Positions 1 through 64,000 of a stretch of 64,000 nucleotides of DNA are shown here, piece after piece. Numbering within the stretch: the first letter of the stretch is position 1; each line of letters starts with the position of its first letter. The notes under the pieces were generated by a model. That model did not search any database, was not told where the DNA came from, and saw only the letters and a list, made by a program, of their open reading frames with translations. The position numbers and the translations under genes were made by a program. This DNA is from Tethya wilhelma (lineage: Eukaryota > Porifera > Demospongiae > Tethyida > Tethyidae). The stretch spans positions 11,614,667 to 11,678,666 of the forward strand of contig CAXIPT010000003.1 of assembly GCA_964030475.1 (NCBI GenBank), written 5' to 3'.

Positions 1-113
1 ACAATATCATACAATACCTTCTTTGTTGCTGTGTGTACATCCCTTTCTATTTGCAGCCCACCAACTTGAAGGGTGGCAAATCTAAGCAAGTGAGAGATGT
101 AGCCAGCATCCAT
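1..113 (+). other. Possible exon fragment before contig join
   Basis: A pyrimidine-rich stretch ending in TTTGCAG at about 55 is followed by an open frame up to the N at 114, reading PTNLKGGKSKQVRDVASIH. It could be the start of an exon cut off by the contig join. I do not recognise the peptide and cannot tell whether it belongs to UNC79 or to another gene. The exon reading is an inference from one acceptor-like site. Confidence 0.25.
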
Positions 114-114
114 N

Positions 115-162
<48 letters not shown>

Positions 163-165
163 CAG

Positions 166-1818
166 AGTTGTCCTAGCTCTCAGTAACGGTGAAGAAGGTA
201 TCAGCAAAGCTCAAGTGACCTCTTACATTCACAACATCTACAACCTCATCACAAAGAAGCTCATTTCCTACATGCCCAAGATCAAACAGTCCAAACGTGA
301 AATGGGAGTTCTCCTTCTTGACGTCCTCTGCTACGTCAACGCTCTCGATGAAGACTCGAGAGCAACGTTTCCAGAAGCCTTTGCCTCTTGCCTCTTGTAC
401 TTCCTTCCCAGCCCAGACTGGAAGGGAGCCTGTGATGAGATCATGAGCCGTCTTTGTCGCTACGTGCTCCCGACAAGTTTAGGTGAGCTTGATAAACCTG
501 TTTGACCAGTGTGTGTTAGCATTAAATTAACAAAATGGTCCAAAAAGTTGCTCATGGATCACGATCATTTCTGTCCCAGTTAAACTAATGGCTTCCTGGT
601 AGTCTGGGTCAAATGTTGAAGAGGCTATTTCTAATTTGTCCCATTAATAGTGCCTATCCCTATGCATGCACACACTTGCAGCTGATGCTCACACCCATCA
701 CAACATCGGCATGTGTACCTCCTCTACTCTCATGATGGTCTTGGAGGGAAGTGACGAACCAGAGCAGTACCTCCTCATAGCCAACACCCTCATGCAACTC
801 AAGAGAAACGTCTGCTCCGTAAGTTAGACCCATGTAGTACTAGTACCAATTTAAAGTCCATCTGGTTTGAGAATGCCACCGGAAGTGAAATAGTGAGATT
901 CATGTGATACTTTCGTATGGCACCAACTAGCTAACTTTTGACTGGTAAGGTGTAGGAAGCTGAAAAAGCAACCAAACGAACGGGGAAAACAAGCGCTTTC
1001 CAGTGGTGCTTGAAATTTTGAAATTGGTTGGATAATAAGAAAGTTATTGTACCGGCATTCTATCTCAAACCAGATACTTTAGTCTATAGACCCCTCCTAA
1101 GCTCTTATGTTTTACATGCACCTCAGAGCAAGACGAGACTCTCTTAGTAGCCTGGTTCCAGCTAACAATCTGAAATGGTGTCTCTGTGATACATACTTTA
1201 ATGTTCTTTGTTTGACTCTTACAGGATATAATGTCCGTGATTGCATTCGGTACGTCCAGCATACGTCACAAGGCACTCAATCTGTTGCTACACTACTGGC
1301 CCATTCCCATTCCAGACTTCCCACCACACACACTGACCACATCAAGAGGTGAGGATTTTATCCCTTAATTTCTGTTTCAGCATAGCTTCATTCCTGTATA
1401 TATGCTGTCACATTTGACCTTAACACTCTCTCCTTCCTTACCGTGAGTGTAAGGTCAAAGGTGAGAGCCTGAGAATAAGGCTAGTTTCAGTACACTGGAA
1501 TAATTTTTGATTTATTGTTTTGGTCTACTTTGCTTTAATTTAGAACTGAGTTCTCTAAATTGTGAAAATGCTAGCTGCCCACCCAATAATAGAGCTTCTG
1601 TGGTAAGTGAAGCATGTTTATTGGTGAATTTCACATGACTTATGCTTTCTGTCACATGACTAATTCTGCAGCTGTGTTTAGATGCACTGTGTTCAGCCCA
1701 GCATAAAGAGCATGGCTCTACAAAGCTGTGGATGATGTTGTGTTCAGACTGTCACAGAGCCATTCATGGGTAGGTAAAGGGTCGTCAGTTTAAAATCCTT
1801 AAAATGCACTTTTAACAG

Positions 1819-1889
<71 letters not shown>

Positions 1890-2782
1890 CACTTTCTCTC
1901 CATGCCAGTTCTTCACAAGGCTCTGGTCACTTGACTGTGCCTATTCCTGTAGCACTTGGTAAGTAATAATGTAACTTGTGTACATAAAGACTCAATTTAT
2001 TGACATTTTTAAAATTATATTTTTGGTATGTGTTTGTAGAAACTGTGAAAGGAAATTGTGAGTTTCAGTCGTGTCCTGGGAGAGATCGTCCTGCAGAGGT
2101 GACCTGCTATGATGCCAGCTGCATTCAGCAGGTCAAAGGTGACCAGCGTGGCCACCAGCAGCCTGTTAGAATGTGTGTCGATTGCCACAAGAAGAAGCAC
2201 AGAGATGTCAGTGACCCAAGACACATCTTTCAAGGTACTGTGAGAGGAGGAATCTTGTTCAAAGAGAGTCAATAGATCTATGCTTTGTCTAGCCTCGTTC
2301 CCAAGCTCCTCCTTTTTTTCAAGGAAAATGTTTGCAAAGGAGGAACCTGGGAATAAGCAAGGCTATGCATTGAGGCATACCATATAGCCAGAAATATTGA
2401 CGGTCAAAAAATTTGACTGTTTGCTCTGTAGAATGTAAAATAAAGTATTGACAAATTAATTTGTAAGCACAAGAATAATTTTGAGCCATAACTATATTGT
2501 ATACCCGTACACATGTCCCACACAGTTGGTCCACCCGACCCCTGGTCGACAGAGAACCTAGCCAGTGCCTCTATGATGCTCGAGACGGTGTCCAAGCTCT
2601 TGGAGATCCTCCCGGAGCGGTCCAGGACGAAGGATGCCCAACAAGCCTCCCGTCTCACAGCTCCCCGGATGTCCACTCCTCATCATGTGACGTTTCGTCC
2701 CAATGCTCAGCTTGACGTGGGTATCAGCCGGGAGGGAATGTGGCTTCTCTCTCATTACTGCACCCCAACAACCACAGTCAGA
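166..2782 (+). CDS. UNC79: UNC79 homologue, N-terminal third (copy on inverted contig)
   Basis: UNC79 is a large HEAT-like scaffold that, with UNC80, supports the NALCN sodium leak channel at the plasma membrane. Exons with consensus borders lie at about 166-482, 682-818, 1225-1348, 1544-1602, 1672-1770, 1909-1960, 2040-2235 and 2523-2782, and phases join cleanly. Translation gives motifs that align with vertebrate UNC79: CTSSTLMMVLEGSDEP, DIMSVIAFGTSSIRHKA, LLLHYWPIPIP, and a cysteine-rich block (NCENASCP, MLCSDCHRAIH, CEFQSCPGRD, VTCYDASC, MCVDCHKKKH). Vertebrate UNC79 has the matching Cys-rich segment after its LFHYWP motif. No later exons are seen before the N at 3651, so the copy is partial. 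Exons up to 1559 repeat in inverse orientation at 3652-5095. Identity is confident; completeness is not. Confidence 0.85.
2290..2363. mobile_element. Short foldback element, TAGCCTCGTTCCC family (copy 1)
   Basis: An imperfect hairpin of about 75 bp runs from TAGCCTCGTTCCCAAGCTCC to an inverted GGAACCTGGGAATAAG...GGCTA end. Two further copies lie at 12796-12872 and 43028-43107, all in introns or intergenic DNA. It is a MITE-like repeat with no coding capacity. Confidence 0.6.
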
Positions 2783-3650
2783 GTAAGTATAGTGTACATG
2801 TCATACTGGAAAAGTATACATGAGTGTGTGATTATGACAGCTAAAAAGTTTTACAACTTTTTAACTACTATATGCCAATAATATTATGGTATGCACAGGG
2901 ATAAAATATAAGTAGCTAGTTGTTCTGCTATAATAGTTTTTTTTGTCTAATGGTACAATTTAATATTATGCAAAATTATTGATGTTGCTTCAAGCAATAA
3001 TTTAATGCTGTCAATCATCCAGACAGAATTAATCTACTCATGAAAGCAGCTGTTACTGCTAAACATGATTTCACCTTTTGTTTTATAACATTTAAAGCAA
3101 GAATTAATGTCTATGCCATGGAAATCACATGCGTGCAACCACACACTCTTATTCTGTACATTCCGAGACCACTTCTATGGAATGACTGCAGACAGTGGTT
3201 TAGCTGTGAGGCAGCTGCCATGTGTTTCTCTCTGCCACCTCAAAGGCAGGTGGTAACCATGGTTAAGCATGTGATCAACACAGTAAGGAAGTTTGGAAGA
3301 GCTAATAGCATTTTACATGAATGTACATCTAATACTGCTCATGTAAAGGCCCTGAAAATCCAATATTCTTGCATGTGTACACATATTATAGCTATATACA
3401 TGTACATACTGACCCAGCCCAGTATTTGCTGGAGTGTGGATCTGAGTTTTATGTGTTTGGCAACTTTCAGCAGCTTTATTGCAGTTGCACGATCCACAGA
3501 GGTTTGTTGAGAGATGGATAAGAGAGATAGTGTATCAGTGTTCTTAGTATTAACAAGTATAATAAAAATTTAATAAAAATGAGAAGTGTAGGAATGGGCA
3601 GTGCGGTAAAAAGCAATGAAACAAGGCAAGTCTCTGAATTTCGGCACATN
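2783..3650. other. UNC79 intron sequence, no gene seen
   Basis: This stretch follows the donor at 2783 and holds no convincing exon. Open frames here are low in coding character. Its last ~95 bases resemble half of a foldback element seen whole at 41152-41226 and stop at the N, at what would be the hairpin centre. Confidence 0.5.
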
Positions 3651-3651
3651 T

Positions 3652-5045
3652 TTAGAGAACTCAGTTCTAAATTAAAGCAAAGTAGACCAAAACAATAAAT
3701 CAAAAATTATTCCAGTGTACTGAAACTAGCCTTATTCTCAGGCTCTCACCTTTGACCTTACACTCACGGTAAGGAAGGAGAGAGTGTTAAGGTCAAATGT
3801 GACAGCATATATACAGGAATGAAGCTATGCTGAAACAGAAATTAAGGGATAAAATCCTCACCTCTTGATGTGGTCAGTGTGTGTGGTGGGAAGTCTGGAA
3901 TGGGAATGGGCCAGTAGTGTAGCAACAGATTGAGTGCCTTGTGACGTATGCTGGACGTACCGAATGCAATCACGGACATTATATCCTGTAAGAGTCAAAC
4001 AAAGAACATTAAAGTATGTATCACAGAGACACCATTTCAGATTGTTAGCTGGAACCAGGCTACTAAGAGAGTCTCGTCTTGCTCTGAGGTGCATGTAAAA
4101 CATAAGAGCTTAGGAGGGGTCTATAGACTAAAGTATCTGGTTTGAGATAGAATGCCGGTACAATAACTTTCTTATTATCCAACCAATTTCAAAATTTCAA
4201 GCACCACTGGAAAGCGCTTGTTTTCCCCGTTCGTTTGGTTGCTTTTTCAGCTTCCTACACCTTACCAGTCAAAAGTTAGCTAGTTGGTGCCATACGAAAG
4301 TATCACATGAATCTCACTATTTCACTTCCGGTGGCATTCTCAAACCAGATGGACTTTAAATTGGTACTAGTACTACATGGGTCTAACTTACGGAGCAGAC
4401 GTTTCTCTTGAGTTGCATGAGGGTGTTGGCTATGAGGAGGTACTGCTCTGGTTCGTCACTTCCCTCCAAGACCATCATGAGAGTAGAGGAGGTACACATG
4501 CCGATGTTGTGATGGGTGTGAGCATCAGCTGCAAGTGTGTGCATGCATAGGGATAGGCACTATTAATGGGACAAATTAGAAATAGCCTCTTCAACATTTG
4601 ACCCAGACTACCAGGAAGCCATTAGTTTAACTGGGACAGAAATGATCGTGATCCATGAGCAACTTTTTGGACCATTTTGTTAATTTAATGCTAACACACA
4701 CTGGTCAAACAGGTTTATCAAGCTCACCTAAACTTGTCGGGAGCACGTAGCGACAAAGACGGCTCATGATCTCATCACAGGCTCCCTTCCAGTCTGGGCT
4801 GGGAAGGAAGTACAAGAGGCAAGAGGCAAAGGCTTCTGGAAACGTTGCTCTCGAGTCTTCATCGAGAGCGTTGACGTAGCAGAGGACGTCAAGAAGGAGA
4901 ACTCCCATTTCACGTTTGGACTGTTTGATCTTGGGCATGTAGGAAATGAGCTTCTTTGTGATGAGGTTGTAGATGTTGTGAATGTAAGAGGTCACTTGAG
5001 CTTTGCTGATACCTTCTTCACCGTTACTGAGAGCTAGGACAACTC

Positions 5046-5107
<62 letters not shown>

Positions 5108-5570
5108 CTAAGTCTTTTTATCACCACAATATCAGAGGGATCTCATAAACAGTGAGTAAGTTCATATCATAACAACACCACAAGTGAAGTATGCTATTAT
5201 AGTCGTTAACAATTCTTCATTGTTTAACAAGACCCCAAGTGCTCTAAATATGGAACAATTACCACATTTAACTGATCGATTGATACTCAACTGTTCAAGC
5301 ACGTCCTTAATCTCACTGAGGGGTTGCAGGAAGCTTTCTCCATTAGAAGTCTCCTGTGCAATGTACACCTTCATCAGTGTGTCTAGGTAGCCAAACAAGT
5401 GGTCAAAACAAACACAATGGTTTTGATAAGGTTTCCTCCTAAAACTGTCGCATTTTTAATCACTTACTGAGAGCCTCGAGATTCTTCAGCTGTTCTGTTG
5501 AGCTCCTTGATCTTGCTCTGGGAAAGGGAGCCGCCTGTAAGGTGTATTCGCGCTTCCCTCTGGCCGCCAT
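3652..5570 (-). CDS. UNC79: UNC79 homologue, 5' exons (partial, runs into N)
   Basis: This is the true 5' end of the UNC79 gene on the minus strand. I place the start at the ATG at 5570 (MAARGKREYTLQ). Exon 1 is 5468-5570. Exon 2 starts at 5382 (NTLMKVYIAQETSNGESF) and ends near 5270, with a donor I could not fix. The following exons at 4728-5044, 4392-4528, 3862-3985 and 3652-3666 (cut by the N) are the reverse complement of the plus-strand exons, with the two coordinates summing to 5210. Exon 3 is preceded by a (CT)n tract on the sense strand. The start lies about 215 bp from the divergent gene at 5787, so the two may share a promoter. The protein should continue through the exons now placed at 1560-2782 if that contig is inverted. 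Confidence 0.8.
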
Positions 5571-5786
5571 TCCACTCTCTTTAGGTGACTGAAATAGCTG
5601 ATAGCCTGTACGGAATTTGACCTCGTATGTTGGTATATTCATTTCGATTTTTCCTAACGGAGAACTGCCAATTCGCATTCGCTTAATTAGAGCAATCCAC
5701 GCGCGCACTCACCCACCACTTGCACTTTCGTGGATTCCTTGTTACCATGGCAACACGAGCACAAAGATAATAAACTTTCAGTGAAG

Positions 5787-8082
5787 ATGGTTGATGTCTC
5801 GAGGCGCTCCAATTTCTTGCCCATCTTGAAAGACTACCACTCAAGCATCAGACTGGAGGGCGATGGAACATCACTGCGGCCTCACCAGTGGCAGGCAACT
5901 GCAGGTATACGACAGCTCATGGCAAAACAGACAAGACACCAAATACATGCCACTCAAGGAGGAGATCAACCGTCAATGCAGCAACATAAGAAAGTTAGGG
6001 GAAGAATCGTACATAAAGATGATCGCTCTAAAGCAGCTACGATCTCAGTCGATGGGTTCAGGAAACAATACGAGATGGAGATTCGAAGGAAAAAGAACAA
6101 GGTAAGTATGATCCCGTCACAGATAGTCAGTGCATATTATGATCAGTCAGTGTAGCTTTCATGGTTACTATCCATTCTCTTTCCCTAGCGACTGGAGAAT
6201 GTGCTGAGGACTTGGGATGCCTCTCTGCAGTGGGACAGGGACCAAAAGTACCACACCCTCCAGCAGAGAGTCCGCATCCAACGAGAACTGATTGCCAAGA
6301 ACAATCAACTTTCAGATGAGCTCAGAAAGAAATCAGAAGAGGACTATGTTGAAGTATGTCACAAAACTAGCAACCTAAAGTACACAGTTTGGTTTGATTT
6401 TATTGCAATATATGTCTTGCATTGACAACAGAGTCTTCAGTCAAGAAGAAAGGCTCAGAAAGAAATGGCGGAAGCAATGAGAGCTCATATTATCCGAGAT
6501 AGACTAGCTAAGCAATAAGTGGTGTTAATGATGAATTTCTTTGTTGTCACACTGCCATATAATTTACACACTGTCATCAAGACACAACTGATGATGCAAC
6601 ATTATGCCTGGAATGCTATTTTGAAACTTTATTCCCACACAGTTGAACAGCATAAGAAAAAGATTGCAGAAAAGTTGAAGGAGATTTCACGAGCAGGTAC
6701 AGCTCAAGATGTGAAACAAGACACAGAGATTCCTAAAGATTCATCCACCTCACGGCCACTATCAAGGAAGAAACTCACCAATGATGAGCAAACAATGTTC
6801 AGTGATGTAATGTCGACATCATCAGAAGACAACGAACGGACAGCTTCACCTCTGACACAAATACTAGGAGGTAAAATACCTCATATCACTGACATACACT
6901 CGATCAACTAACTTATTCCGATCTCATTTTGAAATCTATTTTCTGCAGAACCTGAAGGCAATGTTGCCTCTTCCATAGGAGATATCTGGGGGGAGCAGAG
7001 AGCTGAAACCATCAAGAGGTTGCAACCAATAGTGAGGTACTCACAACACTTGAAAAAAGTGGCCAGTCCTTCAGTGAAGCAATTCTTGGACATCTACGAG
7101 CAGCCAACTCCTGTGGATAAGTTCACTGGAAAGGTATGATGGGTGGGTGCATGTCAGGATGTTTTTCCCTAGCCAATAAACACTACTAAATGTGTTGATA
7201 TAACACTAACTAAACTGTATATAACTATATAAAACATAGCAGCCATGTCTAAGCTGTTAGCATGACTATGACTTGAGTTCTATGCTAGATAAAATGTGTG
7301 CTTGTATCAAAATTATGTACAATATTATTACATATACATGCAAACAGCCAATCCCACTTGGACAGATCTTGGAAGACATCTCTCAAATGACCTTATCCAG
7401 TGGCCATCACACCACCATGATCAATGCCGTGCAAGTCCTCTTGAACCAGACAGAAATGAAGGCAAACTTGATGCTAAATAGGAGAGACCCCTATAATCAC
7501 TTTGACCCATCAACACGCTGCAATGAAGGCTGGTTTGTTCTAGACTCTGATCAAGAAGCAGAGAAACAACTCCAGGAAGAAGACCAACAGTCTCCAGAGG
7601 TTGTTCCTGCATCATCTCCAGAGCCAGCTATCACAGAGCAGTCTACCCAAAAGCAGAAGACTCGAACTAGGATGGAGTCAGTGAAGAAACACCTGCCAAC
7701 TTATCTCACTCCAATGGGGGACCTTGTATCAGGCTCACTGGAGGAGTTTGGTGACTACTATGTTGGATGTGGTCCGAGCAAAACAAAAGTGTCGACAAAT
7801 CAAGACTCTGTCTTTCTCACAGACTTGAAAGTGGAAGAAAGTGAAGAACAAGATATGGTGCCTGGAAGAACGGGTTCTGGTGTTGTCAAGATCAAGTCCA
7901 ACACGCCAACAAAACTTGCTCAGTCAAGATGGCAGCCTCTGTCAACCAATGCTCTTGCAGACTATAGGCATGTAATGGAATTACCTGTCAAAGGTTTGGG
8001 ACATTTAGCACACGGACAGTATAAAGTGTGGAAGCCAAATTCATCGTGCATAGGGGGAGAAGATGATCGTGAATCAGATTAA
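5787..8082 (+). CDS. Unrecognised coiled-coil protein gene (possibly two genes)
   Basis: Not recognised. I chose the ATG at 5787 (MVDVSRRSNFLPILKDYHSS) because it is the first in frame with a long open exon. Exon 1 is 5787-6101. Exon 2, about 6189-6354, is charged and helical (LRTWDASLQWDRDQKY). Exon 3, about 6431-6518, reads into a TAA at 6516-6518. Further coding exons follow at about 6644-6870 (EQHKKKIAEKLKEISRAG), 6947-7133 (IWGEQRAETIKRLQPIVRY) and 7346-8082 (a Ser/Glu-rich tail ending ...GGEDDRESD). Either exon 3 uses a non-consensus donor before its stop, or a second gene begins after 6518. AATAAA overlaps the final stop. Part of exon 1 reads better in another frame (see findings). Coiled-coil character suggests a cytoskeletal or ciliary protein, but that is only a guess. 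Confidence 0.55.
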
Positions 8083-8427
8083 ATAAATGTGCAACTAGAA
8101 CATTGAATCACCATAAATTAATAACTAACTTTAATGACACTATTTTTGGCAAGGAAATAATTCATCATCTCAAGTTTCACAAAAATTATTATTATCATTA
8201 TTATTATTACCAAGTACAACATGTGGATAAAAACAACCATAAATTATAGCTCAGCTGATCACATGATAGATAGCTATGTATGAAGGAATTAATTGTAAGA
8301 ATTAAGTTATAAAGCTGATTCTGAGATCACAGCTAGGACCAAGTAATGTACATTATGCTCACTGTCATCAGTTGGTCTTCAGGAGTACCAGTATGAGCTA
8401 GCACAATCACATCTCTCAAGTGATGAT
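8083..8427. other. Intergenic, AT-rich
   Basis: This is the 3' space between two convergent genes. It contains a short ATT microsatellite near 8185-8215 and a copy of TAGCTCAGCTGATCACATG at about 8249, a motif that recurs in the promoter on the other side of ZCRB1. No gene is seen. Confidence 0.5.
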
Positions 8428-9310
8428 CTAGTCACTGGCGTCTTCATCGCTGAAATAAGAATCTGGCTTTATCGTCTTTCTTCTTCCAAACTCATCCAAA
8501 TGAGGTCGACTGGAAGAGGCACCATCCACACCACTCGACCTAACATCTCTCTCCCTCATCTCTTGACACAACCTAGAGTTCACAAGGAAGTTAACAAGCC
8601 CATGAATTAGGTTTAAGGTGTGATAAGTGGATATGGAGCACATAATTCACATCATGCTGTGTTTCCAACGTACCTTATAGCTTCTCCAAGAGACAAATCA
8701 TCTTCTTCGACTTCTTCCTCCTCCTCTTCATCACCATCATCGTAGTGAGAGCTACCACCAGTTGCTCCAGCAGCACCTTTATCTCCATCCTTCTTCTTCA
8801 TCTTCTTTTGTTTCTTAGCCGGCTGTTCACGATCCCCGAGAGCGTTCTTGGGACAATTGTAACTCAAATGGCCACTCTCCCCGCACTCGTAGCACCTTGT
8901 CTTGTCCTTGTAGTAGCGTCGCTTAATAAACTCCGTGGTTCTTCCATTGTCATTGGCTATCGTACACTTCAGAGTTCTCCCAAAGAGCTCCTTGCGATTC
9001 AGCGCTTGGACAGCTTTGAATGCCGACTGTCGATCGACAAAGAGTACAAAAGCTACACCTTTGCTCTCACGGCTTATTTTATCCTTCATGACAGTCACTC
9101 TGGCTATCTTACCATACTTCTCGAATATCTGTAAAGAAAACAAGAAAAGTTATTATAATTAAAGCGCACCATTATCAAGGCTTTCATAATTTTTTTGCTT
9201 ACTTCATGCTTATGAACGAGCCTTACCTTGTGTATATCATTATTAGTAAGATCATAAGGAAGATTTCCCACATAAACAGTGCTCCTGCTTGGCGCTAAGC
9301 CTCCACTCAT
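8428..9310 (-). CDS. ZCRB1: ZCRB1, U11/U12-31K minor-spliceosome protein
   Basis: ZCRB1 is a component of the U11/U12 di-snRNP, which recognises U12-type introns in the nucleus. Exons are 9227-9310, 8674-9128 and 8428-8572. The start [20 protein letters not shown] matches the conserved N-terminus of the family almost residue for residue. An RRM follows, with RNP2-like VYVGNL and RNP1-like KGVAFVLF. Next comes one CCHC zinc knuckle, [16 protein letters not shown], then a Lys-rich and acidic linker. The C-terminal [10 protein letters not shown] resembles the human tail. The length of about 225 residues fits the family. An in-frame GTG lies just upstream but the ATG at 9310 is the natural start. 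Its presence implies the organism keeps a minor spliceosome. Confidence 0.93.
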
Positions 9311-9443
9311 CACTCCAGATACCCAAGGTCGTCAAATATAGTTGCAAGTATTTGAACTTTGATCTTTTACAATAGAGCGGGAAAATTATAATAGCTCAGC
9401 TGATCACATGTACATGAGCATAAAAATTATAAATAGTGCTGAA
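9311..9443. promoter_or_regulatory. Compact bidirectional promoter, ZCRB1 / AT-hook gene
   Basis: Only about 130 bp separate the divergent start codons at 9310 and 9444. The stretch contains TAGCTCAGCTGATCACATG, with an E-box-like CACATG, shared with a site downstream of ZCRB1 near 8249. No TATA box is evident in the middle. Bidirectional use is inferred from spacing alone. Confidence 0.5.
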
Positions 9444-11138
9444 ATGGCGTTCGATCCAAGGGAGTCCGTCAGACAGGAGGAAGAAATCTTTGAAAGAAAC
9501 ATCCTCAAGAACAGTAGAAAGTTTCGCGGAGTTTTTAAAACACTCTTTCGCAAGGTACACATCAAAATGACTAGCCAGACTGCACTTTGAACTTCTCACA
9601 ATAAATTTGTTTGTGCACACCTTCAGTATTCTAGAGATTTTGCTGAAGACGAACACGGAGGAGCTGTGGTAGAAGATGACAGAGATATCGATCGCCTATT
9701 GAATGATGGTATGTCTATTTGACACACACACACACACACACTACTTTTTGCTATCTCATTCCATCATGTCTGTATCTCTTCCTTCGTGAATTCAGGTGAC
9801 ACCATCGATCTCCGTGCAACCCACGAGGAATTGAGTAGTGAGAACGAGTATTCTGAAGGGCACGAAGAAAGAGAAGCAGCTCTACTCCACGAAAGGGTTG
9901 TCAAGATCAAACAGGAGATAAACTGGGACGAGAAGGAGCAGCAACACCAGGAGAAACAAAAGATGAAAGCTCTTCTCCGAAATCAAGACTCGGACGATTC
10001 AGACGAGAATGAGAGAGGCGCCCCTCCACCACCTCGTAATAAGAGGGGCAGACCTCGTAAGAGAAGCTCCTCTCAGAGAGAAGATGTTTCAACCAATGAT
10101 GCTTCACCCACATTTGGCACAAATATAGCCACACCCCCACCTCGTAATAGAAGGGGCAGACCTTCTAAGAAGAATCCAGCTCCAAGTCAGAGTGAAGATG
10201 TATCAAACAGTGACTGTTTTCCCCTGAGCTTCTCAACTGACGATCTCAACTCGACAAACTGTTGCTATGACACTCTCGAAGACAGCAGCCTATATTATTT
10301 GTCTGGAGTGGCTTCTCCACCAACGGAATTTTCCAAAAGTTCCCCCGAGCACTTGTCAACAAGTCCCACGATGGTTGCAAGTGAAGGTCAAACAGAGGTC
10401 AAATCTCCGAGTGATTTTTCAGAGGGAGGAAAAGATTCAGATCTTACAAGAAAAGAGAGACCAGGGGACAGTGATATGTCCACACCTGTAAGAGGTCTCT
10501 ATGATGAGCTGCTGAGTGGATATGAGACTAACTTCGGAGGAGAAGAGCAGCATGACATTATATCTGTGTCCAGCCAAGAGGAGGTAGAGAACCTTAAAAC
10601 CATTGCAGACGCAGCCACTCCTGGGGAAATATGTCTTCATGGCGTGCCAAATGAAGAAAGAGAAGTGGACTCTTCACAACCGATTGCTCCTGAATGTCCC
10701 CATGCCAAGCCTAGCTTCTGTGCTCATTGCTCATGTCCTCGACAACACATGTCCGTCTCGCCTCACCACCTCCAAGGAGGTCAAAGTTCATTTCACCAAG
10801 CTCACAACAGCACGCCAACTACTGCCACACCCCCTTCCCACTGGGCTCCTTCTTATGGTCTAGACTACTCTTCTCCCAGCCGTGGGTACGACTGGCAGCA
10901 GTACCAAAGAGGAAGCGTAAGAAGTCCTGATTTTCCTGCAATGATGAACAATGCTCCAAAAACGACCCACTATTATCACTGTAGTGATGATGTTACTGCC
11001 ACTTATCGTCGATCTACTTGCAGTGTTTGTGATAATGTCAATGTTACTTCCTCAACGCCAAGAAGCAAGAAACGACCGCTGAGTGACAGTGAACGTGAAG
11101 AAGAAACGTTTTCTGGAACCAAGAGAACTCGTACATGA
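9444..11138 (+). CDS. AT-hook nuclear protein, function unknown
   Basis: A protein of about 511 residues encoded by exons 9444-9554, 9627-9708 and 9796-11138, with clean phases. The start MAFDPRESVRQEEEIFERN is chosen because it is the first ATG in frame with the spliced product. Two AT-hook-like motifs are visible, NKRGRPRKR and NRRGRPSKK, each with the RGRP core that binds AT-rich minor groove. VKIKQEINWDE holds a consensus sumoylation site (IKQE). The rest is Ser/Pro/Glu-rich and probably disordered. Clustered Cys/His near the C-terminus (CPHAKPSFCAHCSCP, CSVCDNVN) might bind metal but matches no finger I know. The tail KKRPLSDSE and TKRTRT looks like a nuclear localisation signal. A DNA-binding role is inferred from the hooks. 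No orthologue is recognised. Confidence 0.7.
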
Positions 11139-11897
11139 GCTTCAATTACTACTCTTGGCATGTTTGTTTGAACTATGTACCCGAACTTCAATCTCTGATC
11201 TGATCTTTTTAATCTTAGCTGTGATCTGTGGGAAATATGTATGTTATGTGCATCATGGTTACTTTTCCCCTCCAAGTTTATGATGATCGTGAATGTTGTT
11301 ACACTGTATACAGGTTGAGTATATGCAGGTAAGTACATATGTTCTGAGGTTTGAAGAATGCGCGGAATGTCCTCTCAGAGCTATGAATCTCATTGCGCGT
11401 CCTTTAGAAGCAGTCAATCAACAGATGACATAAACACAATAACCATAACCATGTGCCACATGGGTGGACACGCCCCCTCTTGAGAGAGCCAATGAGGTGC
11501 TTGTCTGTTGCATGCACATAAAAGCAGCAAAGAGAAAACTTTCATTTTTCAGTTTATGCGCTAGAAGTATTGGACAGAAGAGAGTAAAAGTGAGCCATAG
11601 ATCTCAACTATAGACAATAAATTGTTTCTAGAATCATATCAAGACCTATAAAAGTGTATTGTGTTTGCACTGTCTGGTGAAAGTTGGCACTCGCACCTGG
11701 ATTTCAAACTTTGATTGCATTTCTTCTCTTCAGGAACTGTGTTACTAAAAGTTCAGCAAGACTGGAGAAAGGCATCTCGTTTTAGCTCCTACAAATGTTA
11801 TCCGAATGCTCAAAAACTGGTGAATTGCTTCAGACAAGATCTGTTTTGAAAGTAGTTATAAATATTCAGCAGTAAAAAATTACAGGAGACGTGAAAA
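11139..11897. promoter_or_regulatory. Intergenic and 5' leader of the CTTNBP2-like gene
   Basis: The stretch separates two plus-strand genes. A TATA-like CATAAAAG at about 11517 is followed some 25 bp later by a pyrimidine-rich initiator-like TTTTTCAGTTT. Transcription may therefore start near 11545, giving a leader of about 350 nt if unspliced. This is inferred from motifs only. Confidence 0.35.
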
Positions 11898-12529
11898 ATG
11901 GAACTTGGAAGTGGTACTGATGTACGTTCAGAGCTAGCAAGACTCCAGGAGAGAGAGGCGTTGCTGACTCACTTGCTAGAGCTGGAGAGAGAAAAGAGAG
12001 TGCAAGCTGAACAGCTGGTTGAAGTTGAGCTGCAGGCCTGTTTGAAACTGAGCCATCAACTGGAGAGACAAAGGAGGCTGGCTACTTCCAACCAGAGAGA
12101 GGAAGAAGTAGGAGAAAATGTTGATATTTTGCAACCTCTGGGAGGTGATACAGCTACTCCTGACAGTCTGAATGGCACTGAAGATATTGCTGAGGATAGC
12201 AAACAAGATAGCAAGGGAGCTTCTTCACTGGTTCGTGTATTAAGATGCATAAATTTGTGTGTCTGTATGTGTGCTAGTGTGATTATATGGTGTACCAGTG
12301 TTTGGCAGAATGTTGGAGCTATAGTTTGTAGTTTAGTGTAGTGTCTCCTTGCAATGGAAGCTAATGATTTGTATTTAAGTGACTGAGTGGTGTTTGCTTA
12401 CAAGCAGTTAGCCAGTCATAAGGACCTGTCAACAACAGGTCGTGAACTTTACACCATAAATTTGTACAACCCACACAACCAATTTGTATATACACACACA
12501 CTGTTTATCTTCCTCTTACAAATTCAACA

Positions 12530-12577
<48 letters not shown>

Positions 12578-15500
12578 NTCACCTGCCATCTGCCAACCAC
12601 AGTGGGAGCTCTCTCCTCTCTACTCTCTCCGAGAATAGCTTTGATTTTTCCTCATCCGTCTTCAGCCAATTGACCTCTGACCTCCAGCAGATTCTAGGTG
12701 TCAGCCAATCCCCAGGTACTTTGGTTAGCTCATTGATGTAATGTGTGATGCAATATCCATGCACAAACTGTTTGTAGTAAGTTGGGCACAAAGTAGCCTC
12801 GTTCCCAGGCTCCTCCCTCACGTATATTTTCTTCGAGATATATGCGAGGGAGGAGCCTGGGAACAAGGCTAGGCACAAAGTATGTTCATCCATATCTATG
12901 AAACTGAAGCATTATCTGTTCCTTAGCTTCATGAGGATCATCTCTATCCCTCTCTCTTTTTCTCTTTCTCTCTCTTAGGCTAGAGATTGTCACATCTTGT
13001 GTGTGTGTGATGTGTTGTTTATTGTTAGTGCTAAATTTACACCATCTTTATTTGCAAGGAGTCGACACAATCTGCCGATTAGCACCCTGCCTGACCCTGG
13101 CTGTACACACATTAGTGTATTGTCACCAGTGTTTAGCACCCCATTGAGGCACACAGAAGGAACACTCTCAGTAGAATTGTGACATAATAGCTGAGGAGGC
13201 ATTTACACACTTTTGGCTTTTTGCGTGTGTTTAGTGGGTGTAATATTCCAGTAAAACAACAATTTTTTTATGATTTGAACAGAGTATGAAGTTGGTATGT
13301 AGTATGTATACAAAGTTCTGCTTATAGATTTGCTAGAACACAAAGTCCTTTCACTGATCATGCAGAATGAACACACACACACACACACACACACACACTC
13401 AGGTTCATCTGGACTGCCTTCAGTAGCAGAGGCACATGAAGCAGTCAAGGCAAACGATCCACAAAAGCTTCAAGACTGCATTACATCATTGCAATTGGAC
13501 AAAGAGGAGGGGAAGTCCCTACTAGAGCTGGCCAGTGAGCACGGGTACACTGGATGCATCCGAGTACTAGTCAACAGTGGGTGTGGCCTCTCAAGAAGTG
13601 GGTGTGACATATCATCAAGCAGTCGGACAGACGGAAAGACTCCACTACATCTAGCCACAGAGAATGGACACCTGAAGTGAGTGTGTGTGTGTGTGTGCGT
13701 TTACTGTACAATGTGTGTAAGTGTGAGACAGGGGATTTATGCCCATTGTTGCTCAATACTGCAACAATTGCATTTCCCGTCAGTTTTATATGGAGATGCT
13801 GGAGTGGAGGTTATAATGGTATGTGCTTGTCTGCAAATGACAAGAGAACTCTGAGTTTGATTGTAGCATTGTGTTCCAAAAATGGCTATCTTGGGACTGT
13901 GTTTGTGAAGTATCTACTCTCATCTATTTACCTCAAACCACACACACACACACACACTAGTTCTCTCAGCCTCCTCCTAAGCTGTGGTGCCGATCCAAAT
14001 GTACTTGATTCTGAGGGTCAAACCCCTCTCTTTTTGGCTCTCAAACAAAGTCATATGGACTGCGTAGATCAGCTACTCCAAAGAACCACTCACCTAGCAA
14101 CAGTGACCAAGGTAGGAGAGAAAGTAATGCAAAGTGTGGATGTTAGCATGAACAAAACAGGCTTGAATGCATGAATATTTTAAACAGGCTCTCTCTAGTT
14201 CAAAGTGTGTACTTTGGATACAGGAGGTTGGTGCCACATGGTTTACTGTTTTACACAGCTTAATTTGTGGCTAGTGCTATGTTAATGATATACATTGGTC
14301 TGAAACCCACAAGCATTTTAGAAGTCCCTCTCTGATATAAGAGCAGTGTTAATTGGTTTGAAGTGTGATTAAAGTTTCTTTCTTGGTGATTATTTTTTTT
14401 GGAAGGCTCAACAACTGAGTCTGTTGAACCTGGAGGCTACCCAGTATCCTCTTGAACCCAGGCCATTGTGCAAAGGGAAGTGCATGGGTGGAGGGAAATC
14501 TGGTTTAGCCAGTCCCTAGCCACCCCACAGCTATGTGTGTGGTGTGCAATTGGGCTCAGTAGTTGCAAGAATTTGGGTTTACCTGTTACTGTTCCATTAT
14601 GATTATGTTATAGCTTTGAACACACACACACACACACACACACTGAACATATGTCTATCCAATTGAGTGTGATGATGGCCATTAGTCACACAACATATCT
14701 TCAAGCTGTCACTGACTAATGTTGCCTTTCTACTCATATTAAACAGACTAATGACCACAATTCCATGGCTAGTGATATTAGTATAGGTTACATCACGAGG
14801 TGCAGGTTTCTATGTTATTTACACACCGAGGGCCAGAGGCCCGAGGTTGTGTAAATCACATAGAAACCGAACCGAGTGATGTAACTGACTTGTACCATGG
14901 ACCAACCAAATCAGCTGTTCACCAAATGGAAGGAGTGGTCTACAATTGTAGCTGTGTAGTAAATAGCTTCTAGGTAGACGGGGTGTTGACAATCATATGC
15001 CCAGGGGGGAAATGCTTTCTCGTACTGTTGTTCTGATTGGACTAAACATAGGAGGTGAATATCTAGATATCCACCTCATGTTTATAAGCATGAGGTGAAT
15101 ATGAGATTTATCAACCACATTTTGAGCAATCTGATTGGTCAATTGACAACAACCATGGTACAACAATGTTTACAACCACGTGGGACTAATATGGACTCCT
15201 TGCTTATAGCATACATAACAAAAGACTCCTTGGTAAATTTACCGGCAAAAAAAAGGTTCTTAGTTTCCTACTTCTGTACGTTATTATTATTATTTAATAG
15301 ATTTTTTTACCAGGGGTAACAACAATATTTTCACAGGGGGAAGGCATTTCACCCTCCCTGTCCCCTCGTTATTTGCACTAATTGCAACTAAAAGCTTGCT
15401 GTCTTGAGACCACACACACACACATTCATTCACACCTGTTATAACTACTCTCAATGTACACACACACACTTCTAGTGTGGTGTGAACACCCAACAATGTG

Positions 15501-17333
15501 GTTGCATGTGTTTTGTCCTCATGAGGTGAACTGCAATGCAAAAACAAAACAAAAGTTGCCCGAAAAGTTGCAACAATGGGGCGTAACTCGCACAGCATAG
15601 TCAATCACCCGTACACCTCACAGATGGGGAATTGGTTCAAACAACACACACCAGTTTGTGTACACTTAAGCATTTGCGTGTTTCTGTAAATATCTTCATA
15701 TTTGCCCATACATTATCCATGGGTACAGATGTCAGTGGTAGCTCTGAGGTGGCTAGTTGAAAGGGCTTTGTTTGTTTTTAGCTGACCATTTAGAAAATGG
15801 TGCAGTTCTAATTGAATTTAGAGGAATTTTCCAAACTCCTTCAAAAGAGTTTGATATGTGCTCTGTGTTAGTGAATGACATCATTAGTTCACCATTGCTG
15901 TGCCTGCACCACATCTAAATCTAATAATGCCTTGCTGAAGCCTGTTAAGAAGTCGTACAGTTATGCACGCGTTAGAAGTCCCACAATTCTGCCACTGGTT
16001 ATAAGTCACAGAGTTATGCGCAGGAGGACAGTAGCTCAACATAATGCATCTGTATCTGCTGTTTTAAGACATTATCTGGTAGCTAGGAAGGAATTTGAAA
16101 AATTACCCCATGGGTGAATCTTGCCTAGCAACCTTCATTAGGCCTTCACTTCTAACATTTGCAGCTCAAAAACAGATATCTTAGAGTGTAATTTGTGGTA
16201 ACTGTAGACCTGACTACCAGCAGCTGCCAGGGAATAATTCTGTAGGAATAAATCACCTTAGCCATGCAGAGGAGGTCTATTAGTGCATTCCAATCACGTG
16301 ACCACTATAGTTTTGCCATTGGATTTGGTCACATGCACCTGCCTGCATGCTGAGTCAGCAAAAGCCTTGAATTGACACATGTGTTGTACCTCCTCTGTAC
16401 CTCAACTGTCAAATACTCATGGAACCAGTGGCATGGTTTGTAAAAGAATCATTAAGTGGTGCTTGCTGTGGGTCTTGTTCTGTTGGGGACACATTGCTAT
16501 AATTGGCTGCCAGATACACTATGACATTTCCTTCTTGGAAGCGCTTTCCTTACCAGCTAGATTTAGTTTCTTTGTGTATAATAACTGCCGGTGTTTGTTT
16601 AAAGCTCCTTGTCCAACGAGTGTCACTGTATAAGGTTTGCAGTGGTGTAGGTGTGTATGTGTGTGTATGTGTGTGTGTGTGTGTGTTGTACGTAAGATAA
16701 AAGTGCACTTTGAACTCTCCCCTTGTTGCCAAAGCAGGGGAGGTTTGGCCCTCACCCTCTGTTCCAGTACAACCTCCGCTGTCACTGATTGAGTGGCTCC
16801 TTTAATAAGGAAATGGGGAAAACATCTCCTTTAGATTTTGTTTCATCTTTGAAGTTTGTGGGCTTTTGTAAATTCTTCTTGCATCCTCTAATCGCTGAGC
16901 ATATGTTGTGTAAAAGTCACAGATTATAACTGTAATTTTAATGTATTCTATGATATCTACAGCATGTATAGCTGCTGCATTTAATTAGAATTCTTTAGCT
17001 GTGAAGTTACACTAGTTTGTACTTAATATTGAAATTTTAACATACCTGTAAGTCACGCTCACACACTCACACACTCACACACACACTCATACACACACAC
17101 ACACACACTCACACACACACCAGTCTGGATTCAACCTCCTCCATGCTGCTGTGTTTGGCAACGTTCCTTCATCACTTCGCTCATTCCTTGCACATCTCCG
17201 CATCTCATTAGAAGGGTCAAAGGTCACTCAGATGATCAATCAAGCCGACAAGGATGGTAGGACACCACTTCACATTGCATCGTCAAGAGGACAAACAGTA
17301 AGGAACTGTGGTGTGGTTTGGATTTTGTTTTCA

Positions 17334-17400
<67 letters not shown>

Positions 17401-18537
17401 CAAGGAGTGTGTCAAAGTGCTGTGTGCCTGTGATGAGCTAGACATCACCCGACGAGACCGTTGGAACAGAACACCTGTTGACATAGCAACCACAGAATGC
17501 AGAGAGCTTCTTCTCAACAGAGGTAGGGTACACATATCATCACTCACTCTATCCACGCACCGTGTGTGTGATCTGCTGGTCCCATTAATAGTCTACTACA
17601 ATCGAATTAACTGAGATCATCTGTGTTTGTTTTGTGCCATGGATATGATTTCTGACTGGAATGCCAGGATTGGCAACTGCCAAACCTTAATCATTGCAGC
17701 CTACAGGCCTCTGTATTTAACTCTGTGTGTATGTCCTTGTGTGTGTGATCTACTGTAGCTGTCAAAGCTAGCCACATTTTCATCATTTGAATTTTATCAC
17801 CACAAACTATGTCTGGTATATGGGAGTTGTATCAACTATTGAGTAGATTTGGCTCCATATCTTTTGTCCTCTAAGTGAGCATTACTTGAATCTCTGTACT
17901 AGCTAGCAGCTGGTCTGCATAGCTAGGTCATTTAGATCGAAGTATTTCCCACCCGCTACTACATAGATTCCACATTATCTCAAGTTCCATATCCAATTGA
18001 CTTGGTTTGGTCAATTTCTTCTGTAGCAAGGGGTGTTGTATCACTGTGCATTTTATCAATTCCTGTCAGTGAAGACATCCATTGCATTCTCAAGCTTATC
18101 GGCAGCTCTGTTTGAAGTAGAAACTGTGTGTGTGTGTGTGTGTGTGGGCTGTGCTTGTTGGAAGTGGACTAAAGTGTCCAATTTGGACCACTGTGTGGTT
18201 TGATATCAACTGTTGGCAATCACCTAGTGATTTTTTAAGTTGTTTCAGTAAACAATCTGATTGGTCCAATTGCTACACCCTAACATGATCCAACTGGCTT
18301 AGACTGCTTGCAAATCCTCACCAGTTTTTGATCAGACTCCAATTGCCTCTTGTAGCCTTTTCCTCTTCTGAGCTAATAATACCAACGGTATGTAATATCT
18401 CTGTGTGTCAGTGTGTGTGTATTAGGAGCTAATGATTGTTGTCTGTAGTCTATTGTTTGAGTTTCAAACGTACTCTGATTGGCAATAATGAAGGGGTAAA
18501 CACACCTAATTACCACTAATTACATTCCTTATGTGTA

Positions 18538-18582
<45 letters not shown>

Positions 18583-21500
18583 TTCCGTATCAGATCAGAG
18601 CTTGCAAGGATTTGTTCACAATGGACTAGCTAGCATGCTTGCCACTGCTCTTCACACCTTCTGTTGTTTTTCTGCTTTTTTGTTTGTTTTTCTTCCAGAT
18701 AGCTAACAAGCTGTTGTTCAAGATTGCTTTTTAAGCCTCCAGCAAATTATCGGCTCTAAATTGAGTGATTTTTTTTTTTGCAATAGTGTAAAAAGCATTT
18801 TGCACACATTTTATTTCAGTGGCTTTTATTTCATCGTCAATATCCCCACATTTACAGCATTGGTTCTTTTGATAAAATAGTGGCAAGTGCTATGTTAATG
18901 ATATTCATTGGTTTGAAACCCACAAGTATTTTGTAAGTCCTTCTCTGATATAAAGGCAACCAAGTTAGCGCAGTACTAGCTATATAAGTAAGGTCAGCTG
19001 GACTATATTTTAGAAAATTAATCAGCATATTCTTTTTTTTTGGAAGGCTCATTCTCTGAGTCTGCTAAAAATAATTATAAGTGTTGCAATAAATTACCCT
19101 ATAGTGCGGAATTTTCGTTGGTGCAAAATTTTGTATAAACGTGCCAGAAGCAATTTTCGTAGTTTTAAATTTCGTATACGAGGCGCGCACTTGTATAAAG
19201 TAAATGCGGAAGTTAAGTTTTAATTTTCATATATTCGAACCACATACGAAAATTTCCCACTATACGGTATAAGAACCACTCAGCATGTTGTTCTTCTTTA
19301 CAGATGTGTTTGTGTACATGTATAGCTATGTGTTGTTACTTCTTCAATGAAGATACTGTGGTTGTATTGCTGGTAGAGAGGTACAGAAGTGTCTGTGAGC
19401 TACTTACTGTAGCTGCCAAGGACATTAGTGGAGAGAGCTATGTTAATGATATACATTGGTTTGAAACCCACAAGCATTTTAGAAGTCCCTCTCTGATATA
19501 AAGAGGAGGGCAGTGATGAGGGTCATCCTTAGTTGTCTGGTTTTATTAATTTATATGTTTCTAGATTTTTTGGAAGGCTCAGTTTCTGAGTCTGCTAAAA
19601 GTAATGTCACTGAAATCTACCAGTGACCAAACACAATTTATTGTTTTGCAATAAGTTATCATTAATTTTATAATTTTGTAATATTATGCATTTTTTTTTT
19701 CCTCCCTAGAGAGTAGACAAGTTGTTGTTTGTGTCAAGATACCTGACTCTGGTGCACTTGTGTGTTACCATGGCGATGAATCCTCTTCAAAAGTGGGTGT
19801 GGCAATCGGACGGATCAAAGTGCTGAGACATCACAAATTATCTGACGTTGAAATCTTAGTGGAACAAGCACTCGAACAGTACTGTAAAATATTAAAGGGT
19901 TATCCTCATTCTAGCACTGACCTGAACACTGAGCATGCTCAGACTACTAATGAGAAACCCCCCGCCCACCACCAACCAGAGGGACACCTCGTTGAGAGAA
20001 TTTTAAAAGAGTACGAAATTTCGAAACGTCTTGTGCAACCTTCTTCATCGTCATGCACGAGTGAGCAAGATTGGTCCGAGTTCGCTGAAGCATATCGAAA
20101 GAGATGTGAGGAGATAATAAGAGAGAGGCACAACAAGACAGAGCTGCTGGGTCTGTCTGGGGCGAGCGTCCGTGGGTACTGTGTCGGAGCTCACGAGTGG
20201 AAGGCGGGGCAGCTGGAGAGGGGGGTGAGGATGAAGAGCCTCTTCTCTGTGTTGGGAGAGATGGGGAGTGGTACGCTGGAGGGGGAGGCCCCTGAGGTGA
20301 TTGTGACACTGAAAGGTAAGTTTTTGACTAAGTGTGTGTGGCTGCATGCATGTGTTATAAGTGTTGAATGCATTAGCATGATTGGCAATTTTCAAGTTTG
20401 GTAATTTAATTCTGCATGCTGCATTGTTGATATGCATGTGAATATACAAAGTTATTTGGCGATTTGAAGAATAATTCGCCAATTCGCCAAATTCACCCAC
20501 TATAAGGTATAAAGTGTTGAATGCAGTTTATGATGTCAGAGTTCAGTAATGATAAGCTTATTTGTTTTGTATGTAATGAGTCTACATGAGTGTTTGGCAA
20601 AAGTTGCTAACTGGCTGTTCCCATCAGGTGCTGATGAAGGTTGTCTTGATCAACTTGCCTTCCAACTCATGATTCCAGTGGCCAAATTGAAGCAGTATAT
20701 TGAGCTGGTAAGTGATCGTCACTTTTACATATCACAAATTGCAATACAATGTATAATACCATGTGGTATGGACTTGCCCTCTAGATTGAACAGCACAAGA
20801 CTCTGATGGTCCATGGTGCTCAAGGCAGTGGCAAGACCCAACTCACTCTGAGCCTGGCAGAGTACCTCAAGCAGAGGCATGGAGCTGAGGACACCCAGGT
20901 GGTCCATGTCTCCCTCCACCCCAGCTTCCAGAGGGACGATCTCTTCAGAGTGTTTCACCTCAACGGGCTCTTGATGCCTCTTGAGGAGGAACAGGAGGAG
21001 GGGGGAGAGAGAGGGAAGGCCAGCACCGTGGCTCATGCTCTCAGATTGAGGTGAGGATGATGTTACAATGGCAAGAATTTGCAACTGTGCAATGAATGAT
21101 TTAAAAATAAGAGGTCTATTTTGTGAGGTCTACTGGTTATTTAAATATATTGGTATTCAAGCGCTTACAGCAAACTTCTATGTGATGTACACATTGATAA
21201 AGACCCATCTGTTAAAGTTTACAAGCAATACTCTAATTCAATATTCTGATAATCTTGTCAATTACTGTTTTCTCTCTCTCTCTCTCTCTCTCTCTNTCTC
21301 TCTCAGGACACATGTGATCATTCTCGATGACCTGTCCCACATCTCTGTCCCTGGTGTCCTTGCAGAGCTCCTCACCTCTCTGACCTACAGGACACCCTCA
21401 CATCCAATGTGGGTCAGCGATGTCTACGACAGAGAGGGGTCGCTGCTCTACCCCTGTGGACTGTACTACCTCAAGGAGGGGAGCTACTTCATCGCCACCA

Positions 21501-23006
21501 AGACTATAGCAAGGTAATTCCATGCCAAATCAACACAAAGAAAATGAGCACCTTCACAAAATTCAACAAAACTTGAGGTATATTTACCTTACCACAAGTT
21601 ATTAAACTACTGTACACCTAATTTGAGCATCATGACCTATTTCAGAGGCTTATAAAATGAGAAGCCATGCAACTTATGATGCTCAAATTAGGTGTGGTTT
21701 AATAACTTGTGGTAAGGTATGTATACCTCAAGTTTTGTTGATTAAATTTTGTGAAGGTGCTCGTTTTTTCGTGTTGATTTGTCATGGAATTACCCAAAGT
21801 GAAATTTCTTTTGTCAGAAATTTTTGTTTGTACTTTTTTCTAACATTCACACGTTCACACGGTCTCTCATACTCACACACTCACATCCTCACATCCTCAC
21901 ATCCTCACATCCTCACACACTCACATCCTCACATCCTCACACACTCACATACTCACACACTCACACACTCACATACTCACACACTCACATCCTCACACCC
22001 TCCCAGTGGTGAACCCCTGGATGCTACCACCATGGACCAGTTCCCCCACATCTCCCTCGGCCTCTCCTCCGAACCAATCAGTGGAATCCTTCGACGACAA
22101 CTCATTACATCATTGCTCAACAACAATCGGGGGAATCCCCCTCACCTGTCAGACCCGTTTTACCGGTTGATTCAGTGGCTGGTGGAGGTGTGGCTCCTGT
22201 ACAACAACTTCATGCTCAGCTTGGGCCTTCCTGAATTGACTACAGGTATTTTATCAGCGTCCGAGGAATGCTTAATGATATTCATAGGTCTGGTGTGAAA
22301 CCCACAAGTATTTCGAACTGATGTGTCCATATATATAGCTGGGTGGTCGCTTGTTAGCGCAATCTGGTCAGTTCGTTGTTGAACCAAAACCAAGTAACTG
22401 GGTAATATCTCAGTTTTTTTTTTTGGAAGGCCTTCAATTGAGGTCTGTTTTTACATTACTGTGCTGTTCTCATTGACAATTAAGTGGGTGTGGCTAACTC
22501 TTGTAGATCTTCTGCAGTTGTAGAATGTTTAGTGATATTAATTTTATAACTAGATAGACAAATATCCTTCCTGGAACTTAACTCCTTGACGAGCTCATGA
22601 TGTATATATTGATTCTTGCACAATGTCACGCATATCTCTAGGTCTGCGTCATTTCTTACATTTCCCACTCAAACTGGACAAAATCAGTAGCTTCGTGGGT
22701 TGGGTGTGCTCTATTTGGAATCACCACCTGGCTCCCTCTATCGAGAGTCACCTCTCCATGCACCCTGACCTCCTCTCCTCACCATCAACCAATGGCCCTT
22801 CTCCTCCCTCATCCATCATCGTCTCCAAGCTGCTCATTGCCTGCTCCAGGATGACCTTTGGTGTGACCTGTCCTCTGGAGCACGAGGGTAGGATGAAGAT
22901 GATGGACCAGTTGATGTCGAGACTGGAGGGAGCTGTTGGCAGCGATGGCAGTCCCAGAGCTCAGCTAGCTGGGAGGGGTCCTCCTCCCATTGCTAATGGT
23001 ATGTGA
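11898..23006 (+). CDS. CTTNBP2: Cortactin-binding protein 2-like (coiled coil, ankyrin, P-loop)
   Basis: CTTNBP2 is a cytoplasmic scaffold that binds cortactin and striatin at cell junctions and synapses. Coding exons: 11898-12230 (coiled coil, SELARLQEREALLTHLLELE), 12602-12715, about 13401-13677 and 13961-14111 (ankyrin: DGKTPLHLATENGH, GADPNVLDSEGQTPLFLA), 17124-17297 (DKDGRTPLHIASSRGQ), 17405-17522, 19710-20315, 20628-20707, 20785-21050, 21307-21513, 22007-22245 and 22642-23006. From exon 7 the protein resembles the NAV/CTTNBP2 C-terminal region. Walker A is HGAQGSGKTQL near 20815 and Walker B is VIILDDL near 21313. The stop at 23004-23006 follows IANGM; a donor-like GTATGT overlaps it, so a further exon is possible. 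The exon 1 to 2 join is uncertain in phase. Large introns carry MITEs and snRNA-like units. Domain order supports the call strongly. Confidence 0.82.
12796..12872. mobile_element. Short foldback element, TAGCCTCGTTCCC family (copy 2)
   Basis: Near-perfect hairpin of about 77 bp: TAGCCTCGTTCCCAGGCTCC at the left end has its inverted partner at the right, around an AT-rich centre. It lies in an intron of the CTTNBP2-like gene. Related copies are at 2290 and 43028. Confidence 0.75.
14273..14426 (+). ncRNA. Candidate snRNA-type gene, copy A
   Basis: A PSE-like box AAACCCACAAGCATTTTA (14303) is followed by a TATA-like GATATAA (14334), then a body of about 55 nt. An Sm-like ATTTTTTTTGGA (14391-14402) and a hairpin whose arms GGCTCA and TGAGTC close over a short loop end the unit. 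Box order and spacing match U6-type promoters, and the tail matches Sm-class RNAs. It lies sense in an intron of the CTTNBP2-like gene. Transcription is untested. Confidence 0.45.
14785..14884. mobile_element. Foldback element, about 100 bp
   Basis: Inverted arms carrying TTACATCAC, GGTTTCTATG and ATTTACACA are mirrored as TGTGTAAAT, CATAGAAACC and GTGATGTAA around a GGCCAGAGGCC centre. This gives a long imperfect hairpin typical of a MITE. No coding capacity and only one copy noticed here. Confidence 0.6.
16268..16395. mobile_element. MITE, GGAGGTACGACA family (diverged copy)
   Basis: Ends GAGGAGGT... and ...GTTGTACCTCCTC form a degenerate terminal inverted repeat. The interior shares CATTCCAATCACGTGA and ATGCTGAGTCAGCAAAAG with copies at 43664 and 59830. 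It sits in the 3-kb intron of the CTTNBP2-like gene. Confidence 0.6.
18888..19067 (+). ncRNA. Candidate snRNA-type gene, copy B
   Basis: The PSE-like AAACCCACAAGTATTTTG (18915) and TATA-like GATATAAA (18947) are followed by a body of about 75 nt. A T-run ending TTTTTTGGAAGG (19032-19046) and a hairpin with arms GGCTCA and TGAGTC, then CTGCT, close the unit. The upstream block GCTATGTTAATGATAT is shared with copies A and C. Confidence 0.45.
19095..19269. mobile_element. MITE, TACCGTATAGCGGGAAATTTTCG family (copy 1)
   Basis: The ends TACCCTATAGTGCGGAATTT and AATTTCCCACTATACGGTA form a terminal inverted repeat. The inside is AT-rich with repeated ATTTTCGTA motifs. Related copies lie at 23070 and 23705, with a fragment near 20457-20510. 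Confidence 0.65.
19436..19600 (+). ncRNA. Candidate snRNA-type gene, copy C
   Basis: The PSE-like AAACCCACAAGCATTTTA (19463) and TATA-like GATATAAA (19495) are followed by a body with a small hairpin (GATGA/TCATC). The unit ends with an excellent Sm-like site GATTTTTTGGA (19563-19573) and hairpin arms GGCTCA/TGAGTC. This copy is the cleanest match to an Sm-class 3' end. Confidence 0.5.
21516..21797. mobile_element. Palindromic MITE, about 280 bp
   Basis: Long inverted arms of about 100 bp each run from GGTAATTCCATGCCAAATCA to its inverted counterpart ending GTCATGGAATTACC. They share internal blocks such as ACCTAATTTGAGCATCAT. It begins at the splice donor following the exon at 21513, so its first bases overlap the donor. 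No coding capacity. Confidence 0.75.
22266..22447 (+). ncRNA. Candidate snRNA-type gene, copy D
   Basis: The PSE-like AAACCCACAAGTATTTCG (22297) is the copy most like the vertebrate U6 PSE. A TATATATA at about 22329 follows at the U6-like distance. The body can fold on GTTC/GAAC. A long T run ends TTTTGGAAGG (22413-22429), and the terminal hairpin here has different arms (AGGCCT.../...GAGGTCT) that still pair. Confidence 0.5.
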
Positions 23007-23704
23007 GTGAGCTAGCTGGTGTACAGTAGGTGATTGTATGGTGTAACAGTATTTATCACATATACCATAATAATTATTATAGCAGGAAATTTTCGTTGTG
23101 CAAAATTCATATAAATTGTTTAAAATATGCCAGGAAAATTTTTCGCAGTTTTAATTTTCATATATTCGAATGGCATATGAAAAATACGAAAATTTCCCAC
23201 TATAGGGTATGTTTGTGTATGCACCTGTTTGTGTGTCAAATTACAGATCTCTGTGTTATGCATGTATATTTGTGATCGAAGTAACAAAGTTCTTTTGAGT
23301 TTTGAATTTTAATGATCTTTACCAGTTAGTCAGAAACCATCACCATGCATTGACTCTACTGCCCATTTCAATATTACTATGCATCAGGTCATCTTCCCTN
23401 AGTTAATATATTCACTGACTCAACCTCTTTATAATTATTCTTCCTCTTCATTCATGTTTTCTTGGTAAAGGTCGAACATGACATCATCAGTCACGCCCAC
23501 CCATTACTTCGTAGTCTGCCTATTACGCGCAGTGGCTAGAGAACCGGTAGTCCGTATACTTTCCTATTGATTTTGTATTGACGGATTTACCGGCACTCCA
23601 GCGGCGCGGGACTAGAATGCCGGTTCCATTGACTACCATATATTTAGCTTAGTATACGGACCCGGCTCTCTAGCCGCTGCCTATATAATATTACTAGCAT
23701 GATG
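23007..23704. other. Intergenic with repeats and a contig join
   Basis: It contains a MITE (23070-23209), an N at 23400, and a stretch from about 23410 to 23530 that recurs at about 51320-51430 (TTCTTCCTCTTCATTCATG, then CAGTCACGCCCACC). No gene is seen. Confidence 0.5.
23070..23209. mobile_element. MITE, TACCGTATAGCGGGAAATTTTCG family (copy 2)
   Basis: A diverged copy with AGCAGGAAATTTTCGTTG at the left and GAAAATTTCCCACTATAGGGTA at the right as the inverted end. It lies downstream of the CTTNBP2-like stop. Confidence 0.55.
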
Positions 23705-23914
23705 TACCGTATAGCGGGAAATTTTCGCGGGGGAAAATTTTTGCGTTTTCGTCTTGAATAGAAATTCGCGAGGAAAATTTTCGTGGATTGCGTCTCAACA
23801 TTACGTGACGACCACATACCTTACAAATTTCGTGGGGGAAAATTTTCGCGGAAAGCTGCCAAACCGCGAAATTCGCAAAAATTTTCCCCCACGAAAATTT
23901 CCCGCTATACGGTA
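23705..23914. mobile_element. MITE, TACCGTATAGCGGGAAATTTTCG family (intact copy)
   Basis: Intact inverted ends TACCGTATAGCGGGAAATTT and AAATTTCCCGCTATACGGTA, about 210 bp apart. Comparison with the tandem copy of the flank at about 25245 (GATGTAGTACATCGA) shows this MITE inserted at a TA that became duplicated. The empty site is therefore present in the same window. Confidence 0.8.
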
Positions 23915-23923
23915 GTACATCGA

Positions 23924-25227
23924 GGGGGCGAGCCTGAGCGCGTTATTTGTGGGAAGAGAACGCGCTGTATATTCTTGCGCATGCGCAAAATGTCTAGGAA
24001 ACACGTGCTGTTGAGAGAGGCCTCGAGGAGCTACTAAAGGGAGACCAGTCATGAAGCGTGCCGGTGGAGCTGAGTTATCCTCAGATGAAGTGGAAAAGTG
24101 TGTTTCTTCGTTAAAGAAAGCTAGGAAAAACACCAGCGTTTATGGAATCGTGCAAAATGTATCTCCTGTCAAGAAATCTAAAGCCAGTGACACTAAATGG
24201 TTATATAGACAGGCTAGGAAATTGCTCCAAACAAGCACCACATCGGTTAAAGTGAGTAGCTGCCATCATTGAGTGGAACTTTTCGCATCTTTTTCTGAAC
24301 AGCAGGCTGACCAAATAGAGGAGACGAATGGTCAGTTTGATTTGAGGTTCGATATCGCATACGATCCTGCTCTCTCTGCCTCCTTTCCTCGTCCCGGACT
24401 CTTTGCTGATCAAGACGAGTATCTCTCTCGGGAGTGGTTTCTTTCTGCCTCCTTTCCTCGTCCCGGACTCTTTGCTGATCAAGACGAGTATCTCTCTCGG
24501 GAGTGGTTTCTTTCTGCCTCCTTTCCTCGTCCCGGACTCTTTGCTGATCAAGACTAGCATCTCTCTCGGGAGTGGTTTCTCTCTGCCTCCTTTCCTCGTC
24601 CCAGACTCTTTGCTGATCAAGACGAACATCTCTCTCGGGAGTGGTTTCTCTCTGCCTCCTTTCCTCGTCCCAGACTCTTTGCTGATCAAGACGAACATCT
24701 CTCTCGGGAGTGGTTTCTCTCTGCCTCCTTTCCTCGTCCCGGACTCTTTGCTGATCAAGACGGGCATCTCTCTGGGGAGTGGTTTCTCTCTGCCTCCTTT
24801 CCTCGATCCTGACTCTTTCTTGATCACGACGAGCATCTCTCTCGAGAGTGGTTTCTCTCAGGCGTCGCTTTTGTCGGCTAGCTGAATCTCGTTGTCTACA
24901 CCTACCGAGTCTCCTTTCTTTGTCATCAGGCGTTTCTCTAGCTTTACGCTCTCTGTAGAGTTCTCTTTGCCGTGCAAGGCGTTTTTGTTTTTTCTCTTCA
25001 TTATTATCCATGATCGAAAGGCGAATCTCTGAAGGTCGAACAGACTTTGCAAATTTCTGGATACTGAGAAAACGTGCTATATAATGCTATTGCGCAATCG
25101 ATTTCAATATTGCAACACCACGTGCACGTTCGAATAATTTGAATATACGGAAAGTGTCCACGGTGTACAAACCAACAGAAATTTTCACATTTGCAACGAC
25201 TATGTGGGGCTCGCTCAGGCTCGCCCC
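23924..25227. mobile_element. TIR-bounded element 1 with DUF6570/Helitron-like gene remnant
   Basis: Perfect 16-bp terminal inverted repeats GGGGCGAGCCTGAGCG and CGCTCAGGCTCGCCCC delimit about 1.3 kb. The minus strand encodes a Lys/Arg/Glu-rich protein starting at 25011 (MDNNEEKKQKRLARQRELYR) with a 23-residue tandem repeat, ETTPERDARLDQQRVRDEER-type, between about 24370 and 24840. That leader resembles the N-terminal part of invertebrate Helitron-type or DUF6570 proteins. The plus strand has a short frame at 24051 (MKRAGGAELSSDEVEKCVSS). No transposase or helicase core is present, so it is non-autonomous. Confidence 0.6.
24247..25011 (-). pseudogene. Repeat-rich basic ORF inside element 1
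   Basis: An open frame of 254 residues made of a basic leader (RKARETPDDKERRLGRCRQR) and about seven copies of a 23-residue Arg/Glu/Asp-rich unit from a 69-bp minisatellite. It lacks the DUF6570-like core that survives in the neighbouring element. I treat it as a mobile-element remnant rather than a host gene. The strand is supported by the leader, which recurs at 26151-26342. Confidence 0.5.
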
Positions 25228-25255
25228 AATAATACTAGCATGATGTAGTACATCG

Positions 25256-26550
25256 AGGGGGCGAGCCTGAGGGCGTTATTTGTGGGAAGAGAACGCGCTG
25301 TATATTCTTGCACATGCGATTCATACGAACTTGGTTAGCTCGATAGTTAGTATACTGGTTGTTTTCAAACAGTCAATTCAATGCTTGCTCGACAACATGC
25401 CTTCGGACACGGAAATCTTGAAGTGTTTGCTCCTTCTTTTTCCTCACAACCAGTACATCAATCTCTGATGGTAGCCTTGGAAGAGTGGTGGCAAATGACA
25501 GCACATTTTGTGGAAGGTTGACGACATGTCCACTGTATCCATACTGGCCATGAGGTAGCCTGTAGATGGACATGATCGGCATCACAGCTGATATCAGCAT
25601 CTCCTCAACCTGTGTCAGTGGTTTCTCTCTGCCTCCTTTCCTCGATCGATCTCGATTGTCGATCTTGCACAGCTTGCCGAATGGTTTCCTGTTCTGTGCT
25701 CTGGTGTGCTGCATTTGGAACAAATGAACTTGACAGGTGTGCTGTGTATGGATCTTCCTCTGGCACTTGAGATGATTGACCAGCAGATGAGGGGTCAGCT
25801 GGCTGAACAGATGTTAGGGAGGTCAGGATCCTATCCTCTGACAATTGATGAAGAGCATTTTGATTCATACGAACTTGGTTAGCTCGATAGTACTGGTTGT
25901 TTTCAAACAGCCAATTCAATGCTTGCTCGACAACATGCCTTCGGACACGGAAATCTTGAAGTGTTTGCTCCTTCTCTTTCCTCACAACCAGTACATCAAT
26001 CTCTGATGGTAGCCTTGGAAGAGTGGTGGCAAATGACAGCACATTTTGTGGAAGGTTGACGACTCAGGCTTTGCTGATCAAGACGAGCATGTCTCTCGGG
26101 AGTGGTTTCTCAGTCTCTGCCTCCTTTCCTCGATCCTGACTCTTTCTTGATCACGACGAGCATCTCTCTCGGGAGTAGTTTCTCTCAGGCATCGCTTTCA
26201 GTTGTCGGCGAGCTGAATCTCGTTGTCTACACCTACCGAGTCTCCTTTCTTTGTCATCAGGCGTTTCTCTAGCTTTACGCTTTCTGTAGAGTTCTCTTCG
26301 CCGTGCAAGGCGTTTTTGTTTTTTCTCTTCATTATTATCCATGATCGAATCTCTGAACGTCAATAGACTTTGCAAATTTCTGGACACTGAGAAAACATGT
26401 GCTAATGCTATTGCGCAATCGATTTCAATATTGCAACACCACGTGCACGTTCGAATAATTTGAATATACGGAAAGTGTCCACGGTGTACAAACCAACAAA
26501 CCAACAAAATTTTCTGCAACGACCATGTGGGGCTCGCTCAGGCTCGCCCC
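25256..26550. mobile_element. TIR-bounded element 2, rearranged sister of element 1
   Basis: It starts GGGGGCGAGCCTGAG and ends CTCGCTCAGGCTCGCCCC like element 1 and follows it directly. The flank AATACTAGCATGATGTAG is repeated before each element. Inside, a DUF6570-like segment occurs twice (25323-25500 and 25605-26042 on the minus strand) with LPRLPSEIDVLVVRK, FRVRRHVVEQALNWLF and NNQYYR motifs. The basic leader (start near 26342) is separated from them by deletions. The element is rearranged and not coding as it stands. Confidence 0.6.
25605..26042 (-). pseudogene. DUF6570-like (Helitron-associated) fragment
   Basis: The frame holds FATTLPRLPSEIDVLVVRKE, DFRVRRHVVEQALNWLFENN and QYYRANQVRMNQNALHQL. 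I recall this pattern from the region upstream of Helitron helicase domains in invertebrate genomes (DUF6570). A partial second copy at 25373-25723 shows internal duplication. No Rep or helicase motifs are visible, so this is a fragment. The family assignment is from memory and moderate in confidence. Confidence 0.5.
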
Positions 26551-26744
26551 AATTATATGGATAAGCGAACTTTGAAGGCAGGTCTGAGTACATATTAAAT
26601 AATGATAAATCTATGGCTGTGGCAGAGGCTGTCACGATAATACACATAACCGCTGAGAGTGNCTGTGTGTAGCATGTTCGCTTCCATTGTCTCTGCTAAT
26701 GGATTTAATTTAGAACACGCACACTTACATACATGCACGTACAG

Positions 26745-28620
26745 ATTGTTTCGTAGGGGTTCTCGTACCTCGTTAGTGAGTCTCTCCGAGGAAGACCCCT
26801 TCGTTAAACCACCCGTCAAATCATCTCCTTTTAACTTCCGTAAATCCCAACCTCTTCCAGCACCGCCAAACCATCACAGCAATGATACAGACCAACTCAA
26901 CGACCTCTTTGACATGATGTCCACTTCAAGTCGCATTGACGATCAGCGTAGTCCCCCTCCTCGTGAAGTCAGCATTTCCCCTTCTCCCTCGTCTGGCTCC
27001 AATTCCTCATTCCCGAAACAGCAGACAACATCCAAAGGGGTCAGTGACCTCAACGACATTCTTGACCTCTTGGACACATTGGATTCAAGTCGTATTAATG
27101 ATCAGAGGAGTGCCCCTCTTGACGAGATACAAGACGAGGGGAGCGTTCCAAAGTACGTGATCCCAACGAGCTCTCCTAAAGGCGAACGAAAGAAGCGTCG
27201 AAAAGGATTTGTATCGGCTCTGAAAAACCTCACCAATCCACCAACATCCTCCATGCCCGATTTGTCAGCAAGGGAACAACAACCTACTCACATACGGGAA
27301 CACAGCGATGGCTCCGTGGTCAGATACAAGGCCGAGGTTCAAAGCCACAATGGTTGTAATGGGATCGGGAACAAGAAGTATGGACGACATTCCATAGCTG
27401 GTGTACATGAGAACTCTGCCTATCATAATGGCTACCGGAGTCATCACGATGGTGTGGCGAGGGACCCCTATCATCATAACATGTTTGATTACTCGGCGGC
27501 ACCTTCCACAGAACCTCTTCGTCACCGCTCGGTCGACAATTACCGTACTGCGTCGGTGGTCGGGGGGAACTCGGCCAAATCTTCCCCAGGAATGAGCTAC
27601 CGCCCGCCGACCAGTCCGCTGGCAATGACCTCCTATACAACCACCCACGGTCCTTCTTCACCGCCACCGCCGAGTGAAATGACGGGTAGTGGGAAGCACG
27701 GCTCCATGGACAGTGGGAGTGGCAGCGGACTGTGGCACGGGCAGCATCAACACCAGTACAGCTTTACAGACAACTCCAGTTTAGAGTCTGAAAGAGTTCA
27801 GCACATATCTCCCGTCAGTCAGCTCCCCTCGACGGTACAGCCTCACAGCGCTTACGATTTCACCAACGGTAGTAGTGCTAGAAGCAGTCGCAAGTGGTCG
27901 GGTGATCACATTCGGGCACGGAGCACAAGTAATCTTCTAGACGATAAGATGAACGATATAGGAGACTTTGATCTGTTCCGAGCCTCTTCCGAAGGTGACC
28001 TGCTTCAGTCGCCACCACCAACGGGAGATGAGGTTGACTTCGAACAAGAGAAGAGAACTTGTAAAAGTGCGTATCAGCAGCAAAACCATTTTGACTATTC
28101 AAACGGACACTCTGTGTCATTCACAGCTGGTGGTCACACTCCGAACTCTAGTTTTATTGCGTGTGCAGATCACATAAATCACGACCGTGACAGAGACGGT
28201 CGTAGTGGACAAGAAGACTTTGCTCACAAGTCAAACGTCGAGGAAGAACCGTACCATTCTTACACTCTACCTCCTTCGTCACGATTGAACCACACCAACA
28301 ACAGTAGCACACCGGACATGAATAGCTATGGTGAAGAAAGGTTCTCTTATCCTCGAGAAAGAAGCAACAGTGTGACCGTGCCACCTAGAAACCACGAACT
28401 ACGGAGAAAAGTTTCCGAGTCTAAACTTTCATCGTCTCCCATCAAGATCAATCCAAACGGGCGTGATCGAAGGACTTCTGATACTGGTAGTGTGTTTAGT
28501 GCTAGCCTAGCGTTCAGTGCTAGCCTCGGGTTTTTTAGTCCTGACTCTTCGTTGGTGAAGCACAGCATGTCCAGAGATAGGCTCTCATCAGACCTCAACG
28601 AAGAGCTAGCTGAAATGTGA
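26745..28620 (+). CDS. Unrecognised Ser/His-rich disordered protein, C-terminal exon
   Basis: A long final exon of about 625 codons begins after an acceptor-like TACAG at 26744 and ends at TGA 28618-28620. Upstream exons are missing, and an N lies at 26662. The protein is Ser, His, Pro and Asn rich. It has two similar LNDLFDMMSTSSRIDDQR / LNDILDLLDTLDSSRINDQR repeats near 65 and 135 residues into the open frame, then a basic GERKKRRKGFVSALKNLTNP patch that could be a localisation signal or membrane-binding helix. The end has Ser-rich SLAFSASLGFFSPDSS and SMSRDRLSSDLNEELAEM. No domain is recognised. It could be the tail of a kinase or adaptor whose folded part lies beyond the join. Confidence 0.6.
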
Positions 28621-29227
28621 TAGTTGTGTACTAAGTTTGTGTATGTGTGTATGTATGTATGTATTTGTGTTGATATTGTATAGCATTGCATAATATTTTC
28701 GGCTCATAATATGAATTCCATGTGATGTTATCTGTGCTCAAGATCATGTGTAAGGGTTAGTTCTGTTTGTCTTTGTGCTCTATGTGTGTACTCTCTCATG
28801 TGACCAATTAAAGCTATTGTTGAGAATCACACCACTTTTATTTATGGTATGAATAATTACTGTTGATTATATGAATGCATGCATGTGATTTGTAAAGATC
28901 ATTATATCATCTCGATCTATAGAACCATGCATGCATGCATACATATATGGCCACACAAACACACAAGCTAGGTCATCATGCATGCAGGAAATTAATGCTG
29001 AGTTGTATTCATATGCATGCATATGAATTCTATTTTTACTCCACCCACTTTCCATACTGCAAATTTTTTTCATAAACTTTTTTTTTTTAAACTTTCAAGC
29101 AAGGGATAGGGTCACACAATCTCTCAGGCCTAAACAATAGCTAAAACAAAACTCAATAAAAGTTCCAATACACAGCAAGTTCTCTCGACACAGTCTAATG
29201 TGTCATCTCCAAGCAGAAGCTCTCAGT
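28621..29227. other. Intergenic between convergent genes
   Basis: 3' regions of the disordered-protein gene and of ferritin. It contains AATTAAAG near 28806 (possible polyadenylation signal for the plus-strand gene) and TTTATTT near 28833, which on the minus strand would read AAATAAA. Between 28870 and 29030 the sequence is rich in ATGCATGC and TACATAC motifs. No gene is seen. Confidence 0.4.
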
Positions 29228-29886
29228 TTAGTCTCCAAGGGTCTCCTTGTCAAAGTGGTATTCACCATGACCAGGTCCAACACGTTTGAGGTTGGTGATG
29301 TAATCACTGAGCTCCTTGATGGCCTCCACTTGTTCATGGAGATAGTTGCCTTCAATGAAGTCTGCCATCTGTATGAAAGAAAAAGACAAGATTGAATTGG
29401 TATCAACTTTTTTTTCCCTGCTACTTTCATACTTGGAAGTCTCCATTCTTGTCAGCAACCTTGTGCAAGTCAAGCAAGGCCTGGTTGACATCGCGCTCAA
29501 GTTGGAGAGCAGCCTGCATGGCGTCTAGTCCGGTTCCCCATTCGTCCCGTGCTGGCTTGTCGATGGGCTTGAGGACGATGCGTCCACCGCGCTGTGTTTG
29601 GAACTTCATGAGCTTTTCAGCGTGTTCCAGCTCCTCGTGAGCAGATTTCTTGAAGTACTTGGCGAAACCAGGGAGTGCCACGTCCTCCCTCTCAAAGTAG
29701 TAGGACTGTAGGGAAAAGAGAAGTGTAATCAAGCACAAAGAAACATATGCGGATAGTTCGTATACTCACCATTGACAGGTAGGTGTACATGGCGTACAAC
29801 TCGAGGTTGATCTGGGTGTTGACTCCAGCTTCAGAATCCTCGGCGTAGTTCTGACGGCAGATAGCTACCTTTTTTGGTTCAGCCAT
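29228..29886 (-). CDS. Ferritin, heavy-chain type
   Basis: Cytosolic 24-mer iron store with ferroxidase activity, oxidising Fe2+ for storage. Exons are 29770-29886, 29434-29705 and 29228-29368, giving about 176 residues, the usual length. The start is [20 protein letters not shown]. Ferroxidase ligands are present by alignment with the human H chain: Glu in [14 protein letters not shown], Tyr in the same helix, Glu-Glu-His in [11 protein letters not shown], Glu in LQLERDVNQ and Gln in [11 protein letters not shown]. There is no signal peptide, unlike secreted insect ferritins. The upstream leader holds an iron-responsive element (29982-30012) and a TATA box (30041-30047), so translation is probably repressed by IRP at low iron. 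The neighbouring gene on the same strand is ALAS. Confidence 0.96.
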
Positions 29887-29981
29887 TTTTCTTCAGACGA
29901 GGTTTTTTTGAGAGCAAACAGAAGACACTGTTGATGATGGGTAGAGTGAGCTTGAGTACGTAGCTAGTACAATCGCAGAGA

Positions 29982-30012
29982 GGTCCGTGTAGACACTGCC
30001 ACAGCAAGACAA
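29982..30012 (-). promoter_or_regulatory. Iron-responsive element in ferritin 5' leader
   Basis: On the minus strand the hairpin reads C (bulge, 30004), TGTGG (29999-30003), loop CAGTGT (29993-29998), CTACA (29988-29992). The upper stem is five pairs including one G-U, with the conserved C bulge and CAGUGN loop. The lower stem is weaker (GTC...GGAC with a bulge). It lies about 100 nt before the ATG. IRP binding at such sites blocks ribosome entry in animal ferritin mRNAs; the geometry here fits that. Confidence 0.82.
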
Positions 30013-30047
30013 TCTGAAACAAAATGGCCGTGGTAAGGGCTTTTATA
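30011..30047 (-). promoter_or_regulatory. Ferritin core promoter (TATA box and initiator)
   Basis: On the minus strand a TATAAAAG box (about 30038-30045) is followed about 30 nt later by an initiator-like TTTCAGATT (30011-30019). The predicted transcription start near 30015 would place the IRE loop under 25 nt from the cap. Confidence 0.55.
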
Positions 30048-30411
30048 GACTGACGATCAGGCGACTCTGATTGGTCAATCAAAAAGTCACGAGTTTTGTT
30101 TTTCTACTGCGCATGCTCAGGTGTATGAATATCGAATTACGCAATGCATTTTCGGTTTACATTATGCATTCATAATCGATCCGGCCGCATGACATTGGGC
30201 TATTGGCCGGCGCCCCGCCTCGACCTCGCCCATGCATGCATGCCATAATTTATGCAGGACACATTTTTAATAATAATGTTATTAAAAATTCTCTGCCTAT
30301 GCATAAAATAATTAAATATGATACTTATGCATTACAAAATTACGTGAAAATCATGAATGTTCTATAAAATGTCTCTATCCACACACTGCGATCAACTAAT
30401 GAGTTCTCTTT
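30048..30411. other. Intergenic, ferritin upstream / ALAS 3' end
   Basis: Upstream of the ferritin TATA box there is a GC-richer patch (about 30180-30235). Then comes AT-rich sequence that should hold the ALAS 3' UTR. No gene is seen. Confidence 0.4.
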
Positions 30412-31022
30412 TCAAGAAACCACAGCAGGAACAGTGGCCATGTTCAGATTGAGACCACTCAACCACTCATAGTCGGAGTAATATCCACATTCCTTCTCCA
30501 TCTTGGTAAAGGGCAGATCAAGAGTATGCCACACGTCCACGAGAGCATTCACAAACTGGGTCTGCATTTCACGATTGTGAAACGGTGTCGGTGCTATACG
30601 GAGCTTCTCCTGTCCCCTTGCCACAGTGGGGAAGTTTATGTCCTGGACGTAAATGTGGTGCTTGTCCATGAGCATGAAGGAGGCTTCGGTGCACCGCTTG
30701 GCATCACCAACCTGAGAGGGGAGAAAGGAGGGAGAGTACATATCAAGACTGTTTGTACGGTCACTGCCATAGCAAAACAGGTTGATTTGGTAATTCAGTG
30801 AGAGGATGATGTCATGTAAAAGAGCACATGATGTGGATGATGCAAGTATGGTTTAGCAAGTATGCAACTCTTGATGCAATTTATACATTAACATGCTAGG
30901 ACTTGCATATAGAGTTCAACATTCCTGCAATATTTGCAGGATCATGTGACTAATTGCTTTATAATGGGAAAGCTTCTAAACGTGATACTTTGGAAGTTGA
31001 AATGCAACATCCCCCCATAGTT

Positions 31023-31072
<50 letters not shown>

Positions 31073-32322
31073 CTCACGTGCAGTGGTATGATGTGACTCG
31101 GACTAGGTACAACAGGAAGACCGGCATCCTTCAACAAACTCCTCAACTCCCTCACACTCTCCTGGTGTTTCCTCCGCAGTGCCTTCCCCTCGTCCGACTT
31201 CAATATCTGCACAGACTTACGAGCAGCCACAGCTTGCATCGGAGGCATAGCAGTGGTGAAGATAAACCCATCTGCATAACTACGAACCATATCGATAAGC
31301 TTCGAAGATCCAGCAATGTAGCCACCAGCAACCCCAAAAGCTTTTCCAAGCGTTCCTGAAATGATGTCCAAATCGTCCATGAGTCCCTCCCTCTCTCCAA
31401 TGCCACCTCCGTGCTCCCCGTAAAGACCAACGGCATGGACTTCGTCGATAAATGTGAGAGCGTTGTACTTGTGAGCAATGTCACAGATCTCCTTGATGGG
31501 AGCTATGCTGCCAGACATGGAATAGACAGACTCGAAGGCGACCAGCTTTGGGATGTTGGGGTCGTATTTTTGTAGCAGCTCTTCGAGATGTTGTGGGTCG
31601 TTGTGACGAAAGATCTCCTTTTTCGTTTTTCCGTGTCGTATTCCAACTATCATTGAATTGTGGTTGCCAGCGTCTGAGAATACGACACAATTGGGCATCA
31701 TTTTTCCAAGTGTTGAAAGAGAGGCATCGTTTGCGACATAGCATGAGCTGAAGACCAAAGCTGCATCTTTCTTGTGGAGGTCTGCAAGCTCTTTCTCGAG
31801 AGCTACGTGAAAGTAGCTTGTCCCCGAGATGTTTCGAGTTCCACCAGCTCCAACACCGTGATTCTGAACGGCATCACTGTGTATGTGTGTGTGTTAGAAT
31901 ATACCATAAATACAGGACACCATCTGCGACAGGGTGTGTGTGATGTGTAATGAAATTACTATTGCAAGCTAATGGTGGAATTGCATTAGAGTGTAGAGTG
32001 GTAAACTCAAGGTCACATTGTTATACCAGTAGGAAATGATGCCACAACCACTTCCTACCACAGCTGTAAGACCAAACACAGACAAGAAGTCTAAGGAAGA
32101 AAATGGCTAAAGCTTTACAACTGAAAAGAGAGGTTTGCAGTTACCAGTAACTCGCTACAAATCCTAACCAATTTTCATTTAACCATATGGTCAACAATAG
32201 CAACACAGTTACAACCGATTTCAGTCAATTCATGCACCCTTACAACAATACACGCACACACACACACANNNNNNNNNNNNNNNNNNNNNNNNNNNNNNNN
32301 NNNNNNNNNNNNNNNNNNNNNN

Positions 32323-32375
<53 letters not shown>

Positions 32376-34993
32376 CACACACACACACACACACTACTCA
32401 CGTGCAGTGGTATGATGTGACTTGGACTAGGTACAACAGGAAGACCGGCATCCTTCAACAAACTCCTCAACTCCCTCACACTCTCCTGGTGTTTCCTCCG
32501 CAGAGCCTTCCCCTCATCCGACTTCAATATCTGCACAGACTTACGAGCAGCCACAGCTTGCATCGGAGGCATAGCAGTGGTGAAGATAAACCCATCTGCA
32601 TAGCTACGAACCATATCGATAAGCTTCGAAGATCCAGCAATGTAGCCACCAGCAACTCCGAAAGCTTTTCCAAGCGTTCCCGAAATGATGTCCAAATCGT
32701 CCATGAGCCCCTCCCTCTCTCCTATACCACCTCCGTGCTCCCCGTAAAGACCAACAGCATGGACCTCGTCGATGAACGTGAGAGCGTTGTACCTGTGAGC
32801 AATGTCACAGATCTCTTTGATGGGGGCTATGCTGCCGGACATGGAATAGACAGACTCAAAGGCGACCAGCTTTGGGATGTTGGGGTCGTATTTTCGTAGC
32901 AGCTCTTCGAGATGTTGTGGGTCGTTGTGACGAAAGATCTCCTTTTTCGTTTTTCCGTGTCGTATTCCGACTATCATTGAATTGTGGTTGCCGGCGTCTG
33001 AGAATACGACACAATTGGGCATCATTTTTCCAAGTGTTGAAAGAGAGGCATCGTTTGCGACATAGCAAGAGCTGAAGACCAGAGCTGCATCTTTCTTGTG
33101 GAGGTCTGCAAGCTCTTTCTCGAGAGCTACATGGAAGTAGCTTGTCCCAGAGATGTTTCGAGTTCCACCAGCTCCAACACCGTGATTCTGAACGGCATCA
33201 CTGTGTATGTGTGTGTGTTGGGATATACCATAAACACAGGACACCATCTGCGACAGGGTGTGTGTGATGTGTAATGAAATTACTATTGCAAGCTAATGGT
33301 GGAATTGCATTAGGGTTCAGTTTGGACTCAAGGTCACACTGTTATACCAGTAGGAAATGATGACACGACCACTTCCTACCACAGCTGCAGGACCAAACAC
33401 AGACAAGAAGTCTAAGGAAGAAAATGGCTAAAGCTTTACAACTGAAAAGAGAGGTTTGCAGTTACCAGTAACTCGCTACAGATCCTACCCAATTTTCATT
33501 CAACCATATGGTCAATAATAGCAACAGTTACAACGAATTTCAGTCAATTCATGCACCCTTACAATAGACAAACACACTTACATAGTGGCTTTGATGACTT
33601 CGGGGTGCTTGCCCATTCCGAGGTAGTCGTTGCTGCACCATACAGTGATGTCCCTACCATCCTCCACTCTCACTGTCCTCTCATACTTGGGGTACTGTTT
33701 GGCTGTTGGGTTGCGATCCCCCGATCGTGCCAATATGCGAAACCGTCGATAGGAGTTGTCGTCCATCTTGGCTTTGATCTTGCTGTCAAAGAATTGGTTG
33801 TAGTCAAGCTTGCCTTCACCTGGGGAGGGGTGTGTGTTGGTGCAAGCTAGGGTGTTTAAAAAGTGTTTTGAAGAAGAAAGAACGACATAAAATGTGTACA
33901 CAGGAAGGTGATTTGCTTTCATTGTCTCAACATTGTTTCCCAGTTATAATACAAGGAATGACCCCACTGAATAGACACACCTGCTCCACACACACACACA
34001 ATGCCGTGCATGACACAAATTACTACACAAGTGTGCCACCAATATCCCTAGATGGCCAACAGCCCTGACTCCCAGCTCGGAGACAGGAAGCACCCTCACA
34101 CACACACAAACACACACACCATTCAATATCCCACACACACCATTCTGTATCCTCTTACACTACATTATGATCATGCATCCTCTGCCCATTATGCATCTGT
34201 TGATAATCAAAGCCATAGCTGGTCTAATCCCTGACTCCAAGTAAGGTTACATTTTGTGTTGATCTATGCTTAGCCCTTACAAACTTCAAAGACCAATGGT
34301 TATTTTCACCCCCAGAGTGGGACACACTGTTTGTAAGCATAGCTGGCAAATAGTCCACATTATCACAACCCCACTCAAAATATTACTGAGAGGAAAACAG
34401 AGGGAAAAGTCTACTTAAAGTGCGATAACATTTTTTCAGTTTTTTTCAGTTAATGTTGTCAAGGGAGCAAAATGCTGCGATTAATCAACTCTAGATGCAC
34501 TAATTGTGACCTGCCAATACATGTCAATGAACAATATGCTCCACACACACAATATTATGCAAAGAAGATAATACCTATGGTTGTTACATCAATGCAGTCG
34601 AGACAAAACATGCTCTCGCACACTATTTGCAAAAAAAGGTTTCAAAGTTGTTTTACTGTTCTAGCAAGTAAGCACTCCCAAACACACAAGTGAATCAGAG
34701 TAACAGAATCACTTATTAACACAATTATCACGTGTATATATACACACCCTGTACAAATTGAATGTAGATGGTACAATGCACCAAACACAGAGCGACAGGT
34801 AGGTACCTGTGACTGGAACGGAGTTGAGACAGCTGGGTTTGGTTGCTGGGAAGAAGGTGGTCTTTACAGATTGCTTCACACTGTCGGAAATAAAGTTCTT
34901 CCAACGAAAGGGACAGTTGCCTAAGTGGGAGAAAAAAACGACAATTGACTTGCTATGTCCATTTAAATCACCTCATACACATCAAAAGTTGAT

Positions 34994-35046
<53 letters not shown>

Positions 35047-35738
35047 ACACACACACACACCTCTTGGTTGAAGCCCCTCAGCCACACACTGACAACCATC
35101 GCTGTTTCCTTCTTCCTTTTCAGAAGATTCTAAAACGGGCTCACTCTTCTGAGGAGCTGGAACAGGACAGGAGGTCATTGGAGCAGTGTGAACGCTCTGA
35201 CCCTGCTGCAGGGTGGCACGAAATGGACACTTGTTACCACCACTCATTGGCTTTGGGAGATTGGCATGTGCAGAGTGGTAGAATCGTTCTGAAAAAAAGA
35301 AATTTCAAAACGTGTAATTTCGTTTTTAGAGCTGTATCACACACTGCACTCAAATGTCTACAGTATTTGTATGCAAAAAGTATCGATCTCCTATATAACT
35401 ACAATACTATAGTGTACAAATTACAACTCCTGGTACTGTACCAGGTTTTCCAAAGTTCAACCCTTGTGTTTAGGTAGTAAAATTATTTTACTTTCAGGCA
35501 CAACACAAACTTATCCCCCCACTTTTTTCCCTTCAAGTCACTCACCAAAAGAAACTGCTGGGTGCTTGCCACGAACAGTAGCAGCAGCAGCAGCGGCAGG
35601 CGTGCTAGCAGAGGCCGCCGTGTGAAACAGCTTGGAGATGATGGGACGTTTTTGTCCGTACATGCCCAGTGATCGCCCACAGTGTTGGAGAAAGTCGGTC
35701 GAGACTCGGTTTAAAAACGGGCACGGTGCTGCACACAT
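30412..35738 (-). CDS. ALAS: 5-aminolevulinate synthase, mitochondrial
   Basis: A PLP enzyme that condenses glycine and succinyl-CoA to 5-aminolevulinate, the first step of heme synthesis in the mitochondrial matrix. Exons: 35546-35738, 35061-35288, 34807-34920, 33582-33820, 32402-33200 (and a near-identical copy at 31078-31876) and 30412-30711. The start [20 protein letters not shown] at 35738 matches the vertebrate N-terminus. [12 protein letters not shown] and NCPFRW look like heme-regulatory CP motifs. The core has [32 protein letters not shown] and [15 protein letters not shown], with the Schiff-base lysine in GTLGKAFG. The end [20 protein letters not shown] is typical. Only one of the two duplicated exons can be used in a functional enzyme. 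Donors after exons 2 and 5 run into (GT)n tracts. Confidence 0.93.
31078..33540. repeat. Direct duplication of an ALAS exon and flanks, split by an N gap
   Basis: 31078-32230 and 32402-33550 are near identical at an offset of 1324 bp, covering the large catalytic exon and its 5' intron. Coding differences are few and mostly silent (for example Gln/Arg in LLxKYDP and Lys/Arg in IAHxYN). A run of 54 N flanked by CA repeats separates them. It is most simply explained as two alleles laid side by side. Confidence 0.85.
32269..32322. other. Assembly gap (54 N) in a CA microsatellite
   Basis: The only multi-base N run in the window. CA repeats flank both sides, so the join was probably made across an unresolved microsatellite. 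Confidence 0.95.
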
Positions 35739-36276
35739 TCTTTTTAGTGACACTTTCAGTCGAGTAGTAGGTATAAAAAGAAATTCGCGGAACGTATATG
35801 GCTCTAAACAGCAAAATCCAGGCAGTTTGTTGGTAAACCTGTTCCCCCCTCCTTCCTGATACTTCAAACCACCGGAAGCCGCAAGATGAACAGGGCTACT
35901 TGACCTTCGGGAAGTGATGGGTGTGGCTCGGCTACGAGTTTAGTAACCTTTTGCAGCGCACGTGATTTGCATGTGACTAATTCAAGGTGGAAAATGGCCG
36001 CCAATTCAAAATCTGGGAGTGACTTTGTTATTTTGCTAAATTATCGCAGAAAGGACTACTTTTGAGTTTCACTATTGTTGCAAACGTACCAAGATTCGAC
36101 TACTGATCGTACAAGACGTCAAATTGTGAGTAAACTCGTTTCAGAGACTTGTAAAGTTCTTCCCATAACAGTTAGGCTTTTTAGCTATCTCAAGGTGATA
36201 TATATGGTACTAATGGCTCTATTGTAGCCATCTGAGCTTGCAAATTGTGAAGAGGAGCAATCTTGAGTGTGAAGTA
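35739..36276. promoter_or_regulatory. Divergent promoter region, ALAS / BRPF
   Basis: About 540 bp between the divergent start codons. An in-frame extension of ALAS to 35867 is open but lacks family similarity. No IRE-like CAGUGN hairpin was found on the ALAS strand. GT-AG-like borders near 36123 (AATTGTGAGTAA) and 36228 suggest a possible 5' non-coding BRPF exon. Confidence 0.35.
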
Positions 36277-37952
36277 ATGAATCGTATAGAATCAGTCGAT
36301 TGTAAAGAGATTGCTCAAGCGATAAGAGGTCAGAGACCACCATATGTGTGTCCTGTATGTACTCGAGAGTATAGGAGTATGACTGGCATCCTCTACCACC
36401 TTGGACAAATAGGACAGTCTCTGAAGGTGCCCAGGTGTGTGCTGGGTGAGGATACACCTCAGGGAAGTCCCAAAGCTCCCAGTTCCCCCGGCAGTGCAAT
36501 CAAGCGGAAAACTCGCCGCGATCTCACGTGGGCGGAGTCGCAGAGACTCGTGGAGGTGGAATTTGAGAGTTGCTTTCGTAGGATTGAAATTGACAATGAT
36601 CTTGACGTCTCCTATCACAGTGACGACGACAGCGAGAATTTGGTGGACGGGGGGCGTTCTCACGATCGGAAGGGGGGTGCAGTCACACGGACCCCTCAAC
36701 GAAGAGGCAAGGGGGCCAAGAGTGAGACTCCGCAGAGTCGTGGCAAGTGGTCTTCTAAATCAAAGAACAAAGGGAAGAGAAAATCGAAAATAAAGACGCC
36801 CGGTAAAGAGAGCAACGAAGGAGGTCCGACACCCCTACCCTCAGCTCAAATTAAAGTCCTCGACACTCTAGATTTTCCCGATGCACCATCACGAGAATCA
36901 ACATACTATCGCTTTGTGGAGCAGAGTGCTGAAGACCTGGATGAGACCATCGAGTACGATATGGATGAAGAGGACTACCAGTGGCTCTCACTGTTGAACG
37001 AGGATCGCAAGAGTCAGGGTCTGACTTCTGTGCCGCAAGAAATGTTTGAAATTTTGATGGATCGTTTGGAAAAGGAGTGTTGCTTCGAGAGCCAGACCAT
37101 CGGCAATGGAGCAGAGGTATCCAAGAACATGTACAACATTGACGAGAATGCAGTCTGTTGTATCTGCAACGACGGAGAGTGCCACAACACAAATGCCATC
37201 CTCTTCTGCGACATGTGCAACCTGGCCGTCCACCAGGAGTGCTACGGTGTCCCTTACATCCCAGAAGGACAGTGGCTCTGTCGAAGATGTCTCCAATCTC
37301 CATCGAGAGGCGTAGATTGCGTCCTCTGTCCGACTAAAGGCGGTGGATTCAAACAGACGGTAGATGGCAAGTGGGCGCACGTCATTTGTGCCATCTGGAT
37401 CCCCGAAGTCCAGTTCTCGAATCCGGTTTTTCTTGAACCGATCGACTGTATCAAGGAGATCCCTCCAGCGCGATGGAAGCTCACCTGCTACATCTGTCGC
37501 AAGAAGATGGGCGCTTGTATCCAGTGTGCCAAGCCCAACTGCTACGTGGCCTTCCACGTTACTTGTGCCCAGCAAGCCAGTCTCTACATGAAGCTTGAGC
37601 CGACCAAAGGTGGGGAGATACGCAAGATTGCCTATTGTAACTCTCACACTCCTCCATCCGTGAAAAGGAAGCGTGAGAAGCAAGCAGCAGCGGAGCGAGC
37701 TAAAATGATCACCAAGGAGCCGCCAGCTGGGGGGGATCAGGAGCTTAGTGAGGAAGGGGTTAAAGATAAAGAAGCCGATGACGAGGAGGGAGAGGTGAAG
37801 ACGGAGGAAAGGAGCGGAGGGAAGGAGGGGGGAGGATCGAAAGAGGATGTCGAGGATGATGGTGGGGGTGAGAAAAAGAGCAAGGTGATGGGAGAGAAGA
37901 AGGCATCTTTTCAACCTGTCGTGAATATCCCCTACGTCCCTCAGCACAGGTG

Positions 37953-38042
<90 letters not shown>

Positions 38043-39104
38043 GGGTTGTTCATTATGCTAGTTAACGATGGGTGGAGCTGGTTTGCAGGCTCTACCACAA
38101 TGACATCATGCCAATTGGATGTCATACATCATAACATGTAACACTACACCCCTGTGTATATACTAATTGCAATAACCCAATAGCCTATGGTACCATAACC
38201 CCACAAATATCACAAACTATATTGCCCAAATCAGACATTTATTTAGTACACACAGAATATATTGCCTTTAAACTACACATTCTCACACACACATACCAGG
38301 CTGGACAGGATCATAGGTCGTGTCAACCTTCACAAGAAGTCTCAGTTCATTCCTAAGCTGGTCAGCTACTGGAAGCTCAAGCGCCAGTCTCGCAATGGAG
38401 TTCCCCTCCTGAGACGTCTCCAAGCCACCAACAAGGGCCAGAGAGCAGCCACCATCGTGAGTTGTATAGCATCCTAGGAAGATAGTTGTAAATAACAAAG
38501 ACCTAGAAGTTTCGTAGAATGATATTGTGGGCTTACCACAAATTATCTTGAAATTTAAATATCGTATTGCATGTGTCAGCATATACACTCTTAGTGTGTG
38601 TGCTTCTACAGAGAGAGAGAGAGAGAGTGTGGTTACCTATTGTTCTTTTGCCTACAACCAGCTTTATAGCAGCCAACAACAGCTCACACACATACTGATC
38701 TATTCATGCTGATCTAACCTAATAAATTGCATTGGTTTGCTGGTCTGATGATGCCTGAAAGTGTTTAGGAAGTGAATGATCAACAATGGCCATGTTGTTG
38801 CAGCTGTGCTATTCTTTCCAGTAAATACACTCCATAATGCCATAGTGTTGCTAGGAAGACTGGGTGCATCCATGTTCTTTGGGTGTAGGGACAGCTGCAT
38901 GTATGTGAGGTATTGCTGACATCTGGCTGTTGTTGTTTTTTCTGAGAAAGATAAATTTCCCTCCATTTACTGGCAAAGGTTGTTGGTTCTTCGTTTCCTG
39001 CTCCTTTTGTTGTGTGTGTGTGAAAATAATGGCCATCATTTTTGTGTTACGGTACAACTTATCATCATTATTGGCATACCTCATTCCACACACACACACA
39101 CTCA

Positions 39105-39142
<38 letters not shown>

Positions 39143-42100
39143 CAGAATCTCACTGAGGAGGAACGCGAGGTGCTAGCGGAGCAGCTCACCCTCTGGAAGA
39201 ACCTCCGCCACGACCTCGAGAGAGCCAGGCTGCTCGTGGAGCTGGTGAGAAAGAGAGAGAAGCTCAAACGAGAACAGCTCCGTCTTCTCCAGTCCATCAA
39301 CGGCCTTCAGATGAGGCCTCTCAACACCGTCTTGAAGAGGATTGTCGACCGGCTCAAGAGGAAGGACCCTGCCGACATCTTTGCTGAACCCGTGTCCATT
39401 GATGAGGTACGTACATGTATGATGTACATGTAGCTAGTGTATGGCTGGGAAATAGCACCAGATTTTGTGCACTTTTGAATCTTTGGAACTGTGCACATAA
39501 TAGTAGTATTGTACGTAGGTCATTCCACAAATTTATCTGTAAATTTTTGGGACACTGCACAAAGAGTTTGGTATTTTTTGAGTGGTACCACTATTGTTGC
39601 AGCTGTTCACCATGTGCTCTGCATGTTTGTGGGTGTATACACACACCATACTGTAGGTGTACATGTAGGCATCCCAGTGTATGTGTGTATATACTGCACA
39701 TGTACTGTATGTGTGGCATTAGTGAATGTGGAGGGGGTGTTATCACATGTGAATGGAGCCCATACAAGTTAACTAATACTTTTTTTTTAAATGCTTAAAA
39801 TTAATGCTTAAAATGCCTATAAAGCACATAAGAAAAAAAATTAATAACAAAAAAATACAAATTTAATAAAGGTATATACATGTACATGAAAATTCTTAAG
39901 CTGCAAGCACAAGTCATGTACATACACACCAACATTTGTGCATGACTATCGGAATATTCACTCATGCACACGCACCATATGATGCTATTTATAAAAGCTT
40001 TCTATCTAATAGTAGCTTGAACATTTCTGAGCATGGAGAACCAAACAAAAAAATCTAACAAAGCTGTGTGTAGATTTCAAAATGACACAATCTGTGTGCT
40101 ATCTCTAGGTGCCGGACTATCTTGATGTGATCAAGTGTCCCATGGACTTCTGTACGATGAGGAAGAAGATCGAGTCCAACGAGTACCACACCCTGGACGA
40201 CTTTGAGAAGGACTTTTACCTCATCTGGCACAACGCCACCATCTACAACCAGAAGGACACCATCTACTACCGGGCAGCCATCAGGATCAAAGAGGCTGGT
40301 ACGTAGGTCATTGTATTGCCTCTTTGAATGGTTGTTGTTTTGTCAATGTTAATACCCTTTGTTTAGGTCAACTATTAAGTGCTTTATGTGTGTCCTGTAG
40401 GTCAATTGTATGTTTATGTCCTGTACAGTAGGCCAGTTCTTTGTTTATGTCCTGTAGGTCAATTCTTAACTCTCTTTGTAAATGTCCTGTAGATCAATTG
40501 TTCAATCCCCTCATTTTTGTCCTGTAGTTCAATTAGTTGTGTGTCCTGTAGGTCACTCTTTTGTATCCTATTGGTCAATTAATTGTCATTTATATTAATT
40601 GTCCTGCAGGTCAAGTGATAATCCAAGATGCCCGTGAGCACTTGGAACGAGCTGGTGTTAGTAGCAGGACAGGTCTTCACGACCCTGAGGTGCAGGAGCC
40701 TCCCCCCCTCACCCCCTCCACCATAGCACAGGTCGTCAAGCAACCCATGGACATCTTGGAAGACCACGGTGACTCATAGAGCACGTACATCTGACGGGAG
40801 GGGCTAGCAGTGCCCAGAGGAGGTTCCACATGGTTCACCTTTGCTTGACTTTGTAATTAAAGTCCTCCACGTCCTGCATGTACCTTGTATGTGCATGTGG
40901 GGGATTTTATGATAAAAGGTCAAGCAAACGTCAATCGTGTCAAACCTCCTTCTCCCAAGACTAAAGGATAGTTCTTTGAGAGTGCCAGTGTTTGCTCTTG
41001 GNCATGATCATCATGAATATTATGCAAAGGCTGAACGCTCACATATCACACAATTTAGTGCATATAGCTGAAATTTCTACTAAGAAGTTTTTACCACTGA
41101 CACTGCCCATTCCTACACTACTTAATTTTTTTTTTTTAATTTTTACTATTGGAACAAGGAATGGTCTCAATTTCGGCACATGCCGACTACTTCATGTGCC
41201 GAAATTGAGACCATTCCTTGTTTCAATACTTTTTACAGCACTGCATGCCCATTCCTACATTGCTTTTTTTTTTAATTTTTACCACTTGTTCATTCACTTT
41301 TTTCAACACTACAGTGTGGAGACTATCAGAGACTGGTTAGTCCCTACAAAAAGCTTGAGTAGAATTAAGCTACATTGTCTGCTAAAATAGCTAATACGCA
41401 TGCGCATTAAATGCCACGTGGATAATTAATGACCTTTGGAGACTCTACTTGTGATTAAGGTTCCGCGCGGGATACCGTTCGTATTTAACTAAACGAAAGA
41501 AATATTTTTGTCAAAAACAGTATCAGTTTAGTTCAAAAATTATGGCAGAGATATGGCCATAAAATTTTTGACGTCAAACTTAGCCATAGATATTAAGGCA
41601 GTTCATCTTTGTTTTAGTGCTTTCAGAGCTAGGGACTGACGAAGAGTTTTTGTGGAATACTGCTTCGTAAAATGAAAGAAACACTCGAACAGTGAGCAGA
41701 CCTGACCTCAGCGTGAGTCGAAAATCAACAAACCTCGCTATATTTCCCAAGTAAGTAAGCGATTTTAAAAACTCTTCGCTAGACCCTCACAATTACAGTT
41801 GTATTTCTGCGTGTCTGCCTTGATTCACTTCACTAAGCCTACTATTGCAGATATTTGACGTCAAAAAAATTGCTAAATTTTGAACTCTTCGTTTCAGTTG
41901 GCTAAACTTGTGCCAACAACCAAATTCAGCCTAGAGTAGCATAAATTATAGCCGAACTAGTGTGTAAGTCTCAGCACTGTGCAATGAGTAGGTTTTGCTA
42001 AATACTGAATAATGTGCAGTGTGCATGGTCTTGCAATTATTTTGCCTGTATCCCGGAACCTTAAAGCGAGTATCAAGGAATTGTTATTTGTGCGAGTATC

Positions 42101-45100
42101 AAGGAATTGTTATTTGTAATTGTGCAGTCACAAAATACTTGTTTCTATAGACTATTCTCCTACCTTTTGTACGTGTTTTATTTATACTTGCTAAAATACA
42201 TTCTTGAAAATTCTTACTTTGTGCTGTCAAAGTTGGCTCAACACATTCTGGTTCTCTGGAAATGCTTTTCAAGTAAGTCAGTTAGGAAGTACCTAAGTAA
42301 GTTGGATGAACAAAAATGGCACTATTGTGGCTTCCCATTAGCGCTCTCTCTCTCTCTCTCTCTACGAGTCCTCAGGAAAGTTTCTGCGAGTTTTAGACCT
42401 TGCATGCAATTGGTCATCTACCATTGAGAGGCTCTGAGCAAGTTTGAAGACTTAATTTTGTTTTGCTAGATTTATAATATTATATGATCACTAACATTTT
42501 GTACCATACGTATGATATTTGAGTACCTTGTTCTTCTATTTCACCAGTGTTATGATTAACTACGAAGCGTTGCTTGAGCCAAGTTGTTTGTCCACCTGGA
42601 TAGACTTGCAACAATGGCAAACAATCTATGTTAAGATTCACCCCTTCTTGCACGAATGCTCCACTCAAGCCAGTGTCTGGATCCACTTCTACAGTAACAG
42701 TTTCTCCTGTCTTTGCTGCTAGTACATCCAATAAATTTCGGTCATGTCTCAGCTCTAACACACGCAATTCACGAGCACTAAGCTGTGCCTCAGACTCACT
42801 AATAGAGGCTAACAGCAAGACACATACCAACAGAATAAAACTTTTTACTCTAATTTCTCTCATCATTCAGTGATAGTTATACTAGTCACTAGCTATAGTG
42901 ACCTATATCATTATGCGGACGTGACAATCTGTCGAAGATTATACAAATCGCACAAACTATCGATCCGCATTCATCAGGGCGCGCGCGCGCGGGCCAGATG
43001 AAACTTTTTCTGTGTGTACTCTGGTAGGCTAGCCTCGTACCCAGGCCACTCCCAGTTTTTGCTGTGTTACACGCAGAAAAACGGGAGGGCCTGGGTACGA
43101 GGCTACTGGTAGGCCCTTCCCTCCTCGAAAAGGAGAGCGCCGGCCTGTATATAGGGTGTGCAACATGAAAAATCAACATTCGACTTTTGAACAACTAATT
43201 CATGCAATATGTACAGTAGGTTGAAACTTAAACCAGCGCACCTTCAAACTCCGTTGTCTCCTATCAACAAATGACTTCTGAATTCTTGGTACTAACTACG
43301 GCCGAATCAGCCAGATGGTTACCAATAACAGAGGCTTGTTTCAACTCTATCAGAGAATTGGCAAGGCCCTTCTCTAACTAATGCAATGTATAGGGGTTCC
43401 CTTCTCTCTTGAATGTAAGCAAAAATGGCAAATTGCGATTATAGCGATAAAAAATGCGTAAATCAGTTTTGCTGACAATGCAATATGAAACTTACGGTTT
43501 CAGCAACAGAGATCAGGAATTGAAGGTGCGCTGGTTAAAGTACCAACCTACTCTACATGTTGCATGAATTAATTGTTCAAAAGTCAAAAGTTGATTCTTC
43601 ATATTGCACACCCTACTGTATATATACGAGGCGCTAGGCGCTAGCTATAGCCAGAGGAGGTACGACACGCGAGTGTCAATTAGCGCATTCCAATCACGTG
43701 ATCACTATAGTTCGGTATTGGATTTAGTCACGTGCACCTACGATGCTGAGTCAGCAAAAGCAAAAATAACAAAGACCTAGAAGTTTCGTAGAATGATATT
43801 GTGGGCTTACCACAAATTATCTTGAAATTTAAATATCATATTGCATGTGTCAGCATATACGCTCTTAGTGTGTGTGCTTCTAGAGAGAGAGAGAGAGTGT
43901 GTGGTTACCTAGTGTTGTTTAGCCTACAACCAGCTTTATAGCAGCCAACAACAGCTCACACACATACTGATCTATTCATGCTGATCTAATCTAATAAATT
44001 GCATTGGTTTGCTGGTCTGATGATGCCTGAAAGTGTTTAGGAAGTGAATGATCAACAATGGCCATGTTGTTGCAGCTGTGCTATTCTTTCCAGTAAATAC
44101 ACTCCATAATGCCATACTGTTGCTAGGAAGACTGGGTGCATCCATGTGCTTTGGGTGTAGGGACAGCTGCATGTATGTGAGGTATTGCTGACATCTGGCT
44201 GTTGTTGTTTTTTCTGAGAAAGATAAATTTCCCTCCATTTACTGGCAAAGGTTGTTGGTTCTTCGTTTCCTGCTCCTTTTTGTTGTGTGTGTGTGAAAAT
44301 AATGGCCATCATTTTTGTGTTACGGTACAACTTATCATCATTATTGACATACCTCATTCCACACACACACACACACTCAGAATCTCACTGAAGAGGAACG
44401 TGAGGTGCTAGCGGAGCAGCTCACCCTCTGGAAGAACCTCCGTCACGACCTCGAGAGAGCCAGGCTGCTCGTGGAGCTGGTGAGAAAGAGAGAGAAGCTC
44501 AAACGAGAACAGCTCCGTCTTCTCCAGTCCATCAACGGCCTTCAGATGAGGCCTCTCAACACCGTCTTGAAGAGGATTGTCGATCGCCTCAAGAGGAAGG
44601 ACCCTGCCGACATCTTTGCTGAACCTGTTTCCATTGATGAGGTACGTACGTATATATGATGTAGCTAGCGTATGGCTGGGAAATTAAAAAAAGTAGTACC
44701 AGATTTTGTGCACTTTTGAATCTTTGGAACTGTGCACATAACTATAGTATTGTATGTAGGTCATTCCACAAATTTATCCGTAAATTTTTTGGGACACTGC
44801 ACAAACAGTTTGGTATTTTTTTGAGTGGTACCACTATTGTTGCAGCTGTTCACCATGTGCTCTACATGTGTGTGGGTGTACACACACACCATACTGTAGG
44901 TGTGCTTGTAGGCATCCCAGTGTATGTGTGTATATACTGCACATGTACTGTATGTGTGGCATTAGTGAATGTGGAGGGGGTGTTATCACATGTGAATGGA
45001 GCCCATACAAGTTAACTAATACTTTTTTGAAATGCTGAAGAGCCTGCATACCTCTAATTTATATAAAAAGCACATAAGAAAAAAATTAGTAACAAAAAAA

Positions 45101-46310
45101 ATTAATAAAAAACTTTAATAAAGGTACATGTACATGTAAATTCTCAAGCTGCGAGCACAAGTCAAGTACTATTATTGATACACACCAACGTTTGTGCATG
45201 ACTATCGGAATATTCACTCATGCACACGCACCATATGATGCTATTTATAAAAGCTTTCTATCTAATAGTAGCTTGAACGTTTCTGAGCATGGAGAACCAA
45301 ACAAAAAAAATTTAACCAAACTGCACTTACCATGTGTAGATTTCAAAATGACACATTCTGTGCATGTATCTCTAGGTGCCGGACTATCTTGACGTGATCA
45401 AGTGTCCCATGGACTTCTGTACGATGAGGAAGAAGATCGAGTCCAACGAGTATCACACCCTGGACGACTTTGAGAAGGACTTCTACCTCATCTGGCACAA
45501 CGCCACCATCTACAACCAGAAGGACACCATCTACTACCGGGCAGCCATCAGGATCAAAGAGGCTGGTACGTAGGTCATTGTATTGCCTCTTTGAATGGTT
45601 GTTGTTTTGTCAATGTTAATACCCTTTGTTTAGGTCAACTATTAAGTGCTTTATGTGTGTCCTGTAGGTCAATTGTATGTTTATGTCCTGTACAGTAGGC
45701 CAGTTCTTTGTTTATGTCCTGTAGGTCAATTCTTAACTCTCTTTGTAAATGTCCTGTAGATCAATTGTTCAATCCCCTCATTTTTGTCCTGTAGTTCAAT
45801 TAGTTGTGTGTCCTGTAGGTCACTCTTTTGTATCCTATTGGTCAATTAATTGTCATTTATATTAATTGTCCTGCAGGTCAAGTGATAATCCAAGATGCCC
45901 GTGAGCACTTAGAACGAGCTGGTGTTAGTAGCAGGACAGGTCTTCACGACCCTGAGGTGCAGGAGCCTCCCCCCCTCACCCCCTCCACCATAGCACAGGT
46001 CGTCAAGCAACCCATGGACATCTTGGAAGACCACGGTGAGTCCTAGGATATGTAGGAGGGGCTAGCAGTGCCCAGAGGAGGTTCCACATGGTTCACCTTT
46101 GCTTGACCTTTGTAATTAAAGTCCTCCACGTCCTGCATGTACCTTGTATGTACATGTGGGGGATTTTTGATAAAAGGTCAAGCAAACGTCAATCGTGTCA
46201 AACCTCCTTCTCCCAAAACTAATGGATGGTTCTTTGAGAGTGCCACTGTTTGCTCCTGGAGCTAAAATGATATTTGCACTCGTTCTCTCACACATGTCCA
46301 TTGAAACACA

Positions 46311-46355
<45 letters not shown>

Positions 46356-48010
46356 TCTCACTCCTTCAGATAGCGACATTGAGTTGACTTCGCGAGCCAG
46401 AAGGAGGATGAGCAGCACCACCAGTCTCTCTCTGGACGAGCAGGTGGAGATCCTTCAGGAGAAGCTGGAGATGGTCCCCTCGCAGTACAGCGGTCAGTCA
46501 CGCAAGTCCAGGGAGAAGAACCTCAAGAGAGAGCTCCAAGCTCTCAAACGACAGCAGCAAAAGATGTTGAGGAAGCACTCTGCAGGTTTGTTTATCAAGT
46601 TGTGGGGAGTTTTTTTGTTTGAGAGAAACAAATTTCCAGATATTTGTGAATTTGTGGAAACAAACTGTAAATTGCATGGTGTAACCATGGTTAGAACAAG
46701 AATCTGCAACATTTTATCTGCATAATTTGTTTCTCTCCAAAAAAAAAGGTGTTTGTGGTGTATGAACAGCACCAAACAAAGAATTTCTCAATGATTATGA
46801 TAGTACTGTAGTTAATGAGGCAACCAACAGTTGTAATTGGCACATTTTTGTCAAAACCCACAAGTATTTTGTACAACTCAGTATTTATAAAAAAAGAACA
46901 GGTCAAATGAATCTCTTACCCCAATTTCTGTATGACATTATCATCAGGCTGTAAAGTGCCTGCCTTGTCATAAAACCAGCACTTGCAAACACAGCTTACT
47001 GGTACATGTAATTCACATTCTTGTCTAAACCCACAAGCATTTTGTACAACTTGGCCTTTATAAAGACTGGTGGGTACTCATGATAAGTTATATAGGTGGG
47101 TAATCTCCTCTATGGCCTTTTCAACAAGCTAGAATTTTTTGGAAGGCTGTAAAATGCCTGCTTTTTGTGTGAAACTAATACATTCCTGGAGCACAAGTTG
47201 ACATATGTGTTCTTTTTTAAACCCACAAGCAATTTATACAACTTGCGCCATAAAGACTGGAAGATCTCTAGCTTATGTTGGTCTCAGCAGATCCCATCAG
47301 TGCTTTGTTTGTAAGCCTGCTTTCAACTAACACCTCCAAAACATTCCTGGTGCTCACAACTTGGCACATTCTTGTCTAAACCCGCAAGCATTTTCTTCAT
47401 TGCTTTTTTGTAAGCGTTGTGTTTTGGAAGACTTCTCTCTGTCAAAAAAAAAACTTGCTAAGACAGTTTCCTGGTGCTTACAAATTATCACATTCTTGTC
47501 CAAGCCCAACTTGGCCTTTATAAGGAGTGGGAAGATATGAGGTGGAAACAGTGTTGCTGAAATTTCTCCATGACTTTGTCATTTGGATATTTTCGAAGGC
47601 TAATAAGCCTGGCTTCTAATATTATACTTGCAAACAGTATTGTATTATAGTGTTAGTAATTCACATTCTTTTCTAAACCCACAAGCATTTTGTACAACTT
47701 GGTCTTTATAAAAACAGATTAAGTATTTTGGATATGCACATAGTGGAGCTGGTCTTCTCTCTGATAATCTCAAACTGATGATTTTTTTTTTGGAAGGCTG
47801 TGACAAGCCTGCCTTCTGTCATAACATTAACATTTCCAAGGACAATTTCCTTGTGCTAACAAGTTGGCACATTCTTGTCAAAATCCACAAGTGTTTTGTA
47901 CAACTTGTCCTATATATAGGGAGGTACAGACCATTGACATTCATAGTCTTTGGTTTCCGTAGTATGTTTTTTTTGGAAGGCTGGAAAGCCTGCCATCTTG
48001 TGCAAAACAT

Positions 48011-48071
<61 letters not shown>

Positions 48072-49892
48072 ACTCACTCACTCACACTCATTCAGATTCT
48101 GATGAAAACCTCAACCTCTCCTCCCCACCAAGAAGAAGAGAGAGGGCTCCTAGCATCCCAAGAAACGCTGAAGAGCTAGCCAGCCACGTCATCCATGGCA
48201 GTCTCAGACTGACTCCAAGTCGCCAACAAATCCTCTCCTACTCTGGGATAAGATTGGAGGAGAGAGTGTCAGCACTGCAGCAACAAAAGCAACAACAACA
48301 ATTGCAGAAGAACTCAACCGATTCTAATCTCCTTCAGAGTCAAATTGCAACAGCTGCTGCCATGCCTCTGCAATCCCAGGCAGATGATGGTGAGGCACAC
48401 CAGGAGCCACCAATGGTGGACAGCAGCAAGATCAATGAAGATGTTGCCGATGAGATGGAGGAGGTGGACGGGAGGCTTGGTGAAAAGGACAGTGATGTTG
48501 ATATGATGATGATTGGAGGAGGAGGCAACTCTTTGGTTTCTAGAAACGATAGAACTCGAGAGAAACAGGAAGCTGGAAAGAAGCGCCGACGTCATCCTTC
48601 AACTGGTGGTGGTGGTATCAAGCCGAGCAAGTCAGACTCTTACGTCACAAACATCAGAAAGAAGGCGAGAAGGATCAGGAAAAGTTACCAACAGCGTAGG
48701 AAGAGGCAGTCTGAGCCGAATCCCTCACAGCGGGCTTCTTCACGAGCTGGGCAGAGAAGAACTGTCAGCAGACGAGAGAGAACGATATCCAGCAGTGGAG
48801 GTGCTTACACGAGTGCCTCTGAGGTCGAGAATGAGCGTCTCTCGGCCGCTCCGGTCAATGGAATCGAGAATGGGAGTAGGACTGGTGACGTTGAGGGAAG
48901 AGGTGTGTTCGAGATGGCTAGAACTCGTAGACGATGTGCTAGCAATTCTTCCTCCCTGTACGAGACACCCAACGAAGGTTACACCAGTGAGGATAGACCC
49001 GTGTCTGATTCCAGTTCCAGATTCGGTAGAGATAGGTCCGATTCCCGTGCTGCTATTCCAAGTGCTAGTAGCACTGACGATCTGACCGCTCAACCGATAA
49101 AAGGGGGTGGAGCCAGAAGTAGGAAAGGAAAGAAGAGGAAGAACAGTTCCAGCAGTGAGAGAGGGGGCATTAAAAAGAGTCGGCTGGCATCAGAGTCCTC
49201 AGATGGTGGAGGTGTTGTGTCTCGTGCCAGGTCCATCAATGGCCTAGTGAATGGAGGGGAGTTTGATATCAAACCAATGGACCTGGTGTGGGCCAAGTGT
49301 CGAGGGTATCCCTCTTATCCTGCACTGGTGAGCCGGTCAATACTTGCACTTGTCCTGTCCTGAACTTGCTTTGTCCTGTAGGTCATACATTGAGCCAGTC
49401 AATGCCACCTATGCATAATATTGTAGTTTTATTTTTATTTTTCCTATCCTAAGCCTGTATATTATGTATCAAACTATTAATATTTACTGTGATTATGCTT
49501 GTCCTGTCCTAAACTTGCTCTGACCTGTAGGTCATAGATCCTGATATTCCTGCCGATGGTCTGACCATCAATGGTGAGAAGATCCAAGCTCCGTCGGATG
49601 AGGTGCTGGACTTGAGAGACAAGAACTCATCAGCTATTTACCTTGTCAGGTTCTTTGATGGAAGGAGAAGTTGGTAAGCCATCTTGTCTGATCCACCATG
49701 ATCACTTTATAGCTGAAATTCCTAGATTTATTTATGGACTCCTTTTCTGACGTTGTAAAAGTCCTTTACTGTAGTTCCCCTTCACATGACGTTGGTAGCT
49801 TGTGTATTTGACCATCTTTACCAGATTGTGAAAGGCAGCCAGTAGTAAAGTGTTGAGTCCACTTTGGTTGTTCTCTCGTCTTCATGATTGTG

Positions 49893-49942
<50 letters not shown>

Positions 49943-50214
49943 GGCAGTGGCTGCCCCCTGAGAAGATAGAGCCTCTTGGTGTCAATTCTGATCACGATGC
50001 CTTCAAGATCACTCAGAGTGGCTCCAGTAAACGCTCCGTCAAAGAAGCCTTCCAAAGAGCCAAACAGTGCCAAAGAAGAATGGCCAACCGGTTGAAATCT
50101 GCTAACACGTCTGAGCCTGATATTGACACGACTGAACATTTAGATCCACATAACACTAATGCTAATGCAATTGACGCTACTGCTCCTGAGATTGATTCAC
50201 ACTCAGATGCATAG
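36277..50214 (+). CDS. BRPF: Bromodomain and PHD finger protein (BRPF1/2/3 family)
   Basis: BRPF proteins scaffold MOZ/MORF and HBO1 histone acetyltransferase complexes and read chromatin in the nucleus. Exons: 36277-37949, 38300-38456, then 39146-39406, 40109-40298 and 40610-40768 or their copies 44381-44641, 45376-45565 and 45877-46035, then 46370-46585, 48096-49327, 49531-49673 and 49944-50214. In order: a C2H2-like N-terminus ([12 protein letters not shown]), acidic [22 protein letters not shown]1 ([11 protein letters not shown]), a zinc knuckle ([13 protein letters not shown]), PHD2 ([14 protein letters not shown]), then [16 protein letters not shown]. The bromodomain follows with acetyl-lysine Asn in [13 protein letters not shown], then a disordered region and a PWWP domain ([15 protein letters not shown]). 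GYPSYP in place of PWWP is usual for this family. AATAAA lies at about 50368. Confidence 0.95.
40315..40609 (+). repeat. Degenerate tandem array of acceptor-like TCCTGTAGGTCAATT
   Basis: About eight units of roughly 30-45 bp with core TCCTGTAGGTCA(A) fill the intron and end at the true acceptor TCCTGCAG/GTCAAGTG. The same array is at 45580-45876 in the duplicate. Each unit resembles the intron-exon junction itself. Confidence 0.7.
41152..41226. mobile_element. Foldback element with perfect arms
   Basis: The left arm AAGGAATGGTCTCAATTTCG and its exact inverse flank the centre GGCACATGCCGACTACTTCATGTGCC-type loop (arms joined by about 10 nt). A half copy ends at the N at 3651, where the sequence stops at TTTCGGCACAT. 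Such hairpins may have blocked assembly. Confidence 0.7.
42480..42866 (-). CDS. Secreted protein, first exon, Ig-like fragment
   Basis: The open frame begins [20 protein letters not shown], a basic residue cluster plus hydrophobic core that fits a signal peptide with cleavage near SESEAQ. The mature part has an [13 protein letters not shown] strand pattern and a Cys followed by WLKQRF (Cys near [10 protein letters not shown], Trp near TTWLKQ). This resembles strands B and C of an immunoglobulin-like fold. A donor-like CAAG/GTACTC near 42525 suggests the protein continues in exons not found here, so the terminal residues read from the frame are probably intron. No family is recognised. It may be the start of a receptor or adhesion protein carried on an insertion. 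Confidence 0.5.
   Translation of the reverse strand: MMREIRVKSFILLVCVLLLASISESEAQLSARELRVLELRHDRNLLDVLAAKTGETVTVEVDPDTGLSGAFVQEGVNLNIDCLPLLQVYPGGQTTWLKQRFVVNHNTGEIEEQGTQISYVWYKMLVII
43028..43107. mobile_element. Short foldback element, TAGCCTCGTTCCC family (copy 3)
   Basis: CTAGCCTCGTACCCAGGCCA at the left and its inverse ending GGGTACGAGGCTA at the right make a hairpin of about 80 bp. It is related to 2290 and 12796. Confidence 0.7.
43664..43763. mobile_element. MITE, GGAGGTACGACA family, truncated
   Basis: It begins AGAGGAGGTACGACAC and shares the interior CATTCCAATCACGTGATCAC and GCTGAGTCAGCAAAAG with copies at 16268 and 59830. It loses its right end exactly where the second BRPF copy begins. 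Confidence 0.65.
46624..46737. mobile_element. Small MITE with 14-bp TIR
   Basis: GAGAGAAACAAATT and AATTTGTTTCTCTC bound about 114 bp in the BRPF intron. No coding capacity. It lies just before the snRNA-like array. Confidence 0.55.
47011..47175 (+). ncRNA. Candidate snRNA-type gene, array unit 2 (intact)
   Basis: PSE-like AAACCCACAAGCATTTTG (47027), TTTATAAA (about 47057), then a body that can fold on ATAG/CTAT. The Sm-like GAATTTTTTGGA (47132-47143) is the closest match in the window to an AAUUUUUGGA site. The terminal hairpin is AGGC...GCCT. Confidence 0.5.
47660..47813 (+). ncRNA. Candidate snRNA-type gene, array unit 6 (intact)
   Basis: PSE-like AAACCCACAAGCATTTTG (47676), TTTATAAAA (about 47705), and a body of about 55 nt after the predicted start. 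A T run ends TTTTTGGAAG (47781-47795), followed by hairpin AGGCT/AGCCT and CTGCC-type end. Confidence 0.5.
47867..47997 (+). ncRNA. Candidate snRNA-type gene, array unit 7 (intact, shortest)
   Basis: PSE-like AATCCACAAGTGTTTTG (about 47882), TATATATA (about 47911), and a short body. An Sm-like GTTTTTTTTGGA (47966-47977) is followed by hairpin AGGCT-GGAA-AGCCT with a GNRA-type tetraloop. The predicted RNA is only about 65 nt. Confidence 0.5.
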
Positions 50215-50665
50215 CATCCACTCCCTTTCCTAGCAATCACCGCCTCGTTATGTACATGCCATTATATATTGTGTTATAGAAAAATTTTCAAAACATCAGA
50301 GAACACTTTGTGTGTTAACTCTTTCACTATACTTCTCTCGCTTCATTTTCAATTTCAGTTTATTTCTAATAAATGCCCACCTGCCACATGCACACATGCA
50401 CCATGTCTTTTTCTGATGCATTTTTTGTGTACATATCTCGTCTGTCTATAAAAAGCTCACTTTTCCTATTAATTTTTTGACAAAGACTGTATCATGCTGT
50501 ACTATTATACCCTATACAGTTGTATGTGTCAATCAAAGAAATGATATCACACAAATTGAAAGAAAGCTAACACTGAACTATTATGAGAAGGATCGAATGC
50601 AAGTTTTACCATACACATGTTTCTCAAACGTTTAGTGATATAATTATGTGCATAAGCTAGAACTG
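50215..50665. other. Intergenic between convergent BRPF and GTF3C6
   Basis: 3' UTR space. A plus-strand AATAAA at about 50368 fits BRPF polyadenylation. No gene is seen. Confidence 0.5.
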
Positions 50666-51274
50666 TTAGTGTTCTGAGCTGGATACTTTTGATTTGGTGT
50701 CTTGTTTTCCACCAGCTTGTTGTTGAGTTCTACTAGTCTTCTGCTTGTGATGGTGAAGCTCCTGTTCCTGGTCACTTAGCTTTCTCAGCACCACTCTTGA
50801 CATCTCCAACTTCCTGTCCGTCTTGCACACATAGTTCACCCTCTTTCCTGTATCATACGAAATAGATCCCTCTCGAAATTTCATAAGATGAATCAAGGAC
50901 AACTGTCAAGAGCATATAATATTCTATACTCTTGTCAAGGGAGGGTGGCTTGATTTACCTTTGTCTTGTTTGAAGATCATGGCCGTGCCTAGGGTGTCCA
51001 CATATCTTCCTTTGAAGACGTAGTTGTCCAATTGTAACATTGGCTCAGGGGAGTCTATACCCTATATGTGAAAGGTACACTCATCATTAATCAATTAAAA
51101 TATAAATTGATTCCTTTATAATTTATAACTATACAATTATGGCAACTATCCCTTCCAATCCAAGAGTACAGTCAACTACAGCAAAACTCGACTTACAAGT
51201 ATGGAGCAGTTTCTCTGGCACTGTGTGATCATATCTGGATTTGGCAGGCCTGCCAACTCCACCATTAGAATCAT
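50666..51274 (-). CDS. GTF3C6: TFIIIC subunit 6 (GTF3C6/TFIIIC35)
   Basis: A small subunit of TFIIIC, which binds the internal promoters of tRNA genes and recruits TFIIIB and RNA polymerase III. Exons are 51197-51274, 50959-51061 and 50666-50847, with matching phases. The product runs MVELAGLPNPDMITQC, then GIDSPEPMLQLDNYVFKGRY and DTLGTAMIFKQDKGKRVNYV, then CKTDRKLEMSRVVLRKL. This aligns with the human protein's VELSG, GIDTERPILQVDSCVFAGEY, EDTLGTCVIFEE and CHTMKKLSMTRTLL segments. The C-terminal Gln/Lys-rich tail is not conserved. The start at 51274 directly follows CTCTCAG, so either the ATG there is the true start or a small upstream exon exists that I did not find. Confidence 0.85.
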
Positions 51275-51544
51275 CTGAGAGGGAGACAATGAAAAAATAA
51301 AGAGAGGAACTAGTTATACTCACTGACTTAACCAGTTAACCTCTTCATATTCTTCCTCTTCATTCATGTTTTCTTGGTAAAGGTTGAACATCACATTATC
51401 AGTCACGCCCACCTACATTCTGCGCATGCGCATTACTTCGCAAAACTCATCAACGATTCATCACTCCTTTGCACCAGTTTACAGCTATTTTCAGCTATCA
51501 AAAGAGCGTGAGAAGCTGTGAAAATTAGTGCTACTAGGTTCTCC

Positions 51545-52256
51545 ATGGACAAGCCTAGCGTTAGATCGAGTAGGGACCGCGTATGGCAGAAAGAATGGGA
51601 GCGAATGCCGTGGGATCATACAAGACGTACCGTAGCTACCGAGACGGAAAACGTCACGTCGCAATGGCAAGATGAGCGAGTCCAAAACAAGAGAGACGTC
51701 AAGTCAAAGAAGCACAGAGACTACCAAGTGTTCTATTACGGCACAACAGAACAAAGAGAGAAAAGAAAGTAAGTTAAATTAGAAGCCAAATTAGATAAAA
51801 TTAATATTTCTCGAGTTGCCAATATATACTACAGTTAGTAAGTTGTAATGTTTCCTGAGAGATGACTACCTAGTCTGCTCTCGTTAGGTTGGAGATGAGA
51901 AGAGAATATAAAGGCTTGTTGGACAAGATGGAGAGTCCACATCAGAAGTTTATCAAGGATGTGGAGGAGAGTAAGAGGTTAGCCCAGGAGGACGAGAGGA
52001 GTCTGATGAAAGAAAAGGATGAACAGATAAAACACAAAACGTTCCTCACCAAGTTTAGAGACGAAAACAAAATGGTAAATATGCACAACTTACAAGTTTC
52101 AGTTTAAAACATTATGCTCTTTTTTTATTTCATTATATTATCTAGCTGATTGAACTTCATGCTGAGCAGCGTAAAGCTCAGAGGAAACAAGAGTTGAATG
52201 AGGAGAGAGAACTACTTCGACACAATCCCATCAACTGGAGCAACAGTTTATGGTAG
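51545..52256 (+). CDS. Small coiled-coil protein, function unknown
   Basis: Exons 51545-51768, 51888-52074 and 52146-52256 splice in phase to about 174 residues. The start MDKPSVRSSRDRVWQKEWER is the first ATG in frame. The protein is highly charged and predicted helical: LEMRREYKGLLDKMESPHQK, then DVEESKRLAQEDERSLMKEK, then LHAEQRKAQRKQELNEEREL, ending HNPINWSNSLW. I do not recognise the family. Size and composition resemble small ciliary or microtubule-associated proteins, but nothing proves it. Its start lies about 270 bp from the divergent GTF3C6 start. Confidence 0.7.
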
Positions 52257-52808
52257 CTATACTTAGTGACCATTCACACATGCACAATCAATCAATCAAT
52301 CAATCACTTTTTATTGTCACCTGCCAAATAACTAGGCAGCCAACCCATGTGAACACAAGATTACATACAATTTGCTATAAAACACAAACTGGACCACAGC
52401 TAGCCATGCAGATCTAGAATAGCATTCGATTTCAATTTGTGAGTTGGAGCGGCAAATTGTTTCAAGTGATCGAGTTTTGAGGTTTCAAACTGTTCTTTTC
52501 TGAATTAATTTTGTGCAAACACAATCCAAATATATATATAGTACAAACAATAGAAACATTCTACAATAGAATAATAATAATTAATGTACAAATAATTGTT
52601 GAGTGATTGCCTGTGGTAGAAGAATAAAGTGTGGGATAATAACAACAATTCAAATATGGACAGCCAATGAAAAATAAACAACATTCACTTTCTATAACAC
52701 AATTATTGCACACCATGATAATAACAATAGAAGCAGAAGATTGACAACAAAAAATAAGCAAACAAACAAACAAACAAACAAATTAAACAAACAATAAACA
52801 ACAAACAA
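52257..52808. other. Intergenic between convergent genes, simple repeats
   Basis: It contains an (ATCA)n tract at about 52288 followed by CTTTTTATTGTCACCTGCCA. That has the look of the 3' end of a retroelement-derived repeat. An (AAAC)n tract lies near 52757. The minus-strand gene's 3' UTR should also lie here. No gene is seen. Confidence 0.4.
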
Positions 52809-55431
52809 TTAGATAACATAACTCCCTCCATCTACGTCTTCAATAATACCATATTTGGCCAAATTCCCACCCCCCTCCTTTTCAGGACTAGTTTGTTGTT
52901 TTCTCAACTCCATTGCACTCTGACCCCCGTCAGAGTGACCCGTCAAACCGGTACTGTTGGACGATAAACTGGTCATACTGGAACTCTCTTCGATCCTCCG
53001 ATATGCCACCACCACCTCCGAGAGAGAGCTAGACGTTGAGATGGTAGAGTTCCGTTCAGAGCCAGCCTCAACAATCTTTCCCACGTTAGAGTTAGGTTTG
53101 ACGACAGCCGTCTGCTGTTCTATTCTCTGTCTACGAAGAGACAGTTTTCTCATCAGTTCATTACTCGTCTTGTCCTTCTGTGTCCCTCCTGAGCTAGCTG
53201 GATCGCTGGGAGCAACAGGAGTCGGTTTCTTTCCAGCAATGGTAGGTCTGGTCCCCCCTCCAGCAGTGACAGGAGAAGCAACTACTTTGGATGCACTACT
53301 GACAGGCATTGAGTCACTGACAGTGGACATCTTCACCAGCTGAGGGGGTTTGGGTGTGTAGCTTGAGGACTGGGACGAAACGCTTGATGAGGTGTGCGAT
53401 CTCATTCGAATTGGTTCTGAAGTTGGAACCGGTTTTGACGACACTTTTGTTGAAGTTATCGACAGTTGTACATTATTCTTTGGCGGTTGATGACCGTCTT
53501 CAGTGGCAGGGGAGGTAGAGGAGGGGTGTGAAGGACTGGGGGACTTAGAGCGAAGTTTTGATGGTGGTGGCATCATGGGCTGTTTCCTCTCTGGGGACAT
53601 CAGCCGCTGCTCGACGGTAGTGTTACTTCGAGGTTTGGTCTCCGCACCAAGATTAATGACACTCTTTGAGCTGAGTGGCCCACCGCCGCCAAGACCTCCT
53701 CCTCCTCTGACAATCTCTGAAGGTTTCTCTTCGCTTACATTGACCCTGTCGTTCACCACTGATGGTAGGCTGGTACTGCTTTTCAGTGACTTGTGCTTGG
53801 GGGAAGATTGTGTTGCTGCACCAGATAGGACGGGACTTCCGACCAGCTTACGAGGTTTTTGAGGAGGCTGGGGTTTCTTGGGTAAGCTATTCTTAATTGC
53901 AGCACTTGTAGTTGCAGTGGCAGCAGCAAGAACAGAAGGAGTGCTTGTACTACTGGTAAGAGGCTTTGCGTCTGAATCTGGTGCGTCTTCAACTGGCGTC
54001 CGTTTTCTCTGTATAGGCATCGGTTTCTTGGGTAGTGTAGAAGTCTTTTTGATGGGAGATTGAGCATTGGCTTGAGTGGCAATACTGTTGGCCTGTGCCA
54101 CGTCCCAGTTGGCGTAAGGATGATGCGTCTCCTCTTCTTCCACGATATCTTCTTCTTCTTCTTCTTCTTTATTCAGCCGCTCCTCCACCTCACCGTGAGA
54201 CTCAGCACCCATATTGACCTCCGATACTTCGTACCGTGCCGATATATCTTGTAGCTCCGATCTTACTTGCGACTCGTCCGATTTCTTCCCACCACTCAAA
54301 GCGACGTCTTCGTAACTCGGAAGTGGTTTTGCCGGTTTACCCTTACCGGGAGGAGGTTTGAGAATCTCTTCATCTATAATGTCATCGTCTTCTTCCTCTT
54401 CGCGAAGTTCTCTCCGTTCCACGTTGATGAATTTGGGAATGTTTGACGGTCTTTCCGGAGGAGAGGAGCCAAAGTTGGAGTGAGAGGAAGAAGATCCTGA
54501 TCCCGTTTTCCTCTCTCTCTCCTTGTGGTGTGTGTGTGGTAGAGGGAGGCTGGTGGAGTACTCCTCACTGGACGTGAGACCTCCTGGGTCGTAGCTGCCG
54601 CTCTTTTTGAAGGTGGCTGATTTTGATTTGAAGGATTCTGTGCTGGTTGTGTTGCTTGTGCTGTGTCTTCGTGAGGAGAGTCTGTCCGTGTAGCGTCTGT
54701 GGAGGGTATCCCACTCCTCAGCGAGCTGTGAGGGTGTGAGGGTGTGTGTGAGTGTTAAAAAATATACTAGTGGTGCCATGCCATACCGTACACAGTATAC
54801 AGTATACAGAATACTGTATAAAATACCGTGTACCTGTCTGTGGTAGTTGGCCTGCTCCTTCAGGAACTGTGCAATGATAGCTTCAAAGTCACCCATCATG
54901 GTCTTACTGAAGTAGTCAAACTCTGACAACAGGACATTGTTGAGTGTCTCACAATGTTGACGTACCTCCTCTGCTTCTTTTTTCTACAGAGAAGACAACA
55001 TTGATCATATTACTGAGTTAGAGTGACACGAAATACACAAGACTAAAGTTAGAAGAAAAATTTTTCATTTAAACATACATTTTAGATGAATGAAAATTTA
55101 TCTCTCTTGAAAAGAACAAGGAATTGTTGTTTTTTCTATGCCATTTCAAATGCTATTACAGTAAGTTCTTCATCATTTAAAAAAAAAATTTTTCCATTGA
55201 AAAGAAGTCACACAAACTCACAGAGTCCTTCTCTCTGCTGGCGTTGTACAGTTCCATGGCTTCCTCGTGGAGCTTCACCAGGACAGGGAGGGTGTGGATG
55301 ATGCCCGAGTATTCCCTGAGGGCGTCCATGATCTTCTTCTCCATGTCTTCTTGGTGCTTCTGGTGGACATAGTTAGTCCTCTTCATCCCATTGGCTATGT
55401 CATAGAGGTCCTTCAACATGGTCGTGAACCT

Positions 55432-55493
<62 letters not shown>

Positions 55494-55769
55494 TAAAATG
55501 GTTGTGTGGTGAAACTGGAGTACATACATACATACATACAGTGTGAGATTGATTGTATAAGGACGACTAAAATCATTGCGACTTTACTACAGATGAGTGA
55601 CAACAGTATACCCCCACACAAACAGTTTTATGATAAAAGACAATAATGGAACTACATATGTTTGCATACAGTGAACACACACTACTGCTCAATATATGTG
55701 TGTGTGCCAAAGTCTACTTATATGTAAATGTGTGTGTGTCTTTATAAGCACATGTGGTGGATAGAAAGA

Positions 55770-55801
<32 letters not shown>

Positions 55802-57250
55802 ATAAGAGAGAAAGGGAGAGAGAGAAAAAAAACAACAACACAGACTCACTTGAGATCATCCCTCCAGTTCCATTGACCTGTGATGTCCACAGAAGGCTCC
55901 TCTCCACTGCTCTCCTCCTCCAGTTCAGCTGCACTCCTCTGCATCTGAGGAGTGGACACAAGGTAAGGGGACTGACCATTCACCACCGTCACTTGGAGAC
56001 TGGTAGCTGCTGACTGCTTCCTCCGTTGAACTGTGTGTGTATGTGTGTGTGTGTGTGCGTGGAAGGGGGAGATGGGGAGGGGGTTAAGAGATTAAAGAAC
56101 CGAGTCTAATGAGACCAAAACATGGTTTGCAAGGGTTGCTGTATGTACTAGTTCTCTCTCTCAGCTAACCTGTTGTTGGTTCCAGTCCTTTGGCCATTCT
56201 CTGGAGGTCTCCTCCAAACATGTTCATGTTCGTCATGGTATCTCTGGTTGCCATGGAGATCTGTTGACATGACTGCTGCATAGCGTGGAAATTAGTCTCC
56301 AGCACTCGACTGAATTGAGAAAATCTCTCTATTGAAGCAAGTCTGTAGTGTGTGTGCATGTGTTTGTCAATATGCTTGATGCAAGATCTTCACAAAACTG
56401 GCTTGTATAACTCACTGATTCAAGGGGACATTAAAGGGAGGGTACTTCACTGTGTGATAAACTGGAGCAGTGAACATCTTTTTAGGTGATTTGGTGAACT
56501 TTAAGATGCTCAGGTTTCGACCAATCTTCCAGTCCTGGAACCAAATAATCAAAACATAAAATACTTGTACTGGGATTATACATAATTCTGACAAAGCAGA
56601 AGACTTCTGTGTACCTTATCATCACGAACAGTGAGAAAATCTTTAAATAATTTTGTAGAGCCAAGAACTGGATGAATAGCAATTCTTTTGAGGAATCTTT
56701 CAAGCCCTCTGCGCCTTGCTTCAACACTTTCAGCATCAGTTGAGGCTGGAGAAATAGTACAATTCTTTTAAAATTACCATAATAGCAATATGCACCTCGT
56801 AAGCCTCCGTAGCCTAATGGATATGGCATCGGCCTCCTAAGCCGGGGGTTGCGGGTTCGAGTCCCGTCGGAGGTGTTTTTTTTTTTTCCCCTTTTTTCAC
56901 AGCCATCTAACACTCTGGCACTACTTTTTATTAGATCATTTAACTATTCCAAGACCTTTTGTACTTTTTTTGGCTGTTGGAAGATAAGAAAATTCATTTT
57001 AGCTCACCTGAGAACTGTTTCACAGGTAAGGGAGGTAGACTGACACATGGAAACAGCTCAGCCATTCGATCATACAACCACAGAAAGTGCTTGTACTTTC
57101 TTGGAACAACCGACCCCAGCTCCTTTGTCTCTACATCGTAGACGGTGTACTGCTTCATGCCACTGAACCTTGTCTCCTTCTGGGGAGTGTTGATGATCAC
57201 TGTGAGAGGAGGGGGGAGACACCCCCACTGAGGACCAGCCTGGAGAGGGA

Positions 57251-57286
<36 letters not shown>

Positions 57287-57759
57287 ACACACAGTATAAA
57301 CTAGCTGCCTTTCATTCTCCAGCAATATTGACATGTTAGTACTGCACACTAAGCACTATATTGATAATACCTTCAAGTTACTTTGTGTACCAATTTCAAG
57401 TATTTTGTGGGTGAATTTTGAAAAAATTTACTCAATGAAACTTTAGCAGAATAGAGCTATTACATCAGCAGGTGATATTTATTGTGAGTAAATTTGCTCT
57501 TTCACTATCAACACAACACCCACCTCATTTCAATGACTTGTGTGAATGCTAGTAAGATTCAGGAAGTGGGAACAGGGGCATGGTTGAGCTATTTGTGAAG
57601 CTATGCGGATACAAAAACGTAAGCATATATATATGTTGTTGTGAAAGACACTCTGTTGTTAGGTAACAGAGTAGTTCTGCATCGTGGAGCAAGTAGCTGT
57701 GAGTCATTAGCTACAACAACCCACCCATATACTGACAACAAGAGGGGCACCACTAGATG

Positions 57760-57839
<80 letters not shown>

Positions 57840-58658
57840 TGCAACAAGTTTCATCCTTTCAATCACACTGAATAGGACACGATCATTTCCATTGCTACCC
57901 TTCCTCTGACACACTATCCCCCAGATAAAACAATGACCTATGATTGCAGTCCAACTGATACCTTTGGCCATCAAAAGACTGCACCGTCCTTTAACCCTCA
58001 CACACACTGAGAATCCCTATGCCATAATGACTACATACATACACACACTGAAGACTAACTTATAAAGCTTGCACACAAACTCAATTACAGCCAGTTTAGA
58101 AATTGACTTGAAACCATAGTTTAAACTGAAACTTTCTTTTGCATGCTTCAACAGACATATTGGTATTCTGACAACATAATTTTTTTATTAGTAAACTAAA
58201 ATAACTACTGAAGGTTAGAACAATGACCCTCCCATTTGAATCAAACCTAGCTATTACTCACTGTTATGCTGATTTCGTCGTGGCCCCACACAAACAGCTC
58301 TGATGCCTTCTCCTGGTCGTACAGTTCATCTTGGACCAGAGCAGTGGGAGCCAGGAGAGACTCCATGAAGGCCTTCTTGGTCTGAGGGGTGAGGGGAGCT
58401 TTGACCTTCTCTTTCGACTTCTCTTTGCCTGGACTGCCGTGAGGAATCTGAGCAGTGTGTGTGTGTGTGTGTGTGAGTGTGTGTGAATGTGAGGGTGTGA
58501 GGGTGTGAGGATAGTCTTGTGTCTCTCTAATTATGATTCTTAATTTACATACCATTTTAACGTAGGAGCTAGGGAAGAGTCCTCTCTTTCCATCTTTCTC
58601 TCCTTCCCACCAACCATCTCCTACAGTAGTTCTTCTGACAATCACAATATCTCCTTTC

Positions 58659-58697
<39 letters not shown>

Positions 58698-59539
58698 GAG
58701 ATGAATTTGAATTATAATAGTGCATGTAATAGAGCCTGAGTTATGATAAATCATGGCTAATACATACCACTTTGCTAAGTGCTACCAATATGGCTAAATC
58801 AACTTAAATATAATGATTTATCTTTATTTTATAAACATAATAACATCAAATGGAATGAGCCTAAAATGCCTTAAAGATAATCCAACAGCAGTATCTGATG
58901 AACACAGCATGTGATGAGGCTACACTCTATATGCCATCCCAGTACACCAAGCCATACACATGTAGTGATTGGGCAAATGCCTCTTTCAAAGTGACTCCTT
59001 CAAACAGAAAGAGAAGCTCTAGAGATTAGCAAACAAAAATGGACTCAAATTAGGAGAAGACAGACAAAACCGGCCACTCTAAAACCATGGCCACCAACCC
59101 AACCAGCCTCCCACACAAATGGCACATAAACGTAGCTATAATATAAAGACACTCTTCATTGTATGGAGTATGTGTATGTGTACGTGTTTATACACGCATA
59201 CAAAGATTGTAATTACATCATTGAGAAGGTGGAGGCTTTGAGTGGTTAATGAATATTCATGAGGTAAATTTAAACTACAAATGACATTGATTGCTCTAGT
59301 AACACAGTTAGTCTAGTTCCAAGAAGAATCGAGTTAGTGGACATGTAGGGACTATTGTACGCGAACATTAGGACATTAGTGACCATAATGTCATTCATGG
59401 TGCACTCTAGCAGTAAACAGTGAGGGCCATCACTGGATCCTGTACATATATGGAGGGACTGAGCCAGTCTCAACAGTGAGCTGATGATAACCAAATACAT
59501 ACACACATTCCACAGAGACACTCCACTCCAAATTGACCC

Positions 59540-59602
<63 letters not shown>

Positions 59603-61301
59603 GCATCCTGCACTAAACAATGTGAATCATATTAACTAGTCAGGAAATATCGTAACGAGAAATGCTTTCATACACGCACACGTACAAGCTAGTCAAAGGC
59701 CCTCCTGCTGAGGGGTGCCAGGAGGTGGTGAGACTCAGGATGGTGGACTAGTAGGACGTGGAATTCTTGGGTAATGAGTGAAGCCACTGTTTAAATCTAT
59801 TTCATCATGACCACAGTATTTCAAGTCAGAGGAGGTACGACATGAGGGTGACTTTTCTGAGCTGGCAAGCCTCTTTCTTAATTACATTCCAATCATGTGA
59901 TTGTAACACTTTACAATGGGGTTAGATCACAGGCACCTCAGTGCTGAGTCAGCAATGGCGCACTTGTGTCGTACCTCCTTCAATTGCAAATTGAGAAAAA
60001 TAATCTAAAATATGAGCAAAATTGCTCACGGTCATTTTCAAAGGAAATCAATTTTAAATGGGATGTTTAAAACAATGTTGAGGTTTTTGGTTCCTCACTG
60101 ACAACACACACCTGTGCTGTAAGACAAGGTGAAGTGTTATGCATGTATACATTACCACTAGTTGACAAATAACTGCACGGTTGTACTTGAGCATGGGCTC
60201 TTACATATCACACTGAGAACATGACTGACATCTGGTCACACATGTACACCTACAGCCACATGTGACATGGCACACACCTCACATGAACCTAGCCTAGCTG
60301 TAGCATAAATATATGTACTCAAATGTATAGAACACTTTCAAATGACTTGTTCAAAACCAGATGTATGTTCAAGTGATACAAGAACTAGTTATTTTTGCCA
60401 TAGGTTTGTATGGAAGTGACTGCATGGCAAAAACAAATCTATTTCTCATTTCTCTGATTCGCTCTGAACATTTTGCAAATGGCTATACAGAAGTGAACTG
60501 AGTATCTTTAAGTACTTAGCACACACACAGGACTACAGCAACAAACGTCTTTCAGCAATGAGACTCTTTCTCCCTCGGAGCCATAAAGTTAATGGTGCGT
60601 GACAAGGCAAACTTTTGAGTTTACACAAGGACAAACGTTTATTATGGTAGCTTATTAACACCTACACTTTCATCTCTCTCACACAAACACACACACCCTT
60701 CGCACAGTGTATGATGGATGCTATGGACAAACTGAGGCTGGGAGCATAAAAATAACAAGTAGCTAGTAGTGGTCAGAAGCTTCTCAGGACTATTATATAC
60801 ACCATGTGTACACATACTGAACAGAAGGAGCTGTGGTTATCTAATGGTAGATAGGTTATTGATAAGAAAATTTCTAGTTTGAAAAAACACACACACACTG
60901 ACACAAGCACCCATACTTGCTAACTGTAATCAGAAGCCTGTGGTATAAATACACGGCATTTCAATAGCCTATGTGAATGGTAAATGCATTGTGTAGAGCA
61001 GGTCCTTTGAGGTGAAAAGGCAGCTAAAAATGTTTAACCACTACAAAATAATTAACAGCAATCATATTCATAGTCACTTTACACCCAGCACACAGCTTGG
61101 AGGAGCTCACACACACAAGCAGAGACTACACACTCACGCACACCTTCACAAATTAAGAGCCTTGTACAAAATTTGTCTGCTGGATGGGCACTGTAAATAT
61201 TCTGCGTATACACGAACAGTTAGCTCACTAACCTTCAGTCCTAGCTCCACTTCTGCCGTGGCTTCGAAGTTGAAGAGTGCTTCGGCCTTTAAAACTGACA
61301 T
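52809..61301 (-). CDS. SH3-PX-BAR sorting nexin (SNX9/18/33-like) with long C-terminal tail
   Basis: SNX9-family proteins bind phosphoinositides and bend membranes during endocytosis, linking dynamin and actin. Exons: 61233-61301, 58553-58658, 58262-58447, 57008-57240, 56615-56745, 56416-56534, 56170-56342, 55850-56030, 55222-55430, 54834-54983 and 52809-54725. Order: SH3 (KAEALFNFEATAEVELGLKK, then GWWEGEKDGKRGLFPSSYV), a linker, PX (RKYKHFLWLYDRMAELFP, LPPLPVKQFSG, then RRRGLERFLKRIAIHPVL), a helical BAR-type region (FSRVLETNFHAMQQSCQQIS, YSGIIHTLPVLVKLHEEAME, MMGDFEAIIAQFLKEQANYH). A tail of about 640 residues is rich in Ser, Pro and Lys (LPKKPQPPQKPRKLVGSP). The first three domains match the family. 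The tail is extra and carries proline-rich motifs that could bind SH3 domains. Confidence 0.82.
56803..56875 (+). tRNA. tRNA-Arg (anticodon CCT)
   Basis: A complete 73-nt cloverleaf: acceptor GCCTCCG pairs with CGGAGGT (one G-U), the D-arm contains AGCCTAATGGATA, and the anticodon stem-loop GGCCTCCTAAGCC carries CCT. The T-arm GCGGGTTCGAGTCCCGT contains a standard B box. No intron and no encoded CCA. A run of T's from 56876 acts as Pol III terminator. It lies in an intron of the sorting nexin gene, on the opposite strand. Confidence 0.96.
58659..61232 (-). other. First intron of the sorting nexin gene
   Basis: About 2.6 kb between the first and second coding exons. It begins on the sense side near 61232, contains a MITE (59830-59979), CT and CA tracts at about 59541-59597, and ends with a sense (CT)n before the acceptor at 58659. 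No exon is seen. Confidence 0.6.
59830..59979. mobile_element. MITE, GGAGGTACGACA family (intact copy)
   Basis: Perfect 13-bp terminal inverted repeats AGGAGGTACGACA and TGTCGTACCTCCT bound 150 bp. The interior shares CATTCCAATCATGTGA and TGCTGAGTCAGCAA with two degenerate copies. Non-coding. Confidence 0.8.
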
Positions 61302-61591
61302 GGTTCTCCTACTATGATAGTATCAGCTTCTCATGTTCCAGAGTCCACAGGCAAAAACAGTTTTTGAGATCGAGAGCAAGCAGTTGTGCGTTTTAATTAT
61401 GACGTAATGTATTAGGATATTGCTTGACCTTTGACCTACAGTGCAAACACATTCAAATTTTGGCGCTACATGTGCGCATGCGCAGTTACATTTTTTGTAA
61501 CTGCTTGAATCAAATATTTTGTAGGAGTATGGATTAGTCCATCATCCTAAGATTTAGAGTAGAGGTATGTTTACTGACTTCAGATTCAGTT
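61302..61591. promoter_or_regulatory. Sorting nexin promoter / 3' end of the UBL-ZU5-Death gene
   Basis: About 290 bp between two genes in the same orientation. It must hold both the 3' UTR of the upstream gene and the promoter of the sorting nexin gene. GCGCATGCGCA at about 61474 is an NRF1-type palindrome. No TATA is obvious. Confidence 0.35.
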
Positions 61592-63941
61592 TTAACTGAA
61601 TCTTCTAAGTATGTAGTCAGTTCTGATGGTTCGTATGACTCTTGCATAATCTCCCAGTCTCTCAAGAGCTCTGATAACCTTCTCCCATGATGGGTCTTCC
61701 TCATTTGCAAGCCAGCATCCCAGCATGCTACTGCGTTTACGACCAATTTGCCTCTGAGAGTACTGATCATCAATTTCATCCAGTTTGGCCACACTGATTC
61801 CAAGTTGAATGCCAAGAATGTACCAGTCTACATCTTTAAGTACTACCATCATGTCTGCTAATGCTGGGACACCTGATTCTGAAAGATAATAAGGACAAAT
61901 GCACTTGAGAAGCCTGGAATTGCATGAGAATAATCATAAAGTTGCAAGTCAAACCTTCAAAAGATTCTTCTGGAGCATGTAATGGAGTAGATGGCCTAGG
62001 ATTGGATTGGCTACTATGTGCAGTTGATGCAAGACTTGCTGTATTATAATATATAATTGATATTATAATCAAGGCATCATTGAACCTATACACCAATCAG
62101 TGTTAATAAACAACCTGTATACTTACGGTCTAATGACGACACGGCAGAATCTGGACTTACAAAGAATGATCTGAACCATTCCCACCATGATATTGTATGG
62201 CCTAAACGTCACAGAAGAAATCTATTGTAATTTGATCCTTGAAAAATTAAAGAATGAAAAAACTCAACTTACTATGAGCAGTAACAGCAACATAACAGTT
62301 AAGGTGTAGTCCCCCAACTGTACATGTTACGTGTGAACTCTCCTCATAAAATTCTCCTCCTGGGAGATTAGCAAATTGAAATTCTGGTGTTAAGTCAGGT
62401 TTCAACTTGGATGGCGATCTTCCAGCTGCTGCAAAGCATTGCTGGTTAGTGTGAGGGCTAGACAGGTTTGTGATTGTCAGCTGCACCACTCCTTGGTAGT
62501 CTCCCTGGGAACAGTACAGCTCATACACGGCACTGGCTGGTTGTGTTTGCTCAGGGAAGATGAATGAAGGGTGTGTTGACTTGTACTTGCGAATCACCAT
62601 GGTGATCTCTTGGCCATCTGGAAAAGACCCCTCTGGGACAGTGATCTGTATTCCTTCTTCCCTCCACGTTATCAGTCTCCCTCTTGGACCAACTGCTTCC
62701 ACCAACTCACCAGTGAACTCAGCTTTACCTATAAGATGTGCATGTATGTTCTATGATTTGTACATTATGTTATAGGCTAGTAGGTACAACTTACATAAAA
62801 GTATTAGCGACTTTGAATTCAAGTTGTAGCTGGTCAGTGTATGGTTGTCTTCCAGTAGCTCTCCATTGCAGTAGAGTTGTTGACAACTGGGTTCAATTTG
62901 AGATTCACGTTCAAGATTTTCCTTCAAAGCACGAACAGTTTCATCAAGGAAGATGCTGGCAGATATCATGTTTCCACTGAGATGCTTTACATTAAGTTTA
63001 GTGGGAGTTGTTACTTCAATAATGCAATCTTGATGAATGTAGTAGTAGCCCAGTGTTCTACCATCATCCAAACATTTATTATTGTACACCAATTGTTGTA
63101 GACTCGGTGAAACCATCTTTTCTATTGAAATCTGTATTCGTAGTTTCAGACTGAGGATGGTATCAGTAGGGTTAACTGAAATTAAGAGGGTTTTACCATC
63201 ATTTGTCTTAACCCTGATCTTCATAGAACTTTGAGACTCAAGGAGATGCATCAATTGACCAGATTGAATATTGTAGTCTGAAAGTGTCTGGTTATCATCC
63301 AGCTTCTTGCCATCAAAGACGAGAGAAAAATTGCTCACTGAAATTCTTTCTTCGGTTTCAATTTTAGATTTCACAAATGAAATTTTATCTCGTAAATAAC
63401 ACTCTACTGCTATAGATTGTCCACATGACCTTTGTATTGCTAATTGTATTGCTTCAGGGTCTCTAGGTAATCTGACAACAAGGTGAAGTGTCGATTCTTT
63501 CTGTATATTATTATAGTCACTCAGTGTTCTTCCATTTTCTAGTTGTTGACCAGCAAATATCAGTCGCTGTTGATCTGGTGGGATTTGTTCTTTATCTTGG
63601 ATCTTTGCTTTCACATTTTCAACTGTATCACTTGGTTCAACTTCCAGTGTTATCGTCTTTCCAGAGAGGGTCTTGATGAATATTTGCATTCCTCCACGAA
63701 GTCTGAGTACCAAGTGTAGTGTGGACTCTTTTTGTATGTTGTAGTCACTCAGTGTCCTTCCTTCTTCTAGTCTTTTACCAGCAAATATCAGTCGCTGTTG
63801 CTCTGGTGGGATTCCTTCTTTGTCTTGGACCTTTGTCATCACATTTTCAATTGTGTCACTGGCTTCAACCGTTAGTGTTATTGTCTTTCCAGTGGTGGTC
63901 TTAACAAATATTTGCATACCATAATAATTATAGTTTTGCAT
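61592..63941 (-). CDS. Multi-ubiquitin-like, ZU5-like and Death-domain protein
   Basis: Exons: about 62796-63941, 62276-62730, 62129-62203, 61954-62029 and 61592-61881, with matching phases. Exon 1 encodes five ubiquitin-fold repeats. UBL1 is nearly ubiquitin ([20 protein letters not shown], ending LVLRLRGG). UBL2 ([20 protein letters not shown]) ends in RLPRD. UBL3-5 are diverged. Exon 2 holds a ZU5-like domain ([39 protein letters not shown]). The last exon encodes a Death domain ([40 protein letters not shown]). ZU5-Death occurs in UNC5, ankyrins and PIDD. Ubiquitin repeats in front of it are unusual. A role in death or immune signalling is inferred. Another exon could lie beyond the window. 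Confidence 0.8.
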
Positions 63942-64000
63942 TTATCATGACTCCATTTTGAATGTTGCAGTAACTTAATGTATTGCCGCCACACAGACTC
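63942..64000. other. Upstream flank at window end
   Basis: Only about 60 bp remain upstream of the first ATG of the multi-ubiquitin gene. On the minus strand they may be promoter, leader or intron. Nothing can be decided. Confidence 0.3.

Follow-up and report, generated by a model that had tools for sequence, protein, structure and literature searches.

The genome of the sponge Tethya wilhelma holds a family of at least 59 candidate small-RNA genes, each of which combines the genome's own snRNA-type promoter with a variable body, a T-run with GGAAG directly after it, and a hairpin at the end. We see about even chances that these genes are transcribed by RNA polymerase II (Pol II) and yield Sm-bound RNAs that likely act as antisense guides. 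To our knowledge, the Sm-class RNAs of animals are few, old and highly conserved. All results on the family come from this one genome; the term window refers to the whole 64,000-nucleotide stretch of T. wilhelma DNA that was analysed.

A tandem array of units in the intron of a BRPF-like gene

A tandem array within a BRPF intron had been proposed in a preliminary description of the window, and we indeed found seven related units between positions 46854 and 47993 (Table 1). Scored with a covariance model of the family (R1, described below), three of these units are complete and four are decayed. The accompanying claim that each unit carries the full series of boxes therefore holds for the complete units and fails for the decayed ones. 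The complete array units score 75.4–89.1 bits, all three being among the 34 training sequences of R1. Four more complete units, which the preliminary description did not include, lie at 14303–22448 on the same strand as the array.

The host gene is BRPF-like, with EPL1 and PHD domains upstream of the array (36214–37950) and, downstream of it, the start of a PWWP match at 20.3 bits, which is below the Pfam cut-off of 25.6. Among the 120 matches listed for the large BRPF exon, the best relative that carries an organism name belongs to another sponge, Geodia barretti, with 63% identity and 77% query coverage.

Table 1. Units of the family in the window and the intron that holds the array (window positions; R1 scores in bits)
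Feature	Position	Strand	Parts	R1 score	In R1 training set
Complete unit	14303..14424	+		77.4	yes
Complete unit	18916..19065	+		88.0	yes
Complete unit	19464..19595	+		86.6	yes
Complete unit	22298..22448	+		81.9	yes
Intron holding the array	46586..48095	+	BRPF-like gene; GT...CAG ends; flanking exons joined give an open frame with 0 stops		
Decayed unit	46854..46963	+	promoter and hairpin retained, without T-run	47.1	
Complete unit	47027..47161	+	PSE 47027–47044, TATA 47059, body 47089–47134 (start predicted at PSE+62), T6 47135–47140, GGA and hairpin 47141–47161	88.5	yes
Decayed unit	47219..47320	+		27.7	
PSE remnant	47378..47394	+	without TATA	12.8	
Decayed unit	47507..47612	+	PSE lost; TATA and hairpin remnant	11.7	
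Complete unit	47675..47812	+	PSE 47675–47692, TATA 47707, body 47737–47781, T10, hairpin to 47812	89.1	yes
Complete unit	47881..47993	+	PSE 47881–47898, TATA 47912, body 47943–47966 (24 bases), T8, hairpin to 47993	75.4	yes

Several other features of the window were recorded. About seven copies of a 69-base repeat occupy 24371–24859, where they overlap minus-strand open frames. One 31-base tandem array occurs twice, with identical scores, at 40383–40467 and 45650–45734, about 5.3 kb apart, and is likely part of a duplicated stretch. Two neighboring class I/II aminotransferase frames on the minus strand (31024–31893 and 32243–33292) appear to be a tandem duplication, and a polyubiquitin frame with five ubiquitin matches is located at 62754–63941 on the same strand.

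The units share the promoter of the genome's own snRNA genes

The 18-base PSE-like box has 127 genomic matches with at most two mismatches (124.6 Mb searched), compared with 4 for a reversed control, and the array is thus not a product of chance. The box also lies 60–66 bases upstream of the start of U1, U2, U3, U4, U5 and U11 copies; in eight U1 genes the box has 1 to 5 mismatches to the query. A U13-like RNA just below its cut-off (45.1 of 46 bits) has the box 67 bases upstream. Relative to the PSE start, a TATA box was found at 31–33 bases in 20 of 23 known snRNA genes and at 30–35 bases in 55 of the 59 units, the pattern used giving none in the remaining three genes and four units. The PSE and TATA box of the units are thus placed as in the known snRNA genes of the same genome, and the snRNA-type promoter that the preliminary description had suggested is borne out. 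Its likeness to vertebrate U6 promoters stands as far as the snRNA type is concerned and is better stated as identity with the genome's own snRNA promoter. Genes that use this promoter, such as U1 and U2, are transcribed by Pol II in other animals.

An octamer-like distal element was not enriched in the 59 units: exact copies occur in 4 (1.1 expected), and copies with one mismatch in 20 (20.4 expected). U6 was not found in the genome search, in which 47 of 10865 candidates were scored and the controls were without a match.

The box is useful in its own right, since it locates snRNA-type genes across the genome, including several other unnamed RNAs. Two such genes on the minus strand of locus L049 (about 320–479 and 1060–1223) have the same promoter and a mutually conserved body (...CACCAGCAAGTCTGGTGGGTGGGGTCACCAC...), with no Rfam match at an E-value of 0.5. 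On the plus strand, a box with TATA is present at L078 (179), L079 (181), L083 (180) and L050 (342), where the bodies do not fit the family or any known snRNA.

Size and distribution of the family

The 59 units fall into 30 clusters, and each consists of the box, a body of 24–83 bases, the T-run with GGAAG, and the terminal hairpin. This number is a lower bound, drawn from the stretches around the box matches listed. Of 118 places in the fetched sequence where the box occurs with at most four mismatches, 59 are units, 21 are U1, U2, U4 or U5 genes, and 38 are others, comprising U3, U11, decayed units, unnamed RNAs and chance matches. Half of the clusters (15 of 30) hold two to seven units each. 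The distribution along the genome is uneven, with 24 of the 59 units at 8.87–11.62 Mb of contig C2 and 12 at 11.42–11.87 Mb of contig C3.

Model R1, built from 34 units, found 54 places at 45.3 bits or more in the other loci, of which 52 correspond to members of the 59-unit set and the other two lie in L037 and L045; 27 of these 54 places are members of its training set. The U1–U5 genes match R1 through the promoter only and reach at most 37.1 bits, the highest being a U5 gene. Also below 45.3 bits are a probable decayed unit (L017, 42.5), the unnamed place at L078 (38.2) and the U13-like RNA (37.5). The expectation that numerous copies with equally spaced boxes occur across the genome is therefore confirmed. 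Relatives of the units in viral or prokaryote contigs were not found, as expected for sponge DNA.

Outside the promoter matches, neither the array nor three single bodies has a second place in the genome, in a search that skips common words. A conserved body in dispersed copies, which the preliminary description had named, together with target-site duplications, as the mark of an ordinary transposon, was not found. Beside units at L038 (626–710) and L070 (474–571), stretches of about 80 bases gave sub-threshold matches to several microRNA families on both strands; these are perhaps the inverted repeats of small DNA transposons.

A T-run and a covarying hairpin at the 3′ end

With the start set at PSE+62, as in known genes, the predicted RNAs are 50–112 nt long (median 77; 58 of the 59 units). 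All 59 units contain a run of 5–14 T followed by GGAAG, T4GGAAG having been required for entry into the set. The base before the T-run is A in 44 units, G in 3 and C in 12, and CTG ends the hairpin in 53 of the 59 by pattern. Judged by sequence, the units have the mark of candidate Sm-class RNAs, namely a U-run between purines beside a 3′ hairpin.

We assessed the hairpin in 34 of the 59 units, chosen over many clusters and aligned. Pairing cells amount to 94.7%, compared with 75.7% after shuffling, and the covariation score is 0.475, compared with 0.163; neither value was reached in 500 shuffles. When the partner column is slid by one, pairing in the same 34 units falls to 37–53%. Two of the five covariation measures are unexceptional: pair changes on both sides number 4 against 3.0 (reached in 43 of 500 shuffles), and pair types 11 against 10.2 (205 of 500). 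When each cluster is represented by a single unit (29 clusters), 93 of the 116 inner pairs form, compared with 59.3 under permutation (SD 4.5, maximum 76, n = 5000). In this test the 3′ arm was anchored on its CT[GA][CT] end, which 58 of the 59 units provide, and not on the inner pairing. The hairpin noted in the preliminary description is thus substantiated as an RNA structure whose stem covaries across clusters, and the compensatory changes point to selection on an RNA.

The position of the hairpin bears on the polymerase. A Pol III gene of the U6 type would end at the first T-run, whereas the covarying hairpin lies 3′ of a run of at least five T and would be absent from such a transcript. 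Runs of four or more T also occur within 19 of the 59 bodies. For this reason, and because the promoter is common to the known snRNA genes, we favor Pol II. The earlier wording of "Pol II/III" genes is retained in its snRNA-type part and resolves to predicted Pol II, given a hairpin after at least five T and the genome's own U1–U5 promoter.

The bodies diverge to background

Among 42 units, the bodies share no 5-mer beyond the shuffled expectation, their columns carry at most 0.17 bits except for the base before the T-run (0.98 bits), and their folding is at the shuffled level (mean z −0.31). Body identity is 0.469 within clusters and 0.456 between clusters. The corresponding values are 0.613 and 0.513 for the 50 bases before the PSE, 0.743 and 0.592 for the tail, and 0.508 and 0.491 for the 60 bases strictly after the hairpin. 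The picture of conserved ends with bodies that do not align is accordingly upheld: the bodies rarely align and have no common motif. As identity is at background in the bodies and close to it in the downstream flanks, unconstrained bodies account for most of the pattern.

Compared with nearby non-transcribed DNA, the bodies have diverged at about the same or a higher rate. Between bodies and post-hairpin flanks, the difference in divergence does not reach significance (p = 0.17, 10 of 15 clusters; when a coarser flank is used, p = 0.33). We also compared 14 independent closest pairs, picked by upstream similarity. In six of them the flanks are alike (z 2.7–6.3) and the bodies are not (z −1.5 to 1.6); in two the bodies are similar (z 3.9 and 2.5) and the flanks are not. 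The term "fast-evolving" in the preliminary description therefore holds for divergence to background, and change beyond the neutral rate, suggested by the six pairs, is a hint only.

Known RNA families and possible targets

In none of the 59 units did an Rfam family, SmY and U7 included, reach its cut-off. The window and loci L017–L036 were searched at the gathering score, and the array, L037–L056 and later unit loci at relaxed thresholds. Within the units, the relaxed thresholds gave a single match, to PhotoRC-I on the opposite strand (15 of 45 bits). The initial impression that the units match no snRNA that can be named agrees with this result, as no described RNA family reaches its cut-off.

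Pairing of the bodies to U1, U2, U3 and U5 was not clearly above that of flanking DNA. For U3, the value per base is −0.575, a slight excess over the −0.558 of dinucleotide shuffles (SD 0.007), and the flanks equal it (−0.570 and −0.578). Mononucleotide shuffles gave a pairing excess for U3 and U5; U4 and U11 were compared against these shuffles alone. In all seven complete units of the window, the longest antisense matches to the host gene or the window were at the shuffled level.

The histone genes of the genome (L057–L059 and L063–L066) have a GGCTTTTCTAAAAGCC-type stem-loop and, after it, a conserved element like ACAAAAGATTCA at 7 of the 10 ends examined. Pairing of the bodies to the histone downstream element reached z −4.0 in one unit, but a minimum as low as the observed one occurs in 66% of shuffled sets. 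The mean over the set (z −0.44) is not specific, as shuffled elements pair better (−7.09 vs −6.68). A U7 that matches the genome's own histone element was not found, and the Rfam U7 model gave nothing at its cut-off genome-wide (65 of 27627 candidates scored). The unit at 14303 had been considered as U7, its body being complementary to the textbook histone element, and was dropped because the element at the histone ends of this genome is another one, ACAAAAGATTCA. Assigning any other unit to U7 was likewise rejected, as the pairing excess to the genome's own histone elements failed the family-wise control and no unit reached the cut-off of the U7 model.

Proposed mechanism and alternative explanations

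The overall reading put forward in the preliminary description is supported in part: the snRNA-type promoter, the copies, the hairpin and the lack of an Rfam match at cut-off stand, and rapid evolution beyond neutral is no more than a suggestion. We propose that the snRNA-activating complex would recruit Pol II at the unit promoter, that transcription would begin some 62 bases downstream of the first base of the PSE, and that Integrator-type cleavage would take place downstream of the hairpin. The T-run (AUUUUUUGG) would then take the Sm ring, leaving an unstructured 5′ segment that may base-pair with a second RNA in the manner of U7. New units would likely come from local duplication, with some decaying in place. 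Antisense guiding is our preference because the units are organized like U7, a free 5′ end without structure being joined to an Sm site and a hairpin. That the variable end guides is what we infer from this likeness, and a freely drifting 5′ end would fit almost as well; should guiding be wrong, these genes would be those of Sm-class RNAs with such a 5′ end. A bolder extension, which we regard as rather unlikely, is a repertoire of diverse guide snRNPs, at least 59 in number, in which one Sm–hairpin core would be joined to dozens of antisense 5′ ends. Such a repertoire would be an Sm-based counterpart of guide-RNA arrays and could be renewed by local duplication and rapid guide replacement.

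We take one alternative explanation as a serious possibility, though short of an even chance. Here the Sm-class RNAs would have a 5′ segment without sequence function, the core and hairpin would act (for example, by holding or delivering Sm- or SMN-type proteins), and the bodies would drift after duplication. Same-cluster bodies at background, with downstream flanks nearly so (p = 0.17, 15 clusters), are what free drift would give, as are bodies without motif or structure and the lack of a target in the searches run; the two closest pairs with similar bodies and dissimilar flanks are expected from uneven simple divergence. Free drift does not, however, predict the six pairs in which the flank is alike and the body is not, and about 60 separate genes are not obviously needed for an Sm sink.

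Two further explanations concern the nature of the genes themselves. Decay of four of the seven array units, together with the concentration of 24 units on one part of C2, could be expected of snRNA pseudogenes or of a mobile element with an snRNA promoter but without a product. We consider this improbable, given that the compensatory stem changes point to selection on an RNA, that no unit reaches an Rfam cut-off, and that the array and three bodies have no other copies. Spliced-leader RNAs are also Sm-class and have a 5′ leader that can vary, so that a set with many different leaders might resemble the units. The bodies lack a 5′ splice site, with a best donor score of 4.19 compared with 4.33 after shuffling and at least 7 of 9 positions matched in 2 of the 59 bodies (2.8 expected); we rejected this candidate as very improbable.

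Comparison with known Sm-class RNAs

Several known RNAs share features with the units. U7 snRNA has a 3′ hairpin, and the HSUR RNAs of Herpesvirus saimiri are Sm-class. SmY RNAs are small Sm-class RNAs of nematodes; they come from a multi-gene family, have a recognizable body and are tied to trans-splicing. The units are likewise a multi-gene family, of candidate small RNAs, and reach no Rfam cut-off. Among the papers listed in literature searches, which covered mainly openly accessible articles, none concerned such a family in sponges.

U7 is about 60 nt long, pairs with its target through the 5′ end and has an Sm-type site (PMC7026596). The units have the same order of parts (5′ segment, Sm-type site, 3′ hairpin) at a predicted 50–112 nt. 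Whereas U7 is described there as having one conserved specificity and an Sm site of its own (PMC7026596), the T-runs of the units resemble the spliceosomal site, and the units, unlike U7, have no supported pairing to the genome's own histone downstream element. The HSURs are noncoding and bind microRNAs, and HSUR2 binds mRNAs (PMC9226524). Compared by description only, they bind other RNAs as we propose for the units, but are a few viral genes and not a cellular multigene family.

The Drosophila LU (Like-U) snRNA is a lineage-specific Sm-class RNA with its own PSE and a covarying structure, located in an intron of a protein gene and without overall similarity to its suggested parent U5 (PMC4053861). 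The units resemble LU in being a lineage-specific type (of predicted Sm class) with a PSE, a covarying structure and, for the array, an intronic position. LU is a single gene whose orthologues align among drosophilids, whereas the units number at least 59 and their bodies are mostly unalignable even between neighbors. Neither U7 nor LU, the nearest precedents, is a large family with unalignable bodies; if our reading is correct, a family of about 60 members with one core and mostly unalignable 5′ ends would represent Sm RNPs diversified on the scale of a guide repertoire.
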